A stretch of DNA of 64,000 nucleotides from Prorocentrum cordatum (taxonomy: Eukaryota > Sar > Dinophyceae > Prorocentrales > Prorocentraceae). The stretch is taken from the NCBI GenBank assembly GCA_963575745.1, contig CAUYUJ010015695.1, positions 248,001 through 312,000 of the forward strand, read 5' to 3'. The notes below the pieces were generated by a model that searched no databases, had not been told where the DNA came from, and saw only the letters and a program-made list of their open reading frames with translations. Positions 1-64,000 of this stretch are shown one piece after another. The position numbers and the translations under genes were made by a program. How positions within the stretch are numbered: the stretch's first letter is position 1; each line of letters begins with the position of its first letter.

Positions 1-718
1 ACCCGCTCGGATTACCAACATGATCTGCGGGCCCCATAGGGAGGGGGCTCCCGCCTGAGACTTCTTCACAATTCACTCAAAGACGAGGCTCCCGCCAGAG
101 ACTTCCTCCAAATTCAGGCTTGACGAGCCCAAAAGTGACGACAGTTACAGGGTTCCGATGACCCGCTCGGATTACCAACATGATCTGCGGGCCCCATAGG
201 GAGGGGGCTCCCGCCTGAGACTTCCTCACAATTCACTCACAGACGAGGCTCCCGCCTGAGACTTCCTCCAAATTCAGGCTTGAGGAGCCCAAAAGTGACG
301 ACAGTTACAGGGTTCCGATGACCCGCTCGGATTACCAACATGATCTGCGGGCCCCATAGGGAGGGGGCTCCCGCTTGAGCCTTCCTCAGAATTCACTCAC
401 AGACGAGGCTCCCGCCTGAGACTTCCTCCATATTCAGGCTTGAGGAGCCCAAAAGTGACGACAGTTACAGGGTTCCGATGACCCGCTCGGATTACCAACA
501 TAATCTGCGGGCCCCATAGGGAGGGAGCTCCCGCCTGAGACTTCCTCCCAATTCACTCACAGACGAGGCTCCCGCCTGAGACTTCCTCCATTTCAGGCCT
601 GGGGAGCCCAAAAGTGACGACAGTTACAGGGTTCCGATGACCCGCTCGGATTACCAACATGATCTGCGGGCCCCATAGGGAGGGGGCTCCCGCCTGAGAC
701 TTCCTCACACTTTACTCA
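1..718. repeat. 160-bp tandem repeat, about 4.5 copies
   Basis: Copies begin at 1, 161, 321, 481 and 640, each opening with ACCCGCTCGGATTACCAACA; the last is cut after about 79 bases. Copies differ by a few substitutions and one 1-base deletion. Each unit holds two copies of a shorter block, GGCTCCCGCCTGAGACTTC, about 41 bases apart, so the 160-mer probably grew from a shorter repeat. No open frame runs through it. The array continues beyond the left window edge. Confidence 0.95.
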
Positions 719-2278
719 ACGATGATGAGGATGAGGATGATGAGTGGTGGTGAAGATGAGTGGTGAAGAGGATGATGATTGATTGTGGGTGGTGGTGGCG
801 ATGATGATGTTTGAATGAGGATGATGCCGATACCGATGATGACGATGATGTTCGTGAGCGTGTGAGAGAGTGCGAGTGATGATGATGCGTGTGTGAATGA
901 GTGCGAGGAGAAGAGGGGGTGAGTGAGATCTCTCTCCTGCGCGGGGGTGTGCAGAGAAAACAAGAACCCCACTTTGGATGTGGGGAAATAGTGCTTGAAA
1001 CCTTCCTACCGCCCGAACATGTTCTATCTTCCATGGCTGGCATTCAACTTGAAATCGCACATTGGGAGGCAATGAAGTGAGTCCCCGTCTGTAGTCATTC
1101 TCCCACACACGTTTCGCTTCCCATACGATCTCAGAGGATGTACCTGGCTTGAAATAGATCCTACCCCTCGTGTACGGCCAATATCTACCAGTATTCTCCT
1201 GAACCGTCCGATCCAAGTCCAGTGCCACCCTCTGTGTAGCATCAATTTGTTTAGAGTCAATAAGATCATTCATCGCCGTCGTCAGTGCCTCCTGTGAAAT
1301 AGCCTCCCGCTGACGTATCTCACGGTTCCTCCATCCCTCCCTTGAAACCCATCCCTTGAACTCAACATAACGTGGATTCCAAGCAGGATCGTGCCTGTCC
1401 GTACCCGCCTTCGTGGATCCACTTGCTACCGACAGCCCGTCCCCCTGCTTGAGCTTCTGAACTTCATTGGTGAGGTCCTGGATCGCCGATTCTGTTTTCG
1501 ATACCCTGGAGTCCAGAGATGTTTTCAGACCGTCCGTTTCCGTACGAATAGAGTTCCTGAACGATTGCATGTCTGCCGTCATAGTCTGTTGTCCCGTCAT
1601 GATGGATCGAAACATCTGTTCAATGTCAAGGCCAGCTTCCTGGGCAACCTCATTCGCACCCAATGTTTGTCCCGCACCTCCTCCTTCTCCTTTCCCTCCT
1701 CCTTTGACATTACGAACACGGACAGCTCTAGCAAACGCCCCACCCCCATCATCAATTGTCATGTCCTGGCCCATCGCATGCAAGCCTGGAGCACCTGAAA
1801 CTGAAGAACCTGCTGGCATCGCTGGTGCAGCACCTGAAACTGAAGAACCTGCTGCAGCCATCTTCCTTTTGTGGCTGCGTAAGATATTGAAATCGTAACC
1901 TTCACCCTGCACGAAGTGGTTACGCAAGATATTGAAATCGTAACCTTCACCCTGCACAAACGGTACTGTTGGTGTGAGCGAAGGCACACAAATAACAGCT
2001 CTCCTGTCACCTCGAGGTGTCCCGACCTGTCTGGCTAGATAGTCCCAGTCAGCGTGACTGAAGTCGGATCCCCAGTACTCCGTCGTTCCAAGAGAGAGGA
2101 AAAGAGACAATTGCAGCAGTAGCAATAACAATAACAAGTGCAGGCGGCCTAGCACACGCAATAACGATAACAAGTGCAGCGGCCTAGCTGACCTCGATCT
2201 CGCTGAACCCGAAGAAGACGAAGAAGGCAGCGATGGCTGCCGCGCCGCCGCCCGCGGCGACGCGCCCCCCCCCCCCAC
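716..2278 (-). CDS. LINE ORF1-like protein fragment
   Basis: An open frame of 520 codons. The N-terminal 60 or so residues are basic, then leucine-rich, and arise partly from a tandem duplication around 2124-2190. A 17-residue unit containing VQGEGYDFNILR is duplicated, and GSSVSGA occurs twice. Next come a Gly-rich basic stretch, a heptad-like region (residues about 225-285) that could form a coiled coil, and a conserved-looking block ending in RGRIYFKPGTSSEIVW. That order (coiled coil, then an RRM-like or basic nucleic-acid-binding domain) resembles ORF1 of non-LTR retrotransposons; this is inference. Residues after about 420 read into unrelated sequence: GGCGGTAGGAAGG at about 1000-1012, matching an arm of the dispersed hairpin, and then the GAT repeat. 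No endonuclease or reverse transcriptase follows, so it is a truncated relic. The start is uncertain. Confidence 0.45.
   Translation of the reverse strand: MGGGGASPRAAARQPSLPSSSSSGSARSRSARPLHLLSLLRVLGRLHLLLLLLLLQLSLFLSLGTTEYWGSDFSHADWDYLARQVGTPRGDRRAVICVPSLTPTVPFVQGEGYDFNILRNHFVQGEGYDFNILRSHKRKMAAAGSSVSGAAPAMPAGSSVSGAPGLHAMGQDMTIDDGGGAFARAVRVRNVKGGGKGEGGGAGQTLGANEVAQEAGLDIEQMFRSIMTGQQTMTADMQSFRNSIRTETDGLKTSLDSRVSKTESAIQDLTNEVQKLKQGDGLSVASGSTKAGTDRHDPAWNPRYVEFKGWVSREGWRNREIRQREAISQEALTTAMNDLIDSKQIDATQRVALDLDRTVQENTGRYWPYTRGRIYFKPGTSSEIVWEAKRVWENDYRRGLTSLPPNVRFQVECQPWKIEHVRAVGRFQALFPHIQSGVLVFSAHPRAGERSHSPPLLLALIHTRIIITRTLSHAHEHHRHHRYRHHPHSNIIIATTTHNQSSSSSPLIFTTTHHPHPHHR
719..905. repeat. GAT/GAG-rich simple repeat
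   Basis: The plus strand is an irregular run of GATGAT, GAGGAT and GGTGGT units. On the minus strand it adds a false Ser/His-rich tail to the ORF of 716-2278. It separates the 160-bp satellite from the LINE-like fragment. Confidence 0.85.
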
Positions 2279-2305
2279 ACGCTAGACGCCTGTGAAATCC
2301 GGGAA

Positions 2306-2337
2306 ACTTGGTAGCGTCCAAAACCCGGAGAGCGAAG
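2306..2337. repeat. Dispersed motif GGTAGCGTCCAAAACCCGG
   Basis: The same motif of about 30 bases occurs, more or less intact, at 28918-28946, 28960-28976, 29022-29050, about 31578-31600 and 31660-31720. It also forms the outer left edge of both giant elements (34145-34175 and 54050-54080). It is non-coding; its role is unknown. Confidence 0.75.
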
Positions 2338-2364
2338 AGACCGTCGGGGAGAGGAAACTTGGAA

Positions 2365-2397
2365 CCGGCGGTAAACCGTCAACCAGGTTACCGCCGG
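2365..2397 (+). repeat. Perfect 10-bp hairpin (type B end)
   Basis: The arm CCGGCGGTAA (2365-2374) pairs perfectly with TTACCGCCGG (2388-2397) across a 13-base loop, ACCGTCAACCAGG. It is directly followed by the inverted-repeat end CTCGTAGAGCTC. This is the clearest intact example of a hairpin that recurs about 29 times in the left half of the window. Confidence 0.9.
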
Positions 2398-2726
2398 GGC
2401 CCTCGTAGAGCTCTTTTCTCGCACGGCGCTCCTCGGTACACATAAAGGAAGCGTCTGGAGCAAGACCTGAAAAATTCGAAAAATCATGTTTTTATGTTTT
2501 TATCCACAGACGGTTCCTCCAAGTGTTTCGATAATAATACTGCACCTACGGACCTGAGAATTTAACTGGCAGACGCGGCATAAACCACTACAGGTGCGAA
2601 AAATCTGGTTTCTCGAAATGAATGGTCGAATACCTTTCAAAAGTTTGCAAAACCGACCCAAAGTTAGCACATTGTCCGCCCGGGCCTGGTCGACCAACTA
2701 GCTCCACCCCGCGCCCGAACTGGGAA
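2398..2726 (+). mobile_element. Type B cassette (non-autonomous element)
   Basis: The segment lies between two hairpins. It starts CCTCGTAGAGCTC and carries blocks found in every type B copy: GGTTCCTCCAAGTGTTTC, then GGTGCGAAAAATCTG, then ATGAATGG..AAT, then CCAACTAGCTCC. There is no credible ORF. A mobile unit is inferred from multiple dispersed copies with constant edges. Confidence 0.6.
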
Positions 2727-2845
2727 CCGGCGGTAAACCGTCAACCGGGTTTTTGAGTTTGAGTCAGGGCGCGGACAGCTGTGACAGCTGAGCCCTAAGA
2801 CTCCCAAACGGAGCACAGGGTAGCTAGAGAGGGCATCTCTTATCA

Positions 2846-3775
2846 TCACACTGCCGAGCCACTGAGGCATAGGCAACGGAATAGGATGCAGGAACAAGGA
2901 AAAGGATGCAGTACAACATATGAAATTGTAAAGGTGTTGGAGAGCTCCAAGCAAGATGAAATGAGTCCGCTGCTTGGATGAAAGATGCTACCCAAAATGT
3001 GCTCCACGGCCATACAGAGCCGTTGTGCTGCAATCATCTCACAAAACATGACAGAAGCAGAGGCATCAAGCGAGAAAGCTTCCTCCGCAACCAACTGCCA
3101 CGCCCCGTGTACACACAAATCTATACACCATCCTGTAGCACATCCCTCCACAGAGCGACCTCCGTCGAAGAATCCACGGAGGCCTTCTAGTTTTGTTTTA
3201 CTCGCATGTTCAATAAGTGAGGTATGGAACGTAACGTAACTGTTTTTGGTTCTGGCCAACCATGTCAGCCTGTCAGCTCTTTCGTTTCCTTCTCGATAGA
3301 TCCACTTGAACATATTGTGGCCCCAACTCGGAGGCCTCATACCATACAACACAGAGATATGCTCCAGCCTGTTTTGAATGTCGCCAAGAATGTGCTTGTA
3401 GATAATATTGGATGTTGCCCAGAGACCGTTAATCCAATTCACCCCTGTGGAGGAGTCACCAATCAATTCCATCGGTATCGAGTCCCGAGGCTCCGCATTC
3501 CACTCCGATGCATGTTCATTAATGTACGCAAGTCGTTTCTCCATCTTCTCGTCCTCCTTCCTTTGCTGCTCCTCCGTCTTCTCCCTCTCCTCCTCCTCCC
3601 TAGCATATCCCGCAGGTTGTGCATGTTTGAAATAACAGTACCCCCACGCCTCCTCCATGTTAGTAACATCCAGTGCCCGCTTCAGAAATTCTTTCCATCC
3701 CTGACGTGAAAAGGATAACGTATGATACCAATCCTTCCCTGATACCAACTCGAAAATGCAATGGAAGTTTCTCAA
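2846..3775 (-). CDS. RNase H-like region of LINE, circularly permuted
   Basis: A 309-codon frame whose first codon in the open frame is TTG, so the true start lies in the preceding frame. A highly charged Glu/Lys/Arg segment (residues about 55-90) precedes the RNase H motifs. Seen directly in order: IGDSSTGVNWINGLW (about 104), EGNERADRLTWLA (about 162-175), FFDGG..GCATGWCIDL (about 198-215), and FCEMIAAQRLCMA (about 242-254). In canonical RNase H the D-G strand and the Glu helix come first and the GDS strand and the N-x-x-AD helix last. Here the two halves are swapped while all four carboxylate positions are kept. The last 50 residues are probably read-through. Function: degradation of the RNA strand during retrotransposition, if active. 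Confidence 0.65.
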   Translation of the reverse strand: MRNFHCIFELVSGKDWYHTLSFSRQGWKEFLKRALDVTNMEEAWGYCYFKHAQPAGYAREEEEREKTEEQQRKEDEKMEKRLAYINEHASEWNAEPRDSIPMELIGDSSTGVNWINGLWATSNIIYKHILGDIQNRLEHISVLYGMRPPSWGHNMFKWIYREGNERADRLTWLARTKNSYVTFHTSLIEHASKTKLEGLRGFFDGGRSVEGCATGWCIDLCVHGAWQLVAEEAFSLDASASVMFCEMIAAQRLCMAVEHILGSIFHPSSGLISSCLELSNTFTISYVVLHPFPCSCILFRCLCLSGSAV

Positions 3776-4386
3776 CGCCAGTGGTCTCCCCCCTCATGCC
3801 GACGCGTCATTAATGGGCGATCTTTCAAAGGCAGTGATGCAATAAAGGCCTGCCGTCGGTCAGTCCACCCCCCCGACCATGCAAAAATGCATTCTCTAGC
3901 CTGCATATGCGAGTCCCCTGTGCTACGATGATGAGGTGGAGCCACCCGTCGCCGCTTGTTTGCAGCGATTTCCTGCGACGGCAACTCAACAGAGGAACGC
4001 TTCTGCGACAGAGAATCCTGAGATGGATGGGATGTCTTTGCACGCTTGTGCATCTGGGAAATCAGATTGCGCCGATGCGCGGGTAATTGTGTCTGAGAAC
4101 CAGGGAGCTCAAAGGAACCAACAGCATGCATCGTCTCACACACGTCAGGATGACTTCCCATTGATGCCGAGCACACAATACTTGGTAGCACATACATGGG
4201 TTCAACCTGACGTTGTCTATTGACCGGCGGTGGCTCACACGCAGCAAAGACGTTGGGGCCAGGCTTGCCTGAAGAATCAAAAGTACTTGGAGGAATCTGT
4301 GCGGGTGTTGGGTTCAGGCGTTTCACAGCAAACGTACAGTCCTGAGCCCACTGCCACTGACGAAACAAGAATAGCTGCACAAGAGC
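3772..4386 (-). CDS. LINE protein N-terminal fragment, unknown
   Basis: An open frame of about 205 codons inside LINE fragment A, overlapping the RNase H frame by four bases; the open frame itself starts further upstream in the flanking type B sequence. It is rich in Ser, Pro and Gln, with a basic patch ANKRRRVAPP that could be a nuclear localisation signal, and it ends WSGGWTDRRQ...GGDHWR. I recognise no domain. The joint to the next frame is either a frameshift in one ancestral ORF or an internal deletion that removed the endonuclease and polymerase. Confidence 0.35.
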   Translation of the reverse strand, partial: ALVQLFLFRQWQWAQDCTFAVKRLNPTPAQIPPSTFDSSGKPGPNVFAACEPPPVNRQRQVEPMYVLPSIVCSASMGSHPDVCETMHAVGSFELPGSQTQLPAHRRNLISQMHKRAKTSHPSQDSLSQKRSSVELPSQEIAANKRRRVAPPHHRSTGDSHMQARECIFAWSGGWTDRRQAFIASLPLKDRPLMTRRHEGGDHWR

Positions 4387-4399
4387 TGCCGTCAACCTG

Positions 4400-4692
4400 G
4401 CTACCGCCTGGAACCTCGTAGAGCTCTTTCCTTGCACGGCGAGCGTCGGACCACATGAAGAAAGCTTCTGGAGCGAGAAACGAAAAACTCGAAAAAACAT
4501 GTTTTTTCTGTTTTTATCCAACGTCGGTTCCTCCAAGTGTTTTGATAGTAATACTGCACCTACGGACCTGAGAATTAGAGCTCTAACGAATGGTTGAATC
4601 TCGAGAACAAAATTTTAAACCGAGCAAAAGTCAGCAAAAGTTCCGTCGAGATTTTTCTTGCCAACTAGCTCTCCAGCGCCCCGGAATTACTG
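4400..4692 (+). mobile_element. Type B / type A chimaeric cassette
   Basis: It opens with the right hairpin arm and CCTCGTAGAGCTC, follows type B for about 165 bases (through GGTTCCTCCAAGTGTTTTG), then switches at about 4575 to the type A tail (GAGCTCTAACGAATGG, GTCCGTCGAGATTTTTC-like block). A crossover between families, or an insertion within one, would explain it. No gene. Confidence 0.5.
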
Positions 4693-6010
4693 GGCGCCGG
4701 CGGTAAACCGTCAACCATTCTTACCGCCGGGGGACTCGTGGAGCTTCCTGCACTACACTATGTCCACAGAATTGGCATAGAACGAATAGTTTTTCGGCCT
4801 CCGCTGATAGCAGACTCGAATACAAGACTTAGTTCAGTGCTCTAGATGCAACAGACGCACGCGCCTGATGATGCTGAATCGATTGATGTGCGTACGACTC
4901 TGTGGCTCTCCTACATTTCGAGTTAAGTACAGAAAACCGACAGCATCTCTCAGGATAACTCAAATAATACGAATAGGTTCACGGACCTAGCTCGAGTAGC
5001 AGACCGAGTTCAGACCTCTACATGCAACAGATCAACGCGCCTGATGATTCCGAATGGGTTTCTGTGAGTATCAGTTATGGAGCTGTCCTACAGCTCGAGT
5101 TCAGCCCAGAAAACCGACAGCACCTGTCAAGATGACTCGAATAATACAAATAATTTCGCGGACCTAGCTCGAGTAGCAGACCGAGTTCAGACCTCTAGGT
5201 GCAACAGATGAACGCGCCTGATTCTGGATGGGTTTCTGTTAATATCAGCTCTGTAGCTGCCCTACAGCTCGAGTTACGTACAGAAACCGACAGTGCCTCT
5301 CAAGATGACTCGAATAATACGAATAGCTTCGCGGACCTAGCTCGGGTAGGAGACCGAGTTCAGACCAACAAACGACGCCCCTGATCATTCTAAGAGGGTT
5401 CCTGTTAAAATCAGCTCTGTAGCTGTCCTAAAGCTCGAGTTAAGTACAGAAAACCGACAGCACCTGTCAAGATGATTCGAATACTACGAATAGGTTCGTG
5501 GACATAGCTCGAGTAGCAGACCGAGCTCAGACCTCTAGATGCAACATATGAACGCGCCTGAAAATTCTGGAAGGTTTCTGTTAATATCAGCTCTGTAGCT
5601 GCCCTACAGCTCGAGTTAAGTACAGAAAACCGACAGGAATAAAACAAATAGCTTCCTGGACCTAGCTCGGGTAGCAGACCGAGTTCAGACATCTCGATGC
5701 AACAGACGAACGTGCCTGATAATTATAAGAGGGGTTCTCTTAATATCAGCTCTGTAGCTGCCCTACAGCTCGAGTTATCTTTAGAAAACCGCCACCGCGT
5801 GTCAAGATGACCCGAAACGGCCGATCCCGCCGCAGTGCTTTTTGGCAGTAATATCTACCCGATCGACCTGAGGTTAAGACGGCGAGCAGGAATAAAATCG
5901 AAGATCACGGAAAAAATAATAGAGCTCAAACGTATGGTTGAATTTCGAGAACAAAATTTTCAACCGACCAAAAGTCAGCACAAAAGGTCCGTCGAGATGT
6001 TTCTTGCCAA
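4693..6010 (+). repeat. Type A cassette with ~177-bp satellite array
   Basis: A hairpin with arms 4697-4706 and 4721-4730 is followed by CTCGTGGAGCTTCC. A tandem array of a satellite of about 177 bp fills about 4840-5810; copies of the landmark ATGCAACAGA start at 4846, 5022, 5199, 5539 and 5697. A conserved tail (5810-6010) begins GAAACGGCCGATCCCGCC and ends CCGTCGAGATGTTTCTTGCC. Short open frames inside are chance products of the repeat. Confidence 0.75.
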
Positions 6011-7440
6011 CTGGGCGCCGGCGGTAAACCGTCAACCTTTCTTACCGCCGGGGGACTCGTAGAGCTTCCTGACCATATATCTTGTCCAGAGAATTAGCAG
6101 AGAACGAATAGTTTTTTAGCCCGAGCGCAGATAGCAGACTGATCTCAGGCGTCTAGTGATATCCCCTTGCTGTGCTGAACAGTTCTATAGCTCATCTGCA
6201 GCGTGTAGAAAATACCACTAGGGAGGAAATAGCAGAGTACGAATCCGTGTTTGGCGTCTGCGCTCACAACAGACCCAAACCAAGCGTCTAGATGCTTTGC
6301 GCCTCACGATGCCCTTCTGATTTTTCGGCCGAAGAGATCTCGAGCTGCTCTGCAGCTCGAGCTCAGTGAAGAAATTCGCCGAATACGAATAGCTTTGTGA
6401 ACCTAGCTCGGATAGCAGACCGAGTTCAGACCGATCGATGCAACAGACGAACGCTCCCAATGTTTCTGCATCAGTTTCTGTGCGTACCAGCTCTGTAGCT
6501 CTGCTACAGCCCGAATTCAATACAGAAAATGGACAACAATTGTCAAGATGACTCAAAGAATACGAATAGCTTTGCGGACCTAGCCCGAGTAGTAAACCCA
6601 GTTCAGACCTCTAGATGCAGCAGACAAACAAGCCTGATGATTCCAAATCAGTTTCTGTGCGGATGAGCTCTGTAACTCTGCACAGCCCGAGTTACGTGCG
6701 AAAACGGACAGCACCTCTCAAGATGACCCGAACGATACGAATAGCTTCGTGAACCTAGCTCGAGCAGCACACCGAGATCAGACCTCTGGATGCAACAGAC
6801 GAACGCACCTGATTATTTTGCATCGGTTTCTGTGCGCATCAGCTCTGTAGCTCCCCTAGAGATCGATTCAAGTGCAGAAAACCGACAGTTCCTGTCGAGA
6901 TGACCCGAGCGAAACGACCAGTTTTGCGGACCCAGCTCGAGTAGCAGACCGAGTTCAGACCTCTGTATGCGACAGGCGGACGCGTCTGATGTCTCCGAAT
7001 CGGTTTCTGCAATTACCAGCCCTGTAGCCCCCTACAGCCCGAGTTAAGTACAGAAAACCGACAGCACCTCTCAAGATGACTCGAATAATACGAATAGTTT
7101 CGCAGACCTAGCTCGGGCAGCAGACCAAGTCCAGACCTCTGGATGGAACAGACGAACGCGCCTGATGATTCTGAATCGGTTTCTGTGAGCATCAGCTCTG
7201 TAGCTCTCCTACATCTCGAGTTAAGTACAAAAAACCGACAGCCCCTGTCAAGATGACTCGAAACGGCCGATCCCGCCGCAACGCTTTTTGGCAGTAATAG
7301 GTATCCGATGGAGCTGAGATGAACAGAGCGTGCGGGAATAAGATCGAATATGGTCAGAAAAATACTAGAGGTCTAACGAATGGTTGAATTTCGAGAACAA
7401 AATTTTCAACCGACCAAAAGTCAGCAAAAGGTCCGTCTGT
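6011..7440 (+). repeat. Type A cassette, forward satellite array
   Basis: The hairpin arms are 6018-6027 and 6042-6051, then CTCGTAGAGCTTCCTGA. The satellite array runs about 6190-7255 in the same orientation as the previous cassette. The tail 7257-7435 again begins GAAACGGCCGATCCCGCC. It breaks off at GGTCCGTC, where an inverted array begins. No supported gene. Confidence 0.7.
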
Positions 7441-8085
7441 TGAATCCAAAGCCCTGAACTCGGTCTGCTGCCCGCTCTAGAATCACGAAACTATTTGTAT
7501 TGGTTGAGTCATATTGAGAAGTGCTGTCGGTCTTCTGTACTTAACTCTGTGGAGGGGGGCTACAGTGCTGGTAGTCACAATCGATTTGAAGACATCAGGT
7601 GCGTCCGCCTGTCGAATCCTGAGCTCGGAACTCGGTCTGCTGCCCGAACTAGGTCCGCGAAACTATTCGTATTGTTCGAGTCATCCTGAGATGATGTCCG
7701 TTTTCCGCACTTAACTCGGGCTTTAGGGGGGCTACAGGGCTAGTCATCACAGGAAACGATTCGGAGACATTAGACGCGTCTGCCTGTCGCATTCAGAGGC
7801 CTGAACTTGGTTTGATACTCGAGCTAGGTTTGCCAAACTTTTCGTATTGTTCGAGTCATCTTCAGGGTTGCTGTCGATTTACGCACGTAACCTGGGCTGT
7901 AGGAGAGACAGAGCTTGTACAGAAGACAATCCAGAAGCATCGGGGGCGTTCGGCTGTTGCATCGAGAGGTCTGAAATCGCTTGGGCTGAAACACTACTCG
8001 TTCCCTGCATTTTTTTCGACATTGTATATTGTCAGGAAGCTCTACGAGTCCCCCGGCGGTAAGAAAGGTTGACGGTTTACCGCCA
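7441..8085 (-). repeat. Inverted type A segment with hairpin
   Basis: The same satellite is now reversed. It ends in AGGAAGCTCTACGAGTC and a hairpin with arms 8052-8061 and 8076-8085 (right arm with one mismatch, GCCAG). It faces the previous cassette tail to tail. No gene. Confidence 0.7.
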
Positions 8086-8089
8086 GCGC

Positions 8090-8600
8090 CCAGTACCTCG
8101 TAGAGCTCTTCGTCATCGATGAGCTAAAGGAATTCCGGCGCGGGGTGGAGCTAGTTGGTCGATCCGGCCAGAAAAGAAGATGTGATAACTTTTTGTCGGT
8201 TATGTTGAGATTTGAAAGATAATTGACAATTCATTTGAGAAAGCAGATTTTTCGCATCTGTAGACGACTGTGAGGGCCTCTGCGTCTTGATATGAGCTCT
8301 GTAGGCGCATTTTCACTATCAAAACACTTGGCGAAACCAACTTTATATGTCGAGATGAAAAAATGAATGTTATTTTTTTTTCAGAAATGCCTCCAGAAGC
8401 TCTCTCATTCGACTCTGAGCACTCTCACGCGTGGAAGGCGCTCTACGAGGTTCCCGGCGGTGTCCAGGTTGACGGTTCACCGCCGGTGCCAGGTTCTGCG
8501 AAGTTCTCTGCGAAGCTCTCTGCTTCAATTCTGGGCACTCTTCCGCGTGGAAGGAGCTCTACAAGGTTCGGCGGTGACCAGGTTGACGGTTCGCCGCCGG
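8090..8600 (-). mobile_element. Type B cassette with two successive hairpins
   Basis: It starts CCTCGTAGAGCTCTTCG and ends with a GCTCTACGAGG-type inverted repeat and a hairpin at 8454-8486. About 85 bases later a second hairpin (8569-8600) follows a duplicated block containing GGGCACTCTTCCGCGTGGAA. This may be a partial tandem duplication of the hairpin end. No gene. Confidence 0.6.
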
Positions 8601-9015
8601 CCCGAGTCCTGGTGGTCACAGGGACATCAGGCGCGTCCGACTCCAGAGCTCGGAACTTGGTCGGCTGCCCGAACTAGAGTGGCGAAACTGTTCGTATTTT
8701 TCGAGTCGTTCTGAGAGGTGCTCCCGCTTTTCTGCACTTAACTCGGGCTGTAGGGGGGCTGCAGGGCTGGTAATCACAGGAACCCATTCAGAGACATCAG
8801 ACGCGTCCGCCTATCGCATTCAGAGGTCGGAACTCGGTCTGATACTCGAGCTGTGTTTGCCAAACTCATCGTTTTGTTCGAGTGATCTTCAGAAGTTGTT
8901 GATTTACGCACGTACCTCGCGCTGTAGAAGAGCTACAGAGCTTGCACAGAAGACAATCCAGAAGCATCGGGGGCGTTCGGCTGTTGCATCGAGAGGTCTG
9001 AAATCGCTTGGTTCC
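8601..9015 (-). repeat. ~177-bp satellite, inverted
   Basis: About two reversed satellite copies (landmarks CTTAACTCGGGCTGTAG and GCATTCAGAGGTC..GAACTCGGTCTG). They lead into a truncated type B sequence at about 9010. No gene. Confidence 0.65.
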
Positions 9016-9846
9016 CCCTGTAGTGGGTTATGCCGCGTCTGCCAGTTAAATTCTCAGGTGCGTAGCTGCAAGATTGCCTCGTAGAGCTCTGATTGTAAAA
9101 GAGCTACAGGAATTCGGCGACAGGGTGAAGCTAGTCGAAAGGTCGAAAAGGGACGCGACCATACCTTCCGCGGCCTGGCTCAGCTCATTTTGCAGTTCTA
9201 ACAATTCGCTTGGGCTGCTAATTGCACAGAGCGAAGCTTTGCATTACAGAAATTACCTGACAAATTCTTAGTTCACTCCGTCGAAAAATTCCCCCGTGCG
9301 AAGCCAGGGACCGACTTCACGTTAACAGTCCAAAAATGCAATTTTCCAGTTTTACAGGAAATGCCATCAGAAGCTATCTGCTTGCACTTCTAGTTCTTTC
9401 AGGCGTCTGCTTGCACTTCTAGTGCCTCGTAGAGCTCTGATGGTAGAAGAGCTAGAGGAATTCGGTGACAGGGTGGAGCTAGTTGGCGAAATGTCGAAAA
9501 GAGCTAGAGGAATTCCGGCGCGGGGTGGAGCTAGTTGGTCGACCCGACGAGAAAGGACAAAGTGGTAACTTTTGGGTAGTTTTGCGAATATTTGAGAGAT
9601 ATTTGGCCATTTATTTTGAGAAACCAGACTATGAGGGCCTCTGCGTCTTAATATGAGCTCTTTAGGCGCACATTTACTATCGAAGCACTTGGCGGAACCA
9701 ACTTCATCTCGACATGGAAAAAAATGAATGATGAATTTCTCAAGCAATGCCTCCAGAAGCTCTCTCTTTCGACTCTAAGCACTCTCCCGCGTGGAAGGAG
9801 CTCTACGAGGTTCCCGGCGGTGACCAGGTTGACGGTTCACCGCCGG
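9016..9846 (-). mobile_element. Tandem and broken type B cassettes
   Basis: There are three CCTCGTAGAGCTC-type starts (about 9078, 9423 and an internal GAGCTAGAGGAATTC duplicate at 9501), followed by one complete type B body that ends in a perfect hairpin: arms CCGGCGGTGA 9814-9823 and TCACCGCCGG 9837-9846. The block CAGAAGCTATCTGCTTGCACTTCTAGT is partly duplicated at 9370-9425. No gene. Confidence 0.55.
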
Positions 9847-10365
9847 CGCCAGCACTATTAAAACACTTGCTGGAACCGTCGGCTGTTTCGAGTCATCTTG
9901 ACACGCGTTGACTGCTTTCTGTACTCAACTCGAGATCTAGGACAGCTAAAGAGCTGATGCTTACAGAAACCGATTCAGAATCATAAGAAGCGTTCATCTG
10001 TTTCATCGAGAGGTCTGAACTCGGTCTGCTACTCAAGCTAGAGCCGCGAAATTATTTGTATTGTACGAGTGTTCGTGACAGGTGCTGTCGGTTTTCCTTA
10101 ACTGAAGATCTAGCATAGCTACAGAGCTGCTACGCATATAAAAAGGATCCAGTATCACCCGGCGCGTTCATTTCTCGAATTCCAGGTCTGAACTCGTCCC
10201 GGCACTCGAGCTGGGTCCACGAAAATATACAAAATGAAAAACACATTTTTTCGAGTTTTTTTCTTCACGCTTGAGAAAGCATTTTTCGTGTACTTTGAGC
10301 AGCCTTGCGCGAGAGCGAGCTCTACGAGGCTCCCGGCGGTTACCTGGTTGACGGTCTACCGCCGG
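9847..10365 (-). repeat. Inverted satellite and short type B end with hairpin
   Basis: A reversed satellite (about 9890-10230) is followed by a short type B end with TTTTTCGAGTTTTTTTC and a hairpin at 10333-10365. No gene. Confidence 0.55.
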
Positions 10366-11299
10366 ATCCCAGTAATTCCGGGGCGCTGGAGAGCTAGTTG
10401 GCAAGAAACATCTCGACGGACCTTTTGCTAACTCGAGATACAGGACAGCTACAGAGCTGGTAAGCACACCTTATCGATTCAGAATGATCAGGCGCGCTTG
10501 CCTGCTGCATCCAGAGGTCTGAACTCGGTCTGCTAGCCGAGCTAGGTCCGCAAACCTATTCGTACTACTCGAGTCATCTTGACAGGCGCTCTCGGTTTTC
10601 TGTACTTAATTCGAGCTATACGACAGCTACAGAGCTGATACTCACAGAAACCGATTCGGAATCATCAGTCGCGTTCGTTTGTTGAATACAGAGCTCTGAA
10701 CTCGGTCTGCTGCCCGATCTAGAATCGCGAAACTATTCGTATTCTTCGAGTCATCTTGAGAGGTGCTGTCGATTTTCGGTACTTAACTCGGGCTGTAGGG
10801 GGCTACCTGGTAGTCACAGGAATCGATTTGGAGACATCAGGCGCGTCCGCCTGGAATCGAGAGCTCGAAACTCGGTCTGCTGCCCGAACTAGGTCCGCGA
10901 AACTATTCGCATTGTTCGAGTCATCCTGAGAGCTGTCGGTTTTCTGCACTTAACTCGGGCTGTAGGGGGGCTGCAGGGCTGGTAATCACAGGAATCGATT
11001 CGAAGACATCAGGCGCGTCCGTTTTTCGAATCAAGAGCTCTCAACTGGGTCTGATACTCGAGCTAGGTTTGCCAAACTATTCGTACTGTTCGAGTCATCT
11101 TGAGAGGTGCGATCGATTTACGCACGTAACTCGGGCTGTAGGAGAGCTACAGAGATCGTACAGAAGACAATTCAGAAGCATCGGGGGCGTTCCGTGGGCT
11201 GAGATACTATTCGTTCTCTGCAATTTTTTCGACATTGTATATTTTCAGGAAGCTCTACGAGTCCCCCGGCGGTAAGGGAGGTTGACGGTTTACCGCCGG
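10366..11299 (-). repeat. Inverted type A array with hairpin
   Basis: The type A tail start (GTAATTCCGGGGCGCTGGAG) is followed by four to five reversed satellite copies, then AGGAAGCTCTACGAG and a hairpin with arms CCGGCGGTAA 11266-11275 and TTACCGCCGG 11290-11299. No gene. Confidence 0.7.
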
Positions 11300-11612
11300 C
11301 GCCCAGTTGGCCGACCCGGCCAAAAAAGACAATGTGATGACTTTGGGTCGGTTTTGCTAAGATTTGAAAGATATTTGGCAATTCATTTTGAGATCCGGTA
11401 TTTTTCTCACGCGTAGTGGGCTATACCGCGCCTGCCAGTCAAATTTTCAGGTCGATAGCTGCAATATTACTATCAAAAGACTTGCAGGAACCGACGTTGG
11501 ATGAAAACAGAAAAACGTGATTTTTCAAGTTTTTCGTTTCTCGCTCCAGAAGCTTTCTTCATGTGTTCCGACGATCGCCGTGCAAGAAACGAGCTCCACG
11601 AGGTTCCCGGCG
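11300..11612 (-). mobile_element. Type B cassette interrupted by LINE C
   Basis: A type B body in reverse orientation (GGTCGGTTTTGC..GAAAGATATTTGGCAATTCATTTTGAG). It ends GAGCTCCACGAGGTTCCCGGCG; the hairpin then breaks off and resumes at 13654, beyond the LINE. Confidence 0.6.
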
Positions 11613-11844
11613 CAAGCACTGCCGGCTCAAGCTCCGCGTACGTTCATTTTCTCCTGCCTGGGGAACCTCCGCGAAGGTGAACGTTGAGCTAGCGTGGTGT
11701 TTTGCTCTGCCTACGCAACTGCCCATCTCCCTGTACATATTGCCTCTCTTTGTTGGCCTCTCATATTCATTCCTTGTTGCGATGTGGTTGTGGCAATTTG
11801 AATTTTACCTTCGCCTAGCGTGGAGATCCGCCGTGTGCGGGTGA
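11563..11844 (+). CDS. Small ORF shared by LINE copies C and D
   Basis: From about 11640 the frame reads SPAWGTSAKVNVELA followed by a hydrophobic stretch ending near SFLVAMWLWQ. The fragment at 17888-18136 has the same start and a similar, not identical, hydrophobic stretch. Conservation of the frame and of hydrophobicity between two diverged copies hints at a short membrane-spanning peptide, or merely at a shared 5' leader. The first 17 codons lie in type B DNA, so the start is not known. I do not recognise a family. Confidence 0.3.
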   Translation: MFRRSPCKKRAPRGSRRKHCRLKLRVRSFSPAWGTSAKVNVELAWCFALPTQLPISLYILPLFVGLSYSFLVAMWLWQFEFYLRLAWRSAVCG

Positions 11845-11864
11845 CTTATTCCTGAATTTGATTA

Positions 11865-12988
11865 TTGTTCCTCGTTGCACGAATCATGCCACATGTTCGC
11901 AGTTGTCACAGGCGAGCTGCACGAAGATCTCGGGCCGTTTATTTGGGCTTCTGCAAGCCGCCATGTATTCCCGTTTGCTTGGACTCGTTGTTGCCAAAAA
12001 CCGATACTTCTACGATTCTTCTGACAGAATTGGCTGCTCCGCCTGGATTGGAGGGAGACTGCAGAGGGGGGATCCAGGAAGTGGGAGTGCAGACTTTGTC
12101 TTCTTTTTGCCGGACTGTGTGTGTCGATGTGCAAACGGAGACCCCCCCGACTCTTTGTCATACCCATTCCTATGAGAGTGCAGTTGGGAGTTCAACAGCA
12201 GTTGGGAGCTCAACATTTGGAAGTTCCGCAGTTGGTTTGACTTTGTGCCAGACCAATTTTTATGACAGTGCAGTTGGGAGTTCAACAGTTGGGAGTGCCG
12301 CTGCCGCCAGCGTGCAGGACGCCTGTGTACAAACTCAGCTCTCTTTAATGGACGCCTGTGTGCAAACAGAGAATCTTGTGTCTGGCATGCACAACGGTGC
12401 GGAAGTGGACGCTTTCACGGATTCCCCAAAAACGTTTCTTCAATGGATGCTGGCGTGCAAACTCAGTTCACTGGCAAGGACGCCTGTGTGCAAACTCAGT
12501 TCACTTCAATGGATGCTGGCGTGCAAACTCAGTGGGTCTATGCCTTCACGAGCTCTACGCAAAGTCAGACGCCTGCGTGCAAGGAAGCTCTACGCCTTCG
12601 TGAGTCAGGCGGGAAAGATGTGCAGGCAGTGGTCTCATTTTCTTCTGACACGTATGCAGCTCTTTCATATTCTTCTTCTTCTGATGTAAAGGCAGTGGAT
12701 TCATCTTCTTCCGATGTGAAGGCCAAGGGGACTTCAACGTGCTCTCAGGCCACCATTGCCGATGTTAAGGCATGGATTGACGCTGCTGGCAGTATCAACG
12801 AGTCGAATGCGATCCAGCATTTAAAGAATGGAATGGATTTGTTTGCAGAACTTCTGACAGAAGGTGGGATCCGCGCAAAGGCCAAGGCAAATTATGCTGT
12901 GCGGAAGCGCGGGACGTTCGAGAATGTGCAAGCGACGTTGGAGGACCTTCTGGAATTCTTCGAGAGGCACAGATATCTTACAGGATAG
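11865..12988 (+). pseudogene. LINE C ORF1-like protein with VQT repeats, frameshifted
   Basis: Two overlapping frames (11865-12689 and 12443-12988) make one broken gene. The first carries SAVGSST repeats and DACVQTQ; at about 12430 the homologous reading moves to the second frame, which continues MDAGVQTQFT and KDACVQTQFT. Next come Ser-Asp-rich repeats (SSSSDVKA), a charged domain with ADVKAWIDAAGS, and FENVQATLEDLLEFFERHRYL before the stop. The repeats encode a short unit alternating DAGVQTQ and DACVQTQ. Position at the 5' side of a LINE suggests an ORF1, but no known domain is visible. A related, shorter frame lies at 18496-18906. Confidence 0.4.
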
Positions 12989-13104
12989 ATGAACCGTGCC
13001 GAGGCTGCCAAGTTTCTACCGGATTCCAAGTGCGACGAATTCTGAATCCAATTCTATGGACGTCCGAGGAACGATACAACGTCGTCATGTGGAAGTACTG
13101 CCTG

Positions 13105-13134
13105 CAAAGGCAAAGGCAAAGGCAAAGGCAAAGG
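13105..13134. repeat. (CAAAGG)5 microsatellite
   Basis: Five exact tandem copies of CAAAGG inside LINE C, just past the ORF1-like frame. Confidence 0.9.
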
Positions 13135-13653
13135 TAACGGCGCCGACATAGGAGGTCAGGAGTTTGACGAAGTGTGTAGGTTCGGTAGGACGTTGACGGA
13201 CTTTGAACGAAGGTGTAAATCTCAGGTTTGGCCTCTGCGGTACATTTTCGTTTTCTTCGAGAGATTCCTTTCAATCCGAACTTATTGTATTGGATTGTTG
13301 ATTGTGAGTTTTCTTAGAACAGAACATATGGAAATCTGTTTGAGCTCTTATAACTCAGCGTGTGCATGTGCAGTTCTTGGCCAGGTCTCCTGGCTCTATT
13401 GTCGATTTTTTTACTTTCGCCTCTTCAGTGTTCTCACTGTTGTAGGGTTCTGATCCCTGATACAAGTTATCAGCGGCGGAGCGCATCTGCGATGTTCTCC
13501 CACAGGTTGTGCGAACGTCTTTGGTCATGCATGTTTCTGTTTCTCTATGAGAGCGGACTGCTTGCTTGACAATTTTGAGGCTTCGCTTCGCCTGAGACTT
13601 CGTTGGACCTGGCCTCAGTGGCCAAGATGGTCCCAGCAAAGACGCAAAAAAAA

Positions 13654-15208
13654 CAGGTTGACGGTTTACCGCCGGTTCCCAATATATCCGGCGCACTGGA
13701 GAGCTAGTTAGTTCGCAACAAAATTCTCGACGGACCTTTTACTGACTTTTGGTCGGTTAAAAATATCTCGTAGAGCTTCCCTTAGCTTGTAACTCGTAGA
13801 GCTTCCCTTAGCTAGTTGCTGGAAGCTTCAGAGTAATTCCGGGGCGCTGGAGAGCTAGTTGGCAAGAAAAATCTCGACGGACCTTTTGTTGACTTTGGGT
13901 CGTTTGAAAATTTTGTTATCAAAATTCAACCATTCGTTTGAGCTCTAGTATTTTTCTGACCATATTCGATCTTATTTCCGCTTGCCATCTTGATCTCAGC
14001 TCGATCGGGTACCGTTTACTGCCAAAAAGCGTTGCGGCGGGATCGGCCGTTTCGAGTCATATTGACACGCGTTGACAGTTTTTTCTAATTAACTCGAGCT
14101 CTAGAGCAGCTACAGAGCTGATACTTACAGAAACAGATGAGACTCATCAGGCGCGTTCGTGAGTTGAATCTAGAGTCTGAACTCGGTCTGCTACTCGAGC
14201 TAGGTCTGCGAAACTGTTCGATTATTCGAGTCATCTTGACAGATGCTGTCGGCTTTCTGTACTTAGCCTCGGGCTGTAGGAGAGCTACTGAGCTGGTGAT
14301 CACAGAAAACGATCCATAATATCGAGCGCGTTTTTCTCGAGCATCCAGGGGTCTGAAATCGGTTTACTACTTGCGCTAGGTCGCGAAACTATTCGTATTC
14401 TACGAATTTCGTTGGCGGATACTGTCGAATTCCGGTGTTTCACTCGAGCTGTAGAGGAGGTACAGAGCTGATACGCATACATAAACAATTCAGAATGGTC
14501 AGGCGCGCTCGTCAGTTAAATCCAGAGGTCTCAACTCGGTCTGCTACTCGAGCTAGGTCCACGAAACTATTCGTATCTTCGAGTCATATTGGTAGATGCT
14601 GTCGTTTTTCAATACTTAACTCGGGCTGCAGAAACGCTTCAGAGCTGGTAATCACAGAAACCGATCCAGAATCATCAGGCGCGCTTGTCTGTTGCATCGG
14701 GAGGTCTGAACTGGGTCTGCTACTCGAGCCAGGTGCGAAACCATTTGTATTCCTCAATTTCTCTAAATAGGCGCTGTCTGTGTTCTGTACTTAACTCGAT
14801 TTTTAGCATAGCTACCATGCTTGTACACACATATAATCGATTCAGAATCACAGGCGCGCTCGTATGAAGCATCCAGAGCTCTTAACTCAGTCTGCTCTCG
14901 AGCCAGGTCGCAAAACTATTCGTATGGACCGATTTTTCTTCGAAATGACGGTGAATTTCTTTACCTAGCTTGAGAGTTCTTTGGCACATAAATGGAATGG
15001 AAATCATGAGGCGCAGCTCCGCTGTATCTGTTCAGCACAACAATGGGAAGGAATTGTCAGCGGCAATAGTATCTACACCTGAGATCAGTCTGCTATCAGC
15101 GCTCGGACTGAAAAAATATTCGTCCCCTGCTATTTCTTTTTACATATATACGGAAAGGAAGCTCTACGAGTCTCCCGGCGGTAAGAAAGGTTGACGGTTT
15201 ACCGCCGG
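13654..15208 (-). repeat. Inverted type A cassette
   Basis: It begins with the right half of the hairpin interrupted by LINE C. The reversed type A tail (13690-14045) carries a tandem duplication of CTCGTAGAGCTTCCCTTAGC at 13769 and 13793. Reversed satellite copies fill about 14046-15000, followed by a variant block and a hairpin with arms 15175-15184 and 15199-15208. No gene. Confidence 0.65.
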
Positions 15209-16490
15209 CGCCCAGTTGCTGGAAGCTTAAGAGTAATTCCGGGGCGCTGGAGGGCTAGTTGGCCAGAAAAATCTCGACGGACCTTTTGCTGACTTTTGGT
15301 CGGTTGAAAATTTTGTCCTTGAAATTCAATTCGTTTGAGCTCTAGTATTTTTTCTGACCATATTCGATCTTATTCCCGCTCGCCGTTGATCTCAGCTCGA
15401 TCCGGTACCTTTTACTGCCAAAAAGCATTGCGGCGGGATCCGCCGTTTCGATTCATCTTGTCACGCGTTGACGGCTTTTTGTATTTAACTCGAGCTATAG
15501 AGCAGCTACAGATGATACTTACAGGAACCAAATGAGAATCATCAGGCGCGTTCGTTAGTTGCATCTAGAGGTCTGAACTCGGTCTGCTACTCGAGCTAGG
15601 TCCATGCTATCGGTTTTATGTACTTAACTCGGGCTGTAGAGACGCTATAGGGCTATTATTGACAGAAACCAATTCATAATCATCAGACGAGTCTGTCTCT
15701 AGCATCTAGGGTCTGAACTCGGTCTACTCGAGCTAGATCGCGAAACTATTTCTAATCTACGAAATTTGTTGGCGGATACTGTCAATTTTCGCGTTTAATT
15801 CGAGCTGTAGAGAAGCTATAGAGATGATACGCACACGTAACCGATTGAGAATCATCAGGCGCGCTCGTCAGTTACATCTAGAGGTCTGAACTCGGTCTGC
15901 TAGTCGAGGTAGGTCCGCGAAACTATTCGTATTCTACGAGTCATCTTGATAGCTGCGTTCGGTTTTCAGTACTAAACTCGGGCTGTAGAAACGCTACAGA
16001 GCTGGTAATCACAGAAACCGATCCAGAATCATCAGGCGCGCTTGTCTGTTGCATCGGGAGGTCTGAACTAGGTCTGCTACTCGAGCCAGGTCCGCGAAAC
16101 CATTTCTATTTTTCAAGTTCTCTAAACAGGTGTTGTTGGAGTTCTGTACTTAACTCGAGCTTTAGCATAGCTACAGAGTTTGTACGCACACATAATCGAT
16201 TCAGAATCACAGGCGCGTTCGTCTGAAGCATCCAGAGCTCTGAACTCAGTCTGCGACTCGAGCTAGGTCGCAAAACTCTTCGTATTGGAACGAGTTCTCT
16301 TCGAAATGACCGTGTATTTCTTCACCCAACTTGGCGCATAATCAGATGGAAATCATGAGGCGCCGCTTGGCTGGATCTGTTCAGCACAACAATGGGAAGG
16401 GAATTATCAGCAGCAATAGTATCTAGACCCCTGAGATCAGTCTGCTATCAGCGCTCGGACTGAAAAAATATTCGTCCCCTGCTTCCATGG
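15209..16490 (-). repeat. Inverted type A cassette lacking its own hairpin
   Basis: Reversed tail (15215-15440), then reversed satellite to about 16490. Its last 100 bases (AATAGTATCTA..CTGAGATCAGTCTGC) duplicate 15066-15140, so two neighbouring cassettes share the same variant end. It stops abruptly and a forward cassette starts at 16500, making a head-to-head inversion. No gene. Confidence 0.6.
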
Positions 16491-16499
16491 ACATAATAC

Positions 16500-17880
16500 T
16501 GGGCGCCGGCGGTAAACCGTCAACCTTTGTTACCGCCGGGGGACTCGTAGAGCTTCCTGATCATATATACTGTTTAAAAAATTGTAGATAACGAATAGTT
16601 TTCAGCCCCAGCGATTTCAGACCTCTCGATGCAACAGCCGAACGCCTCTCATACTCTTGGATCGTTTTCTGTGCGTACCAGCTCGTAGCTCTTACAGCCC
16701 GAGTTTAATGCAGAAGAGGGACGAAATCTGTCAGGTAACTTGAAGAATGCGAATAGTTTTGCGGAGCTAGTCCGAGAGGCAAACCAGTTCAGACCTCTGG
16801 ATGCAACAGACGAGCGCGCAGAATGATTTCGAAACAGTTTCTGTGCGTATTAGCTGTGTAGCTCTCCTACAGCCCGAGTTACGTGCGAAAATCGACAGTA
16901 CCTGTCAAGATAACTCGAACAATACGAATGGGTTTGAAAAGCTAGCTCGAGTAGCAAACCAAGTTCAGACCTCTGAATGCGACAGGCGGACGTGCCTCAT
17001 GTCAGAATCGATTCCTGTGATTATGCCCCCTGCAGCCCCCCTACAGACCGAGTTAAGTGCAGAAAACCGACAGCACCTCCCAAGATGACTCGACCAATAC
17101 AAATAGTTTCGCGAATCTAGCTCGAGTAGCAGACCGAGTTCAGACCTCCAAATGCGACAAGCGAACGCGCCGGATATACCCGAATCGATTCCTGTGATTA
17201 TGAGCCTGTAGCCCCCCTACAGCCCGAATTAAGTGCAGAAAACCGACAGCACCTCTCAAGATGACTCGAACAGTACGAATAGTTCGCGACCTAGCTCGGG
17301 CAGCAGACCGAGTTCAGAGCTCTGTATTCAACAAACGAACGCGACTGATGATTCTGGATCGGTTTCTGTAAGTATCAGCTCTGTGGCTGTGCTACAGCTC
17401 GAGTTAAGTACAAAAAAGCCGACAACGTCCGTCAAGATGACTCGAATAATACGAACAGGCTTGCGGGCCTAACTCAGCTAGCAGACCGAGTTCAGACCTC
17501 TGGATGCGACAGGCGAACGCGCCTGATCATTCTGAATCGAAAAGGTGTGCTTACCAGCCCTGTAGCTGTCCTGTATCTCGAGTTGAGTCCAATATACCGA
17601 AAGCGCGTATCAAGATGACTGGAAACGGCCGATCCCGCCACAGTGCTTTTCGATAGTAATATTCACCCGATCGAGCTGAGATCAAGATGGCGAGCGGAAA
17701 TAAGATCGAATATCACGGGAAAACATACTAGAGCTCAAACGAATGTTCAAATTTTGAGAACATAATTTTCAACTGAGCAAAAGTCACCAAAACTTTCGTC
17801 GAGATTTTTCGAGCCAACTAGCCCGCCAGTGCGTTCGAATTACTCTTAAGCTTCCAGCTGCTAGCTTAGGGAAGCTCTAC
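16500..17880 (+). repeat. Forward type A cassette
   Basis: Hairpin with arms 16506-16515 and 16530-16539, CTCGTAGAGCTTCCTGA, forward satellite copies to about 17610, tail 17620-17880 ending GGGAAGCTCTACGA. Short ORFs inside are repeat translations. Confidence 0.7.
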
Positions 17881-17915
17881 GACTGATATGGAAAGGAAGC
17901 TCTACGAGTCTCCCG

Positions 17916-18889
17916 GCTTAAGGGTCCAAGGCTCAAGGCTCCGCGAACTTTCAGTTTCTCCTGCCTGGGGAACCTCTGCGAAGGTGAACGTTGAGCTAGC
18001 GTGTTGGTTTGCTCTGCTTGCGCAACTGCCCATCTCCCTTTACATTATGCTTGTCATTGTTGGTCTCTTATATAAAGTTCTCGTTGCTGTTTGGTGGTGG
18101 CAAACTGTATACGCTGACTTGTTCCTCACTGCCTAGGAGTGGTGCTCGTAAGTCTATGTTCTTTCAGATCTGCCTTGGGTGGATTGCATATGATTCAATT
18201 TGCAGTTTCATTGTTGTAACCTCTCAGGTGTCCTCACACATCTTCCCTCAATTTTCTGCCATATACCTATAATTTGTGGTCTTGTTTTTGCCAGATGCCT
18301 CATGTGCGGAGTCTCGTATCCAGGTGTTTGGGTCGGCTCGGGCTTGCCAACTTGGATGGGTTCGACCGAATTGTCCTCTTCCGTTGGTGCTCGAAGGCCT
18401 AGTCGCCCGTGACACGGTCTTGCATGCAGAGTTTGATGCTCAGGCTACTTAGTTGTTGACAGCATTACTCCATCCCTCTGATACCTGCCCGAAAGTTGAT
18501 TCTGTTGCACTTCGCAGTTTTTCTTCTGCTATTGATGCTGGGGTCCAGGTTGACGAGTTCGAAATCTTCTTCTCAAAGCATTCGAGTATTTTCAATTGAT
18601 GCTGGTGTCCAGGTTGACGAAGTGCACTGTCCCTTTCAGAGCATTCGAATGTCCTCAATTGATGCTGAGGTCCAAGTGCATTCTCAAAGCATTCGAGTGT
18701 CTTCAATGGGTGCCGGCGTGCAAACTCAGTTCACTTGCCAGGACGCCTGTGTGCAAACTAAACTGACTTCAATGGATGCTGGCGTGCATACTCAGCTCAC
18801 TTTAAAGGACGCCTGTGTGCACACTCAGTTCACTTCCCAGGACGCCGTCAAAACATGGATTGACAGGAGCACTGCCCAGAAAGGGTTCA
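17916..18889 (+). mobile_element. LINE D: 5' fragment related to LINE C
   Basis: It starts right after a broken hairpin arm (CTACGAGTCTCCCGGC) with TTTCTCCTGCCTGGGGAAC, as LINE C does, and ends against a new forward hairpin at 18897. It holds only the 5' part of the family: the small hydrophobic frame and the VQT repeat frame. The two flanking hairpins face in opposite directions, so this is not a simple insertion with both target halves kept. Confidence 0.55.
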
Positions 18890-18906
18890 CTGGGCGCCGG
18901 CGGTAA
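18496..18906 (+). pseudogene. VQT-repeat ORF1-like fragment of LINE D
   Basis: A 136-codon frame made almost wholly of a degenerate unit written as SMDAGVQTQFT or KDACVQTQLT, with about eight recognisable copies between 18530 and 18850. It then reads DAVKTWIDRS, which matches DVKAWIDAAG of LINE C. The last residues read into the adjoining hairpin. Function unknown; it may be a spacer or interaction repeat in ORF1. Confidence 0.4.
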
Positions 18907-18920
18907 ACCGTCAACCTTTC

Positions 18921-21060
18921 TTTTTTTGCGTCTTTGCTGGGACCGTCTTGGCCACTAAGGCCAGGTCCAACAAAGTATCAGGCGAAACAGAGCCTCTTAT
19001 TTATCACGCAAGCAGTCAGCTCTTATAACACAACAGCGAAGCTGTCGGAATAAAGAGAATCACATGCCAGCAATGACACAATCAAACGCAAAGCACACAA
19101 GAGACAAACGAATGAGTCAATGAACAGCGAAGCTGTTGGAATAAACAAGAACACAGATAAAGATGAAACAATGTGTGACTTATCACTGCGAATGATCAAA
19201 GAAGGTCTGCACAACCTGTGGGAGCACATCGCATATGCGCTCCGCCGCTGATAGTTTCGTATCTGTGACAGTGGCGCTTGGTGGCAGACACCAAGCCGCA
19301 AGATACACATCCTTGAAAATGATGTCGGTCCGCGAGAAGATATATTTGTTTCGCAGACCTATCTGTATCCACACACCACAGGCACTTCCGCGGCTACAAA
19401 CGCCCCCATCAAAGCCGGCTTTGATAAGGCAAGGAGTATAACACTGAGATTCAAAATCGCTGCGGTAAATGAAATCGGCGTACACGTGGCCCTGACGGGC
19501 CTGATGGGTCAGTAAGTCAGCTCTCTGGTTCCATTCCCGAAAAGAATGAGAGAAGAAGTCACGGCCAGCCTTTGGAGGCCTCACCGAGTATGTATCCTGC
19601 ATCTCGTCCAACTTATTAATCAGAGTATCCACCCTTTTCTGATATACCTGAGCTAATACTTTCAATTTCCCACAGAGCCAGTTAATCACAAGCAGTGAGT
19701 CCCCCTGGATATCCAGTGGTATCCCATCCGTTTCGAGGTCCCACTGTGTGCAACGCATGTTATGCAACGCGATACGTTTGCTGAGACGATCCCTATATGC
19801 TGGTGTATCCTCCCGACCCTGACCGATATGAACCCCTCCATCCTCATCCAAGTTCATGAACACAGGCACTCCTGAGGACGCCAAGCCTTTGCATTTCTTT
19901 TGGAAATACTTCAACATAGTACTAGAACAAACATGTGCAGCGAAATCCATGAAATGTTCAAAACTTCCAGCAAAGAACTCCCACCAGGATAAACCATAAA
20001 ACGATTCCAATGAAGAGTACCACGGACGAAGTCCTACACTCTCCTGTCCCCCACGATGTCGTTTCATTGAGCTGGCCTCCTTCCATTTCCCCCTACATCT
20101 GAGAGCCTCGCTTGAATCTGTCCTCATTCTATCCCACAGTCGGCCAAACGCCAGGCATGAGAAACGAGAGTCTCTCCAAGCTCTTGTCGAGTTTGCCTCC
20201 AGCGCCTCCTGATCTGTGATCAACCTAAGGGCAAAATCATGGATGTCGATTGCCCACATCCAGTGCACTCTGAGAAACTTCTGTACAATACCCGCATAGT
20301 GTGCATCATGAAATTTTTGTCTCGCACGTTCATACCTCCTCGTATTCCATTCCTGATAACTTTCCCCTTCCCTCCGTATACAACGAGACATTACAGCCAG
20401 GCACTTACCCTCAAAGATATGAAGGGCACTCAATGAACTAGAGTCGACCGTACATCCTTCCGCCGCGTAGAGAACAATACTCTGAACCCTCTGTGCATAC
20501 CTCTCATACTTATCTTTCAACGGGATGGCCGTGGAGCGGAAGAAGGTCGCCTGCCCCCAGAAAGGCCTGCGAGCAGAGTCAATACTAGCATCCAAACCTG
20601 GGTGCTCGTTCACATGTAGTTCAGAACAAATATGAGCCCCAAGCACCTCCATCTCAGTCACTCCCCTAAATCGATACACTCCCGAATCCTCCGACCCCAT
20701 CGAGAGAACAAGATCAGCAGTGCGTAATATTTCCCCTTCCGCATCTCGCGGAGGATCAACCCCGAGCACCATGTACAATAGACTGGACTCTTCCCAGGTC
20801 ATGCCATAGTCATGTAACTGTGTAGTTAGACCGTGTAACATGCGCGTGAGTTCCTCCCGACTCCGAGCCAGAATATAACAGTTGTACGCCCAAAGGAAGT
20901 GATTAATAATCGAGCCAGTCGCAAACTCAATACGATAACCTAGTCCTAGTACGTCCCATTCTCGAATCGTGGAACTCCACATAGCAGCAACAATAAGATT
21001 GAAAGCCAATGGGCCCTCAGGCCCTCCCGTCCGAATACATTTGTCCCACCTTACCTCCAA
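18921..21060 (-). mobile_element. LINE B: 5'-truncated retrotransposon in hairpin loop
   Basis: Inserted into a hairpin whose left arm is 18897-18906 and whose right arm resumes at 21068. The minus strand ends in seven A residues (T tract 18921-18927) next to GAAAGGTT, and its 5' edge abuts GGAAGGTT, an 8-base near-duplication of the target. The 3' terminal 50 bases match those of LINE C. Non-coding 3' sequence occupies 18928-19182. Confidence 0.8.
19183..21060 (-). pseudogene. LINE reverse transcriptase (partial) and permuted RNase H
   Basis: An open frame of 638 codons whose first 13 or so read from the hairpin, so the coding part begins inside the polymerase palm. Motif B is seen as GGPEGPLAFNLIV. 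The catalytic position usually written F/YxDD reads LWAYNCYILA, so both aspartates are lost and the polymerase cannot be active. Motif D (DYGMTWEESSLLYMVLG), MEVLGAHI and a LINE-type thumb follow. From residue about 455 come IQGDSLLVINWLCG, FREWNQRADLLTHQA (about 515), AGFDGG..GSACGVWI (about 558) and TDTKLSAAERICDVL: the same permuted RNase H order as in LINE A. The helix Glu seen in LINE A (CEM) is Lys here. Confidence 0.7.
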
Positions 21061-22076
21061 AACCTTCCTACCGCCGGGGGACTCGTAGAGCTTCCTCATA
21101 TTATATAATGTTCAAAAAAATCCAGAGAACGAATAGTTTTTCAGCCCAAGCGTTGTCAGACCTCTCAAGATGACTCTGCCAAAAAAAGGAACAGTTTGGC
21201 AACCCAGCTCGAGTATCAAACTGAGTTCAGACCTCTGAATGCGACGGGCGGACGCGTCTGATGTCTGCGAATCGACTCCTGTAATTACCAGCCCTGCAGC
21301 CCCCCTACAGCCCGAGTTAAGTGCAGAAAACCGAGGATGGCCCGAATAATACAATAGCTTCGCGGACCTAGTTCGAGCAGCAAACCGAGTTCCGAGCTCT
21401 GGGTTCGACAGACGGACGCGCCTGATGTCTCCAAATCGATTTCTGTGACCAGCAGCACTGTAGCACCCCCCCCCCGAGCACGAGTTAAGTGCAGAAAACC
21501 GAGAGCACTTCTCAAGCGACTCGAACAATACGAATAGTGTCGCGATTCTAGATCGGGCAGCAGACCGAGTTCAGAGCTTTCGATTCAACAGACGAACGCG
21601 CCGGATGATTCCCAATCGATTTCTGTGGCTATGAGCTCTGTAGCTGCTCTACAGCTCGAGTTAAGTACAGAAAACCGAGAGCGTCTGCTAAGATGACTCG
21701 AATAATACGAATAGGTTTGTGGACCTAGCTCGGCTAGCAGACCGATTTCAGACCTCTGGATTCAACAGGCGAACGCGCCTGATCATTCTGAATCGATTGG
21801 CTGTGCTTACCAGCTCTGTAGCTGTGCTTAAGCTCGACTAGTGTTCAGGAAACCGCCATCGCGTATCAAGATGACTTGAAACGGCTGATCCCGCCTGCCT
21901 GCTTTTTGGCAGTAAAAGGTACCCGATCGAGCTGAGATCAAGATGGCGAGCGGGAATAGGACCGAATATCATACGGGAATGGCGAGCGGGAATAGGACCG
22001 AATAGGACAAGAATGGCGAGCGGGAAAAATACTGGAGCTCAAACGAATTGTTGAATTTCGAGAACAAAACTGGGCG
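21061..22076 (+). repeat. Remainder of type A cassette after LINE B
   Basis: Right hairpin arm and CTCGTAGAGCTTCC (21068-21096), forward satellite (about 21170-21870), then a tail with a local triplication of ATGGCGAGCGGGAATAGGA (21940-22030). A run of eight or nine C interrupts one satellite copy near 21466. No gene. Confidence 0.6.
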
Positions 22077-23278
22077 CCGGCGGTAAACCGTCAACCTTCG
22101 TTACCGCCGGGGGACTCGTAGAGCTTCCTGACAACATGTAATGTCGAAAAACATTACACCGAAAAAGGAGTTTTTCAGCCCAAGCAATTTTAGACCTCTC
22201 GGATGCAACAGCCGAACGCCCCCGATGCTTCTGGATTGTCTTCTGTACGAGCTCTGTAGCTCTCCTACAGCCCAAGTTACGTGCGTAAATCGACAGCATC
22301 TCTCAAGATGACTCGAACAATGCGAATAGTTTGGCAAACCTAGCTCGAGTATCAGACCGAGTTCAGACCTCTGCATACGCGTCTGATGTCTCTAAATCGA
22401 TTCCTGTGATTACCAGCCCTGCAGCCCCCTCTACAGCCCGAGCTAAGTGCAGGAAACACACAGCACCTCTCAGGATGACTCGAAGAATACGAATAGCTTC
22501 GCGGACCTAGTTCGGGCAGCAGACAGAATTCGGAGCTCTGCATTCGACAGGCGGACGCGCCTGATGTCTCCGAATCGATTCCAGTGATTACCAGCCATGC
22601 AGCCCCCCTACAGCCCGAGTTAAGTGCAGAGAACCGACGGCATCTCTCAAGATGACTCGAACAATACGAATAGTTTCGCGATTCTAGATCGGGCAGCAGA
22701 CCGAGTTCAGAGCTCTGGATTCACCAGAGAATGGCCACTGATGATTCTGAATCAGATTCTGTACGTATCAGCTATGCAGCTGTCCTGTAGCTCGAGTTAA
22801 GTGCAGAAAACCGAGAGCGTCTGTCAAGATGACTCGAATAATACGAATAGGTTTGCGGACCTAGCTCGGCTAGCAGACCGAGTTCAGACCTCTGGGTTCA
22901 ACAGGCGAACGCGCCTGATCATTCTGAATCGATTAGCTGTGCTTGCCAGCTCTGTAGTTGTCCTCAAAGTCGAGTTATCTTGAGAAAACCGACAGCGCGT
23001 GACAAGATGACTCGAAACGGCCGATCCCGCCCGTGTGCTTTTTGGCAGTAAAAGGTACCCGATCGAGCTGAGATCAAGATGGCGAGCGGGAATAAGATCG
23101 AATATCACGGGAAAAAAATACTAGAGCTCTAACGAATGGTTGAATTTCGAGAACAAAATTTTTAACCGACCCAAAGTCACCAAAAGGTCCGTCGAGATTT
23201 TTCTTGCCGACTAGCTCTCCAACGCCCCGGAATTACTCTTAAGCTTCCACCAATGGCTCGCTCAGGGAAGCTCTACGA
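22077..23278 (+). mobile_element. Complete type A cassette with both inverted ends
   Basis: The best example. Hairpin arms 22077-22086 and 22101-22110; terminal repeat CTCGTAGAGCTTCC at 22115-22128; forward satellite; tail from about 23007; and the opposite terminal repeat GGAAGCTCTACGA at 23266-23278. It is about 1.2 kb with no coding frame that is not satellite. The structure suggests a non-autonomous mobile unit that has captured satellite DNA, or a satellite higher-order unit. Confidence 0.65.
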
Positions 23279-23283
23279 CTTAC

Positions 23284-24904
23284 TGGGCGCCGGCGGTAAA
23301 CCGTCAACCTTTGTTACCGCCGGGGGACTCGTAGAGCTTCCTGACAACCTATAATGTCGAAAAACATTACACAGAAAAAATAGTTTTTCAGCCCAAGCAA
23401 TTTCAGACCTCTCGGATGCAACAGCCGAACGCCCCCGATGCTTCTGGATTGTCTTCTGCACGAGCTCTGTAGCTCTCCTACAGCCCGAGTTACGTGCGGA
23501 AACCGACAGCACCTCTCAAGATGACTCGAAGAATACGGAAAGGTTGGCAACCTAGCTCGAGTATCAGACCGAGTTCAGACCTCTGCATGCGACAGGCGGA
23601 CGCGTCTGATGTCTCTGAATCGATTCCTGTGATTACCAGCCCTGCAGCCCCCCCTAAAAGCCCGAGTTAAGTGCAGGAAACCGACAGCACCTCTCAGGAT
23701 GACTCGAACAATACGAATAGTTTCGCGGACCTAGTTCGGGCAGCAGACAGATTTCGGAGCTCTGGATTCGAAAGGCGGACGCGCCTGATGTCTCCGAATC
23801 GATTCCAGTGATTACCAGCCATGCAGCCCCCCTACAGCCCGAGTTAAGTGCAGAGAACCGACAGCATCTCTCAAGATGACTCGAACAATAGAATAGTTTC
23901 GCGATTCTGGATCGGGTAGCAGACCGAGTTCAGAGCTCTGGATTCAACAGACAACAGCCACACTGATGATTCTGAATCAGATTCTGTACGTATGAGCTCT
24001 GTACCTCGTAGAGCTCTTCGGCATCGATGAGCTAGAGGAATTCCGGCGCGGGGTGGAGCTAGTTGGCCCACCCGGCCGAGGCGGACAATGTGACAACTTT
24101 TGGGTGGTTTTGCGAATATTTGAAAGATATTTGACAATTCATTTTGAGAAACCATATTTTTCGCACCTGTAGTGGGTTTTGCCGCGTCTGCCAATAAAAT
24201 TTCCAAGTCTGTAGGTGCAGTATTACTATCAAAAGACTTGGGGGAACCGGCGTTGAGTAAAAGCAGAAAAACGTGTTTTTTCTAGTTTTTTCTTTCTCGC
24301 TCCAGAAGCTTTCTCTCCGTGTTCAGACGATCGCCGTGCAAGAAAAGAGCTCTACGAGGTTCCCGGCGGTAGCCAGGTTGACGGTTTACCGCCGGTTCCA
24401 GCAGCTGTCCTGTAGCTCGAGTTAAGTACAGAAAACCGAGAGTGTCTGTCAAAATGACTCGAATAATACGAATAGGTTTGCGGACCTAGCTCGGCTAGCA
24501 GACCGAGTTCAGACCTTTCGGTTCGACAGGCGAACGCGCCTGATTATTCTGAATCGATTAGCTGTGCTTACCAGCTCTGTAGCTGTCCTGAAGCTCGAGT
24601 TATCTCGTGAAAACCGTCACCGCGTGACAAGATGACTCGAAACGGCAGATCCCGCCCGTGTGCTTTTTGGCAGTAAAATTTACCCGATCGAGCTGAGATC
24701 AAGATGGCGAGCGGGAATAAGATCGAATATCACGGGAAAAAATACTACAGCTCTAACGAATGGTTGAATTTCGAGAACAAAATTTTCAACCGACCAAAAG
24801 TCAGCAAAAGTTCCGTCGAGATTTTTCTTGCCAACTAGCTCTCCAGCGCCCCGGAATTACTCTTAAGCTTCCAGCAATAACTTGCTAAGGGAAGCTCTAC
24901 GAGT
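23284..24904 (+). mobile_element. Type A cassette containing a nested type B
   Basis: Hairpin arms 23290-23299 and 23314-23323, forward satellite to 24002, then a reversed type B (24003-24398) with its own hairpin (24363-24395). Satellite then resumes in the middle of the repeat (GCTGTCCTGTAGCTCGAG), and the cassette ends with tail and perfect GGAAGCTCTACGAG at 24890-24903. Type B therefore moved into an existing type A. Confidence 0.65.
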
Positions 24905-26200
24905 TATTTTCATCCCCAAACTGGGCGCGGGCGGTACACCGTCAACCTTTGTTACCGCCGGGGGACTCGTAGAGCTTCCTGACAACATATAATGTCTAAA
25001 AAAAATAACACATAAACAATAGTTTTCAGCCCAAGCAATTTCAAACCTCTCGGATGCAACAGCCGAACGCCCCCGATGCTTCTGGATTGTCTTCTGTACA
25101 AGCTCTGTAGCTCTCCTACAGCCCGAGTTACGTGCGTAAATCGACAGCACCTCTCAAGATTACTCGAACCATACGAATAGTTTGGCATACCTAGCTCGAG
25201 TATCAGACCGAGTTCAGACCTCTCCATGCGACAGGCGGACGCGTCTGATGTCTCTGAATCGATTCCTGTGATTACCAGCCCTGCAGCCCCTCCTACAGCC
25301 CGAGTTAAGTGCAGGAAACCGACAGCACCTCTGAGGATGACTCGAACAATACGAATAGTTTCGCAGACCTAGTTCGGGCAGCAGACAGAGTTCGGAGCTC
25401 TGGATTCGAAAGGCGGACGCACCTGATGTCTCCGAATCGATTCCAGTGATTAACAGCCATGCAGCGCCGCTACAGCCCGAGTTAAGTGCAGAGAACCGGC
25501 AGCATCTCTCAAGACGACTCGAACAGTACGAATAGTGTCGCGATTTTAGATCGGGCAGCAGACCGAGTTCAGAGCTCTAGATTCAAAAAACAACGGCCAC
25601 TGATGATTGTGAATCAGATTCTGTACGCATCAGCTCTGTAGCTGTCCAGTAGCTCGAGTTCAGTACAGAAAATCGAATGCGTCTGCCAAGATGACTCGAA
25701 TAATACGACTAGGTTTGCGGACCTAGCTCGGCTGGCAGACCGAGTTCAGACCTCTGGCTTCAATAGGCAAACGCGCCTGATCATTCTGAATCGATTAGCT
25801 GTGCTTACCAGCTCTACAGCTGTCCGGAAGCTCGCGCTATCTTGAGAAAACCGTCACCGCGTATCAAGATGACCCGAAACGGCCGATCCCGCCGCAGTGC
25901 TTTTTCGCAGTAAAAGGTACCCGATCGAGCTAAGATCAAGATGGCGAGCGGGAATAAGATCGAATATCATGGGAAAAATACTAGAGCTCTAACGAATGGT
26001 TGAATTTCGAGAACAAAATTTTTAACCGACCCAAAGTCACCAAAAGGTCCGTCGAGATTTTTCTTGCCGACTAGCTCTCCAACGCCCCGGAATTACTCTT
26101 AAGCTTTCAGCAATTACTTGCTAAGGGAAGCTCTACGAGTTAAGTCAGCAAAAGGTCCGTCGAGATTTTCCTTGCCAACTAGCTCTCCGGCGCCCCGGAA
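24905..26200 (+). repeat. Type A cassette
   Basis: A slightly altered hairpin (24928-24961), forward satellite about 25010-25860, tail about 25870-26140 ending GGGAAGCTCTACGAG, then a partial duplicate of the tail (26142-26200). No gene. Confidence 0.65.
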
Positions 26201-27470
26201 TTACTGGGCGCCGGCGGTAAACCGTCAACCTTCGTTACCGCCGAAAACTCGTAGAGCTTCCTGAGCATATATAATGTCGAAAAACATTGCAGAGAACGAA
26301 TAGTTTTTCAGCCTAAGCGATTTCAGACCTCTCGATGCAACAGCCAAACGCTCTCATGATTCTGGATCGTTTCCTGTGCGCACGAGCTCCGCAGCTCTCC
26401 CACAGCCCGAGTTACGTGCGAAAATCGACAACCTCTCAAGATCACTCGAACATTACAAATAGTTTCGCAAATATAGCTCGAGTATCAGACCGAGATCAGA
26501 CATCTGAATGCAACAGGCGGACGCGCCTGATGTCCCCGAATCGATTCCTGTGATTACCAGCCCTGCAGCCCCCTTACAGCCCGAATTAAGTGCAGAAAAT
26601 CGACAGCACCTCTGAAGATGACTGGAACCATACGAATAGCTTCGCGGACCTAGCTCGGGCAGGTAGGCCGAGCTCAGGGCTCTGACTGCGAAAGGTGGAC
26701 GTAAGTGATGTCTCCGAATTGATTTCAGTGATTACCAGCCCAGCCCCCTTACAGCTCGAGTTAAGTGCAGAAAAACGGACAGCATCTCTCAAGATGACTC
26801 GACGAATACGAATAGTTTTGCGAACCTAGCTCGGGCAGCACACCGAGTTCCGAGCTCTGGATTCGGCAGGCGGGCGCGCCTGATGTCGCCGAATCGATTC
26901 TTCTGAGTACGAGCCCTGTAGCCCCCCTAGAACCCGAGTTAAGTGCAGAAAACTGTCAGCACCTCTCAAGATGACTTCAATAACACGAATAGCTTCGCGA
27001 ACCTAGCTCGGGCAGCAGACCGAGTTCAGACCTCTAGATGGAACAGACGAACGCGTCTGATGATTCGCAATCGATTTCTGTGAGAATGAGCTCTGTAGCT
27101 GCCCTACAGCTCGAGTTAAGTACAAAATACCGACAACGCGTATCAAGACGACTCGAAACAGCCGATCCCGCCGCGATGCTTTTTTACAGAAATATATACC
27201 CGATCGAGCTGAGATTAAGATGGCGAGCGGGAATAAGATCGAATATGGTCAGAAAAATACTAGAGCTCAAACGAATTGTTGAATTTCGAGAACAAAATTT
27301 TCAACCGACCGAAAGTCAGCAAAAGGTCCGTCGAGATTTTTCCTGCCAACTAGCTCTCCAGCGCGCAGGAATTACTCTTAAGCTTCCAGCAACTAGCTCA
27401 GGGAAGCTCTACGAGTTATTTTCAACCGACCAAAAGTCAGCAAAAAGTCCGTCGAGACTTTTCTTGCCAA
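26201..27470 (+). repeat. Type A cassette
   Basis: Hairpin arms 26211-26220 and 26235-26243, forward satellite about 26330-27140, tail 27150-27420, and a second short tail copy to 27470. No gene. Confidence 0.65.
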
Positions 27471-28620
27471 CTGGGCGCCGGCGGTAAACCGTCAACCTTT
27501 GTTACCGCCGGGGGACTCGTAGAGCTTCCTGACAACGTATAATGCCGAAAAAAATTAAACAGAAAAAATCGTGTTTCAGCCCAAGTAATTTCAGACCTCT
27601 CGGATGCAACAGCCGAACGCCCCCGATGCTTCTGGATTGTCTTCTGCACGAGCTCTGTAGCTCTGCTACAGCCCGGTTACGTGCGTGAATCGACAGCACC
27701 TCTCAAGATGACTCGAACAATACGAATAGTTTGGCAAACCTAGCTCGAGTATTAGACCGAGTTCAGACCTCTGCATGCGACGTCTGATGTCTCTGAATCG
27801 ATTCCTGTGATTACCAGCCCTGCAGCCCCGACTACAGCCCGAGTTAAGTGCAGGAAACCGACAGCACCTCTCAGGATGACTCGAACAATACGAATAGTTT
27901 CGCGGACCTAGTTCGGGCAGCAAACAGAGTTCGGAGCTCTGGATTCGAAAGGCGGACGCGCCTCCTCTGAACCGATTCCAGTGACTACCAGCCATGCAAC
28001 CCCCCTACAGCCCGAGTTATGCAGAGAACCGACAGCATCTCTCAAGATGACTCGAACAGTACGAATAATTTCGCGATTCTAGATCGGGCAGCAGACTAAG
28101 TTCAGAGCTCTGGATTCAACAGACAACGGCCACTGATGATTCTGAATGAGATTCTGTACGTATCAGATCTGCAGCTGTCCTGTAGCTCGAGTTAAGTAAG
28201 AAAACCGAGAGCGTATGTCAAGATGACTTGAATAATACGAATAGGTTTACGGACCTAGCTCGGCTAGCAGACCGAGTTCAAACCTCTGGGTTCAACAGGC
28301 TAACGCGCCTGATCATTCTGAATCGATTAGCTGTGCTTACCAGCTCTGTAGCTGTCCTGAAGCTCAAGTTATCTTGAGAAAACCGTCACCGCGTATCAAG
28401 ATGACTCGAAACAGCCGATCCCGCCCGTGTGCTTTTCGACAGTAAAAGGTACCCGATCGAGCTGATATTTGGCGAGCGGGAATAAGATCGAATATCACGG
28501 GAAAAAATACGAGAGCTCTAACGAAGTGTTGAATTTCGAGAATAAAATTTTCAACCGACCAAAAGTCAGCAAAAGGGCCGTCGAGATTTTTCTTGCCAAC
28601 TAGCTCCAGTGCCCTGGAAT
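27471..28620 (+). repeat. Type A cassette
   Basis: Hairpin arms 27478-27487 and 27502-27511, forward satellite to about 28390, tail to 28620. Its first 300 bases closely match those at 22077, 23284 and 24922, so these four are one recent subfamily. No gene. Confidence 0.65.
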
Positions 28621-29345
28621 TACTGAGAACCGGCGGTGAACCGTCAACCTGGCTACCGCCGGGAACCTCGTAGAGCTCTTTTCTTGCACAGCAATCGTCG
28701 GAACACATGAAGAAAGCTTCTGGAGCGAGAAACGAAAAATTCGAAAAAACACTTTTCTGTTTTTATCCAACGTCGGTTCCCCCAAGTGTTTTGATAGTAT
28801 AATGCACCTAGGAAGCTTGATTTTTTTCGTGTCGACATGAAAATCGTTCCTCCAAATGCTTTGACAATAAAAGTGCGCCTAGCTCATCGATGCCGAATGC
28901 TCTTAAGCTTCCAGCACTAGGTAGCGTCCCAAACCCGGAGAGCGAAAGGAGCCTGAGGAACTTGGTAGCGTCCATTCTAGCGTCAAAAATCTCTCAGAGC
29001 AAAGAGACCCTTGGGACGGGAATTGGCAGCGTCAAAAACCCGGAGCGCAAAGAAGACACGCACTGGTAACGGCGGTGAACCGTCAACCTCGTCACGCCAG
29101 GGACCTCGTAGAGCGCGTAAGATGCTCAGAGTCGAAGAAGAAAGAGAGCTTATCGAGGCATTTCTGACATGTATTTTTTTTCTTACCGACATGAAGATGG
29201 TTCCTCAAGTGTTTCGATAGTAAATTTGCGCCCACAGAGCTCATATTAAAACGCAGAGGCCTTCAGATTCGTAAAGAGGTGCGAAAAATATGGTTTCTAA
29301 AACTAAATTTCCAAATATATTTCAAACTGGAACCGTCAACCTCGT
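28621..29345 (+). repeat. Type B fragments and dispersed-motif cluster
   Basis: A hairpin (28630-28663) and type B start, cut short at about 28830. Two copies of GTCGACATGAA / GGTTCC..CCAAGTG follow, then GGTAGCGTCC motifs at 28918, 28960 and 29022, a degenerate hairpin (29070-29100) and another type B fragment. This is a rubble of repeat ends without a gene. Confidence 0.5.
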
Positions 29346-30465
29346 CACCGCCGGGAACCTCGTAGAGCTCTTTCCTTGCACGGCGATCTTCGGAAAGTAT
29401 CTCGAGCAAGAAACCAAAACCTCGGAAAATCACGTTTTCCTGTTTTTATTCAACGTTGGTTCCCCAAGTGTTGTAATAGTAATACTGCATCTATGGTCCT
29501 GAATATTTTTCTGTCGAACGCGCCATTACTAGCTCCACCCCGCGCCGGAATTCCTCTAGCTGATCGATGGCGAAGAATTTACCGAGGTATAATGGCAAAA
29601 CCGACTAGAAGTTACCACTTTCGTTCCTCGCCGGGTTGGCCAGCTGCATGCCGGCGATAAACTGTCAACCTTCGTTATCGCCAGATGAGTCGTAGAGCTT
29701 CCTGACAACATATAAGGTCGGATAAAAATAGACTGGAAAAATATTTCTTCAGCCCAAGGAATTTCAGATCTCTCGCAATGCAGCCGCGCCCGCCTGTCGC
29801 ATGGAGAGGTCTGAACTCGATCTGATACTCGATCTAGGTTTTTAAACTATTCGTATTGTTCGAGTCATCTTCAGAGTTGCTGTCGATGAACGCACAACTC
29901 GCGCTGTAGCAGAGCTACAGAGCTATAATCCAGAAGCATCGGGGGCGTTCGGCTGTTGTGCGAACTTTGGTCGGTTCGACGAACTTCGTGAGAGATGTTT
30001 TGAGATCTGATAGTTTTCGCACCTGTAGTGGGTTATTCAGCGTTCGCTAGTCAATTCTGAGGTCTGTAGGTGCATTTTTCATAGTAAACACTTGACGGAA
30101 CCGTTTTGCATAGATTCCTGTGATAAACAGCCCTGCAGCCGCCCTAAAGCCCGGAAGTGCATCAAACTAAGAGTATCTCTCTAGATAACTGGAATTTTAC
30201 AAATCGTTTCGCAGATCTAGTTCGGGCAGCAGGCAGAGTTCGAAACTCTGTATTCGATGCGCCTGATGTCTTCGAATCGATTCCAGTGATTCCCGGCCAG
30301 CATCTCTCAAGATGACTCGAACAATACCAACAGGCAGCAAACCGACTTCAGAGCTTTGTATTCAACAGACAACGGCCACTGATGATTCTGAATCAGATTA
30401 TCAGCTATATAACTGTTCTGTAGCTCGAGGTAAGTACAGAAAATCGAGCGCGTCTGTAGCGTCCA
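29346..30465 (+). repeat. Decayed type B and type A sequence with covaried hairpin
   Basis: A type B start at 29346. A hairpin at 29651-29683 has arms GGCGATAA and TTATCGCC: both arms changed at the same pair relative to GGCGGTAA/TTACCGCC. Then come short satellite pieces in both orientations, more diverged than elsewhere. No gene is seen. Confidence 0.5.
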
Positions 30466-31530
30466 CTGGGCGCCGGCGGTAAACCGTCAACCTTTGTTAC
30501 CGCCGGGGGACTCGCAGAGCTTCATGACAACATATACTGTCGGAAAAAATTGCAGAGAACGAATAGTTTGCCAGCCCAACTCGAGTATCAGACCGAGTTC
30601 AGACCTCTAAATGGGACAGACGGACGCATCTGATGTCTTCGAACCGATTCCTGTGATTACCAGCTCTGCAGCCTCCCTACAGCCCGAATTAAGTGCAGAA
30701 CGCCAAGAGTAGCTCTCGAGATGACTGGAAGAATACGAACAGTTTCGTGATTCTGGATCGCGCAACAGACCGAGTTCAGAGCTCTGGATTCAACAGGCGA
30801 ACGCGCCTGATGATTCTGAGTGCGGTAGCTGTGCTTACGAGCACTGTAGCTGCCCTACAGCTCCAGTTAAGTGGAAAATGCCGATAACGCGTATCAGGTT
30901 GACTCGAATAATACGAATAGGTTTGCGGACCTAGCTCTGCTAGCAGACCGATTTTAGACCTATGGAATCAACAGGCGAACGCGGCTGATCATTCTGAGTG
31001 CGATACGAGTGCTTACCAGCACTGCAGCTGTCCTACAGCTCGATTCAAGTAGAAAATACCGACAACGCGTATCAAGTTGACTCGAATAACACAAACAGGT
31101 TTGCGGACCTAGCTCGGCTGACAGACCGGGTTCAGACCTCTGGGTTCAACAGGCGAACGCGCCTGATCATTCTGCATGCGTTAGCTGTGCTGACCAGCTC
31201 TGTAGCTGCCCTAGAGCTCGAGTTATGTTCAGAAAACCGTCAGCACATATCAAGATGACTCGAAACGGCCGATCCCGCCAGAGTGCTTTTTGGCCTTCAA
31301 AGTTACCCGATCGAGCTGAGATCAAGATGGAGAGCGGTAATAAGATCGAATATCACGGAAAAAAAAATACTAGAGCTTAAACGAATTGTCAAATTTCGAG
31401 AACAAAATTTTCAACCGAGCAAAAGTCATCAAAAGTTCCGTCGAAATTTTTCTTGCCAACTAGCTCTCCAGCGCGCCGGAATTACTCTTAGCTTCCAGCT
31501 AAAACTTGCCAATGGAAGCTCTACGAGTTA
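30466..31530 (+). repeat. Type A cassette
   Basis: Hairpin arms 30473-30482 and 30497-30506, forward satellite to 31255, tail 31260-31530 ending GGAAGCTCTACGAGTT. No gene. Confidence 0.65.
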
Positions 31531-32096
31531 TTTGAAGCGTAAAGAACCCGGAGACTAAAGAGAATCTCGAAGATAGGACCTTCTGTTGTCCAAAACCCGG
31601 ATAGCCAAGCGCGAGACACGCCCGCGAAGGCGGCGTCTCGTCGCGCAAGCGCACTTTGGTAGCGTTCAAAATCCGAAGAGCACTTGTAAGCGTCCAAAAC
31701 CCGGATAGCGAAGCCAAGCGCGGAACGCCGGACGGGGACCTCTGCCAGGCCGCCTGAAACTGGCGCCGGCGGTGAACCGTCAACCTGGTCACCGCCGGGA
31801 ACCTCGTAGAGCTCCTTGAATCCGTGAGAAAGCTCAGCATCAAAGCGGGAGCTTCTGGGAGCTTTTCTACAAAAACTTCAAGTTGAGATTTTTTCGGAGT
31901 CAACATGAAGTCGGTTCCTTCAAGTGAACTGGTACTGAAAATGACTCTAGATGGCCGAGCTGATCAGGGAACGAAGTTTATATCTCAATGCTCGGAGTAA
32001 AAATCTGCTTTTTCAAAATGAATTGTCAAATATCTTTCAAAAAATTGCAAAACCACCCAAAAGTTGTCACATTGTCCGCCTCGGCCGGCTGGACCA
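31531..32096 (+). repeat. Dispersed-motif cluster, hairpin and type B
   Basis: Four copies of the AAAACCCGGATAGC-type motif lie between 31540 and 31720. A perfect hairpin follows (CCGGCGGTGA 31766-31775, TCACCGCCGG 31789-31798), then a type B body that stops at about 32096, where unrelated sequence begins. Confidence 0.6.
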
Positions 32097-32590
32097 AAGT
32101 TCTCACTCCCAGCGAAGCTATTCATATGAAGTCTCGCGCTCTCAGTGAGAGCGCGAGACCATTCTGCGTCGACAAACATGCACCAGAACTCTCTAGGTCA
32201 CCCATAGATGGATATAAATTAGAAAAAAAATCATCCGACACAAAAAATACAAAATTGTACAAATCGATATTTTTCATTGATTTTGAAAATTCTAATCAAT
32301 TTGGGCACTCTCGAGGCTCCCATTCGATGTCTCGCATGTCGCTACTTCGATTGGAATGTACCTGGCATGCATAGCATGCACTCAGCTCGAGTTATCATCG
32401 AAACACCGTTCGCAACACGCATACATAGAGACAGTATTTCGAGCATAACTCCTGACTCAGCCATTTCTAGGAACTCTCGAGCTTCCAGTGTGACGCGCCA
32501 GATCATTCTGCATCGACTGGTGTGCGTGAGAGGTCTGTAGCTTGCTGACAGCTCGAGTTAAGTAAAGCCAACCACCGTCACCTGCCAAAC
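32097..32590. other. Unclassified AT-richer island with 29-base palindrome
   Basis: A stretch unlike the surrounding repeats. At 32131-32159, GTCTCGCGCTCTCA and its exact reverse complement are separated by one base. An A/T-rich segment (32215-32300) and a direct/inverted GCATGC cluster (about 32369-32380) follow. No ORF of convincing length. It may be an insertion into the type B copy. Confidence 0.5.
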
Positions 32591-33675
32591 TGCACTGGGC
32601 GTCAACCTTTGTTACCGCCGGGGGACTCGTAGAGCTTCCTGACAACATATACTGTCGGAAAAAATTGCAGAGAACGAATAGTTTTTCAGCCCAACTCGAG
32701 TATCAGACCGAGTTCAGACCTCTAAATGCGACAGATGGACGCGTCTGATGTCTCCGAATCGATGCCTCTAAATACCCGCCCTGCAGCCTCCCTACAGCCC
32801 GAATTGAGTGCAGAACGCCGACAGTAGCTCTCAAGATGACTGGAAGAACGAACAGTTTCGTGATTCTGGATCGCGCAACAGACCGAGTTCAGAGCTCTGG
32901 ATTCAACAGGCGAACGCGCCTGATGATTCTGAGTGGGGTAGCTGTGCTTACCAGCACTGTAGCTGCCCTACAGCTCGAGTTAAGTATAAAATACCGACAA
33001 CGCGTATCAAGTTCACTCGAATAACACGAATAGGTTTGCGGACCTAGCTCAGCTAGCAGACCGAGTTCAGACCTATGGATTCGACAGGCGAATGCGTCTG
33101 ATCATTCTGAATGCGATAGCAGTGCTTACCAGCACTGTAGCTGCCCTACAGCTCGAGTTAAGTAGAAAATACCGACAACGCGTATCGAGTTGACTCGAAT
33201 AATACAAACAGGTTTGCGAACCTAGCTCGGCTGACAGACCGAGTTCAGACCTCTGGGTTCAACAGGCGAACGCGCCTGATCATTCTGCATGCGTTACCTG
33301 TGCTTACCAGCTCTGTAGCTGCCCTAGAGCTCGAGTTATCTTCAGAAAACCGTCAGCGCATATTAAGATGGCTCGAAACGGCCGATCCCGCCAGAGTGCT
33401 TTTTGGCCTTCAAAGTTACCCGATCGAGCTGAGATCAAGATGGCGAGCGGGAATAAGATCGAATATCACGGGAAAAAATACTAGAGCTCTAACGAATTGT
33501 CAAATTTCGAGAACGAAATTTTCAACCGAGCAAAAGTCACCAAAAGTTCCGTCGAGATTTTTCTTGCCAACTAGCTCTCCAGCGCGCCGGAATTACTCTT
33601 AGCTTCCAGCTCTAACTAGCTAAGGGAAGCTCTACGAGTTCTAACTAGCTAAGGGAAGCTCTACGAGTTACTGCA
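32591..33675 (+). repeat. Type A cassette with left hairpin arm deleted
   Basis: The hairpin at 32591-32622 lacks its left arm. Forward satellite follows to about 33365, then the tail to 33675, whose end (CTAACTAGCTAAGGGAAGC) is tandemly duplicated. Much of this cassette parallels 30466-31530, so the two are segmental duplicates. No gene. Confidence 0.6.
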
Positions 33676-34143
33676 GGCAAAGTCGGTTCCTGCAAGTCTT
33701 TTGACAGTAATATTGCCCCTAGAGCCCTGAAAATTTTACCAGCAGGTGCGCCATAGCTTACTGTATGTGAGAAAAATCCGTTTTCTGAAAACGAATTGTC
33801 AAATCTTGCACAAAGTTTCAAAAACCGACCCCAGGTTAACACATTGTCTCTTTTGGTCGGGTCGGCCAACTGGCGCCGGCGGTGAACCGTCAACCTGGTC
33901 ACCGCCGGAAACCTCGTAGAGCTCCTTTTACGGGTAAGAGTGCTCAGAGTCGAAAGAGAGAGCTTCTGGGAGCATTTCTCGAAAAGGGGGAAAATTGATT
34001 TTTTTCGTCTCGGCATGGAGATGGTTGCTCCAAGTGTTTGAATAGTAAAAGAGCGCCTACGGAGCTCATATTAAGACAGAGAGGCCCTCATAGTCGTTTA
34101 CAGGTGCGAAAAATCTGATTTCTCAAAATGAATTGTCAAATAT
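33676..34143 (+). mobile_element. Type B cassettes cut by the giant element
   Basis: A short type B piece, a perfect hairpin (33876-33885 and 33899-33908), then a full type B start. The body runs to ATGAATTGTCAAATAT and breaks; other type B copies continue CTTTCAAA at this point. The giant element starts here. Confidence 0.65.
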
Positions 34144-34630
34144 ACTTGGTAGCGTCCAAAACCCGGATAGCAAAGAGGCACTTACATAAACGAGCATACG
34201 CACATAAGCACGCACAAACGAACACACACATACAAACACATATACATACACAAGAACGCACACATACGCCAGCATGCTCCACACACACACCACCCATACA
34301 CACACACACGCACACGCAACACATCAACACGCAAACGTCGACACACACGCGCAAACGCGCACGCACAAACACACAGCACATCTCACACACACACACAGAG
34401 GGACGCGCACACGCACACCAATCACACATGCACATACACACACGGGGGCACACAAACACTCACACGCACACACGCACACACACACACACACACGCACGTA
34501 CAACCCACGCACACAGACGCAAACGCAAGCATCCAGGGAAACCCACGCACTGACGACCACACGATGACGCACGCACCGCAGCCGCCTCAGCGCCCCCCCC
34601 CGCGCTCCCCTGCCGCCCCCACGCGCCCCC

Positions 34631-34770
34631 GCCCTCCCCGCCGGCGCTCCGGAGGGGGGAGGCACCGCCCCATTTTGGGGCCGGCCCTCCCTCCGCTCCA
34701 ACCACTCCGCCCTCGCGGAGCGCCGGGGGGGGGAGGGGGGAGGGGGGAGGGGGGGCGCGCGGACGGCGGC
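34631..34770. repeat. GC-rich foldback 1
   Basis: Arms CCGGCGCTCCG (34641-34651) and CGGAGCGCCGG (34716-34726) are exact inverses. Between them lie a G-rich/C-rich pair (GGAGGGGGGAGG against CCCTCCCTCC) and a small palindrome, GCCCCATTTTGGGGC. A run of G nonamers and hexamers follows. Confidence 0.8.
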
Positions 34771-35239
34771 ACCACACCGCGCGCGCACGCGCACACGCAC
34801 ATGCGCAGACGAACACAGACGCAGGATAGCAAACAGGCAGTCACACAAGCAAGCACACGCACATAGGCACGCACACACGGAGACACACAGACTAATACAC
34901 AAGAGTACACACGTACGCCAGCATGTTCCACACACATGCGCACATACACACACACATACACACACACGCACACACACATCCACACGCGAACGTCCACACA
35001 CACGCGCAAACGCGAACACACAAACACACATACATACACAAGAACACACATACGCCAGCATGCTCCACACACACACGCACAAATACACACACACGCACAC
35101 AGACACACATCCACACGCAAAGGTCTACACACACGCGCAAACGCGCACACACAAACACACAACATATCACACACACACACACGGACACGCACACGCACGC
35201 GGATCACAAGAGTACATACACACACGGGGGGCACGGAGC

Positions 35240-35380
35240 GCCCCCGCCCTCCCCGCCGGCGCTCCAGAGGGGGGAGGCACCGCCCCATTCTGTGGCCCGC
35301 CCTTCCTCCACTCCAACCACTCCGCCCTCGCGGAGCGCCCGAGGGGGACGAGGGGGGAGGAGGGGGCGCGCGGACGGCGG
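35240..35380. repeat. GC-rich foldback 2
   Basis: The same block as foldback 1 with substitutions that weaken the inner stem (CATTCTGTGGCCC). The outer arm pair GGCGCTCC and GGAGCGCC is kept. Confidence 0.7.
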
Positions 35381-35849
35381 CACATGCGCAGACGAACACA
35401 GACGCAGGATAGCAAAGAACCAATCACACACGCAAGCACACGCGCATAAGCACGCACACGCGTACACACACGGACAAACTCAAATCCATACATACACAAG
35501 AGCACGCACGTACGCCAGCATGCTCCACACACACGCACACATACACACATACACACACGAGCGCACACACGTCCACACGCAAACGCACACACACTCACAC
35601 ACACACGCGCATGTGCACCCAGACACACGCAGGGGCACACACACACACATACGAGACACACGCGCCCCCCCCCCACCCACCCACCCACCCACCCCCACAC
35701 ACACACACATACACACACACGCACAAGCGCACACATAGACGCAATGGCGAACACCCACGGATAACCACGCACAGACGACAACGTTGTGACAGACTCATTC
35801 CCCGACTGGTCAGCGCACTCTTCCACCGCGCCCCCAAGCCCCCCCCACG

Positions 35850-35990
35850 CGCCCCCGCCCTCCCCGCCGGCGCTCCGGAGGGGGGAGGCACCGCCCCATT
35901 TTGGGGCCGGCCCTCCCTCCACTCCAGCCACTCCGCCCTCGCGGAGCGCCGGGGAGAGGGGTGGAGGGGGAGAGGGGGGGGCAGGAAGGG
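35850..35990. repeat. GC-rich foldback 3
   Basis: The same block with both outer arms perfect (35867-35877 and 35942-35952) and the inner GCCCCATTTTGGGGC intact. Confidence 0.8.
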
Positions 35991-36752
35991 GCGGGGGTGC
36001 CAGCGCCATGCGCCCACACACACACACACGCACGCACACGGGCACACACGCACTTTTCCTCAGGGAGCGCGCAGTGTCGCGCACGTACGCAAGCATGCTC
36101 CACACACACGCACACACACACACACACCACACGCAAAGGTCGACACCCACGCGCAAACGCGCAAACACAAACACACAACACATATCACACACACACACAC
36201 ACACCGCGGACACACACACACACACACACACACACGCAAACACACCTGACACACACAAACACACTGACACACACACACACAGATACACACACACGCTCGA
36301 GCACACTCACATCCACACGCGCCCACTCTTACACACACACACACACACACACGAACAGACACGCGCACAAAAAGAGATACAAACAGAGATGCATACAGAC
36401 ACACAGACAAACACACACACATACCCACGGACACACAGACAGACACACAGACAGACACACAAACAGAGCCACAAACACACAGACACAAAGACACCCACAC
36501 ACACACTTACACACACACGCCAGCAGACACACAGGCAAACACAAACACACGCCAGCGCACACACACTCACGCACTGACAAAACATCCTCATGCACACAGG
36601 CACACAAGAACACACATGCAAGACGGACGCGCCTACAGGGCGCCCGTGCCAACCTCCAGTGGCAGCCCAAGCGCCCGGTGCGCTTGAACGGCAGAGCTCT
36701 GTCAACGGCACACCCAGGGCCGGCGAGCGCCGCTGCACACGAGGCGCAGCTC

Positions 36753-39683
36753 TCAGAGAGCCGCGTCCGACACCGCCACGATCGTTGGCTCGTCATCTCC
36801 GCCCCCGCGCAGGCGGCGCAACGTCTGTCGCAGCCTCTCCTCAGTCCACCTGCCAATTCCGACGGGCACGCCCTCCCGACGCGCCACGAAAGCTCCAACG
36901 ACTTCGCCGATCAAGTCCTGCCGCTGGTTGTGCTCGGCGATGGCCAGGCGCTGCCGCCTCTCATCAGGATCCTCCTGCCGCGCGCGATCCTCCGCAGCAG
37001 CGGCAGCGATATCCCGCGTGCTCGCGCGGCTGCCACGCTCCCCGCGCTCTTCGCCCGACGACAGGGCCGAAGCCGCACTGGGCGCGCCAGCCCCTCCAGC
37101 ACCGTCGCCGCCCCCTGTCGGCGCCCTCGCGGCGACGCCATCGCTGGCGGGCACCTTGGCGGATCGCCCCTCCGCGGGCCCCCCCGCGGGCGCGCCACTC
37201 GCGCCAGCCTCGGCCGCGGGCGCCGCGCGCGGGGCCTTGCCTGCATGCCCTCCCCCCGGAGCCGCCTCTGCACGCGCCGCCCCCCCCCGCCCGCTTCCGC
37301 TGGCAGACCCAGCACCTGCTCGCGTGACGACCGCGGCCCGCCCCGCGCCCTCGCCAGTCGCGCCAGCCTCAGCCGCGGGCGCCGCACGCGGGGCCTTGCC
37401 TGCGTTCTTCTCCTTGAACACCTTCAACTTTCCCTCCGGGATGGGCCCGTCCACACGCCCATGCCAACCATCCTTGTGCTGCTGCTTGAAATGCTGCCCG
37501 CACAGATCCCCGCATCCCTGCTTTGGCGCGCTCCGGCATTGCCCGCCAGCTCCGTCCGCCCAGGTACGAGCCATGCACTTCGCGGTGTCAATGTTTTCTG
37601 GCGTAAAGCGACGCCATTCGTCCCCCGCGAGCGACGCCCCCGCGCCTGGCTGGACTCCAGCAGGAGCCGGGTCCGCGGACGGAACGCCAGCGGCCCTGCC
37701 AGCGTCGTCGTCCTCGTCGCCCGTGCTGCCCAGAGCCGGCGGGGACAGCCCGCGCTTCTTGCCCCTGCGCAATGGCTGCTGCGGCTGCCCCGAAGCGCCG
37801 GGGCCCCCGTCGCCAGCGCCAGGATCCCCGCCACCCGCCCGACGCCGCTTGCCCGGTGGCTCGCCCCCCGACGCCTGCTGCCCGGCGGGCGCACTCGGCG
37901 GCGCAGACGGCGCGGCAGGGGCGCTGGAAGCAGCGCCGCCGCCGCCATCGCCGCTCCCCGCAGACCCCGCCGCGCGCCCGCCTGCATGCCCGAGAGGCGC
38001 AGTCGGCGGAGCCGGCGGCGCCCCAGAGGGTCCCGCACCACCGCTGCCGCTGGCGCCCCCCGGAGACCCCGCCGCCGCGCGCCCGCCGCCTCCGCCCCGC
38101 GGACCCGCCCTGCGCACATACGCAAACACATAGGCGCCAACGTGCACCTGGTGGTCTCTGGCAATCTGCGCCCAAGTCCTGGGCTGAACAGCTTCGTCGT
38201 CGAATTTGGCGTATTCGTTCACACCCACGGCTGCACACGCATAATAATGGCCGCTCTTCGCGCTTTCGCCCTGATGCACAACGACCCCAGAGAAATCGTA
38301 CTCGCACTCGGCATCCACAGGCCGCAGAATCTGAGGAAAGCGCACAGGGCGTCTGTCGTACCACTCGCTCCGATCAGCGCGCGTGACCACCCGCTCCACG
38401 GTCACGAAGAGCACCGGCGGCGATCGCTCCCAGCGATTGCCCGTATACACCCTGATGCCTTGACAGACCCCGGCCGCCTCCCTCTGCGCACGACTGAGGT
38501 GTGCGTGCGCCGGACATCCTTGACCTGGCCCGCCAATATGCCTCAATTCCAGTCGGATCAAATCCTCCAGATCGCAGGCCCCCCGGTGGTCGGGGCCGAG
38601 CAATTCGGAAGGGACCAGCTTCAAGCGCGAATCAATCACCCCCGTGTCCGAACTTGCCCGGCACACGTCGCATCGCCTCCGCTGCCGCAACGCAATGCCG
38701 CAAACGTGCTGCTGGAGCGCAGTGCGCGCACCGTGATGCGGTGTCGGTACCTGATATCCAGCCTCGGTGACAGCACGAAGGGCGGCCAGGAAGAACTCTG
38801 ACGCGTCGCATTGCTTCGGTCTCCCTTGCTGATCGAATTCTGTGAATTCTCGCTGACCGAAAAGCCCCGCGCGCGCGGCAGTAGCGAGCGGCGCGACGGC
38901 GTCGACCCCCACGCCCTGGACAGAGAGAGCCGCGGCCTGAGCTCCGAGCGCACACACCGGGCAAGTTTCTGTGTTCAAAGGGCAATTCTGGCCGTGCTCG
39001 TGGAGAAGCCGACGGAAGGGAGCCAGGCGCAGCAGCACCTGCGCGACTGCGCTCACGAAGCAAGTATTGCCGAGGTTTGCGATGCCCACGCCAGAGCCGC
39101 GGCCGCAGTGCCACTGCAGCTCCCTGGTGACATCCTCCTGGGACACGCCGTAGGCTGCCATGCACAGATCCCGGTCCAGCGGGAGCAGCTCTGGCGGCTC
39201 TGCACCATCGCCAACAGTCGCCGCCGTGCGAAACATGTCCCCCCAAAGATCCCTCGGCACTACGGCGCCCCTACCAGCACCGCGGCCGCCACCCGCGCGC
39301 CCGCGCCCCCGCGAAACAGCGCTCCCCGTCGACGATGCCGCCGCCGCATCTCCGGTCCCCGTCGCGTCGCCGCCGCGGCCGCGGCCCCTGCCCCGCCCCG
39401 CAGGCCCAGCGTCCGGCGCAATGTATGCCGGCGGCACCGTCAGAGCCTGGCCCGGGCGCAGCGCGTGCGAGGGCAGAGGCGTATGCACAGACGCCGCAGG
39501 GGCCGCCTCCCCGTCCGAAGGAGCTGATCCGTCGTCGTCGTCGTCGTCGCCCGCCCCCTCACCGACGCCCGCCGAGCTCCCCGCGTCACGAGACGGGCCC
39601 AGCGGCGACGGCGGCGGCACCGGCGGCGGCGCGGGCGCCGAGCTCGACTCCTGGGCGCCCCGTGCGGCGGGCCCATCCCCCAC
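36753..39683 (-). CDS. Ubiquitin-specific protease domain (C19) of ORF2
   Basis: A 976-codon frame that in unit 2 is continuous with the helicase; here a 1-base deletion near 39735 separates them, so the first codon is not a natural start. After a low-complexity Gly/Ala/Arg linker (to about residue 165) the USP Cys box reads NLGNTCFVSAVAQVL with Cys at about 208. The His box reads KSGHYYACAAVG with His at about 479, then YAKFDDEAV, which supplies the third catalytic residue. All three are present, so the fold looks intact. Only one CxxC pair (CDVC) is seen where USPs often have two. Residues about 700-760 form a Cys-rich module (CMARTW...QC...C..LCGQH) ending in WHGRVDGPIP. The C-terminus is coiled and charged. 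Role inferred: removal of ubiquitin from element or host proteins. Confidence 0.85.
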   Translation of the reverse strand: MGDGPAARGAQESSSAPAPPPVPPPSPLGPSRDAGSSAGVGEGAGDDDDDDGSAPSDGEAAPAASVHTPLPSHALRPGQALTVPPAYIAPDAGPAGRGRGRGRGGDATGTGDAAAASSTGSAVSRGRGRAGGGRGAGRGAVVPRDLWGDMFRTAATVGDGAEPPELLPLDRDLCMAAYGVSQEDVTRELQWHCGRGSGVGIANLGNTCFVSAVAQVLLRLAPFRRLLHEHGQNCPLNTETCPVCALGAQAAALSVQGVGVDAVAPLATAARAGLFGQREFTEFDQQGRPKQCDASEFFLAALRAVTEAGYQVPTPHHGARTALQQHVCGIALRQRRRCDVCRASSDTGVIDSRLKLVPSELLGPDHRGACDLEDLIRLELRHIGGPGQGCPAHAHLSRAQREAAGVCQGIRVYTGNRWERSPPVLFVTVERVVTRADRSEWYDRRPVRFPQILRPVDAECEYDFSGVVVHQGESAKSGHYYACAAVGVNEYAKFDDEAVQPRTWAQIARDHQVHVGAYVFAYVRRAGPRGGGGGRAAAGSPGGASGSGGAGPSGAPPAPPTAPLGHAGGRAAGSAGSGDGGGGAASSAPAAPSAPPSAPAGQQASGGEPPGKRRRAGGGDPGAGDGGPGASGQPQQPLRRGKKRGLSPPALGSTGDEDDDAGRAAGVPSADPAPAGVQPGAGASLAGDEWRRFTPENIDTAKCMARTWADGAGGQCRSAPKQGCGDLCGQHFKQQHKDGWHGRVDGPIPEGKLKVFKEKNAGKAPRAAPAAEAGATGEGAGRAAVVTRAGAGSASGSGRGGAARAEAAPGGGHAGKAPRAAPAAEAGASGAPAGGPAEGRSAKVPASDGVAARAPTGGGDGAGGAGAPSAASALSSGEERGERGSRASTRDIAAAAAEDRARQEDPDERRQRLAIAEHNQRQDLIGEVVGAFVARREGVPVGIGRWTEERLRQTLRRLRGGGDDEPTIVAVSDAAL

Positions 39684-42600
39684 GTCCCAGCCGTAATCCT
39701 GCGCCCATTGCTTCGCGATTTCGAAACTCTCCCCATCTTTTTCTCAAAGCGTTGGACCCCTTCGCGGACGTACTGCGGCGGGCCCCGCTGCAGGATGTCC
39801 CAGGGCGGCAGGTTGTAGACGAGCACGCGGTGGGCCACGCGAACGCGACTGAGCATGACGTACAAGTGCAGCCACCAGTCATCGGCGCCCATGTTCATGG
39901 GCTTCTGGAGCACCATGGTGGCCGCATCCATACCCAGGCCCTGCGCAGTCTGCACGGTGCGAACTTTCTCTGGCAGCAACGGGATCTGGTACCTCGTAAC
40001 CTTCACCTTCCGAAGCTTTCGCTCGCCATCGTCGTCGTAGTGATGATTCCACTCCCAGGACGCCCTGTGCGGCGCGATCTGCACGACCCCTTGCCCGAAC
40101 CCAAAGTCCTTCTTGAGGCCATCAAACTCGACGAGGACACCGCGCGGCAAACGCTTGCATCGATAATAACCGAGCCGGTGGGCGTCGTGAAGCTTCTTTT
40201 CGCGCCAATCCGCGTCCGGCGTCTCGAACTCCTGCGGGTGGAACCTCACGTCCTTGACTACCCCCACGGCGTCCTGCACGATCTGGTGCTTCGCCGACAA
40301 CTTCACGTTCAGCCGCACACGCATGCCGATGTACAGCGGGCACATGCCGATGAGGTGACCAGTGTTGTTCACGTTCGGCACCTGCAGCATGGCCTTGTAA
40401 TGCTCCTCACAGAATGGCTTTGGAGGCAGGTCCACGGCCTGCACGTACAGCAGCATCTGCCCTTTATCCCTGGCCTCTCGCACGGCCCGATACTGCATCT
40501 GCCTGTGCACGGCCTCCCAGGCGATGCCCATCTCGAACCCGTCCTTGACATGGGGGTCCTGCAGCCGCCTGTCGTTCTTACCGGGTCGGACCACCCACCC
40601 TTGCACCACCCTTTTCTGCTCGGCCGTAAACTTCTTGCCCTGCCTCATGGTCTTCAAGAACCCGGGCATGAAAGGGCAGGGCGCATGCGGAGTAACGAGA
40701 AGGTCCTTGAAGCGGTGCGTCTCGTACAGAAACATAGCGTGGGTGACACCGTCCAGGAACATGGACTGCCCATTGCGGACGTGAATCGGCGCCTCGGGCG
40801 ACTCACGCTGCAGCAAGGAAGACCTTCTGCCCTTGCCGCTCACCGGCCCCAGCTGATAAAAATCCCCCAGGAACATGACAATCGGAACCTTCCCGAACAT
40901 GTGCCCCCGCGCCATGTACAGGTTCACATCGCAATTATACTTAGCCTTACGGGCTTTGCACATGCGAAACGATGCAGCGCCGAGAAGCTGGGGCGGCACC
41001 ATGGACACCTCCTCCACGATGACGGCCTTGAGGTCGTTCATGCGGTCCACGATGTCATCGACTTTCTGCCCCGAGAGCCTAGCGATGGTCATGGCCTGCT
41101 GGCCGCTCAGCCCGAAGCCGCTGTGGATCGTCTCCCCCCCGATGACGCGCGCAGCGCTGTTCGACGAGGCCACGGCGATCTCCGATCCCGCGCCGAACAC
41201 CTCGTTGAGCAGACGTCGCAGCAGTTTCACCACCTCCGTCTTCCCCGTCCCGCCCTCCCCGTGCAGCAGGAGAGCCATCTGCTCCACCGGCTTGGGGCTT
41301 TTTCCGCTGCGCAGATCTTCCTCGTATGCCACGATGGCCTCCACCTGGCCCACGACCAAGGCGACCACCGCCTTCTGTTCTTTATTGAACGTCACGGGGT
41401 TGTCCGCCCTAGTCGCCCACTCGTTAAACAGCCTCTCCGCGATGTCGCGCGCCCGCCGCGGCCGCTTCGCGTCGCCGGCAACCGCGGGCGGCGGCGGCCG
41501 ACCAGGCACCAGCACGGCAGGCGCCGAACCCGCGAGGCCGCCCCGCCCGTCGCCATCCCCAGGCAAGCCCTCTGATCCCTTTTTCCTGTATCGGAACGCC
41601 TCCTTCTGCTGTGCTTTGCCCTCCTCGAACTGAGAGTCGTCCAACTCGAGACCGACGAAGCCGGTCTGCCTTCCAGTACTCGCGGCAGCAGGCGGCGGCT
41701 TATGGTCTTTCGCATAGCCGTCAAGGAAGATATTCTTATAGACCAAGCTTTGCGACGACCCACGAATAAGCTCCAACTGAGCCACCGCGGGCACCTGACT
41801 ATCCGGCACGGCGTGCGCGGGCATCTGTCGGTGCGCCGCCCACGCTTCGTCCGCCTCGCCCTCGTCGACCTCCTGGGCAAAACCATCCAACGCTCCGCCG
41901 CCGGCGCCCGCCCCCTCCTCCTCGTCCGCCTCCCCGGCAGGCCGATTCCCCACGGCCTCCAGCTCAGCAGGCTGCTCGAAATCCTTGGCCTCCGGACGGA
42001 TCTTGGTTCGCGGCCGCCCTTTCGCCTCCGCCTCCACGTCGAGGTTCGTCGCGACCTGGACGGTCCAGCGTGCCATGAACTCGGCGGCGCTGGGGCGCTG
42101 TGCAAAGTAGCCTGGACGCTCGTCCGGGCCCCGGTTCAGATCGATGTCCTCGATCGTGAACCACTTTCCTGCTCGCCGCTCGCACTCCTCGTACTGCCTG
42201 GACAACGCCACCTGCTTCGCCCACCACTCCTCCCAGGCAGGCCGATGCTTCCCGGACGCGTCGACGCCGGCCCTGTAGGGCGCCCAGGCCGCAGCCCCCT
42301 TCTCAGCCGGCTGCAAAGGACGGAAGATCACAGACTTGAACAGCGCGTTGACCTCTGCCTCTTTCTCCTTCGAAGGCATCGTAAAGCCGAAGAACTTGGG
42401 CACCCTGAACGGCGCGCCGACGCGGAGCTTCTGCACTCGGGAGGCGGCGGCCGGGTGCGTGTCCGCGAACGCGTACGTCTCGAAGTCCTGCGGGTCGAAG
42501 TGGAGCGGGTTGGCCTGCGCGGTGTACACGTACATGGCGTAATGGTACATGCCCATGGACTTCAGGGGCTCCCTGTCGCCGCGATGCAGCCAGTCCATCT

Positions 42601-45600
42601 TCATGTCGTGGTCCAGCCGCGCGCTGTATTCGACACCCTGCTGCTGCTCCTGCTCGGGCTGCCCCCCCCCAGCAGCACCGGCAGCCGCGCCCTCCCCGAC
42701 AACGCCGTCGACGACACGGGCGTGCAGCGTTGCGCGCGCCTCGTCCAGCGCATCCATGACACCGCCGCCCCCCTCGCCGTCCACTTCTCCCGCGGCCGGC
42801 TGGTCCACCTCGATGTGGTCTGCGCGCGGGTCGGTCCAGAAGTCGTCCTTTTTCTGATGAACGGCGGAGCTTGCCTGGAACGCCAGCGCCACGATCCCCT
42901 TGCAATACAGAGTCCAGGTGTCATGGGAGCAATAGCACTCGTGGCCATACTGCATCTGGAACATCATCTCGGGCAGCTTCTTCAGGAGCGCCCGGTGCGA
43001 GCTGGTCGTGAGCTTGATGACAGTTCGCCTGGCAGAGTCGAGCACTCCGCCCCAGCCGCTGCGACGAGCGGCAGCAGCGGCCCGGGCCCCGTCGACGTCC
43101 TCCTCGCCCTCCGCCTCCGCCGCCTCATCCGCCTCCCGCTCCGCCTTCTGCTGGAGTCGGAGCCACTCCAACCCGGTGCTCTGCGCGTGCAGCACTCCGA
43201 GGTCTCCCGCGATCGGCCCCGCCTTGGTCGTGTAGTCCGTCTGGTAGTGCGCCATATTGATGGCGTCCATGAACACGGCCTCCAGCGAGTGCAACACGTG
43301 CTCCCGCAGGCTGCCGGGCGGACCGCTGCCGCTCGCGCCAGCAGCTGCGGCGGCGGCGGGCGACGCGGGCGCGCTCGATGCAGGGCTGCCAGACGCCGCC
43401 GCGCGCGACGCGGCGCGGCCTGGCGCCCGCGACCTCGGCTCTGTCTCGACGGCTGATTCTGGCAGCTCGCGCTCCGCGCGCCGGTCGCTGTAGTAGCCCA
43501 GGCCCTGCTCCCCCTTCTTGAACACGAACCCGGGCCGGCTGCCGTCGTAACACGAAGCCGCGCTGAACCCAGCGATGTCCTCGAATTCCGGCGTCGGCGG
43601 AGGCGGCGGATCCAAGCCATACGCATCGGCCAAATCCCACGGCTCGTCATCCTCTTCTCTGAAGCCCCAGATATCCCCCGCGTTCGGATCGTCCATCGTG
43701 GTCGGCGCCCCGCCGAGCAAACCTCCTCCCCTGGGCAGGCCGAGGCGGCGCCCCACGGGCACGCGCCCGCCCCCCGCCGCAGCCGCGCGCGCCGCCCCCT
43801 CGGCCGCCCCGCCCCCGCCCTGCGCTGCGGCCGACGCCCCGGAACCCGTGGAACCTCCGCTCTGCCCAGTGCCCTCGTCGCAACCGGTGCCGCCAGTCCC
43901 GGCGCCAGCCAGCGCGTCCGATGCCTCGCCGACAGGCTCGGCGAACGCACCGGGCTCCGGAGGCGGCGGCACAACAGGGTCGCTGGCGGGCGCGCGCCCG
44001 ACGCTGTCGTCGCCCGGCAGGTCGAGCACCACGCGGTCCAGGCACTGGACGTCCAGGTTGCTCCGCAGACACACCTGGCCCACAGGGTTCGTGCTCCCGT
44101 GGTACGGGTGGTACCGCACCACGTCGACGCGACCAGCTCTGCCGTACCGGTTGCAGCGGTGCGGCCACGGGCCGTAGCCTTCAGCCGGAACGTCGTCCAG
44201 ATCCAGGCGCTCGCCAGGAGGGTTCCACTCCCCCTCCTCCAACGGACCGCACGCGTACTGAACCTTCGCATCTTCCGGAAGCACCAAATCCTTCCCCTTG
44301 CGCAGGCGCCGCCAGACGAAGGCGGCGGCAGGACGCTTCCTGGACGGGTGGCTGTAGACCGCAGTCTCGTACTCGTGGTAGAAGCCGAGCCGGCACACCT
44401 TGCAGTGCTGAGGCACATCGTCGTTCGTCTTGTGCTTCCAGCACGTGGGACCGCACCTGTGCAGGTGGCCACGGATGATACACTTGCGCGCGTCCCGCGC
44501 GAAGCAGCGCGCCCAGGTCCGCGCCTCATCCCCCGGGCACTCAGCAAAGTGCATGGCCGCGGCGCCGTCCGCGCGCACCACGCGGTACGCAGGCTTGCGG
44601 CGGTACTGCGGCTGCAGCGTCACGTGCGCACCCGTGAGAGGCTCTCCAAATACCGCCGGGTACTGTGCCCGCTGCTCATGGGGATCGGGCTCTGGATCTG
44701 CCAGCGGCGCGAACGGGCGCTGCCGGAGCGGACCCTCTATTGCGGGCTGCTGCTCCAGCATCGCCCGCTCCTCCACGAGATCGACGTTCATCATGGCCGC
44801 AACCTGATTCCGCAGCTCTTCTGTGGACAGTTGGTTGTCAGCACGGACGGAGCGGCGGCCCTCTTCGTACGCCCTCTTGCACAACTTCCCGAGCTGACGA
44901 CGCGAGGCGCCAGCGATGGTATCGTACTTCAATTGGAGGTCGCTCTCCTCTCGCTTCCCGTCCGCGAACGCGAGACGTCGATCCCGCGGGCCGAGCGGAA
45001 GCGGCGGCAGACGGTCCGGCCCGTCCAAGCCCAGCTGCCGGCCCACCTCCTCCGCCGCGTCGAACTGCACGCTGCCGACCCTGGCGAGCACGGCCTCCCT
45101 CCACCTCCTCAGACGCTCCTCGAGGCCTTCGACGTCCCCCGCGCGCAGCTTCGCGAGGAACGCGCCGGTCATCGGGTGCAGGCGCCACAGGTGGATGTGC
45201 GGATGGATGCCGCCGCGCCCCTGCGACTCCACGGGTCCGAAGAACGCGCGGACGAGCCCGAACGCTCCACACGCCCCCGTGGCGGCCACGCCGTCGGAGA
45301 CGCCCGTGGCCCCGCGCTGCCGCGTGACGCCGACGACATGCTCCAGGAACAGTTCCAGCATGAGGTTCGTGACCATGGCCTGCGACACCGGGTCAGCGGC
45401 CACCCGCCGCAGCATGTCCCGCGTTGAGGGCATCACAGGAGCAGTCTCCTCCAGCAGCCGCCATCGCTGTACGGAGGCGCCCTCGTACATCAGGGACACC
45501 ATCAGGTTCCGAGTGTCCGCGATGTTCGGCGTCGTGAACACCAGGGGAGGCCCGAAGAGCCGGGTGTAGCTGGTACTGATGTGCCGCAGCGTGGTCCGGT

Positions 45601-48600
45601 GCGCGTCGGACCCGACGACATCACGGTTGCTGAGCAGCATGCTGCGCAGCGCGCTCTTGACGTTCCGGGGCAAGCCCTCGAGGCCCAGGGCCTCCTTGAT
45701 GCCCGCCCCCCTGCCGAGCACGGCCACGACCTGCGCCAGATCCTCCGGCGTCAGTGCGGCGAGGTCCGCGATGCTTTCCCCCAGACGCTGCTTGCGCACG
45801 AATAACCTAGCCGACTGAATGATAGCCTTTCTGCGCCAGAGGCAATACTGGGCCGTGAGCAGGTCCGCGTGGCGACGCCAGCGCGGCACGGGCGACTCAG
45901 ACGCGGCGGGCGCCCGCGCAGCGTCGGGCGCGGGCGCCCGCGCAGCGTCGGGCGCCGAGACGTCGTCGGGGACCTCGTACTCGAGCTCCTCGCGAGCCAT
46001 GAGGCACCTGCACCACTCGTCGTACGTCAACTTCGCCTCCCTGTCGAGTCCGAAGACGCCGTCGCCGTAGGGAAACGCGACGGGGTCGAAAGCACTCCAG
46101 AAACCGGGGGAGAACATGCTGACAGGCTCGGTTCCAGTGGGCACGACGACCCGCACCGCGCGCCTCGCCCCCCCGCCCTCAGCGCCCCCGGCCGGCGCGC
46201 CGCCGCCGCCGCCGCCGCCACCGGCCGCGCGCTTCCCGGCGACTCCCGGAGGAGGCCGCGTGGCCTGAATCTTCTGCTCCGTCTGCTCCAGCTTCTTCGT
46301 GAGCGCCTCCTTGTTGCAGTTGGTGAGCGCCTTCGCAGCCTTGTGGGCCTCTTTCGCGGCTTCCGCCAAGCGCAGGTCGGAATCTCGGTCCTGGAAATTC
46401 TCCATGTCGTCGAACTGCCGCGTCAGTGCCTCCACACGCCGCTTCTCGCGCGCAATCACCTCCGCCTTCTGGAGGCTGAGGTGCACGGTCTGCCACTGCT
46501 TGTCCAGATCGGCCAGCATGTCGGCGTCCGCGACGGCGGCGCAGTACTCGCCCTCCTCGACACCCTCGCCGCCCTCTCCCTCACCAGCCTCGCCCTCGTC
46601 GCCCTCTGAATCCTCCCCGCCAGCGCCAGCCGCGTCCTCACCGGTGGGATCCCCGCACCCGCCCCCTGCCTCGCCCCCGCCGTCAGCCGCCGCGTTCGCT
46701 TCGCCCTCCGCGCTCGCTGCGCCTGCACTCGTCCGCTTCGGCGGGGCCGAGCCCGCGCCGGGCTGCACGGCGTCGGCCGGGCCCTCCTGGCGAGCGTCGC
46801 CGCCCTTACCCCCCACGGCCACGCACGCCGCGAGACAGCGAGGCAGGCCCAGGAGCGAGGAGCCGTCGCCATCGCCGTCGCCCTCGGGGTCCGCAAAGTT
46901 TTGCGCGGCCTCTTCGTCCCACCGCACCGCGGCGTACTGCTCGTTCGTGTCGCGGAGGTACTCGTAAGCGCGCTTGAAATCGGCGAGGGGCACGCCGAGC
47001 TCCTCCAATAGCGCCTTCTGCAGGGTGGCGGGGTCGGACCCCGCGAAGACAATCTGCACGAACTCGACGAGGTCGCTCTCCCGCGGCGGCAGCGACAGCA
47101 CCTGCCGGCCGCCGTCCGCCTGCGGGAACGCCACGAAGTTCCCCACGTACGCCTTGATCTTCTGGTCGATCGGAGCCCACTCACCAGAGTCGGCCTTGCA
47201 GTTGAACCGCCGCACGATGCCCCGCGCGATGGGCAGCAGAAGCTTCGCGCCCAGCGTGAGATTCCGCAGCGGCGGTGGCAGCCGACCGATCCAGAGATCG
47301 TTGGCCAGCGCGCAGGGCGGCATCGTGGGCAACCTCTTGGAGAGCGCGCCGTGACACCCTGCGCAGATGGGCACCTTCTGCTTCGCGTCGGCCACGAGCA
47401 CCCCGTCTGACTGGCGCCTGTCAATCTTGAAGCACTTCTTGTGCAAGAGCCACAGCTTCCCGTCTGGGCCAGGGTCGCGCACTGCGGACGCCTCCAGCTC
47501 CTCGAGGGGGATGCCGCCCGGGCGCTCGACGCCGTTGGGGCCCTCGCGCACGAAGCGCCACCGAGCGTGGTACCGTGCCGGGTCCAGCAGCGCGTGGGCG
47601 CGCTGCCGCTGCGTCAGGCGCATGGCCTGCGCCTGCGCGCCCGCGGCCTCGGATGCCTCTCCCCTCGCCGCCTCGAGCTCGGCGCGCGCGGGCGGCTTCG
47701 GCACCTGGTCGCAGAGCAGCGAACGCTCCCCGGCGCCGTCCGGCTGCTGCCAGAAGTGCACGCGCTGCAGCTCGTCCGCCCAGTGGAGACGAGCGCAGAC
47801 GCAGCACGCGACCCTCGAGCGCACGGCGCGGCGACTCTGCCCGGGCTCGGGCCCCTCGACGTCCGACGCCGCCGGCGCAGCGCCCAGCGCGTCCAAGTCC
47901 ACGGGCGGCATGTCCACGCCCGCGGGCGGCACGGCCCCGTCCGCGCCTGGCGGCTTCCACCAGGCGCGCGGCGCGTCCGGCGCGGCAGCGGCGGCGGCGG
48001 CCTCCCCCGAATCGGCGGGCGCTGCGCAGGCCGGCCAGTCGTGAGACCCCGTGACGAGGTGCTCAGAGAAGGCCTCCACGCACTGCCGCCACTCCTGGGG
48101 CCTCACGGGCCGCACGTCGTCGTCCTGCTGGGGCCACTGCTCGGCCAGGTAGAACAAGCGCTTCCTATACTCCGGCCACCCGTGGTGCTTTTCGTGCACG
48201 TGCGTCATGAAGCCGGCATGCGTGGCGAAGTTCTTGTCGCAGAGGCGGCACGGGAACGGCGGGAGAGCCTCCGGGGCCTCTTTAAATGCCCGCAGAGGAC
48301 GGCGCTCGCCACACGGGAGGGCCACATACTCGGGCTGGAGCCTGGGCACGCGCGCCTTGCGAGCGGCAGCGATGGCCGGGGTCGGCGCGGGCGGGGCGCC
48401 GCCGGCATCCGTCTCGCGCTTCCGCGCCTCCTTCACGGCCAAGCCATACCGTTCCGGGCACTCGCGCGTCAGGGAACTGTGGCGCTGGTCCGGGTCCCAC
48501 TCCCCAAAAGGTCGCTGCTCGGGTCTGCCGTGGCTCCCACAGAACTGCCCTTCGCCTTTGCAAGAATGCCGGCACTGCCCGAGCACGTGCACGCCCCGGT

Positions 48601-51600
48601 GCGGGTGCCAGACGCGCGCGACGCACCTGCCAGCGACGCACGGCGCGGGGTCCAGGAGCCAGGCCGGCAAGGTGCCCTCCTCGCTCACGTGGGGGTCATC
48701 CAGAGCCACGTTCACCTCCACGTCCCCTGCCTTCACTGTCTTCCCTCTGAGACGCTCCTCCTCTTCCTTCCGCAGCCGCTCCTGCTGCAACCGCTCCTGG
48801 TCCCTTCTCGCCGCCCCGCGAGTCCGCGGCCCTGGGCCCTCGGGGGCTTGCCTCTTGGGTCCGCCGCCGAGCAGCCGACCCGCGCCCCCGCCCGCGCCCC
48901 CGTCGCCGTCGCCGCCCGCGCCACCGTCGCCCGGCCCCTGCGCACCAGAGCCCGACCCCGACGCTGGTCCACCGTTCGCACCGCTGCCCGAAGAGGACCC
49001 GCCGCCGCCGCCGCCGCCGCCCCCGGAAGAGTCGTCGCCGCCGCCCCCTCCTCCCACCACCTCATCCCCGCACCCCGCCAGCCGCAGCCATTGGCTGCAT
49101 GTCCGGTCCAACCAGATGCGCACGAATTCCTGCGAATACTTCGTCGCCACCCTTGCAACACCCCGCGCGAGCTTCGCTTCCTTGAAATCGGGCTCCCCGC
49201 GCCGATCGGCGAACGCGTCCGGCCAGACACCGCCGTGACGGGCACGGAAATCGTCGAGGGCAATCAGAACGTCCTTATCATTCTTTGCGGCCGCGTCGTC
49301 CTTCTCCACCGCGGCGAGCAACGCGGGATCCCTCTCGAGCGCAGCGAGCAGGCGCTGCTGGTCCAGGTCCCAGTGCCCCGCGGCGAGGTTCCACGTCAAG
49401 CCCACGCCCGCCCGCTCCCGGCGCACGAAAGCCGCCACCTGCCGCGCCGCCTGAGGCTTCAGCTTGAGGAGCTGCTGCCAGACGGGCCACTCGGGGATCG
49501 CCTGCGGCTTCAGGTCCGCCAAGTACACGGGCGGCTTCAGGTCGCCACTCGGGGACCGCCGCGCGCCCTCGGCGGCCTCCACCCTGTACATTATGTCGCG
49601 GTCGCCCTCGAGCTGCTGCAAGCGCGCGGCCAGGGCGTCGCCCATGCGAGCGACGCCGCCGCGCGCGCGGCACCAGGCCCGCAACAGCCAGAGCTCCGCG
49701 GGCACGTCGCCCGGCTCGCCCGTGTAGTAGCCGCGCCGCCCCTGGGGGAACGTGTCGGCGGCGAAACCCGACTCCACGGCCTCGGAGAAGAACGCACGGC
49801 CAGGGCCGGCCCACGCTTTCGGGATACCGAAGACGCGCGGCCAGGGCGCCAGCCTGCTCCCGTCGGGCCCCGCGCGCTGGTACCACGGCTCCAGAGCGTG
49901 TCGCTGGTCCAGCTGCACGCTCGCTTCGCAGTTGTCCTGGTGGAAGCACTCGTCCTCCAGCAGCAGACCACGGAACTCAGCGAATCCGTTCTCCCCCCCC
50001 GCCGCGCACCGGGCCGCCTGCGCGCGCTTCCTGGCGCGGGCGCGCTCCGCCTCCACCGCCTCGCGCTTCATCACCGCCTGGCTAGGCAGCTTCTTCGGCG
50101 CGAAATGCAACCTCTTACACCAACCATCGACCTCTCCGTCGGTCAGCTCCCGCGCGCTCTCGAAATCCTGCTGGCACTTGTAGCAGAGGAAATCAGAGGG
50201 CAGGCGCAAGAGCACGCTGCCGTGCACCGGGGCGCCAGGAGCGCCGTCCAGCCGCGCCTGCTCTGCGTACCGCGCCTGGCGCGTCGCCTCGCGCACCTCC
50301 CCCGGCCTCCAGACCTCGCCCTCGGCGGCGTCCAGCGACGGCAGCAGCGGCGCGCGGACCGGCCCCGGCTTGCCGTCGTCGCGGAGCGACGCGCGCCAGC
50401 GCAGCGGCTCGCGACGGCAGCAGACCCAGACCTCGCGCTCCACGCCCTCCTGTTCGAGCCGTTGGAGCAGGCGCTGCCACTGCTCCCAGGGCTCCCGCAC
50501 GTCCGAATTGGGCACGGGCGTGCGGCGCAGCAGCTCGGGGTCGGCCCTGCGCAGGCGCCGGATCGCCTGCGACCGCGCCACGTTGTCCTGCGCCGTGGCC
50601 GCGTCGAGCCCCAGGGCGACGTCCCGCAGCCGCTCCAGCTCCGCCACCTGCCGCTGCAGCTCCGCGTCCGGGGCCTCCCCCGCGAAGAACCTGGGCGCGA
50701 CGGGCACATACGACAGCATGCAGGTCGCCAGCACGTACCGCACGAAATCCTCGTGCTCCTCGTCGATGCCCGTGGGGAGCTCCTCCTCGTCCGCCATGCC
50801 CCGCGGCTCCTCCTCCGCGTCCGCCATCTCTGCGTCCCCCTCCTCCTGCTCCCTCCGCTCCTCGTCGCCCTGCTCCTGCTCCTGCTCCCCCTGCTCCTGC
50901 TCCTCCTCTTCCTGCTCCTCTTCCTCCTGCTCCTCTTCTTCCTCCTCCTCCTCATCCTCCTCCCCGAGCGCCTCGCGGCGCGGCTCTTCGGCCGCCGGGG
51001 CGGCCAAGGCTTCGCGGACCCGCCTGTCTTTGGCCAGGGCAACGAAGACGTCGAGCCCGAGCGCGGCGCCCTGCAGCGCGTCCACGTGCTCCAGCAGGGC
51101 GGCCACGAGCGCGGTCTTCACCCGCCGAGCCAGCGCCCTGTCTGCCCTCTGGAACCTAGCGAACATATCCGGCGTGACCTCCGCGCGCCGCTCCTCCGCG
51201 AGGCAGTCGGCCGGGTCCTCCTCTTCCTGCTCCTCCTCCTCCTCGCCGAATGCCTCCTCCTCCTCCTCGGCCGCGCGCCGCAGCAGCTCCAGCCGCTGCG
51301 CCTCGAGCGCCCGCGCCTCCGCCCCCCTGCTCTCGGCATCGCGCCGCGCGGCGGCCGCCTGCGCGTACTTCTGCCGCAGCGCGTCGAAGGTCGCGGGCGC
51401 GTTGAAGGACGCCGCGCGGCCCTTCCGCTCGTGGTTCGCGATGAAGTTCGCCAGCCTGCGCTCCTCGTCATCCTCCGCCTTCTCCACCGGCATCCTCTGG
51501 TTCTTCTCGCACCACGCCTCCAGCGCCTGGACCTGGATGAGATCCGCGTCCAGCGCCGCCTCCAACTGCGCTCGCCAGTGCTCGTCCAGGCCCTGGCGGC

Positions 51601-52027
51601 CGTGCGCGCGCACGTTGCCGATCCACATCGCGAGCAGACGCTCCCGCGCATCGTCGTCATGACCGCCGCTCCTGGGCGCGCGCCCGTGTGTCTCCACGAA
51701 AAGCTTTACCTCGAGCACACGCTGCTGCGCCGTCCGCCGCTGCCACATGCCCCTGTTCACCAAACGATCGAACCTCTCCTGGTTGTCATCATCCAGCTTG
51801 TTCTGGCCAGTGGTGACATGTGGATCCACTTCGCGAGCTTCTTCTCCTCCTCGTCCTCTGCCCCCCGCTTCGGCAGCTCGTCGAGCACCTCCACGTGCTC
51901 CTCGATGCGGTCCAGCATCGCGCGGGCGCGCGCGCGCCTCTCCTCCCGCCGGTCCACGAGCCCGTCGAACCGCGCGCGCCGCTCGGGCGTCAACGGGAAA
52001 TGCCCCGTGCTCACGTTGTGCACCCAT
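39440..52027 (-). CDS. Giant Helitron-like Rep-PIF1 helicase polyprotein (ORF2)
   Basis: An open frame of 4195 codons; residues about 69-4097 are in the homologous frame, and both ends run on past frameshifts. In order: helicase-associated-like repeats (69-240); Glu-rich tracts (250-275, 352-404); CYKC (about 612); a Cys-rich CxARxW module (1126-1167); a C2H2 finger CRLCDKNF..HVHEKHH (1260-1282); a DUF6570-like block with CAGCHGALSKRLP, RRFNC and FVAFPQ (1548-1660). The Helitron Rep N-terminal domain (about 2136-2281) ends in HPHIHLW, the HUH motif. A Cys/His block follows (2515-2556), then YQTDYTTK with Tyr 2928 and Tyr 2932 spaced as YxxxY, the expected two catalytic tyrosines. The PIF1 helicase (about 3540-4075) has GEGGTGKTEV (3588), VIVEEVSMV (3667), FLGDFYQLGPV (3719), TVQTAQGLGMD and LSRVRVAHRVLVY. 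Predicted function: nicking, strand transfer and unwinding in rolling-circle transposition. Confidence 0.9.
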   Translation of the reverse strand: MGAQREHGAFPVDARAARAVRRARGPAGGEARARPRDAGPHRGARGGARRAAEAGGRGRGGEEAREVDPHVTTGQNKLDDDNQERFDRLVNRGMWQRRTAQQRVLEVKLFVETHGRAPRSGGHDDDARERLLAMWIGNVRAHGRQGLDEHWRAQLEAALDADLIQVQALEAWCEKNQRMPVEKAEDDEERRLANFIANHERKGRAASFNAPATFDALRQKYAQAAAARRDAESRGAEARALEAQRLELLRRAAEEEEEAFGEEEEEQEEEDPADCLAEERRAEVTPDMFARFQRADRALARRVKTALVAALLEHVDALQGAALGLDVFVALAKDRRVREALAAPAAEEPRREALGEEDEEEEEEEEQEEEEQEEEEQEQGEQEQEQGDEERREQEEGDAEMADAEEEPRGMADEEELPTGIDEEHEDFVRYVLATCMLSYVPVAPRFFAGEAPDAELQRQVAELERLRDVALGLDAATAQDNVARSQAIRRLRRADPELLRRTPVPNSDVREPWEQWQRLLQRLEQEGVEREVWVCCRREPLRWRASLRDDGKPGPVRAPLLPSLDAAEGEVWRPGEVREATRQARYAEQARLDGAPGAPVHGSVLLRLPSDFLCYKCQQDFESARELTDGEVDGWCKRLHFAPKKLPSQAVMKREAVEAERARARKRAQAARCAAGGENGFAEFRGLLLEDECFHQDNCEASVQLDQRHALEPWYQRAGPDGSRLAPWPRVFGIPKAWAGPGRAFFSEAVESGFAADTFPQGRRGYYTGEPGDVPAELWLLRAWCRARGGVARMGDALAARLQQLEGDRDIMYRVEAAEGARRSPSGDLKPPVYLADLKPQAIPEWPVWQQLLKLKPQAARQVAAFVRRERAGVGLTWNLAAGHWDLDQQRLLAALERDPALLAAVEKDDAAAKNDKDVLIALDDFRARHGGVWPDAFADRRGEPDFKEAKLARGVARVATKYSQEFVRIWLDRTCSQWLRLAGCGDEVVGGGGGGDDSSGGGGGGGGGSSSGSGANGGPASGSGSGAQGPGDGGAGGDGDGGAGGGAGRLLGGGPKRQAPEGPGPRTRGAARRDQERLQQERLRKEEEERLRGKTVKAGDVEVNVALDDPHVSEEGTLPAWLLDPAPCVAGRCVARVWHPHRGVHVLGQCRHSCKGEGQFCGSHGRPEQRPFGEWDPDQRHSSLTRECPERYGLAVKEARKRETDAGGAPPAPTPAIAAARKARVPRLQPEYVALPCGERRPLRAFKEAPEALPPFPCRLCDKNFATHAGFMTHVHEKHHGWPEYRKRLFYLAEQWPQQDDDVRPVRPQEWRQCVEAFSEHLVTGSHDWPACAAPADSGEAAAAAAAPDAPRAWWKPPGADGAVPPAGVDMPPVDLDALGAAPAASDVEGPEPGQSRRAVRSRVACCVCARLHWADELQRVHFWQQPDGAGERSLLCDQVPKPPARAELEAARGEASEAAGAQAQAMRLTQRQRAHALLDPARYHARWRFVREGPNGVERPGGIPLEELEASAVRDPGPDGKLWLLHKKCFKIDRRQSDGVLVADAKQKVPICAGCHGALSKRLPTMPPCALANDLWIGRLPPPLRNLTLGAKLLLPIARGIVRRFNCKADSGEWAPIDQKIKAYVGNFVAFPQADGGRQVLSLPPRESDLVEFVQIVFAGSDPATLQKALLEELGVPLADFKRAYEYLRDTNEQYAAVRWDEEAAQNFADPEGDGDGDGSSLLGLPRCLAACVAVGGKGGDARQEGPADAVQPGAGSAPPKRTSAGAASAEGEANAAADGGGEAGGGCGDPTGEDAAGAGGEDSEGDEGEAGEGEGGEGVEEGEYCAAVADADMLADLDKQWQTVHLSLQKAEVIAREKRRVEALTRQFDDMENFQDRDSDLRLAEAAKEAHKAAKALTNCNKEALTKKLEQTEQKIQATRPPPGVAGKRAAGGGGGGGGAPAGGAEGGGARRAVRVVVPTGTEPVSMFSPGFWSAFDPVAFPYGDGVFGLDREAKLTYDEWCRCLMAREELEYEVPDDVSAPDAARAPAPDAARAPAASESPVPRWRRHADLLTAQYCLWRRKAIIQSARLFVRKQRLGESIADLAALTPEDLAQVVAVLGRGAGIKEALGLEGLPRNVKSALRSMLLSNRDVVGSDAHRTTLRHISTSYTRLFGPPLVFTTPNIADTRNLMVSLMYEGASVQRWRLLEETAPVMPSTRDMLRRVAADPVSQAMVTNLMLELFLEHVVGVTRQRGATGVSDGVAATGACGAFGLVRAFFGPVESQGRGGIHPHIHLWRLHPMTGAFLAKLRAGDVEGLEERLRRWREAVLARVGSVQFDAAEEVGRQLGLDGPDRLPPLPLGPRDRRLAFADGKREESDLQLKYDTIAGASRRQLGKLCKRAYEEGRRSVRADNQLSTEELRNQVAAMMNVDLVEERAMLEQQPAIEGPLRQRPFAPLADPEPDPHEQRAQYPAVFGEPLTGAHVTLQPQYRRKPAYRVVRADGAAAMHFAECPGDEARTWARCFARDARKCIIRGHLHRCGPTCWKHKTNDDVPQHCKVCRLGFYHEYETAVYSHPSRKRPAAAFVWRRLRKGKDLVLPEDAKVQYACGPLEEGEWNPPGERLDLDDVPAEGYGPWPHRCNRYGRAGRVDVVRYHPYHGSTNPVGQVCLRSNLDVQCLDRVVLDLPGDDSVGRAPASDPVVPPPPEPGAFAEPVGEASDALAGAGTGGTGCDEGTGQSGGSTGSGASAAAQGGGGAAEGAARAAAAGGGRVPVGRRLGLPRGGGLLGGAPTTMDDPNAGDIWGFREEDDEPWDLADAYGLDPPPPPTPEFEDIAGFSAASCYDGSRPGFVFKKGEQGLGYYSDRRAERELPESAVETEPRSRAPGRAASRAAASGSPASSAPASPAAAAAAGASGSGPPGSLREHVLHSLEAVFMDAINMAHYQTDYTTKAGPIAGDLGVLHAQSTGLEWLRLQQKAEREADEAAEAEGEEDVDGARAAAAARRSGWGGVLDSARRTVIKLTTSSHRALLKKLPEMMFQMQYGHECYCSHDTWTLYCKGIVALAFQASSAVHQKKDDFWTDPRADHIEVDQPAAGEVDGEGGGGVMDALDEARATLHARVVDGVVGEGAAAGAAGGGQPEQEQQQGVEYSARLDHDMKMDWLHRGDREPLKSMGMYHYAMYVYTAQANPLHFDPQDFETYAFADTHPAAASRVQKLRVGAPFRVPKFFGFTMPSKEKEAEVNALFKSVIFRPLQPAEKGAAAWAPYRAGVDASGKHRPAWEEWWAKQVALSRQYEECERRAGKWFTIEDIDLNRGPDERPGYFAQRPSAAEFMARWTVQVATNLDVEAEAKGRPRTKIRPEAKDFEQPAELEAVGNRPAGEADEEEGAGAGGGALDGFAQEVDEGEADEAWAAHRQMPAHAVPDSQVPAVAQLELIRGSSQSLVYKNIFLDGYAKDHKPPPAAASTGRQTGFVGLELDDSQFEEGKAQQKEAFRYRKKGSEGLPGDGDGRGGLAGSAPAVLVPGRPPPPAVAGDAKRPRRARDIAERLFNEWATRADNPVTFNKEQKAVVALVVGQVEAIVAYEEDLRSGKSPKPVEQMALLLHGEGGTGKTEVVKLLRRLLNEVFGAGSEIAVASSNSAARVIGGETIHSGFGLSGQQAMTIARLSGQKVDDIVDRMNDLKAVIVEEVSMVPPQLLGAASFRMCKARKAKYNCDVNLYMARGHMFGKVPIVMFLGDFYQLGPVSGKGRRSSLLQRESPEAPIHVRNGQSMFLDGVTHAMFLYETHRFKDLLVTPHAPCPFMPGFLKTMRQGKKFTAEQKRVVQGWVVRPGKNDRRLQDPHVKDGFEMGIAWEAVHRQMQYRAVREARDKGQMLLYVQAVDLPPKPFCEEHYKAMLQVPNVNNTGHLIGMCPLYIGMRVRLNVKLSAKHQIVQDAVGVVKDVRFHPQEFETPDADWREKKLHDAHRLGYYRCKRLPRGVLVEFDGLKKDFGFGQGVVQIAPHRASWEWNHHYDDDGERKLRKVKVTRYQIPLLPEKVRTVQTAQGLGMDAATMVLQKPMNMGADDWWLHLYVMLSRVRVAHRVLVYNLPPWDILQRGPPQYVREGVQRFEKKMGRVSKSRSNGRRITAGTWGMGPPHGAPRSRARRPRRRRCRRRRRWARLVTRGARRASVRGRATTTTTTDQLLRTGRRPLRRLCIRLCPRTRCARARL

Positions 52028-52311
52028 GTCCCAAGGGCGGACTCCTTCTGCGCTGGAACGCGGTCGTGCTCAGCCACGTGCCTCGCCAGCTCGCCCAGCA
52101 TCTCCTCCGAGTGGTCCCGCGATCGCGCCTCCGCGCCAGCACGCTGCACACCGCTCATGTCGATGCCCAGGTGCGCCGCGAGCGCAGCCCTGTACACCTC
52201 AATGTCCAATCGCTTGCGGTCCGGGCCATCCCAGCGCCGCGAAGACGGCACCCCAGTCTCGCGGTCGCCCCGCAATCGCGCAGCCAATTTTTCCAATTCA
52301 GCGAAACTCAT
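51757..52311 (-). CDS. N-terminal part of ORF2, helicase-associated repeats
   Basis: I place the start of ORF2 at the ATG at 52311 (MSFAELEKLAARLRG) because it overlaps the ORF1 stop as ATGA and opens a conserved-looking domain. The frame carries at least two helicase-associated-like units (ALGTWVHNVSTGHF..LTPERRARFDGL and EEKKLAKWIH). At about 51822 homology passes to the next frame, which continues LDDDNQERFDRLVNRG, completing the same repeat. That junction has no obvious slippery heptamer, so I treat it as an indel. The last 20 codons of this frame are spurious. The region is not covered by unit 2 in this window, so it cannot be compared. Confidence 0.65.
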   Translation of the reverse strand: MSFAELEKLAARLRGDRETGVPSSRRWDGPDRKRLDIEVYRAALAAHLGIDMSGVQRAGAEARSRDHSEEMLGELARHVAEHDRVPAQKESALGTWVHNVSTGHFPLTPERRARFDGLVDRREERRARARAMLDRIEEHVEVLDELPKRGAEDEEEKKLAKWIHMSPLARTSWMMTTRRGSIVW

Positions 52312-53918
52312 CCGGGCCAACGCCGCCGCGTCCACCCCATCGCGCGCGCCCCCGCGAGCGCCCTGCGCCCCTGCGGCACCCTGCTCCACACGGCGCTTCG
52401 GCGCCCCGCCCCGCAGCGCGCCCGCGCACCCGCGCGCGGCGACCGCGACGCCGAGCCCGAACGCCCGTGCGCGACGACGCGACACCACGGCGCGCTCTCG
52501 GCTTCCCCCCACTCCACGTCACCAGAACCCACCGACTCCTCCACCGCGCACACATGACCGCCGTCAAGCCACAGCAGAGCACCAGCGCAGAAACCCGTCG
52601 CGTGCCCCAGCGACCACGCCACGCGCCCTCCCTCCTGCGCTCCGAACGCTTCCACAGATTCCGCAGAGAACACACGCACGCGCAAGAAGCGGGAGCGCAA
52701 GTGCTGGACCACGACCTCAAGATTGCAGCGCTCCACCACCGACCCACAAGCGCCGGAACCCTCGTGGTTCTGGCACGCGCGGCCGAAATGCCGCGCAGCG
52801 TCGCCCCCGACAAGCTCAGCCACTGCGCTCTGCAGACACTTCCCACGCCACTCGACTGGACAACTCCCGCGCGCGCGGCGGTTCCCCCGCCCGCGTCCGC
52901 CGCGCGGCCGCGGGCGAAGCGGGCGCGCGGCACCGAATGCACCCACAGACGTGGGCACGGCGCCGTCCTGCGTCGCCCCGCTGAGCCCCGCCGGACACGC
53001 TCCGAGCGCGATCATGGCGCAGGCAGCGCGCACGGCCATGTCCCCGACGAAGTCCTTGGACTCCCGCGCAGCCCGGCACTTCGCTCCGCAAATCCCGACG
53101 CCCGGCGAGAACCGGCGCGCACAGACGCGGCGGCCGCCGCACGTCCGCGCCGAGAGACCGTAGAGCGCGCAGCAGAACCACCTGGCGGTGACGACCGCGG
53201 CTGCACGATCGGCCAGCTCGGGCGCGTCCGGGAGCTCCCGCGCGAACACATCCCGCTGCCGCCACCAGCGCGCCGCCGCGATCTTCCTCGTCATCACCAC
53301 TCTGCTGTCTTCTTGCGGTGGGCACACGCCGAGAGCGACCAGAACGCAGGCTGCGCGCAGGGCCGCGTCGCCCACGGTCCACGACGCGTCGGGCGCAGGC
53401 GCGGCGGCGGCGGCGCGGGGGGCGCGCGCCGGCGGCTCGTCCGGGTCGACGGCACGGGCCGCGCGCGCGGTCAGGAACTGCTCCAATCGCCCGTTGTTGC
53501 GAGCCGCCCCCCGCGCGCTGCGCCCAGACGAAGCCCGCTCTGGCGACGCATCGCGCAACAAGGGGCGCGGCACGACAGGGAGCAGCACACGGTGTGCAAG
53601 CTGCTCGTTCCGCTCGGCCGCCGCCTCCGTCCGCCGCGCCCACTCCGCCTCCCGCCGCGCACGCCGAACCCGCCGGCACGACGCGCGGCACGCTTTCCAG
53701 AGCGATTTCTGCTCGCGCTCCGCCGCCTCCAACGCGGAATCTTCGACGACCTCCTCGTGGATCACGCCGCGCTCTGCGTGCAAACACGCCTGCACCCGGT
53801 CGTCCCATGGCTGCAGCTCCCGAGCCGGCGCCGAGCCTTCAACACAGCGCGCCGGGCAGAAAAACGCTTGCGAAAAATTCGCGAGCGTTTGCCCTTCCCA
53901 GAACGCAGCTCTGTGCAT
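52308..53918 (-). CDS. ORF1 of the giant element, possible cysteine protease
   Basis: A 536-codon frame from the ATG at 53918, the first one inside unit 1; the frame also runs upstream across the unit junction, which cannot be the natural start. The first 120 residues are charged and helical. A unit of about 110 residues is duplicated: VGDAALRAACVLVALGVCP (about 178) and VGDMAVRAACAMIALGACP (about 288). The C-terminal third has RGKCLQSAVAELVGG (Cys about 359) and LLWLDGGHVCAVEE (His about 453), a Cys-then-His spacing compatible with a papain-fold protease such as OTU or Josephin types; this is a tentative reading. No transmembrane segment is evident. The stop overlaps the ORF2 start (ATGA), suggesting coupled translation. 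Function unknown. Confidence 0.55.
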   Translation of the reverse strand: MHRAAFWEGQTLANFSQAFFCPARCVEGSAPARELQPWDDRVQACLHAERGVIHEEVVEDSALEAAEREQKSLWKACRASCRRVRRARREAEWARRTEAAAERNEQLAHRVLLPVVPRPLLRDASPERASSGRSARGAARNNGRLEQFLTARAARAVDPDEPPARAPRAAAAAPAPDASWTVGDAALRAACVLVALGVCPPQEDSRVVMTRKIAAARWWRQRDVFARELPDAPELADRAAAVVTARWFCCALYGLSARTCGGRRVCARRFSPGVGICGAKCRAARESKDFVGDMAVRAACAMIALGACPAGLSGATQDGAVPTSVGAFGAARPLRPRPRGGRGRGNRRARGSCPVEWRGKCLQSAVAELVGGDAARHFGRACQNHEGSGACGSVVERCNLEVVVQHLRSRFLRVRVFSAESVEAFGAQEGGRVAWSLGHATGFCAGALLWLDGGHVCAVEESVGSGDVEWGEAESAPWCRVVAHGRSGSASRSPRAGARARCGAGRRSAVWSRVPQGRRALAGARAMGWTRRRWPG

Positions 53919-54049
53919 TGTGCACCCCACTCCTTCAACACTAATCTGATCTACCCTGTCCGGTACGGCCCAGGGGGTGCCTCTCGGCCTGGGGTGGAGG
54001 GTTCGGGCCCAGTACGGCGCCCGGGACGAGTACGTGCTGGCCCCTACAA
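53919..54049 (-). other. Leader of unit 1, up to the unit junction
   Basis: The 131 bases between the ORF1 ATG and the junction with unit 2. It is GC-rich with short inverted segments (GGGCC, CCCGGG). I see no TATA box or clear promoter. The 5' edge of the coding strand reads GTTGTAGGGGCCAGC at the junction. Confidence 0.45.
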
Positions 54050-54535
54050 CTTGGTAGCGTCCAAAACCCGGATAGCAAAGAGGCACTTACATAAACGAGC
54101 ATACGCACATAAGCACGCACAAACGAACACACACATACAAACACATATACATACACAAGAACGCACACATACGCCAGCATGCTCCACACACACACCACCC
54201 ATACACACACACGCACACGCAACACATCAACACGCAAACGTCGACACACACGCGCAAACGCGCACGCACAAACACACAGCACATCTCACACACACACAGA
54301 GGGACGCGCACACGCACACCAATCACACATGCACATACACACACGGGGGCACACACAAACACTCACACGCACACACGCACACACACACACACACACACGC
54401 ACGTACAACCCACGCACACAGACGCAAACGCAAGCATCCAGGGAAACCCACGCACTGACGACCACACGATGACGCACGCACCGCAGCCGCCTCAGCGCCC
54501 CCCCCCGCGCTCCCCTGCCGCCCCCACGCGCCCCC

Positions 54536-54676
54536 GCCCTCCCCGCCGGCGCTCCGGAGGGGGGAGGCACCGCCCCATTTTGGGGCCGGCCCTCCCTCCG
54601 CTCCAACCACTCCGCCCTCGCGGAGCGCCGGGGGGGGGAGGGGGGAGGGGGGAGGGGGGGCGCGCGGACGGCGGCA
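54536..54676. repeat. GC-rich foldback 1, unit 2
   Basis: Counterpart of 34631-34770, with the same outer arms and inner palindrome. Confidence 0.75.
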
Positions 54677-55144
54677 CCACACCGCGCGCGCACGCGCACA
54701 CGCACATGCGCAGACGAACACAGACGCAGGATAGCAAACAGGCAGTCACACAAGCAAGCACACGCACATAGGCACGCACACACGGAGACACACAGACTAA
54801 TACACAAGAGTACACACGTACGCCAGCATGTTCCACACACATGCGCACATACACACACACATACACACACACGCACACACACATCCACACGCGAACGTCC
54901 ACACACACGCGCAAACGCGAACACACAAACACACATACATACACAAGAACACACATACGCCAGCATGCTCCACACACACACGCACAAATACACACACACG
55001 CACACAGACACACATCCACACGCAAAGGTCTACACACACGCGCAAACGCGCACACACAAACACACAACATATCACACACACACACACACGGACACGCACA
55101 CGCACGCGGATCACAAGAGCACATACACACACGGGGGGCACGGA

Positions 55145-55285
55145 GCGCCCCCGCCCTCCCCGCCGGCGCTCCAGAGGGGGGAGGCACCGCCCCATTCTGT
55201 GGCCCGCCCTTCCTCCACTCCAACCACTCCGCCCTCGCGGAGCGCCCGAGGGGGACGAGGGGGGAGGAGGGGGCGCGCGGACGGC
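55145..55285. repeat. GC-rich foldback 2, unit 2
   Basis: Counterpart of 35240-35380, with the same weakened inner stem. Confidence 0.7.
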
Positions 55286-55762
55286 GGCACATGCGCAGAC
55301 GAACACAGACGCAGGATAGCAAAGAACCAATCACACACGCAAGCACACGCGCATAAGCACGCACACGCGTACACACACGGACAAACTCAAATCCATACAT
55401 ACACAAGAGCACGCACGTACGCCAGCATGCTCCACACACACGCACACATACACACATACACACACGAGCGCACACACGTCCACACGCAAACGCACACACA
55501 CTCACACACACACACACACGCGCATGTGCACCCAGACACACGCAGGGGCACACACACACACATACGAGACACACGCGCCCCCCCCCCACCCACCCACCCA
55601 CCCACCCCCACACACACACACATACACACACACGCACAAGCGCACACATAGACGCAATGGCGAACACCCACGGATAACCACGCACAGACGACAACGTTGT
55701 GACAGACTCATTCCCCGACTGGTCAGCGCACTCTTCCACCGCGCCCCCAAGCCCCTCCCACG

Positions 55763-55903
55763 CGCCCCCGCCCTCCCCGCCGGCGCTCCGGAGGGGGGAG
55801 GCACCGCCCCATTTTGGGGCCGGCCCTCCCTCCACTCCAGCCACTCCGCCCTCGCGGAGCGCCGGGGAGAGGGGTGGAGGGGGAGAGGGGGGGCAGGAAG
55901 GGG
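55763..55903. repeat. GC-rich foldback 3, unit 2
   Basis: Counterpart of 35850-35990; the downstream G run is one base shorter. Confidence 0.75.
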
Positions 55904-56658
55904 CGGGGGTGCCAGCGCCATGCGCCCACACACACACACACACGCACGCACACGGGCACACACGCACTTTTCCTCAGGGAGCGCGCAGTGTCGCACACGT
56001 ACGCAAGCATGCTCCACACACACGCACACACACACACACACACCCACACGCAAAGGTCGACACCCACGCGCAAACGCGCAAACACAAACACACAACACAT
56101 ATCACACACACACACCGCGGACACACACACACACACAACACACGCAAACACACCTGACACACACAAACACACTGACACACACACACACAGATACACACAC
56201 ACGCTCGAGCACACTCACATCCACACGCGCCCACTCTTACACACACACACACACACGAACAGACACGCGCACAAAAAGAGATACAAACAGAGATGCATAC
56301 AGACACACAGACAAACACACACACACATACCCACGGACACACAGACAGACACACAGACAGACACACAAACAGAGCCACAAACACACAGACACAAAGACAC
56401 CCACACACACACTTACACACACACGCCAGCAGACACACAGGCAAACACAAACACACGCCAGCGCACACACACTCACGCACTGACAAAACATCCTCATGCA
56501 CACAGGCACACAAGAACACACATGCAAGACGGACGCGCCTACAGGGCGCCCGTGCCAACCTCCAGTGGCAGCCCAAGCGCCCGGTGCGCTTGAACGGCAG
56601 AGCTCTGTCAACGGCACACCCAGGGCCGGCGAGCGCCGCTGCACACGAGGCGCAGCTC

Positions 56659-59600
56659 TCAGAGAGCCGCGTCCGACACCGCCACGATCGTTGGCTCGTC
56701 ATCTCCGCCCCCGCGCAGGCGGCGCAACGTCTGTCGCAGCCTCTCCTCAGTCCACCTGCCAATTCCGACGGGCACGCCCTCCCGACGCGCCACGAAAGCT
56801 CCAACGACTTCGCCGATCAAGTCCTGCCGCTGGTTGTGCTCGGCGATGGCCAGGCGCTGCCGCCTCTCATCAGGATCCTCCTGCCGCGCGCGATCCTCCG
56901 CAGCAGCGGCAGCGATATCCCGCGTGCTCGCGCGGCTGCCACGCTCCCCGCGCTCTTCGCCCGACGACAGGGCCGAAGCCGCACTGGGCGCGCCAGCCCC
57001 TCCAGCACCGTCGCCGCCCCCTGTCGGCGCCCTCGCGGCGACGCCATCGCTGGCGGGCACCTTGGCGGATCGCCCCTCCGCGGGCCCCCCCGCGGGCGCG
57101 CCACTCGCGCCAGCCTCAGCCGCGGGCGCCGCGCGCGGGGCCTTGCCTGCATGCCCTCCCCCCGGAGCCGCCTCTGCACGCGCCGCCCCCCCCCGCCCGC
57201 TTCCGCTGGCAGACCCAGCACCTGCTCGCGTGACGACCGCGGCCCGCCCCGCGCCCTCGCCAGTCGCGCCAGCCTCAGCCGCGGGCGCCGCACGCGGGGC
57301 CTTGCCTGCGTTCTTCTCCTTGAACACCTTCAACTTTCCCTCCGGGATGGGCCCGTCCACACGCCCATGCCAACCATCCTTGTGCTGCTGCTTGAAATGC
57401 TGCCCGCACAGATCCCCGCATCCCTGCTTTGGCGCGCTCCGGCATTGCCCGCCAGCTCCGTCCGCCCAGGTACGAGCCATGCACTTCGCGGTGTCAATGT
57501 TTTCTGGCGTAAAGCGACGCCATTCGTCCCCCGCGAGCGACGCCCCCGCGCCTGGCTGGACTCCAGCAGGAGCCGGGTCCGCGGACGGAACGCCAGCGGC
57601 CCTGCCAGCGTCGTCGTCCTCGTCGCCCGTGCTGCCCAGAGCCGGCGGGGACAGCCCGCGCTTCTTGCCCCTGCGCAATGGCTGCTGCGGCTGCCCCGAA
57701 GCGCCGGGGTCCCCGTCGCCAGCGCCAGGATCCCCGCCACCCGCCCGACGCCGCTTGCCCGGTGGCTCGCCCCCCGACGCCTGCTGCCCGGCGGGCGCAC
57801 TCGGCGGCGCAGACGGCGCGGCAGGGGCGCTGGAAGCAGCGCCGCCGCCGCCATCGCCGCTCCCCGCAGACCCCGCCGCGCGCCCGCCTGCATGCCCGAG
57901 AGGCGCAGTCGGCGGAGCCGGCGGCGCCCCAGAGGGTCCCGCACCACCGCTGCCGCTGGCGCCCCCCGGAGACCCCGCCGCCGCGCGCCCGCCGCCTCCG
58001 CCCCGCGGACCCGCCCTGCGCACATACGCAAACACATAGGCGCCAACGTGCACCTGGTGGTCTCTGGCAATCTGCGCCCAAGTCCTGGGCTGAACAGCTT
58101 CGTCGTCGAATTTGGCGTATTCGTTCACACCCACGGCTGCACACGCATAATAATGGCCGCTCTTCGCGCTTTCGCCCTGATGCACAACGACCCCAGAGAA
58201 ATCGTACTCGCACTCGGCATCCACAGGCCGCAGAATCTGAGGAAAGCGCACAGGGCGTCTGTCGTACCACTCGCTCCGATCAGCGCGCGTGACCACCCGC
58301 TCCACGGTCACGAAGAGCACCGGCGGCGATCGCTCCCAGCGATTGCCCGTATACACCCTGATGCCTTGACAGACCCCGGCCGCCTCCCTCTGCGCACGAC
58401 TGAGGTGTGCGTGCGCCGGACATCCTTGACCTGGCCCGCCAATATGCCTCAATTCCAGTCGGATCAAATCCTCCAGATCGCAGGCCCCCCGGTGGTCGGG
58501 GCCGAGCAATTCGGAAGGGACCAGCTTCAAGCGCGAATCAATCACCCCCGTGTCCGAACTTGCCCGGCACACGTCGCATCGCCTCCGCTGCCGCAACGCA
58601 ATGCCGCAAACGTGCTGCTGGAGCGCAGTGCGCGCACCGTGATGCGGTGTCGGTACCTGATATCCAGCCTCGGTGACAGCACGAAGGGCGGCCAGGAAGA
58701 ACTCTGACGCGTCGCATTGCTTCGGTCTCCCTTGCTGATCGAATTCTGTGAATTCTCGCTGACCGAAAAGCCCCGCGCGCGCGGCAGTAGCGAGCGGCGC
58801 GACGGCGTCGACCCCCACGCCCTGGACAGAGAGAGCCGCGGCCTGAGCTCCGAGCGCACACACCGGGCAAGTTTCTGTGTTCAAAGGGCAATTCTGGCCG
58901 TGCTCGTGGAGAAGCCGACGGAAGGGAGCCAGGCGCAGCAGCACCTGCGCGACTGCGCTCACGAAGCAAGTATTGCCGAGGTTTGCGATGCCCACGCCAG
59001 AGCCGTGGCCGCAGTGCCACTGCAGCTCCCTGGTGACATCCTCCTGGGACACGCCGTAGGCTGCCATGCACAGATCCCGGTCCAGCGGGAGCAGCTCTGG
59101 CGGCTCTGCACCATCGCCAACAGTCGCCGCCGTGCGAAACATGTCCCCCCAAAGATCCCTCGGCACTACGGCGCCCCTACCAGCACCGCGGCCGCCACCC
59201 GCGCGCCCGCGCCCCCGCGAAACAGCGCTCCCCGTCGACGATGCCGCCGCCGCATCTCCGGTCCCCGTCGCGTCGCCGCCGCGGCCGCGGCCCCTGCCCC
59301 GCCCCGCAGGCCCAGCGTCCGGCGCAATGTATGCCGGCGGCACCGTCAGAGCCTGGCCCGGGCGCAGCGCGTGCGAGGGCAGAGGCGTATGCACAGACGC
59401 CGCAGGGGCCGCCTCCCAGTCCGAAGGAGCTGATCCGTCGTCGTCGTCGTCGTCGCCCGCCCCCTCACCGACGCCCGCCGAGCTCCCCGCGTCACGAGAC
59501 GGGCCCAGCGGCGACGGCGGCGGCACCGGCGGCGGCGCGGGCGCCGAGCTCGACTCCTGGGCGCCCCGTGCGGCGGGCCCATCCCCCACGTCCCAGCCGT

Positions 59601-60297
59601 AATCCTGCGCCCATTGCTTCGCGATTTCGAAACTCTCCCCCAACTTTTTCTCAAAGCGTTGGACCCCTTCGCGGACGTACTGCGGCGGGCCCCGCTGCAG
59701 GATGTCCCAGGGCGGCAGGTTGTAGACGAGCACGCGGTGGGCCACGCGAACGCGACTGAGCATGACGTACAAGTGCAGCCACCAGACATCGGCGCCCATG
59801 TTCATGGGCTTCTGGAGCACCATGGTGGCCGCATCCATACCCAGGCCCTGCGCAGTCTGCACGGTGCGAACTTTCTCTGGCAGCAACGGGATCTGGCACC
59901 TCGTAACCTTCACCTTCCGAAGCTTTCGCTCGCCATCGTCGTCGTAGTGATGATTCCACTCCCAGGACGCCCTGTGCGGCGCGATCTGCACGACCCCTTG
60001 CCCGAACCAAAAGTCCTTCTTGAGGCCATCAAACTCGACGAGGACACCGCGCGGCAAACGCTTGCATCGATAATAACCGAGCCGGTGGGCGTCGTGAAGC
60101 TTCTTTTCGCGCCAATCCGCGTCCGGCGTCTCGAACTCCTGCGGGTGGACCCTCACGTCCTTGACTACCCCCACGGCGTCCTGCACGATCTGGTGCTTCG
60201 CCGACAACTTCACGTTCAGCCGCACACGCATGCCGATGTACAGCGGGCACATGCCGATGAGGTGACCAGTGTTGTTCACGTTCGGCACCTGCAGCAT
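56659..60297 (-). CDS. Helicase C-terminus fused to USP protease (unit 2)
   Basis: A 1212-codon frame that links the helicase C-terminal motifs (TVQTAQGLGMD, LSRVRVAHRVLVY) through EKKLGESFEIAKQWAQDYGW directly to the USP domain with NLGNTCFVSAVAQVL and SGHYYACA. This copy has CCCCCAACTTTTT where unit 1 has CCCCATCTTTTT, which is one base less, so the fusion is the original state. Upstream the frame is closed by a TAG at 60301-60303 where unit 1 encodes Tyr-Lys. USP catalytic residues and the Cys-rich module are all conserved. It is a fragment of the pseudogene that spans the rest of the unit. Confidence 0.85.
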   Translation of the reverse strand: MLQVPNVNNTGHLIGMCPLYIGMRVRLNVKLSAKHQIVQDAVGVVKDVRVHPQEFETPDADWREKKLHDAHRLGYYRCKRLPRGVLVEFDGLKKDFWFGQGVVQIAPHRASWEWNHHYDDDGERKLRKVKVTRCQIPLLPEKVRTVQTAQGLGMDAATMVLQKPMNMGADVWWLHLYVMLSRVRVAHRVLVYNLPPWDILQRGPPQYVREGVQRFEKKLGESFEIAKQWAQDYGWDVGDGPAARGAQESSSAPAPPPVPPPSPLGPSRDAGSSAGVGEGAGDDDDDDGSAPSDWEAAPAASVHTPLPSHALRPGQALTVPPAYIAPDAGPAGRGRGRGRGGDATGTGDAAAASSTGSAVSRGRGRAGGGRGAGRGAVVPRDLWGDMFRTAATVGDGAEPPELLPLDRDLCMAAYGVSQEDVTRELQWHCGHGSGVGIANLGNTCFVSAVAQVLLRLAPFRRLLHEHGQNCPLNTETCPVCALGAQAAALSVQGVGVDAVAPLATAARAGLFGQREFTEFDQQGRPKQCDASEFFLAALRAVTEAGYQVPTPHHGARTALQQHVCGIALRQRRRCDVCRASSDTGVIDSRLKLVPSELLGPDHRGACDLEDLIRLELRHIGGPGQGCPAHAHLSRAQREAAGVCQGIRVYTGNRWERSPPVLFVTVERVVTRADRSEWYDRRPVRFPQILRPVDAECEYDFSGVVVHQGESAKSGHYYACAAVGVNEYAKFDDEAVQPRTWAQIARDHQVHVGAYVFAYVRRAGPRGGGGGRAAAGSPGGASGSGGAGPSGAPPAPPTAPLGHAGGRAAGSAGSGDGGGGAASSAPAAPSAPPSAPAGQQASGGEPPGKRRRAGGGDPGAGDGDPGASGQPQQPLRRGKKRGLSPPALGSTGDEDDDAGRAAGVPSADPAPAGVQPGAGASLAGDEWRRFTPENIDTAKCMARTWADGAGGQCRSAPKQGCGDLCGQHFKQQHKDGWHGRVDGPIPEGKLKVFKEKNAGKAPRAAPAAEAGATGEGAGRAAVVTRAGAGSASGSGRGGAARAEAAPGGGHAGKAPRAAPAAEAGASGAPAGGPAEGRSAKVPASDGVAARAPTGGGDGAGGAGAPSAASALSSGEERGERGSRASTRDIAAAAAEDRARQEDPDERRQRLAIAEHNQRQDLIGEVVGAFVARREGVPVGIGRWTEERLRQTLRRLRGGGDDEPTIVAVSDAAL

Positions 60298-60300
60298 GGC

Positions 60301-63300
60301 CTAGTGATGCTCCTCACAGAATGGCTTTGGAGGCAGGTCCACGGCCTGCACGTACAGCAGCATCTGCCCTTTATCCCTGGCCTCTCGCACGGCCCGATAC
60401 TGCATCTGCCTGTGCACGGCCTCCCAGGCGATGCCCATCTCGAACCCGTCCTTGACAAGGGGGTCCTGCAGCCGCCTGTCGTTCTTACCGGGTCGGACCA
60501 CCCACCCTTGCACCACCCTTTTCTGCTCGGCCGTAAACTTCTTGCCCTGCCTCATGGTCTTCAAGAACCCGGGCATGAAAGGGCAGGGCGCGTGCGGAGT
60601 AACGAAAAGGTCCTTGAAGCGGTGCGTCTCGTACAGAAACATAGCGTGGGTGACACCGTCCAGGAACATGGACTGCCCATTGCGGACGTGAATCGGCGCC
60701 TCGGGCGACTCACGCTGCAGCAAGGAAGACCTTCTGCCCTTGCCGCTCACCGGCCCCAGCTGATAAAAATCCCCCAGGAACATGACAATCGGAATCTTCC
60801 CGAACATGTGCCCCCGCGCCATGTACAGGTTCACATCGCAATTATACTTAGCCTTACGGGCTTTGCACATGCGAAACGATGCAGCGCCGAGAAGCTGGGC
60901 GGCACCATGGACACCTCCTCCACGATGACGGCCTTGAGGTCGTTCATGCGGTCCACGATGTCATCGACTTTCTGCCCCGAGAGCCTAGCGATGGACATGG
61001 CCTGCTGGCCGCTCAGCCCGAAGCCGCTGTGGATCGTCTCCCCCCCGATGACGCGCGCAGCGCTGTTCGACGAGGCCACGGCGATCTCCGATCCCGCGCC
61101 GAACACATCGTTGAGCAGACGTCGCAGCAGTTTCACCACCTCCGTCTTCCCCGTCCCGCCCTCCCCGTGCAGCAGGAGAGCCATCTGCTCCACCGGCTTG
61201 GGGCTTTTTCCGCTGCGCAGATCTTCCTCGTATGCCACGATGGCCTCCACCTGGCCCACGACCAAGGCGACCACCGCCTTCTGTTCTTTATTGAACGTCA
61301 CGGGGTTGTCCGCCCTAGTCGCCACTCGTTAAACAGCCTCTCCGCGATGTCGCGCGCCCGCCGCGGCCGCTTCGCGTCGCCGGCAACCGCGGGCGGCGGC
61401 GGCCGACCAGGCACCAGCACGGCAGGCGCCGAACCCGCGAGGCCGCCCCGCCCGTCGCCATCCCCAGGCAAGCCCTCTGATCCCTTTTTCCTGTATCGGA
61501 ACGCCTTCTTCTGCTGTGCTTTGCCCTCCTCGAACTGAGAGTCGTCCAACTCGAGACCGACGAAGCCGGTCTGCCTTCCAGTACTCGCGGCAGCAGGCGG
61601 CGGCTTATGGTCTTTCGCATAGCCGTCAAGGAAGATATTCTTATAGACCAAGCTTTGCGACGACCCACGAATAAGCTCCAACTGAGCCACCGCGGGCACC
61701 TGACTATCCGGCTCGGCGTGCGCGGGCATCTGTCGGTGCGCCGCCCACGCTTCGTCCGCCTCGCCCTCGTCGACCTCCTGGGCAAAACCATCCAACGCTC
61801 CGCCGCCGGCGCCCGCCCCCTCCTCCTCGTCCGCCTCCCCGGCAGGCCGATTCCCCACGGCCTCCAGCTCAGCAAGCTGCTCGAAATCCTTGGCCTCCGG
61901 ACGGATCTTGGTTCGCGGCCGCCCTTTCGCCTCCGCCTCCACGTCGAGGTTCGTCGCGACCTGGACGGTCCAGCGTGCCATGAACTCGGCGGCGCTGGGG
62001 CGCTGTGCAAAGTAGCCTGGTCGCTCGTCCGGGCCCCGGTTCAGATCGATGTCCTCGATCGTGAACCACTTTCCTGCTCGCCGCTCGCACTCCTCGTACT
62101 GCCTGGACAACGCCACCTGCTTCGCCCACACTCCTCCCAGGCAGGCCGATGCTTCCCGGACGCGTCGACGCCGGCCCTGTAGGGCGCCCAGGCCGCAGCC
62201 CCCTTCTCAGCCGGCTGCAAAGGACGGAAGATCACAGTCTTGAACAGCGCGTTGACCTCTGCCTCTTTCTCCTTCGAAGGCATCGTGAAGCCGAAGAACT
62301 TGGGCACCCTGAACGGCGCGCCGACGCGGAGCTTCTGCACTCGGGAGGCGGCGGCCGGGTGCGTGTCCGCGAACGCGTACGTCTCGAAGTCCTGCGGGTC
62401 GAAGTGGAGCGGGTTGGCCTGCGCGGTGTACACGTACATGGCGTAATGGTACATGCCCATGGACTACAGGGGCTCCCTGTCGCCGCGATGCAGCCAGTCC
62501 ATCTTCATGTCGTGGTCCAGCCGCGCGCTGTATTCGACACCCTGCTGCTGCTCCTGCTCGGGCTGCCCCCCCCCATCAGCACCGGCAGCCGCGCCCTCCC
62601 CGACAACGCCGTCGACGACACGGGCGTGCAGCGTTGCGCGCGCCTCGTCCAGCGCATCCATGACACCGCCGCCCCCCTCGCCGTCCACTTCTCCCGCGGC
62701 CGGCTGGTCCACCTCGATGTGGTCTGCGCGCGGGTCGGTCCAGAAGTCGTCCTTTTTCTGATGAACGGCGGAGCTTGCCTGGTACGCCAGCGCCACGATC
62801 CCCTTGCAATACAGAGTCCAGGTGTCATGGGAGCAATAGCACTCGTGGCCATACTGCATCTGGAACATCATCTCGGGCAGCTTCTTCAGGAGCGCCCGGT
62901 GCGAGCTGGTCGTGAGCTTGATGACAGTTCGCCTGGCAGAGTCGAGCACTCCGCCCCAGCCGCTGCGACGCGCGGCAGCAGCGGCCCGGGCCCCGTCGAC
63001 GTCCTCCTCGCCCTCCGCCTCCGCCGCCTCATCCGCCTCCCGCTCCGCCTTCTGCTGGAGTCGGAGCCACTCCAACCCGGTGCTCTGCGCGTGCAGCACT
63101 CCGAGGTCTCCCGCGATCGGCCCCGCCTTGGTCGTGTAGTCCGTCTGGTAGTGCGCCATATTGATTGCGTCCATGAACACGGCCTCCAGCGAGTGCAACA
63201 CGTGCTCCCGCAGGCTGCCGGGCGGACCGCTGCCGCTCGCGCCAGCAGCTGCGGCGGCTGCGGGCGACGCGGGCGCGCTCGATGCAGGGCTGCCAGACGC

Positions 63301-64000
63301 CGCCGCGCGCGACGCGGCGCGGCCTGGCGCCCGCGACCTCGGCTCTGTCTCGACGGCTGATTCTGGCAGCTCGCGCTCCGCGCGCCGGTCGCTGTAGTAG
63401 CCCAGGCCCTGCTCCCCCCTCTAGAACACGAACCCGGGCCGGCTGCCGTCGTAACACGAAGCCGCGCTGAACCAAGCGATGTCCTCGAATTCCGGCGTCG
63501 GCGGAGGCGGCGGATCCAAGCCATACGCATCGGCCAAATCCCACGGCTCGTCATCCTCTTCTCTGAAGCCCCAGATATCCCCCGCGTTCGGATCGTCCAT
63601 CGTGGTCGGCGCCCCGCCGAGCAAACCTCCTCCCCTGGGCAGGCCGAGGCGGCGCCCCCCGGGCACGCGCCCGCCCCCCGCCGCAGCCGCGCGCGCCGCC
63701 CCCTCGGCCGCCCCGCCCCCGCCCTGCGCTGCGGCCGACGCCCCGGAACCCGTGGAACCTCCGCTCTGCCCAGTGCCCTCGTCGCAACCGGTGCCGCCAG
63801 TCCCGGCGCCAGCCAGCGCGTCCGATGCCTCGCCGACAGGCTCTGCGAACGCACCGGGCTCCGGAGGCGGCGGCACAACAGGGTCGCTGGCGGGCGCGCC
63901 CCCGACGCTGTCGTCGCCCGGCAGGTCGAGCACCACGCGGTCCAGTCACTGGACGTCCAGGTTGCTCCGCAGACACACCTGGCCCACAGGGTTCGTGCTC
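60301..64000 (-). pseudogene. Decayed Rep-helicase part of ORF2, unit 2
   Basis: Compared with unit 1, nonsense codons lie at 60301-60303, 62464-62466, 63421-63423 and 63946-63948 (minus-strand TAG, TAG, TAG, TGA), and single-base deletions near 60898, 61320 and 62130. The surviving open pieces are 60301-60870 (helicase DFYQLGPV region), 60831-61325 (Walker A GEGGTGKTEV and VEEVSMV), 61298-62131, 62041-62460, 62464-63420 (HYQTDYTTK) and 63424-63945. The sequence is otherwise almost unchanged, so loss of function is recent and the protein cannot be made from this copy. Confidence 0.85.

Follow-up and report, generated by a model that had tools for sequence, protein, structure and literature searches.

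The 64,000-nucleotide stretch of DNA analysed here (the window) contains a rolling-circle transposon, present as two tandem 19.9-kb copies that code on the minus strand. Taking its identity and the stability of the fusion jointly, it is almost certain that this is a multi-copy, recently amplified Helitron2-like element of Prorocentrum cordatum, encoding one very long protein that joins Rep, a PIF1 helicase and a ubiquitin-specific protease (USP). The host, P. cordatum, is a bloom-forming dinoflagellate, in line with the dinoflagellate origin suggested by the original prediction.

The tandem units are 99.2% identical over 9,973 aligned columns. Unit 1 spans 34145..54049 on the minus strand, with its 3' end at 34145, followed by T on that strand; it has no canonical 5' end and diverges from its sister copies past ~53836. 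Unit 2 (54050..64000, minus strand) has its 3' end at 54050 and is cut by the window edge, past which its Rep runs on (C14846:312474). Two copies in which both ends were seen give an element length of ~21.2 kb. Sister copies were sought in the 4.13-Gb assembly that holds the window; 103 Rep copies were found at no less than 96% identity, and 88 of these were examined for a downstream USP. The presence of ~100 near-identical copies in one genome points to recent movement. Outside the element, none of the seven flanking-frame proteins left of 22 kb matched Pfam (E 0.01), and none of 41 pattern-matching stretches in viral contigs encoded a relative by tblastn.

The protein is arranged as an N-terminal region, DUF6570, an HUH/YxxxY Rep, a PIF1 helicase, the USP and a tail, and all coordinates given for it lie on the minus strand. 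DUF6570, Rep and PIF1 share one 4,209-aa frame in unit 1 (39443..52069). Pfam placed DUF6570 (PF20209, 2.2e-18) at 46907..47326, corresponding to residues 1582-1721 of this frame; Helitron_like_N (PF14214, 7e-10) at 45194..45766, with the HUH histidines at 45205 and 45199; and the PIF1 helicase (PF05970, 5.1e-14) at 40811..41275, with the Walker A lysine at 41242. The YxxxY tyrosines lie at 43232..43246. An alignment with eight homologues shows no variation at either of these tyrosines, at the HUH histidines or at the Walker A lysine. These results uphold the Helitron-type Rep-PIF1 protein originally proposed from its HUH, YxxxY and helicase motifs, and this union of an HUH/YxxxY Rep and a PIF1 helicase places the element in the Helitron superfamily.

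The USP and tail of unit 1 occupy a separate frame (996 aa, 36756..39743), split from the helicase frame by a 1-nt difference from unit 2 at ~39730. The single reading frame that had been claimed was found in part: a 1,213-aa frame of unit 2 (56662..60300, from ORF and Pfam analysis) is open from the C-terminal part of PIF1 through the USP and tail, but both window copies are interrupted, unit 2 lacking 1 nt near 60896, 61321 and 62128. Uninterrupted single frames are found in sister copies, the longest measuring 6,383 aa. Protein length in the element ranges over ~5,600-6,400 aa, far exceeding the 1,500-2,000 aa given as usual for RepHel proteins in sections of PMC6431247. The claim of a protein of more than 5,000 residues with a C-terminal USP also held, as the frame that holds the USP is 5,000 aa or longer in 9 of the 143 USP rows of the assembly (counted after removal of four host rows, namely L001, L002 and two of C1647).

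The unit 1 break near the helicase-USP joint could mean that two adjacent genes, or separate frames, merely appear fused through GC-rich DNA or assembly error. Long chance frames do occur at 70% GC: the longest antisense frame within one sister ORF reaches 1,534 aa, although 200 first-order simulations gave a longest frame of no more than 629 aa. Since long frames come easily at this GC content, the case for the fusion rests on homology and copies, not on ORF length. USP sequence follows Rep in 84 of the 88 examined copies (15 of these USPs were detected by tblastn, and several are fragmented), and the remaining 4 have none at the expected place. Judged by listed frame lengths, Rep to USP lies in one frame in 32 of the 84, so that the joint is open in these sister copies as well as in unit 2. 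All eight matches of the homologue search hold PF00443 together with PF14214 and PF05970, which puts both parts within single database proteins. The Rep-PIF1-USP fusion is thus confirmed as recurrent beyond the window locus, the point on which the original prediction had staked its case, and the explanation by two genes or separate frames is extremely improbable.

The USP domain is a genuine C19-type protease, as had been proposed, by its UCH profile, Cys-His-Asp residues and USP fold. PF00443 (UCH/USP) matched at 38118..39089 in unit 1 (3e-23, 83.2 bits against a cut-off of 23.9) and at 58024..58995 in unit 2 (4.2e-23). The codons of the catalytic Cys, His and Asp lie at 39062, 38249 and 38198 in unit 1 and at 58968, 58155 and 58104 in unit 2. 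An AlphaFold model of the domain (pLDDT 78.7, pTM 0.80) was submitted to Foldseek, and all 50 matches listed were USPs or USP-containing complexes (best E 2.4e-19). The closest sequence match in the PDB was USP36. The domain shares with eukaryotic C19 USPs the Cys, His and Asp boxes, the finger cysteines and the predicted fold; it differs from them in being fused behind Rep-PIF1 and, in the phylogeny that the original prediction had called for, it stands apart from three host USPs. We consider it very probable that the domain is an active deubiquitinase.

Helitrons capture genes (PMC6431247), and the USP could accordingly be host cargo, a passenger without function for the element. Its dN/dS exceeds that of Rep, PIF1 and DUF6570, making constraint on the USP the weakest among the enzymatic domains. 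Comparison of subfamilies nevertheless puts that dN/dS at 0.45-0.47, lower than 1 (p 7e-5), and the Cys and His boxes are retained at ~30% identity (P0004 is cut). The USPs of the window lineage, P0010 apart, form one clade in the USP tree. Given also their identical placement in the homologues and examined copies counted above, the passenger explanation is quite improbable.

The ends of the element look like those of Helitron2, not those of canonical Helitrons. Its terminal inverted repeats are asymmetric and 10 bp long (CCCGGATAGC / GCTATCCGGG), and, as in the Helitron2 definition, they fall within 8-15 bp with the 5' repeat 0-2 bp from the end. T precedes TCCCGG at the 5' end; at the 3' end CCAAG is followed by T in six of eight copies, the other two showing variants. 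The CCAAG 3' end and the T before TCCCGG do not fit a canonical Helitron1 (5'-TC, CTRR-3', A|T target). A 5-bp stem was seen at the 5' end and a weak fold at the 3' end (z -0.25 and -0.24 against shuffles), so hairpin stability at both ends is no better than in shuffled sequences. Helitron2, as described in parts of Bao and Jurka 2013 (PMC3627910), has in common with the element a Rep-PIF1 protein, terminal inverted repeats that are short and asymmetric, a 5' T, the absence of a visible CTRR end and insertion adjoining T. In contrast, those parts mention no USP, whereas the element carries one, is ~21 kb long and has its 3' repeat 17 bp from the 3' end, versus about 20-30 bp in Helitron2. Helentrons, in the portions of PMC9741609 and PMC4067079 that describe them, likewise combine RepHel with a deubiquitinase domain and T-rich targets, but theirs is VTD and/or OTU, with an AP endonuclease at the C-terminus. 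No such endonuclease (PF03372) was reported in the window frames or in the scanned parts of C1693, so that the parts covered do not fit the Helentron class.

A distant second Helitron family in P. cordatum likewise has a USP at its end, with USP15 as the closest sequence match. The helicase tree, built without n_P0025, n_P0028, V_P0023 and P0014 (no Walker A was matched in the last), rejects a single clade for both USP families (p-AU 4e-6); the USP tree does not decide a single USP capture for both (p-AU 0.47). Three relatives, the RepHel proteins P0015-P0017, have Josephin in place of the USP. Like the element, they carry a C-terminal deubiquitinase whose Cys and His motifs are visible behind PIF1; they differ in its class, and the helicase tree relates them to the second P. 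cordatum family instead of to the one in the window. Two other candidates were set aside. The tail of P0029 appears USP-like by eye and gave nothing by profile comparison, and PF04843, listed for both P0022 and P0023, was absent from the P0022 scan at E 0.001 and was not counted.

By analogy with other Helitrons, Rep would nick and join the element ends and PIF1 would unwind the moving strand. The USP may then strip ubiquitin from RepHel or from needed host proteins, which would thereby avoid degradation. The original prediction had suggested, among other roles, that the element cleaves ubiquitin from its own polyprotein; processing of the polyprotein itself by the USP is not supported. USPs cleave after ubiquitin and require a ubiquitin-like partner, and the parts of the element protein that were scanned yielded no domain of this kind. 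Self-processing is therefore very improbable, despite a length of more than 5,000 aa and an earlier suggestion that the Helentron OTU cuts Rep, helicase and endonuclease subunits (PMC4067079).

Alternatively, the USP might target host proteins of chromatin, replication or repair, such as ubiquitinated factors at the site that the element leaves or enters, and so open the DNA to the element instead of protecting the transposase. Dinoflagellate chromatin contains few histones, which argues against this reading, as does the contrast between USP36 and USP15 as closest matches of the two families, which points to no shared substrate. In its favour, the structural matches listed include SAGA Ubp8, as expected for any USP, and a chromatin role has been suggested for Helentron OTU proteases (PMC4067079). 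We regard the host-chromatin explanation as unlikely, and a role of the USP toward host factors or in defence as possible. Protection of the transposition machinery as the main USP role is put forward tentatively, at slightly under an even chance. The broader account, a Helitron2-like element whose Rep-PIF1-USP protein shields RepHel or needed host proteins by deubiquitination, seems to us a little better than an even prospect. Precedent comes from the VTD domains of zebrafish Helitrons, which cleave ubiquitin and which their authors propose to spare proteins needed for transposition from degradation (PMC9741609).

VTD and OTU are deubiquitinases already known in Helitrons (PMC9741609, PMC4067079), and our literature search found no report of a USP or Josephin in them; both are added here to the deubiquitinase classes built into these elements. 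There is an even chance that the deubiquitinase place in rolling-circle transposons has been filled repeatedly by classes without common origin: Josephin, the VTD and OTU of published elements, and USP on two or more occasions, given the two P. cordatum families with helicases that fall outside a single clade. Such recruitment would single out ubiquitin as a means of host control over rolling-circle transposition and, if true, would make ubiquitin-dependent removal a widespread barrier for Helitrons across eukaryotes.

From 34145 to 64000, the right half of the window consists of a 19.9-kb unit repeated in tandem, with 99.2% identity between the two units over 9,973 aligned columns. On the minus strand of unit 1, DUF6570, Helitron_like_N and PIF1 lie in a frame of 4,209 aa (39443-52069), and the UCH/USP domain lies in one of 996 aa (36756-39743). 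In unit 2, the C-terminal portion of PIF1 and the USP that follows it share one uninterrupted minus-strand frame of 1,213 aa. Single-base indels distinguish the units: unit 1 has one close to the joint, and unit 2 has three within its helicase region. A hand tally from the unit alignment, not a full list, counted 24 transversions among 36 substitutions; judged from sequence, this share fits either sequencing error or decay. Upstream of the main frame, a 592-aa minus-strand frame (52311-54086) shows a Cys-rich and a His-containing stretch by eye and gave no Pfam match. The left half of the window (4831-33642) contains numerous arrays that repeat every ~177 bp, some in one orientation and some in the other, and such arrays also adjoin further copies of the element.

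In an alignment of the window frame with eight homologues, the HUH histidines, the two tyrosines of YxxxY and the Walker A lysine do not vary. Codons for the USP Cys, His and Asp are present in both units, and finger cysteines were found in the USP of the window family (this transposon and its relatives). The predicted USP fold (pLDDT 78.7, pTM 0.80) was compared with known structures using Foldseek, and all 50 listed hits were USPs or USP-containing complexes.

We searched the P. cordatum assembly (4.13 Gb, 21,875 contigs) for further copies. The PF00443 profile gave at least 147 matches (146 of 1,164 candidates scored); after removal of four host rows, 58 of the 143 remaining listed USPs had an open frame of 2,000 aa or longer, and for nine of the 143 the frame reached 5,000 aa or more. 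With a 401-aa Rep query, at least 103 matches reached 96% identity (103 of 1,421 candidates scored, all matching), and 38 of them shared the top score. In 69 of these 103, Rep was followed at a distance of 6.2-6.9 kb by a PF00443 match in the same orientation, and in 32 of the 103 Rep and downstream PF00443 had the same listed frame length. When 19 of the other 34 copies were examined by tblastn, USP sequence was detected at the expected place in 15, in some cases partial or in pieces, and was not detected there in four (C9546, C2220 plus strand, C858 and C2968). Overall, USP sequence lies downstream of Rep in 84 of 88 examined copies. The best 151 PF14214 matches share no contig with the 135 contigs of the listed USPs; as both lists are incomplete, this comparison no more than suggests that other Helitrons of this genome may lack the window-family USP.

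Six sister copies have frames of 5,594, 5,604, 5,742, 5,777, 5,931 and 6,383 aa; the C15982 frame includes assembly gaps (1,667 X). No Pfam match was obtained for the first 1,499 aa of C1693, the most extended frame. The sister copies form two subfamilies ~8-9% apart in DNA, between which dN/dS was 0.14-0.15 for DUF6570, 0.26-0.32 for Rep and PIF1, 0.45-0.47 for the USP and 0.59-0.64 for the linker before it. Fisher tests against a ratio of 1 gave p values of 7e-5 for the USP, 2e-9 for PIF1 and 0.21 for the linker; the C-terminal tail gave 3e-4 in a poorly aligned region.

The ends of the element are shared by copies with unrelated flanks: TTCCCGGATAGCTCCTTGGAGAGCT at the 5' end (seven sites, three of the six contigs read) and GCTATCCGGGTTTTGGACGCTACCAAG at the 3' end. 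Both were seen in C1693 and C1090, ~21.2 kb apart; in the window copies, the 3' end is present and the canonical 5' end is missing. CCAAG followed by T closes six of eight element copies (two window, six sister), with CCAA then T in C15982 and greater divergence in C12667. Together, CCCGGATAGC and GCTATCCGGG make up an asymmetric inverted repeat of 10 bp, a feature likewise described for Helitron2 ends in passages of PMC3627910. However, the end hairpins were no more stable than shuffled sequences and the 3' repeat lies 17 bp from the element end, both of which count against a full Helitron2 match. Next to the C1090 copy, at 23921-24340 of the joined stretch, a ~420-bp element shares the 5' end and has an altered form of the 3' end, so small, perhaps non-autonomous derivatives may use the window-family ends. 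Further minus-strand matches to the 3' end, some weak, occur in the window near 31683, 31654, 31580, 29023, 28917 and 2307 and could belong to additional elements that have such ends.

The Rep-PIF1 query of the window family retrieved eight database proteins, 36-51% identical. PF00443, PF14214 and PF05970 were present in all eight and PF20209 in six; as the search covered proteins of 2,315-7,366 aa and favours long ones, short relatives without a USP would be missed. Profile scans of seven relatives (P0008 left out) placed the domains found in the order DUF6570, Rep, PIF1, USP, with no DUF6570 in P0005 or P0009, a PIF1 score slightly below cut-off in P0009 and a truncated USP in P0004. In the USP tree, nine window-lineage USPs grouped in one clade with that of P0002, a protein for which a USP and no helicase domain is listed (support 99/99; 100/100 with P0010 and P0018 omitted), and this clade was separate from the second family and from three host USPs. 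The USP of P0010 fell outside this clade on a long branch, although placement inside was not rejected (p-AU 0.44); its helicase, unlike its USP, groups with the window lineage. Perhaps the P0010 USP is a replaced domain, or perhaps its position is a long-branch effect.

A second, distant Helitron family of this genome is represented by locus L046 (C6479:14900-24700), in which a 2,816-aa plus-strand frame (L046:493-8940) encodes DUF6570, Rep and PIF1 and ends in a USP. USPs on C3162, C5394 and C11603 have the same profile range as L046 and similar frame lengths. The L046 Rep-PIF1 query retrieved 19 proteins, one of them assigned to P. cordatum and 97% identical. P0012 and P0018 have a USP; the RepHel (Rep plus PIF1 helicase) proteins P0015, P0016 and P0017 have a C-terminal Josephin domain with visible Cys and His motifs; P0019 and P0020 have an AP endonuclease; and P0011 is partial, its match ending before the USP. 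No deubiquitinase (DUB) was listed for the remaining relatives, an unconfirmed PF04843 in P0022 and P0023 apart. The C-terminal tails of P0029 and P0027 resemble cysteine proteases by eye, and profile comparison of the P0029 tail with USPs gave nothing significant. The helicase tree unites the window lineage in one clade (support 100/100) and places the second family next to the Josephin group. A single clade for both USP-bearing families was rejected (p-AU 4e-6, with long branches present), and the best PDB sequence matches differ, USP36 for the window USP and USP15 for that of the second family; on these sequence grounds, separate captures of the two USPs fit. The pattern may also stem from elements having exchanged the USP, or from an ancient common capture with later losses, and the USP tree does not decide between one capture and separate ones. 

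DUBs of the VTD and OTU classes are already known in Helitrons, as the portions consulted of PMC9741609, PMC4067079 and PMC6431247 describe; in the portions of open-licence PMC literature consulted, we found neither USP nor Josephin reported for a Helitron. The word Helitron is absent from the P. cordatum genome paper (PMC10666404) and from a dinoflagellate genome review. By analogy with known Helitrons, the window element would move by rolling circle. DUB activity has been measured for zebrafish Helitron VTDs (PMC9741609). Given this activity, the retained catalytic residues, the constraint and the recruitment of several DUB classes, the USP probably acts as a DUB. The authors of PMC9741609 propose, in the sections consulted, that VTDs keep proteins required for transposition from being degraded; extended by analogy to the USP, this idea would have it spare such proteins.
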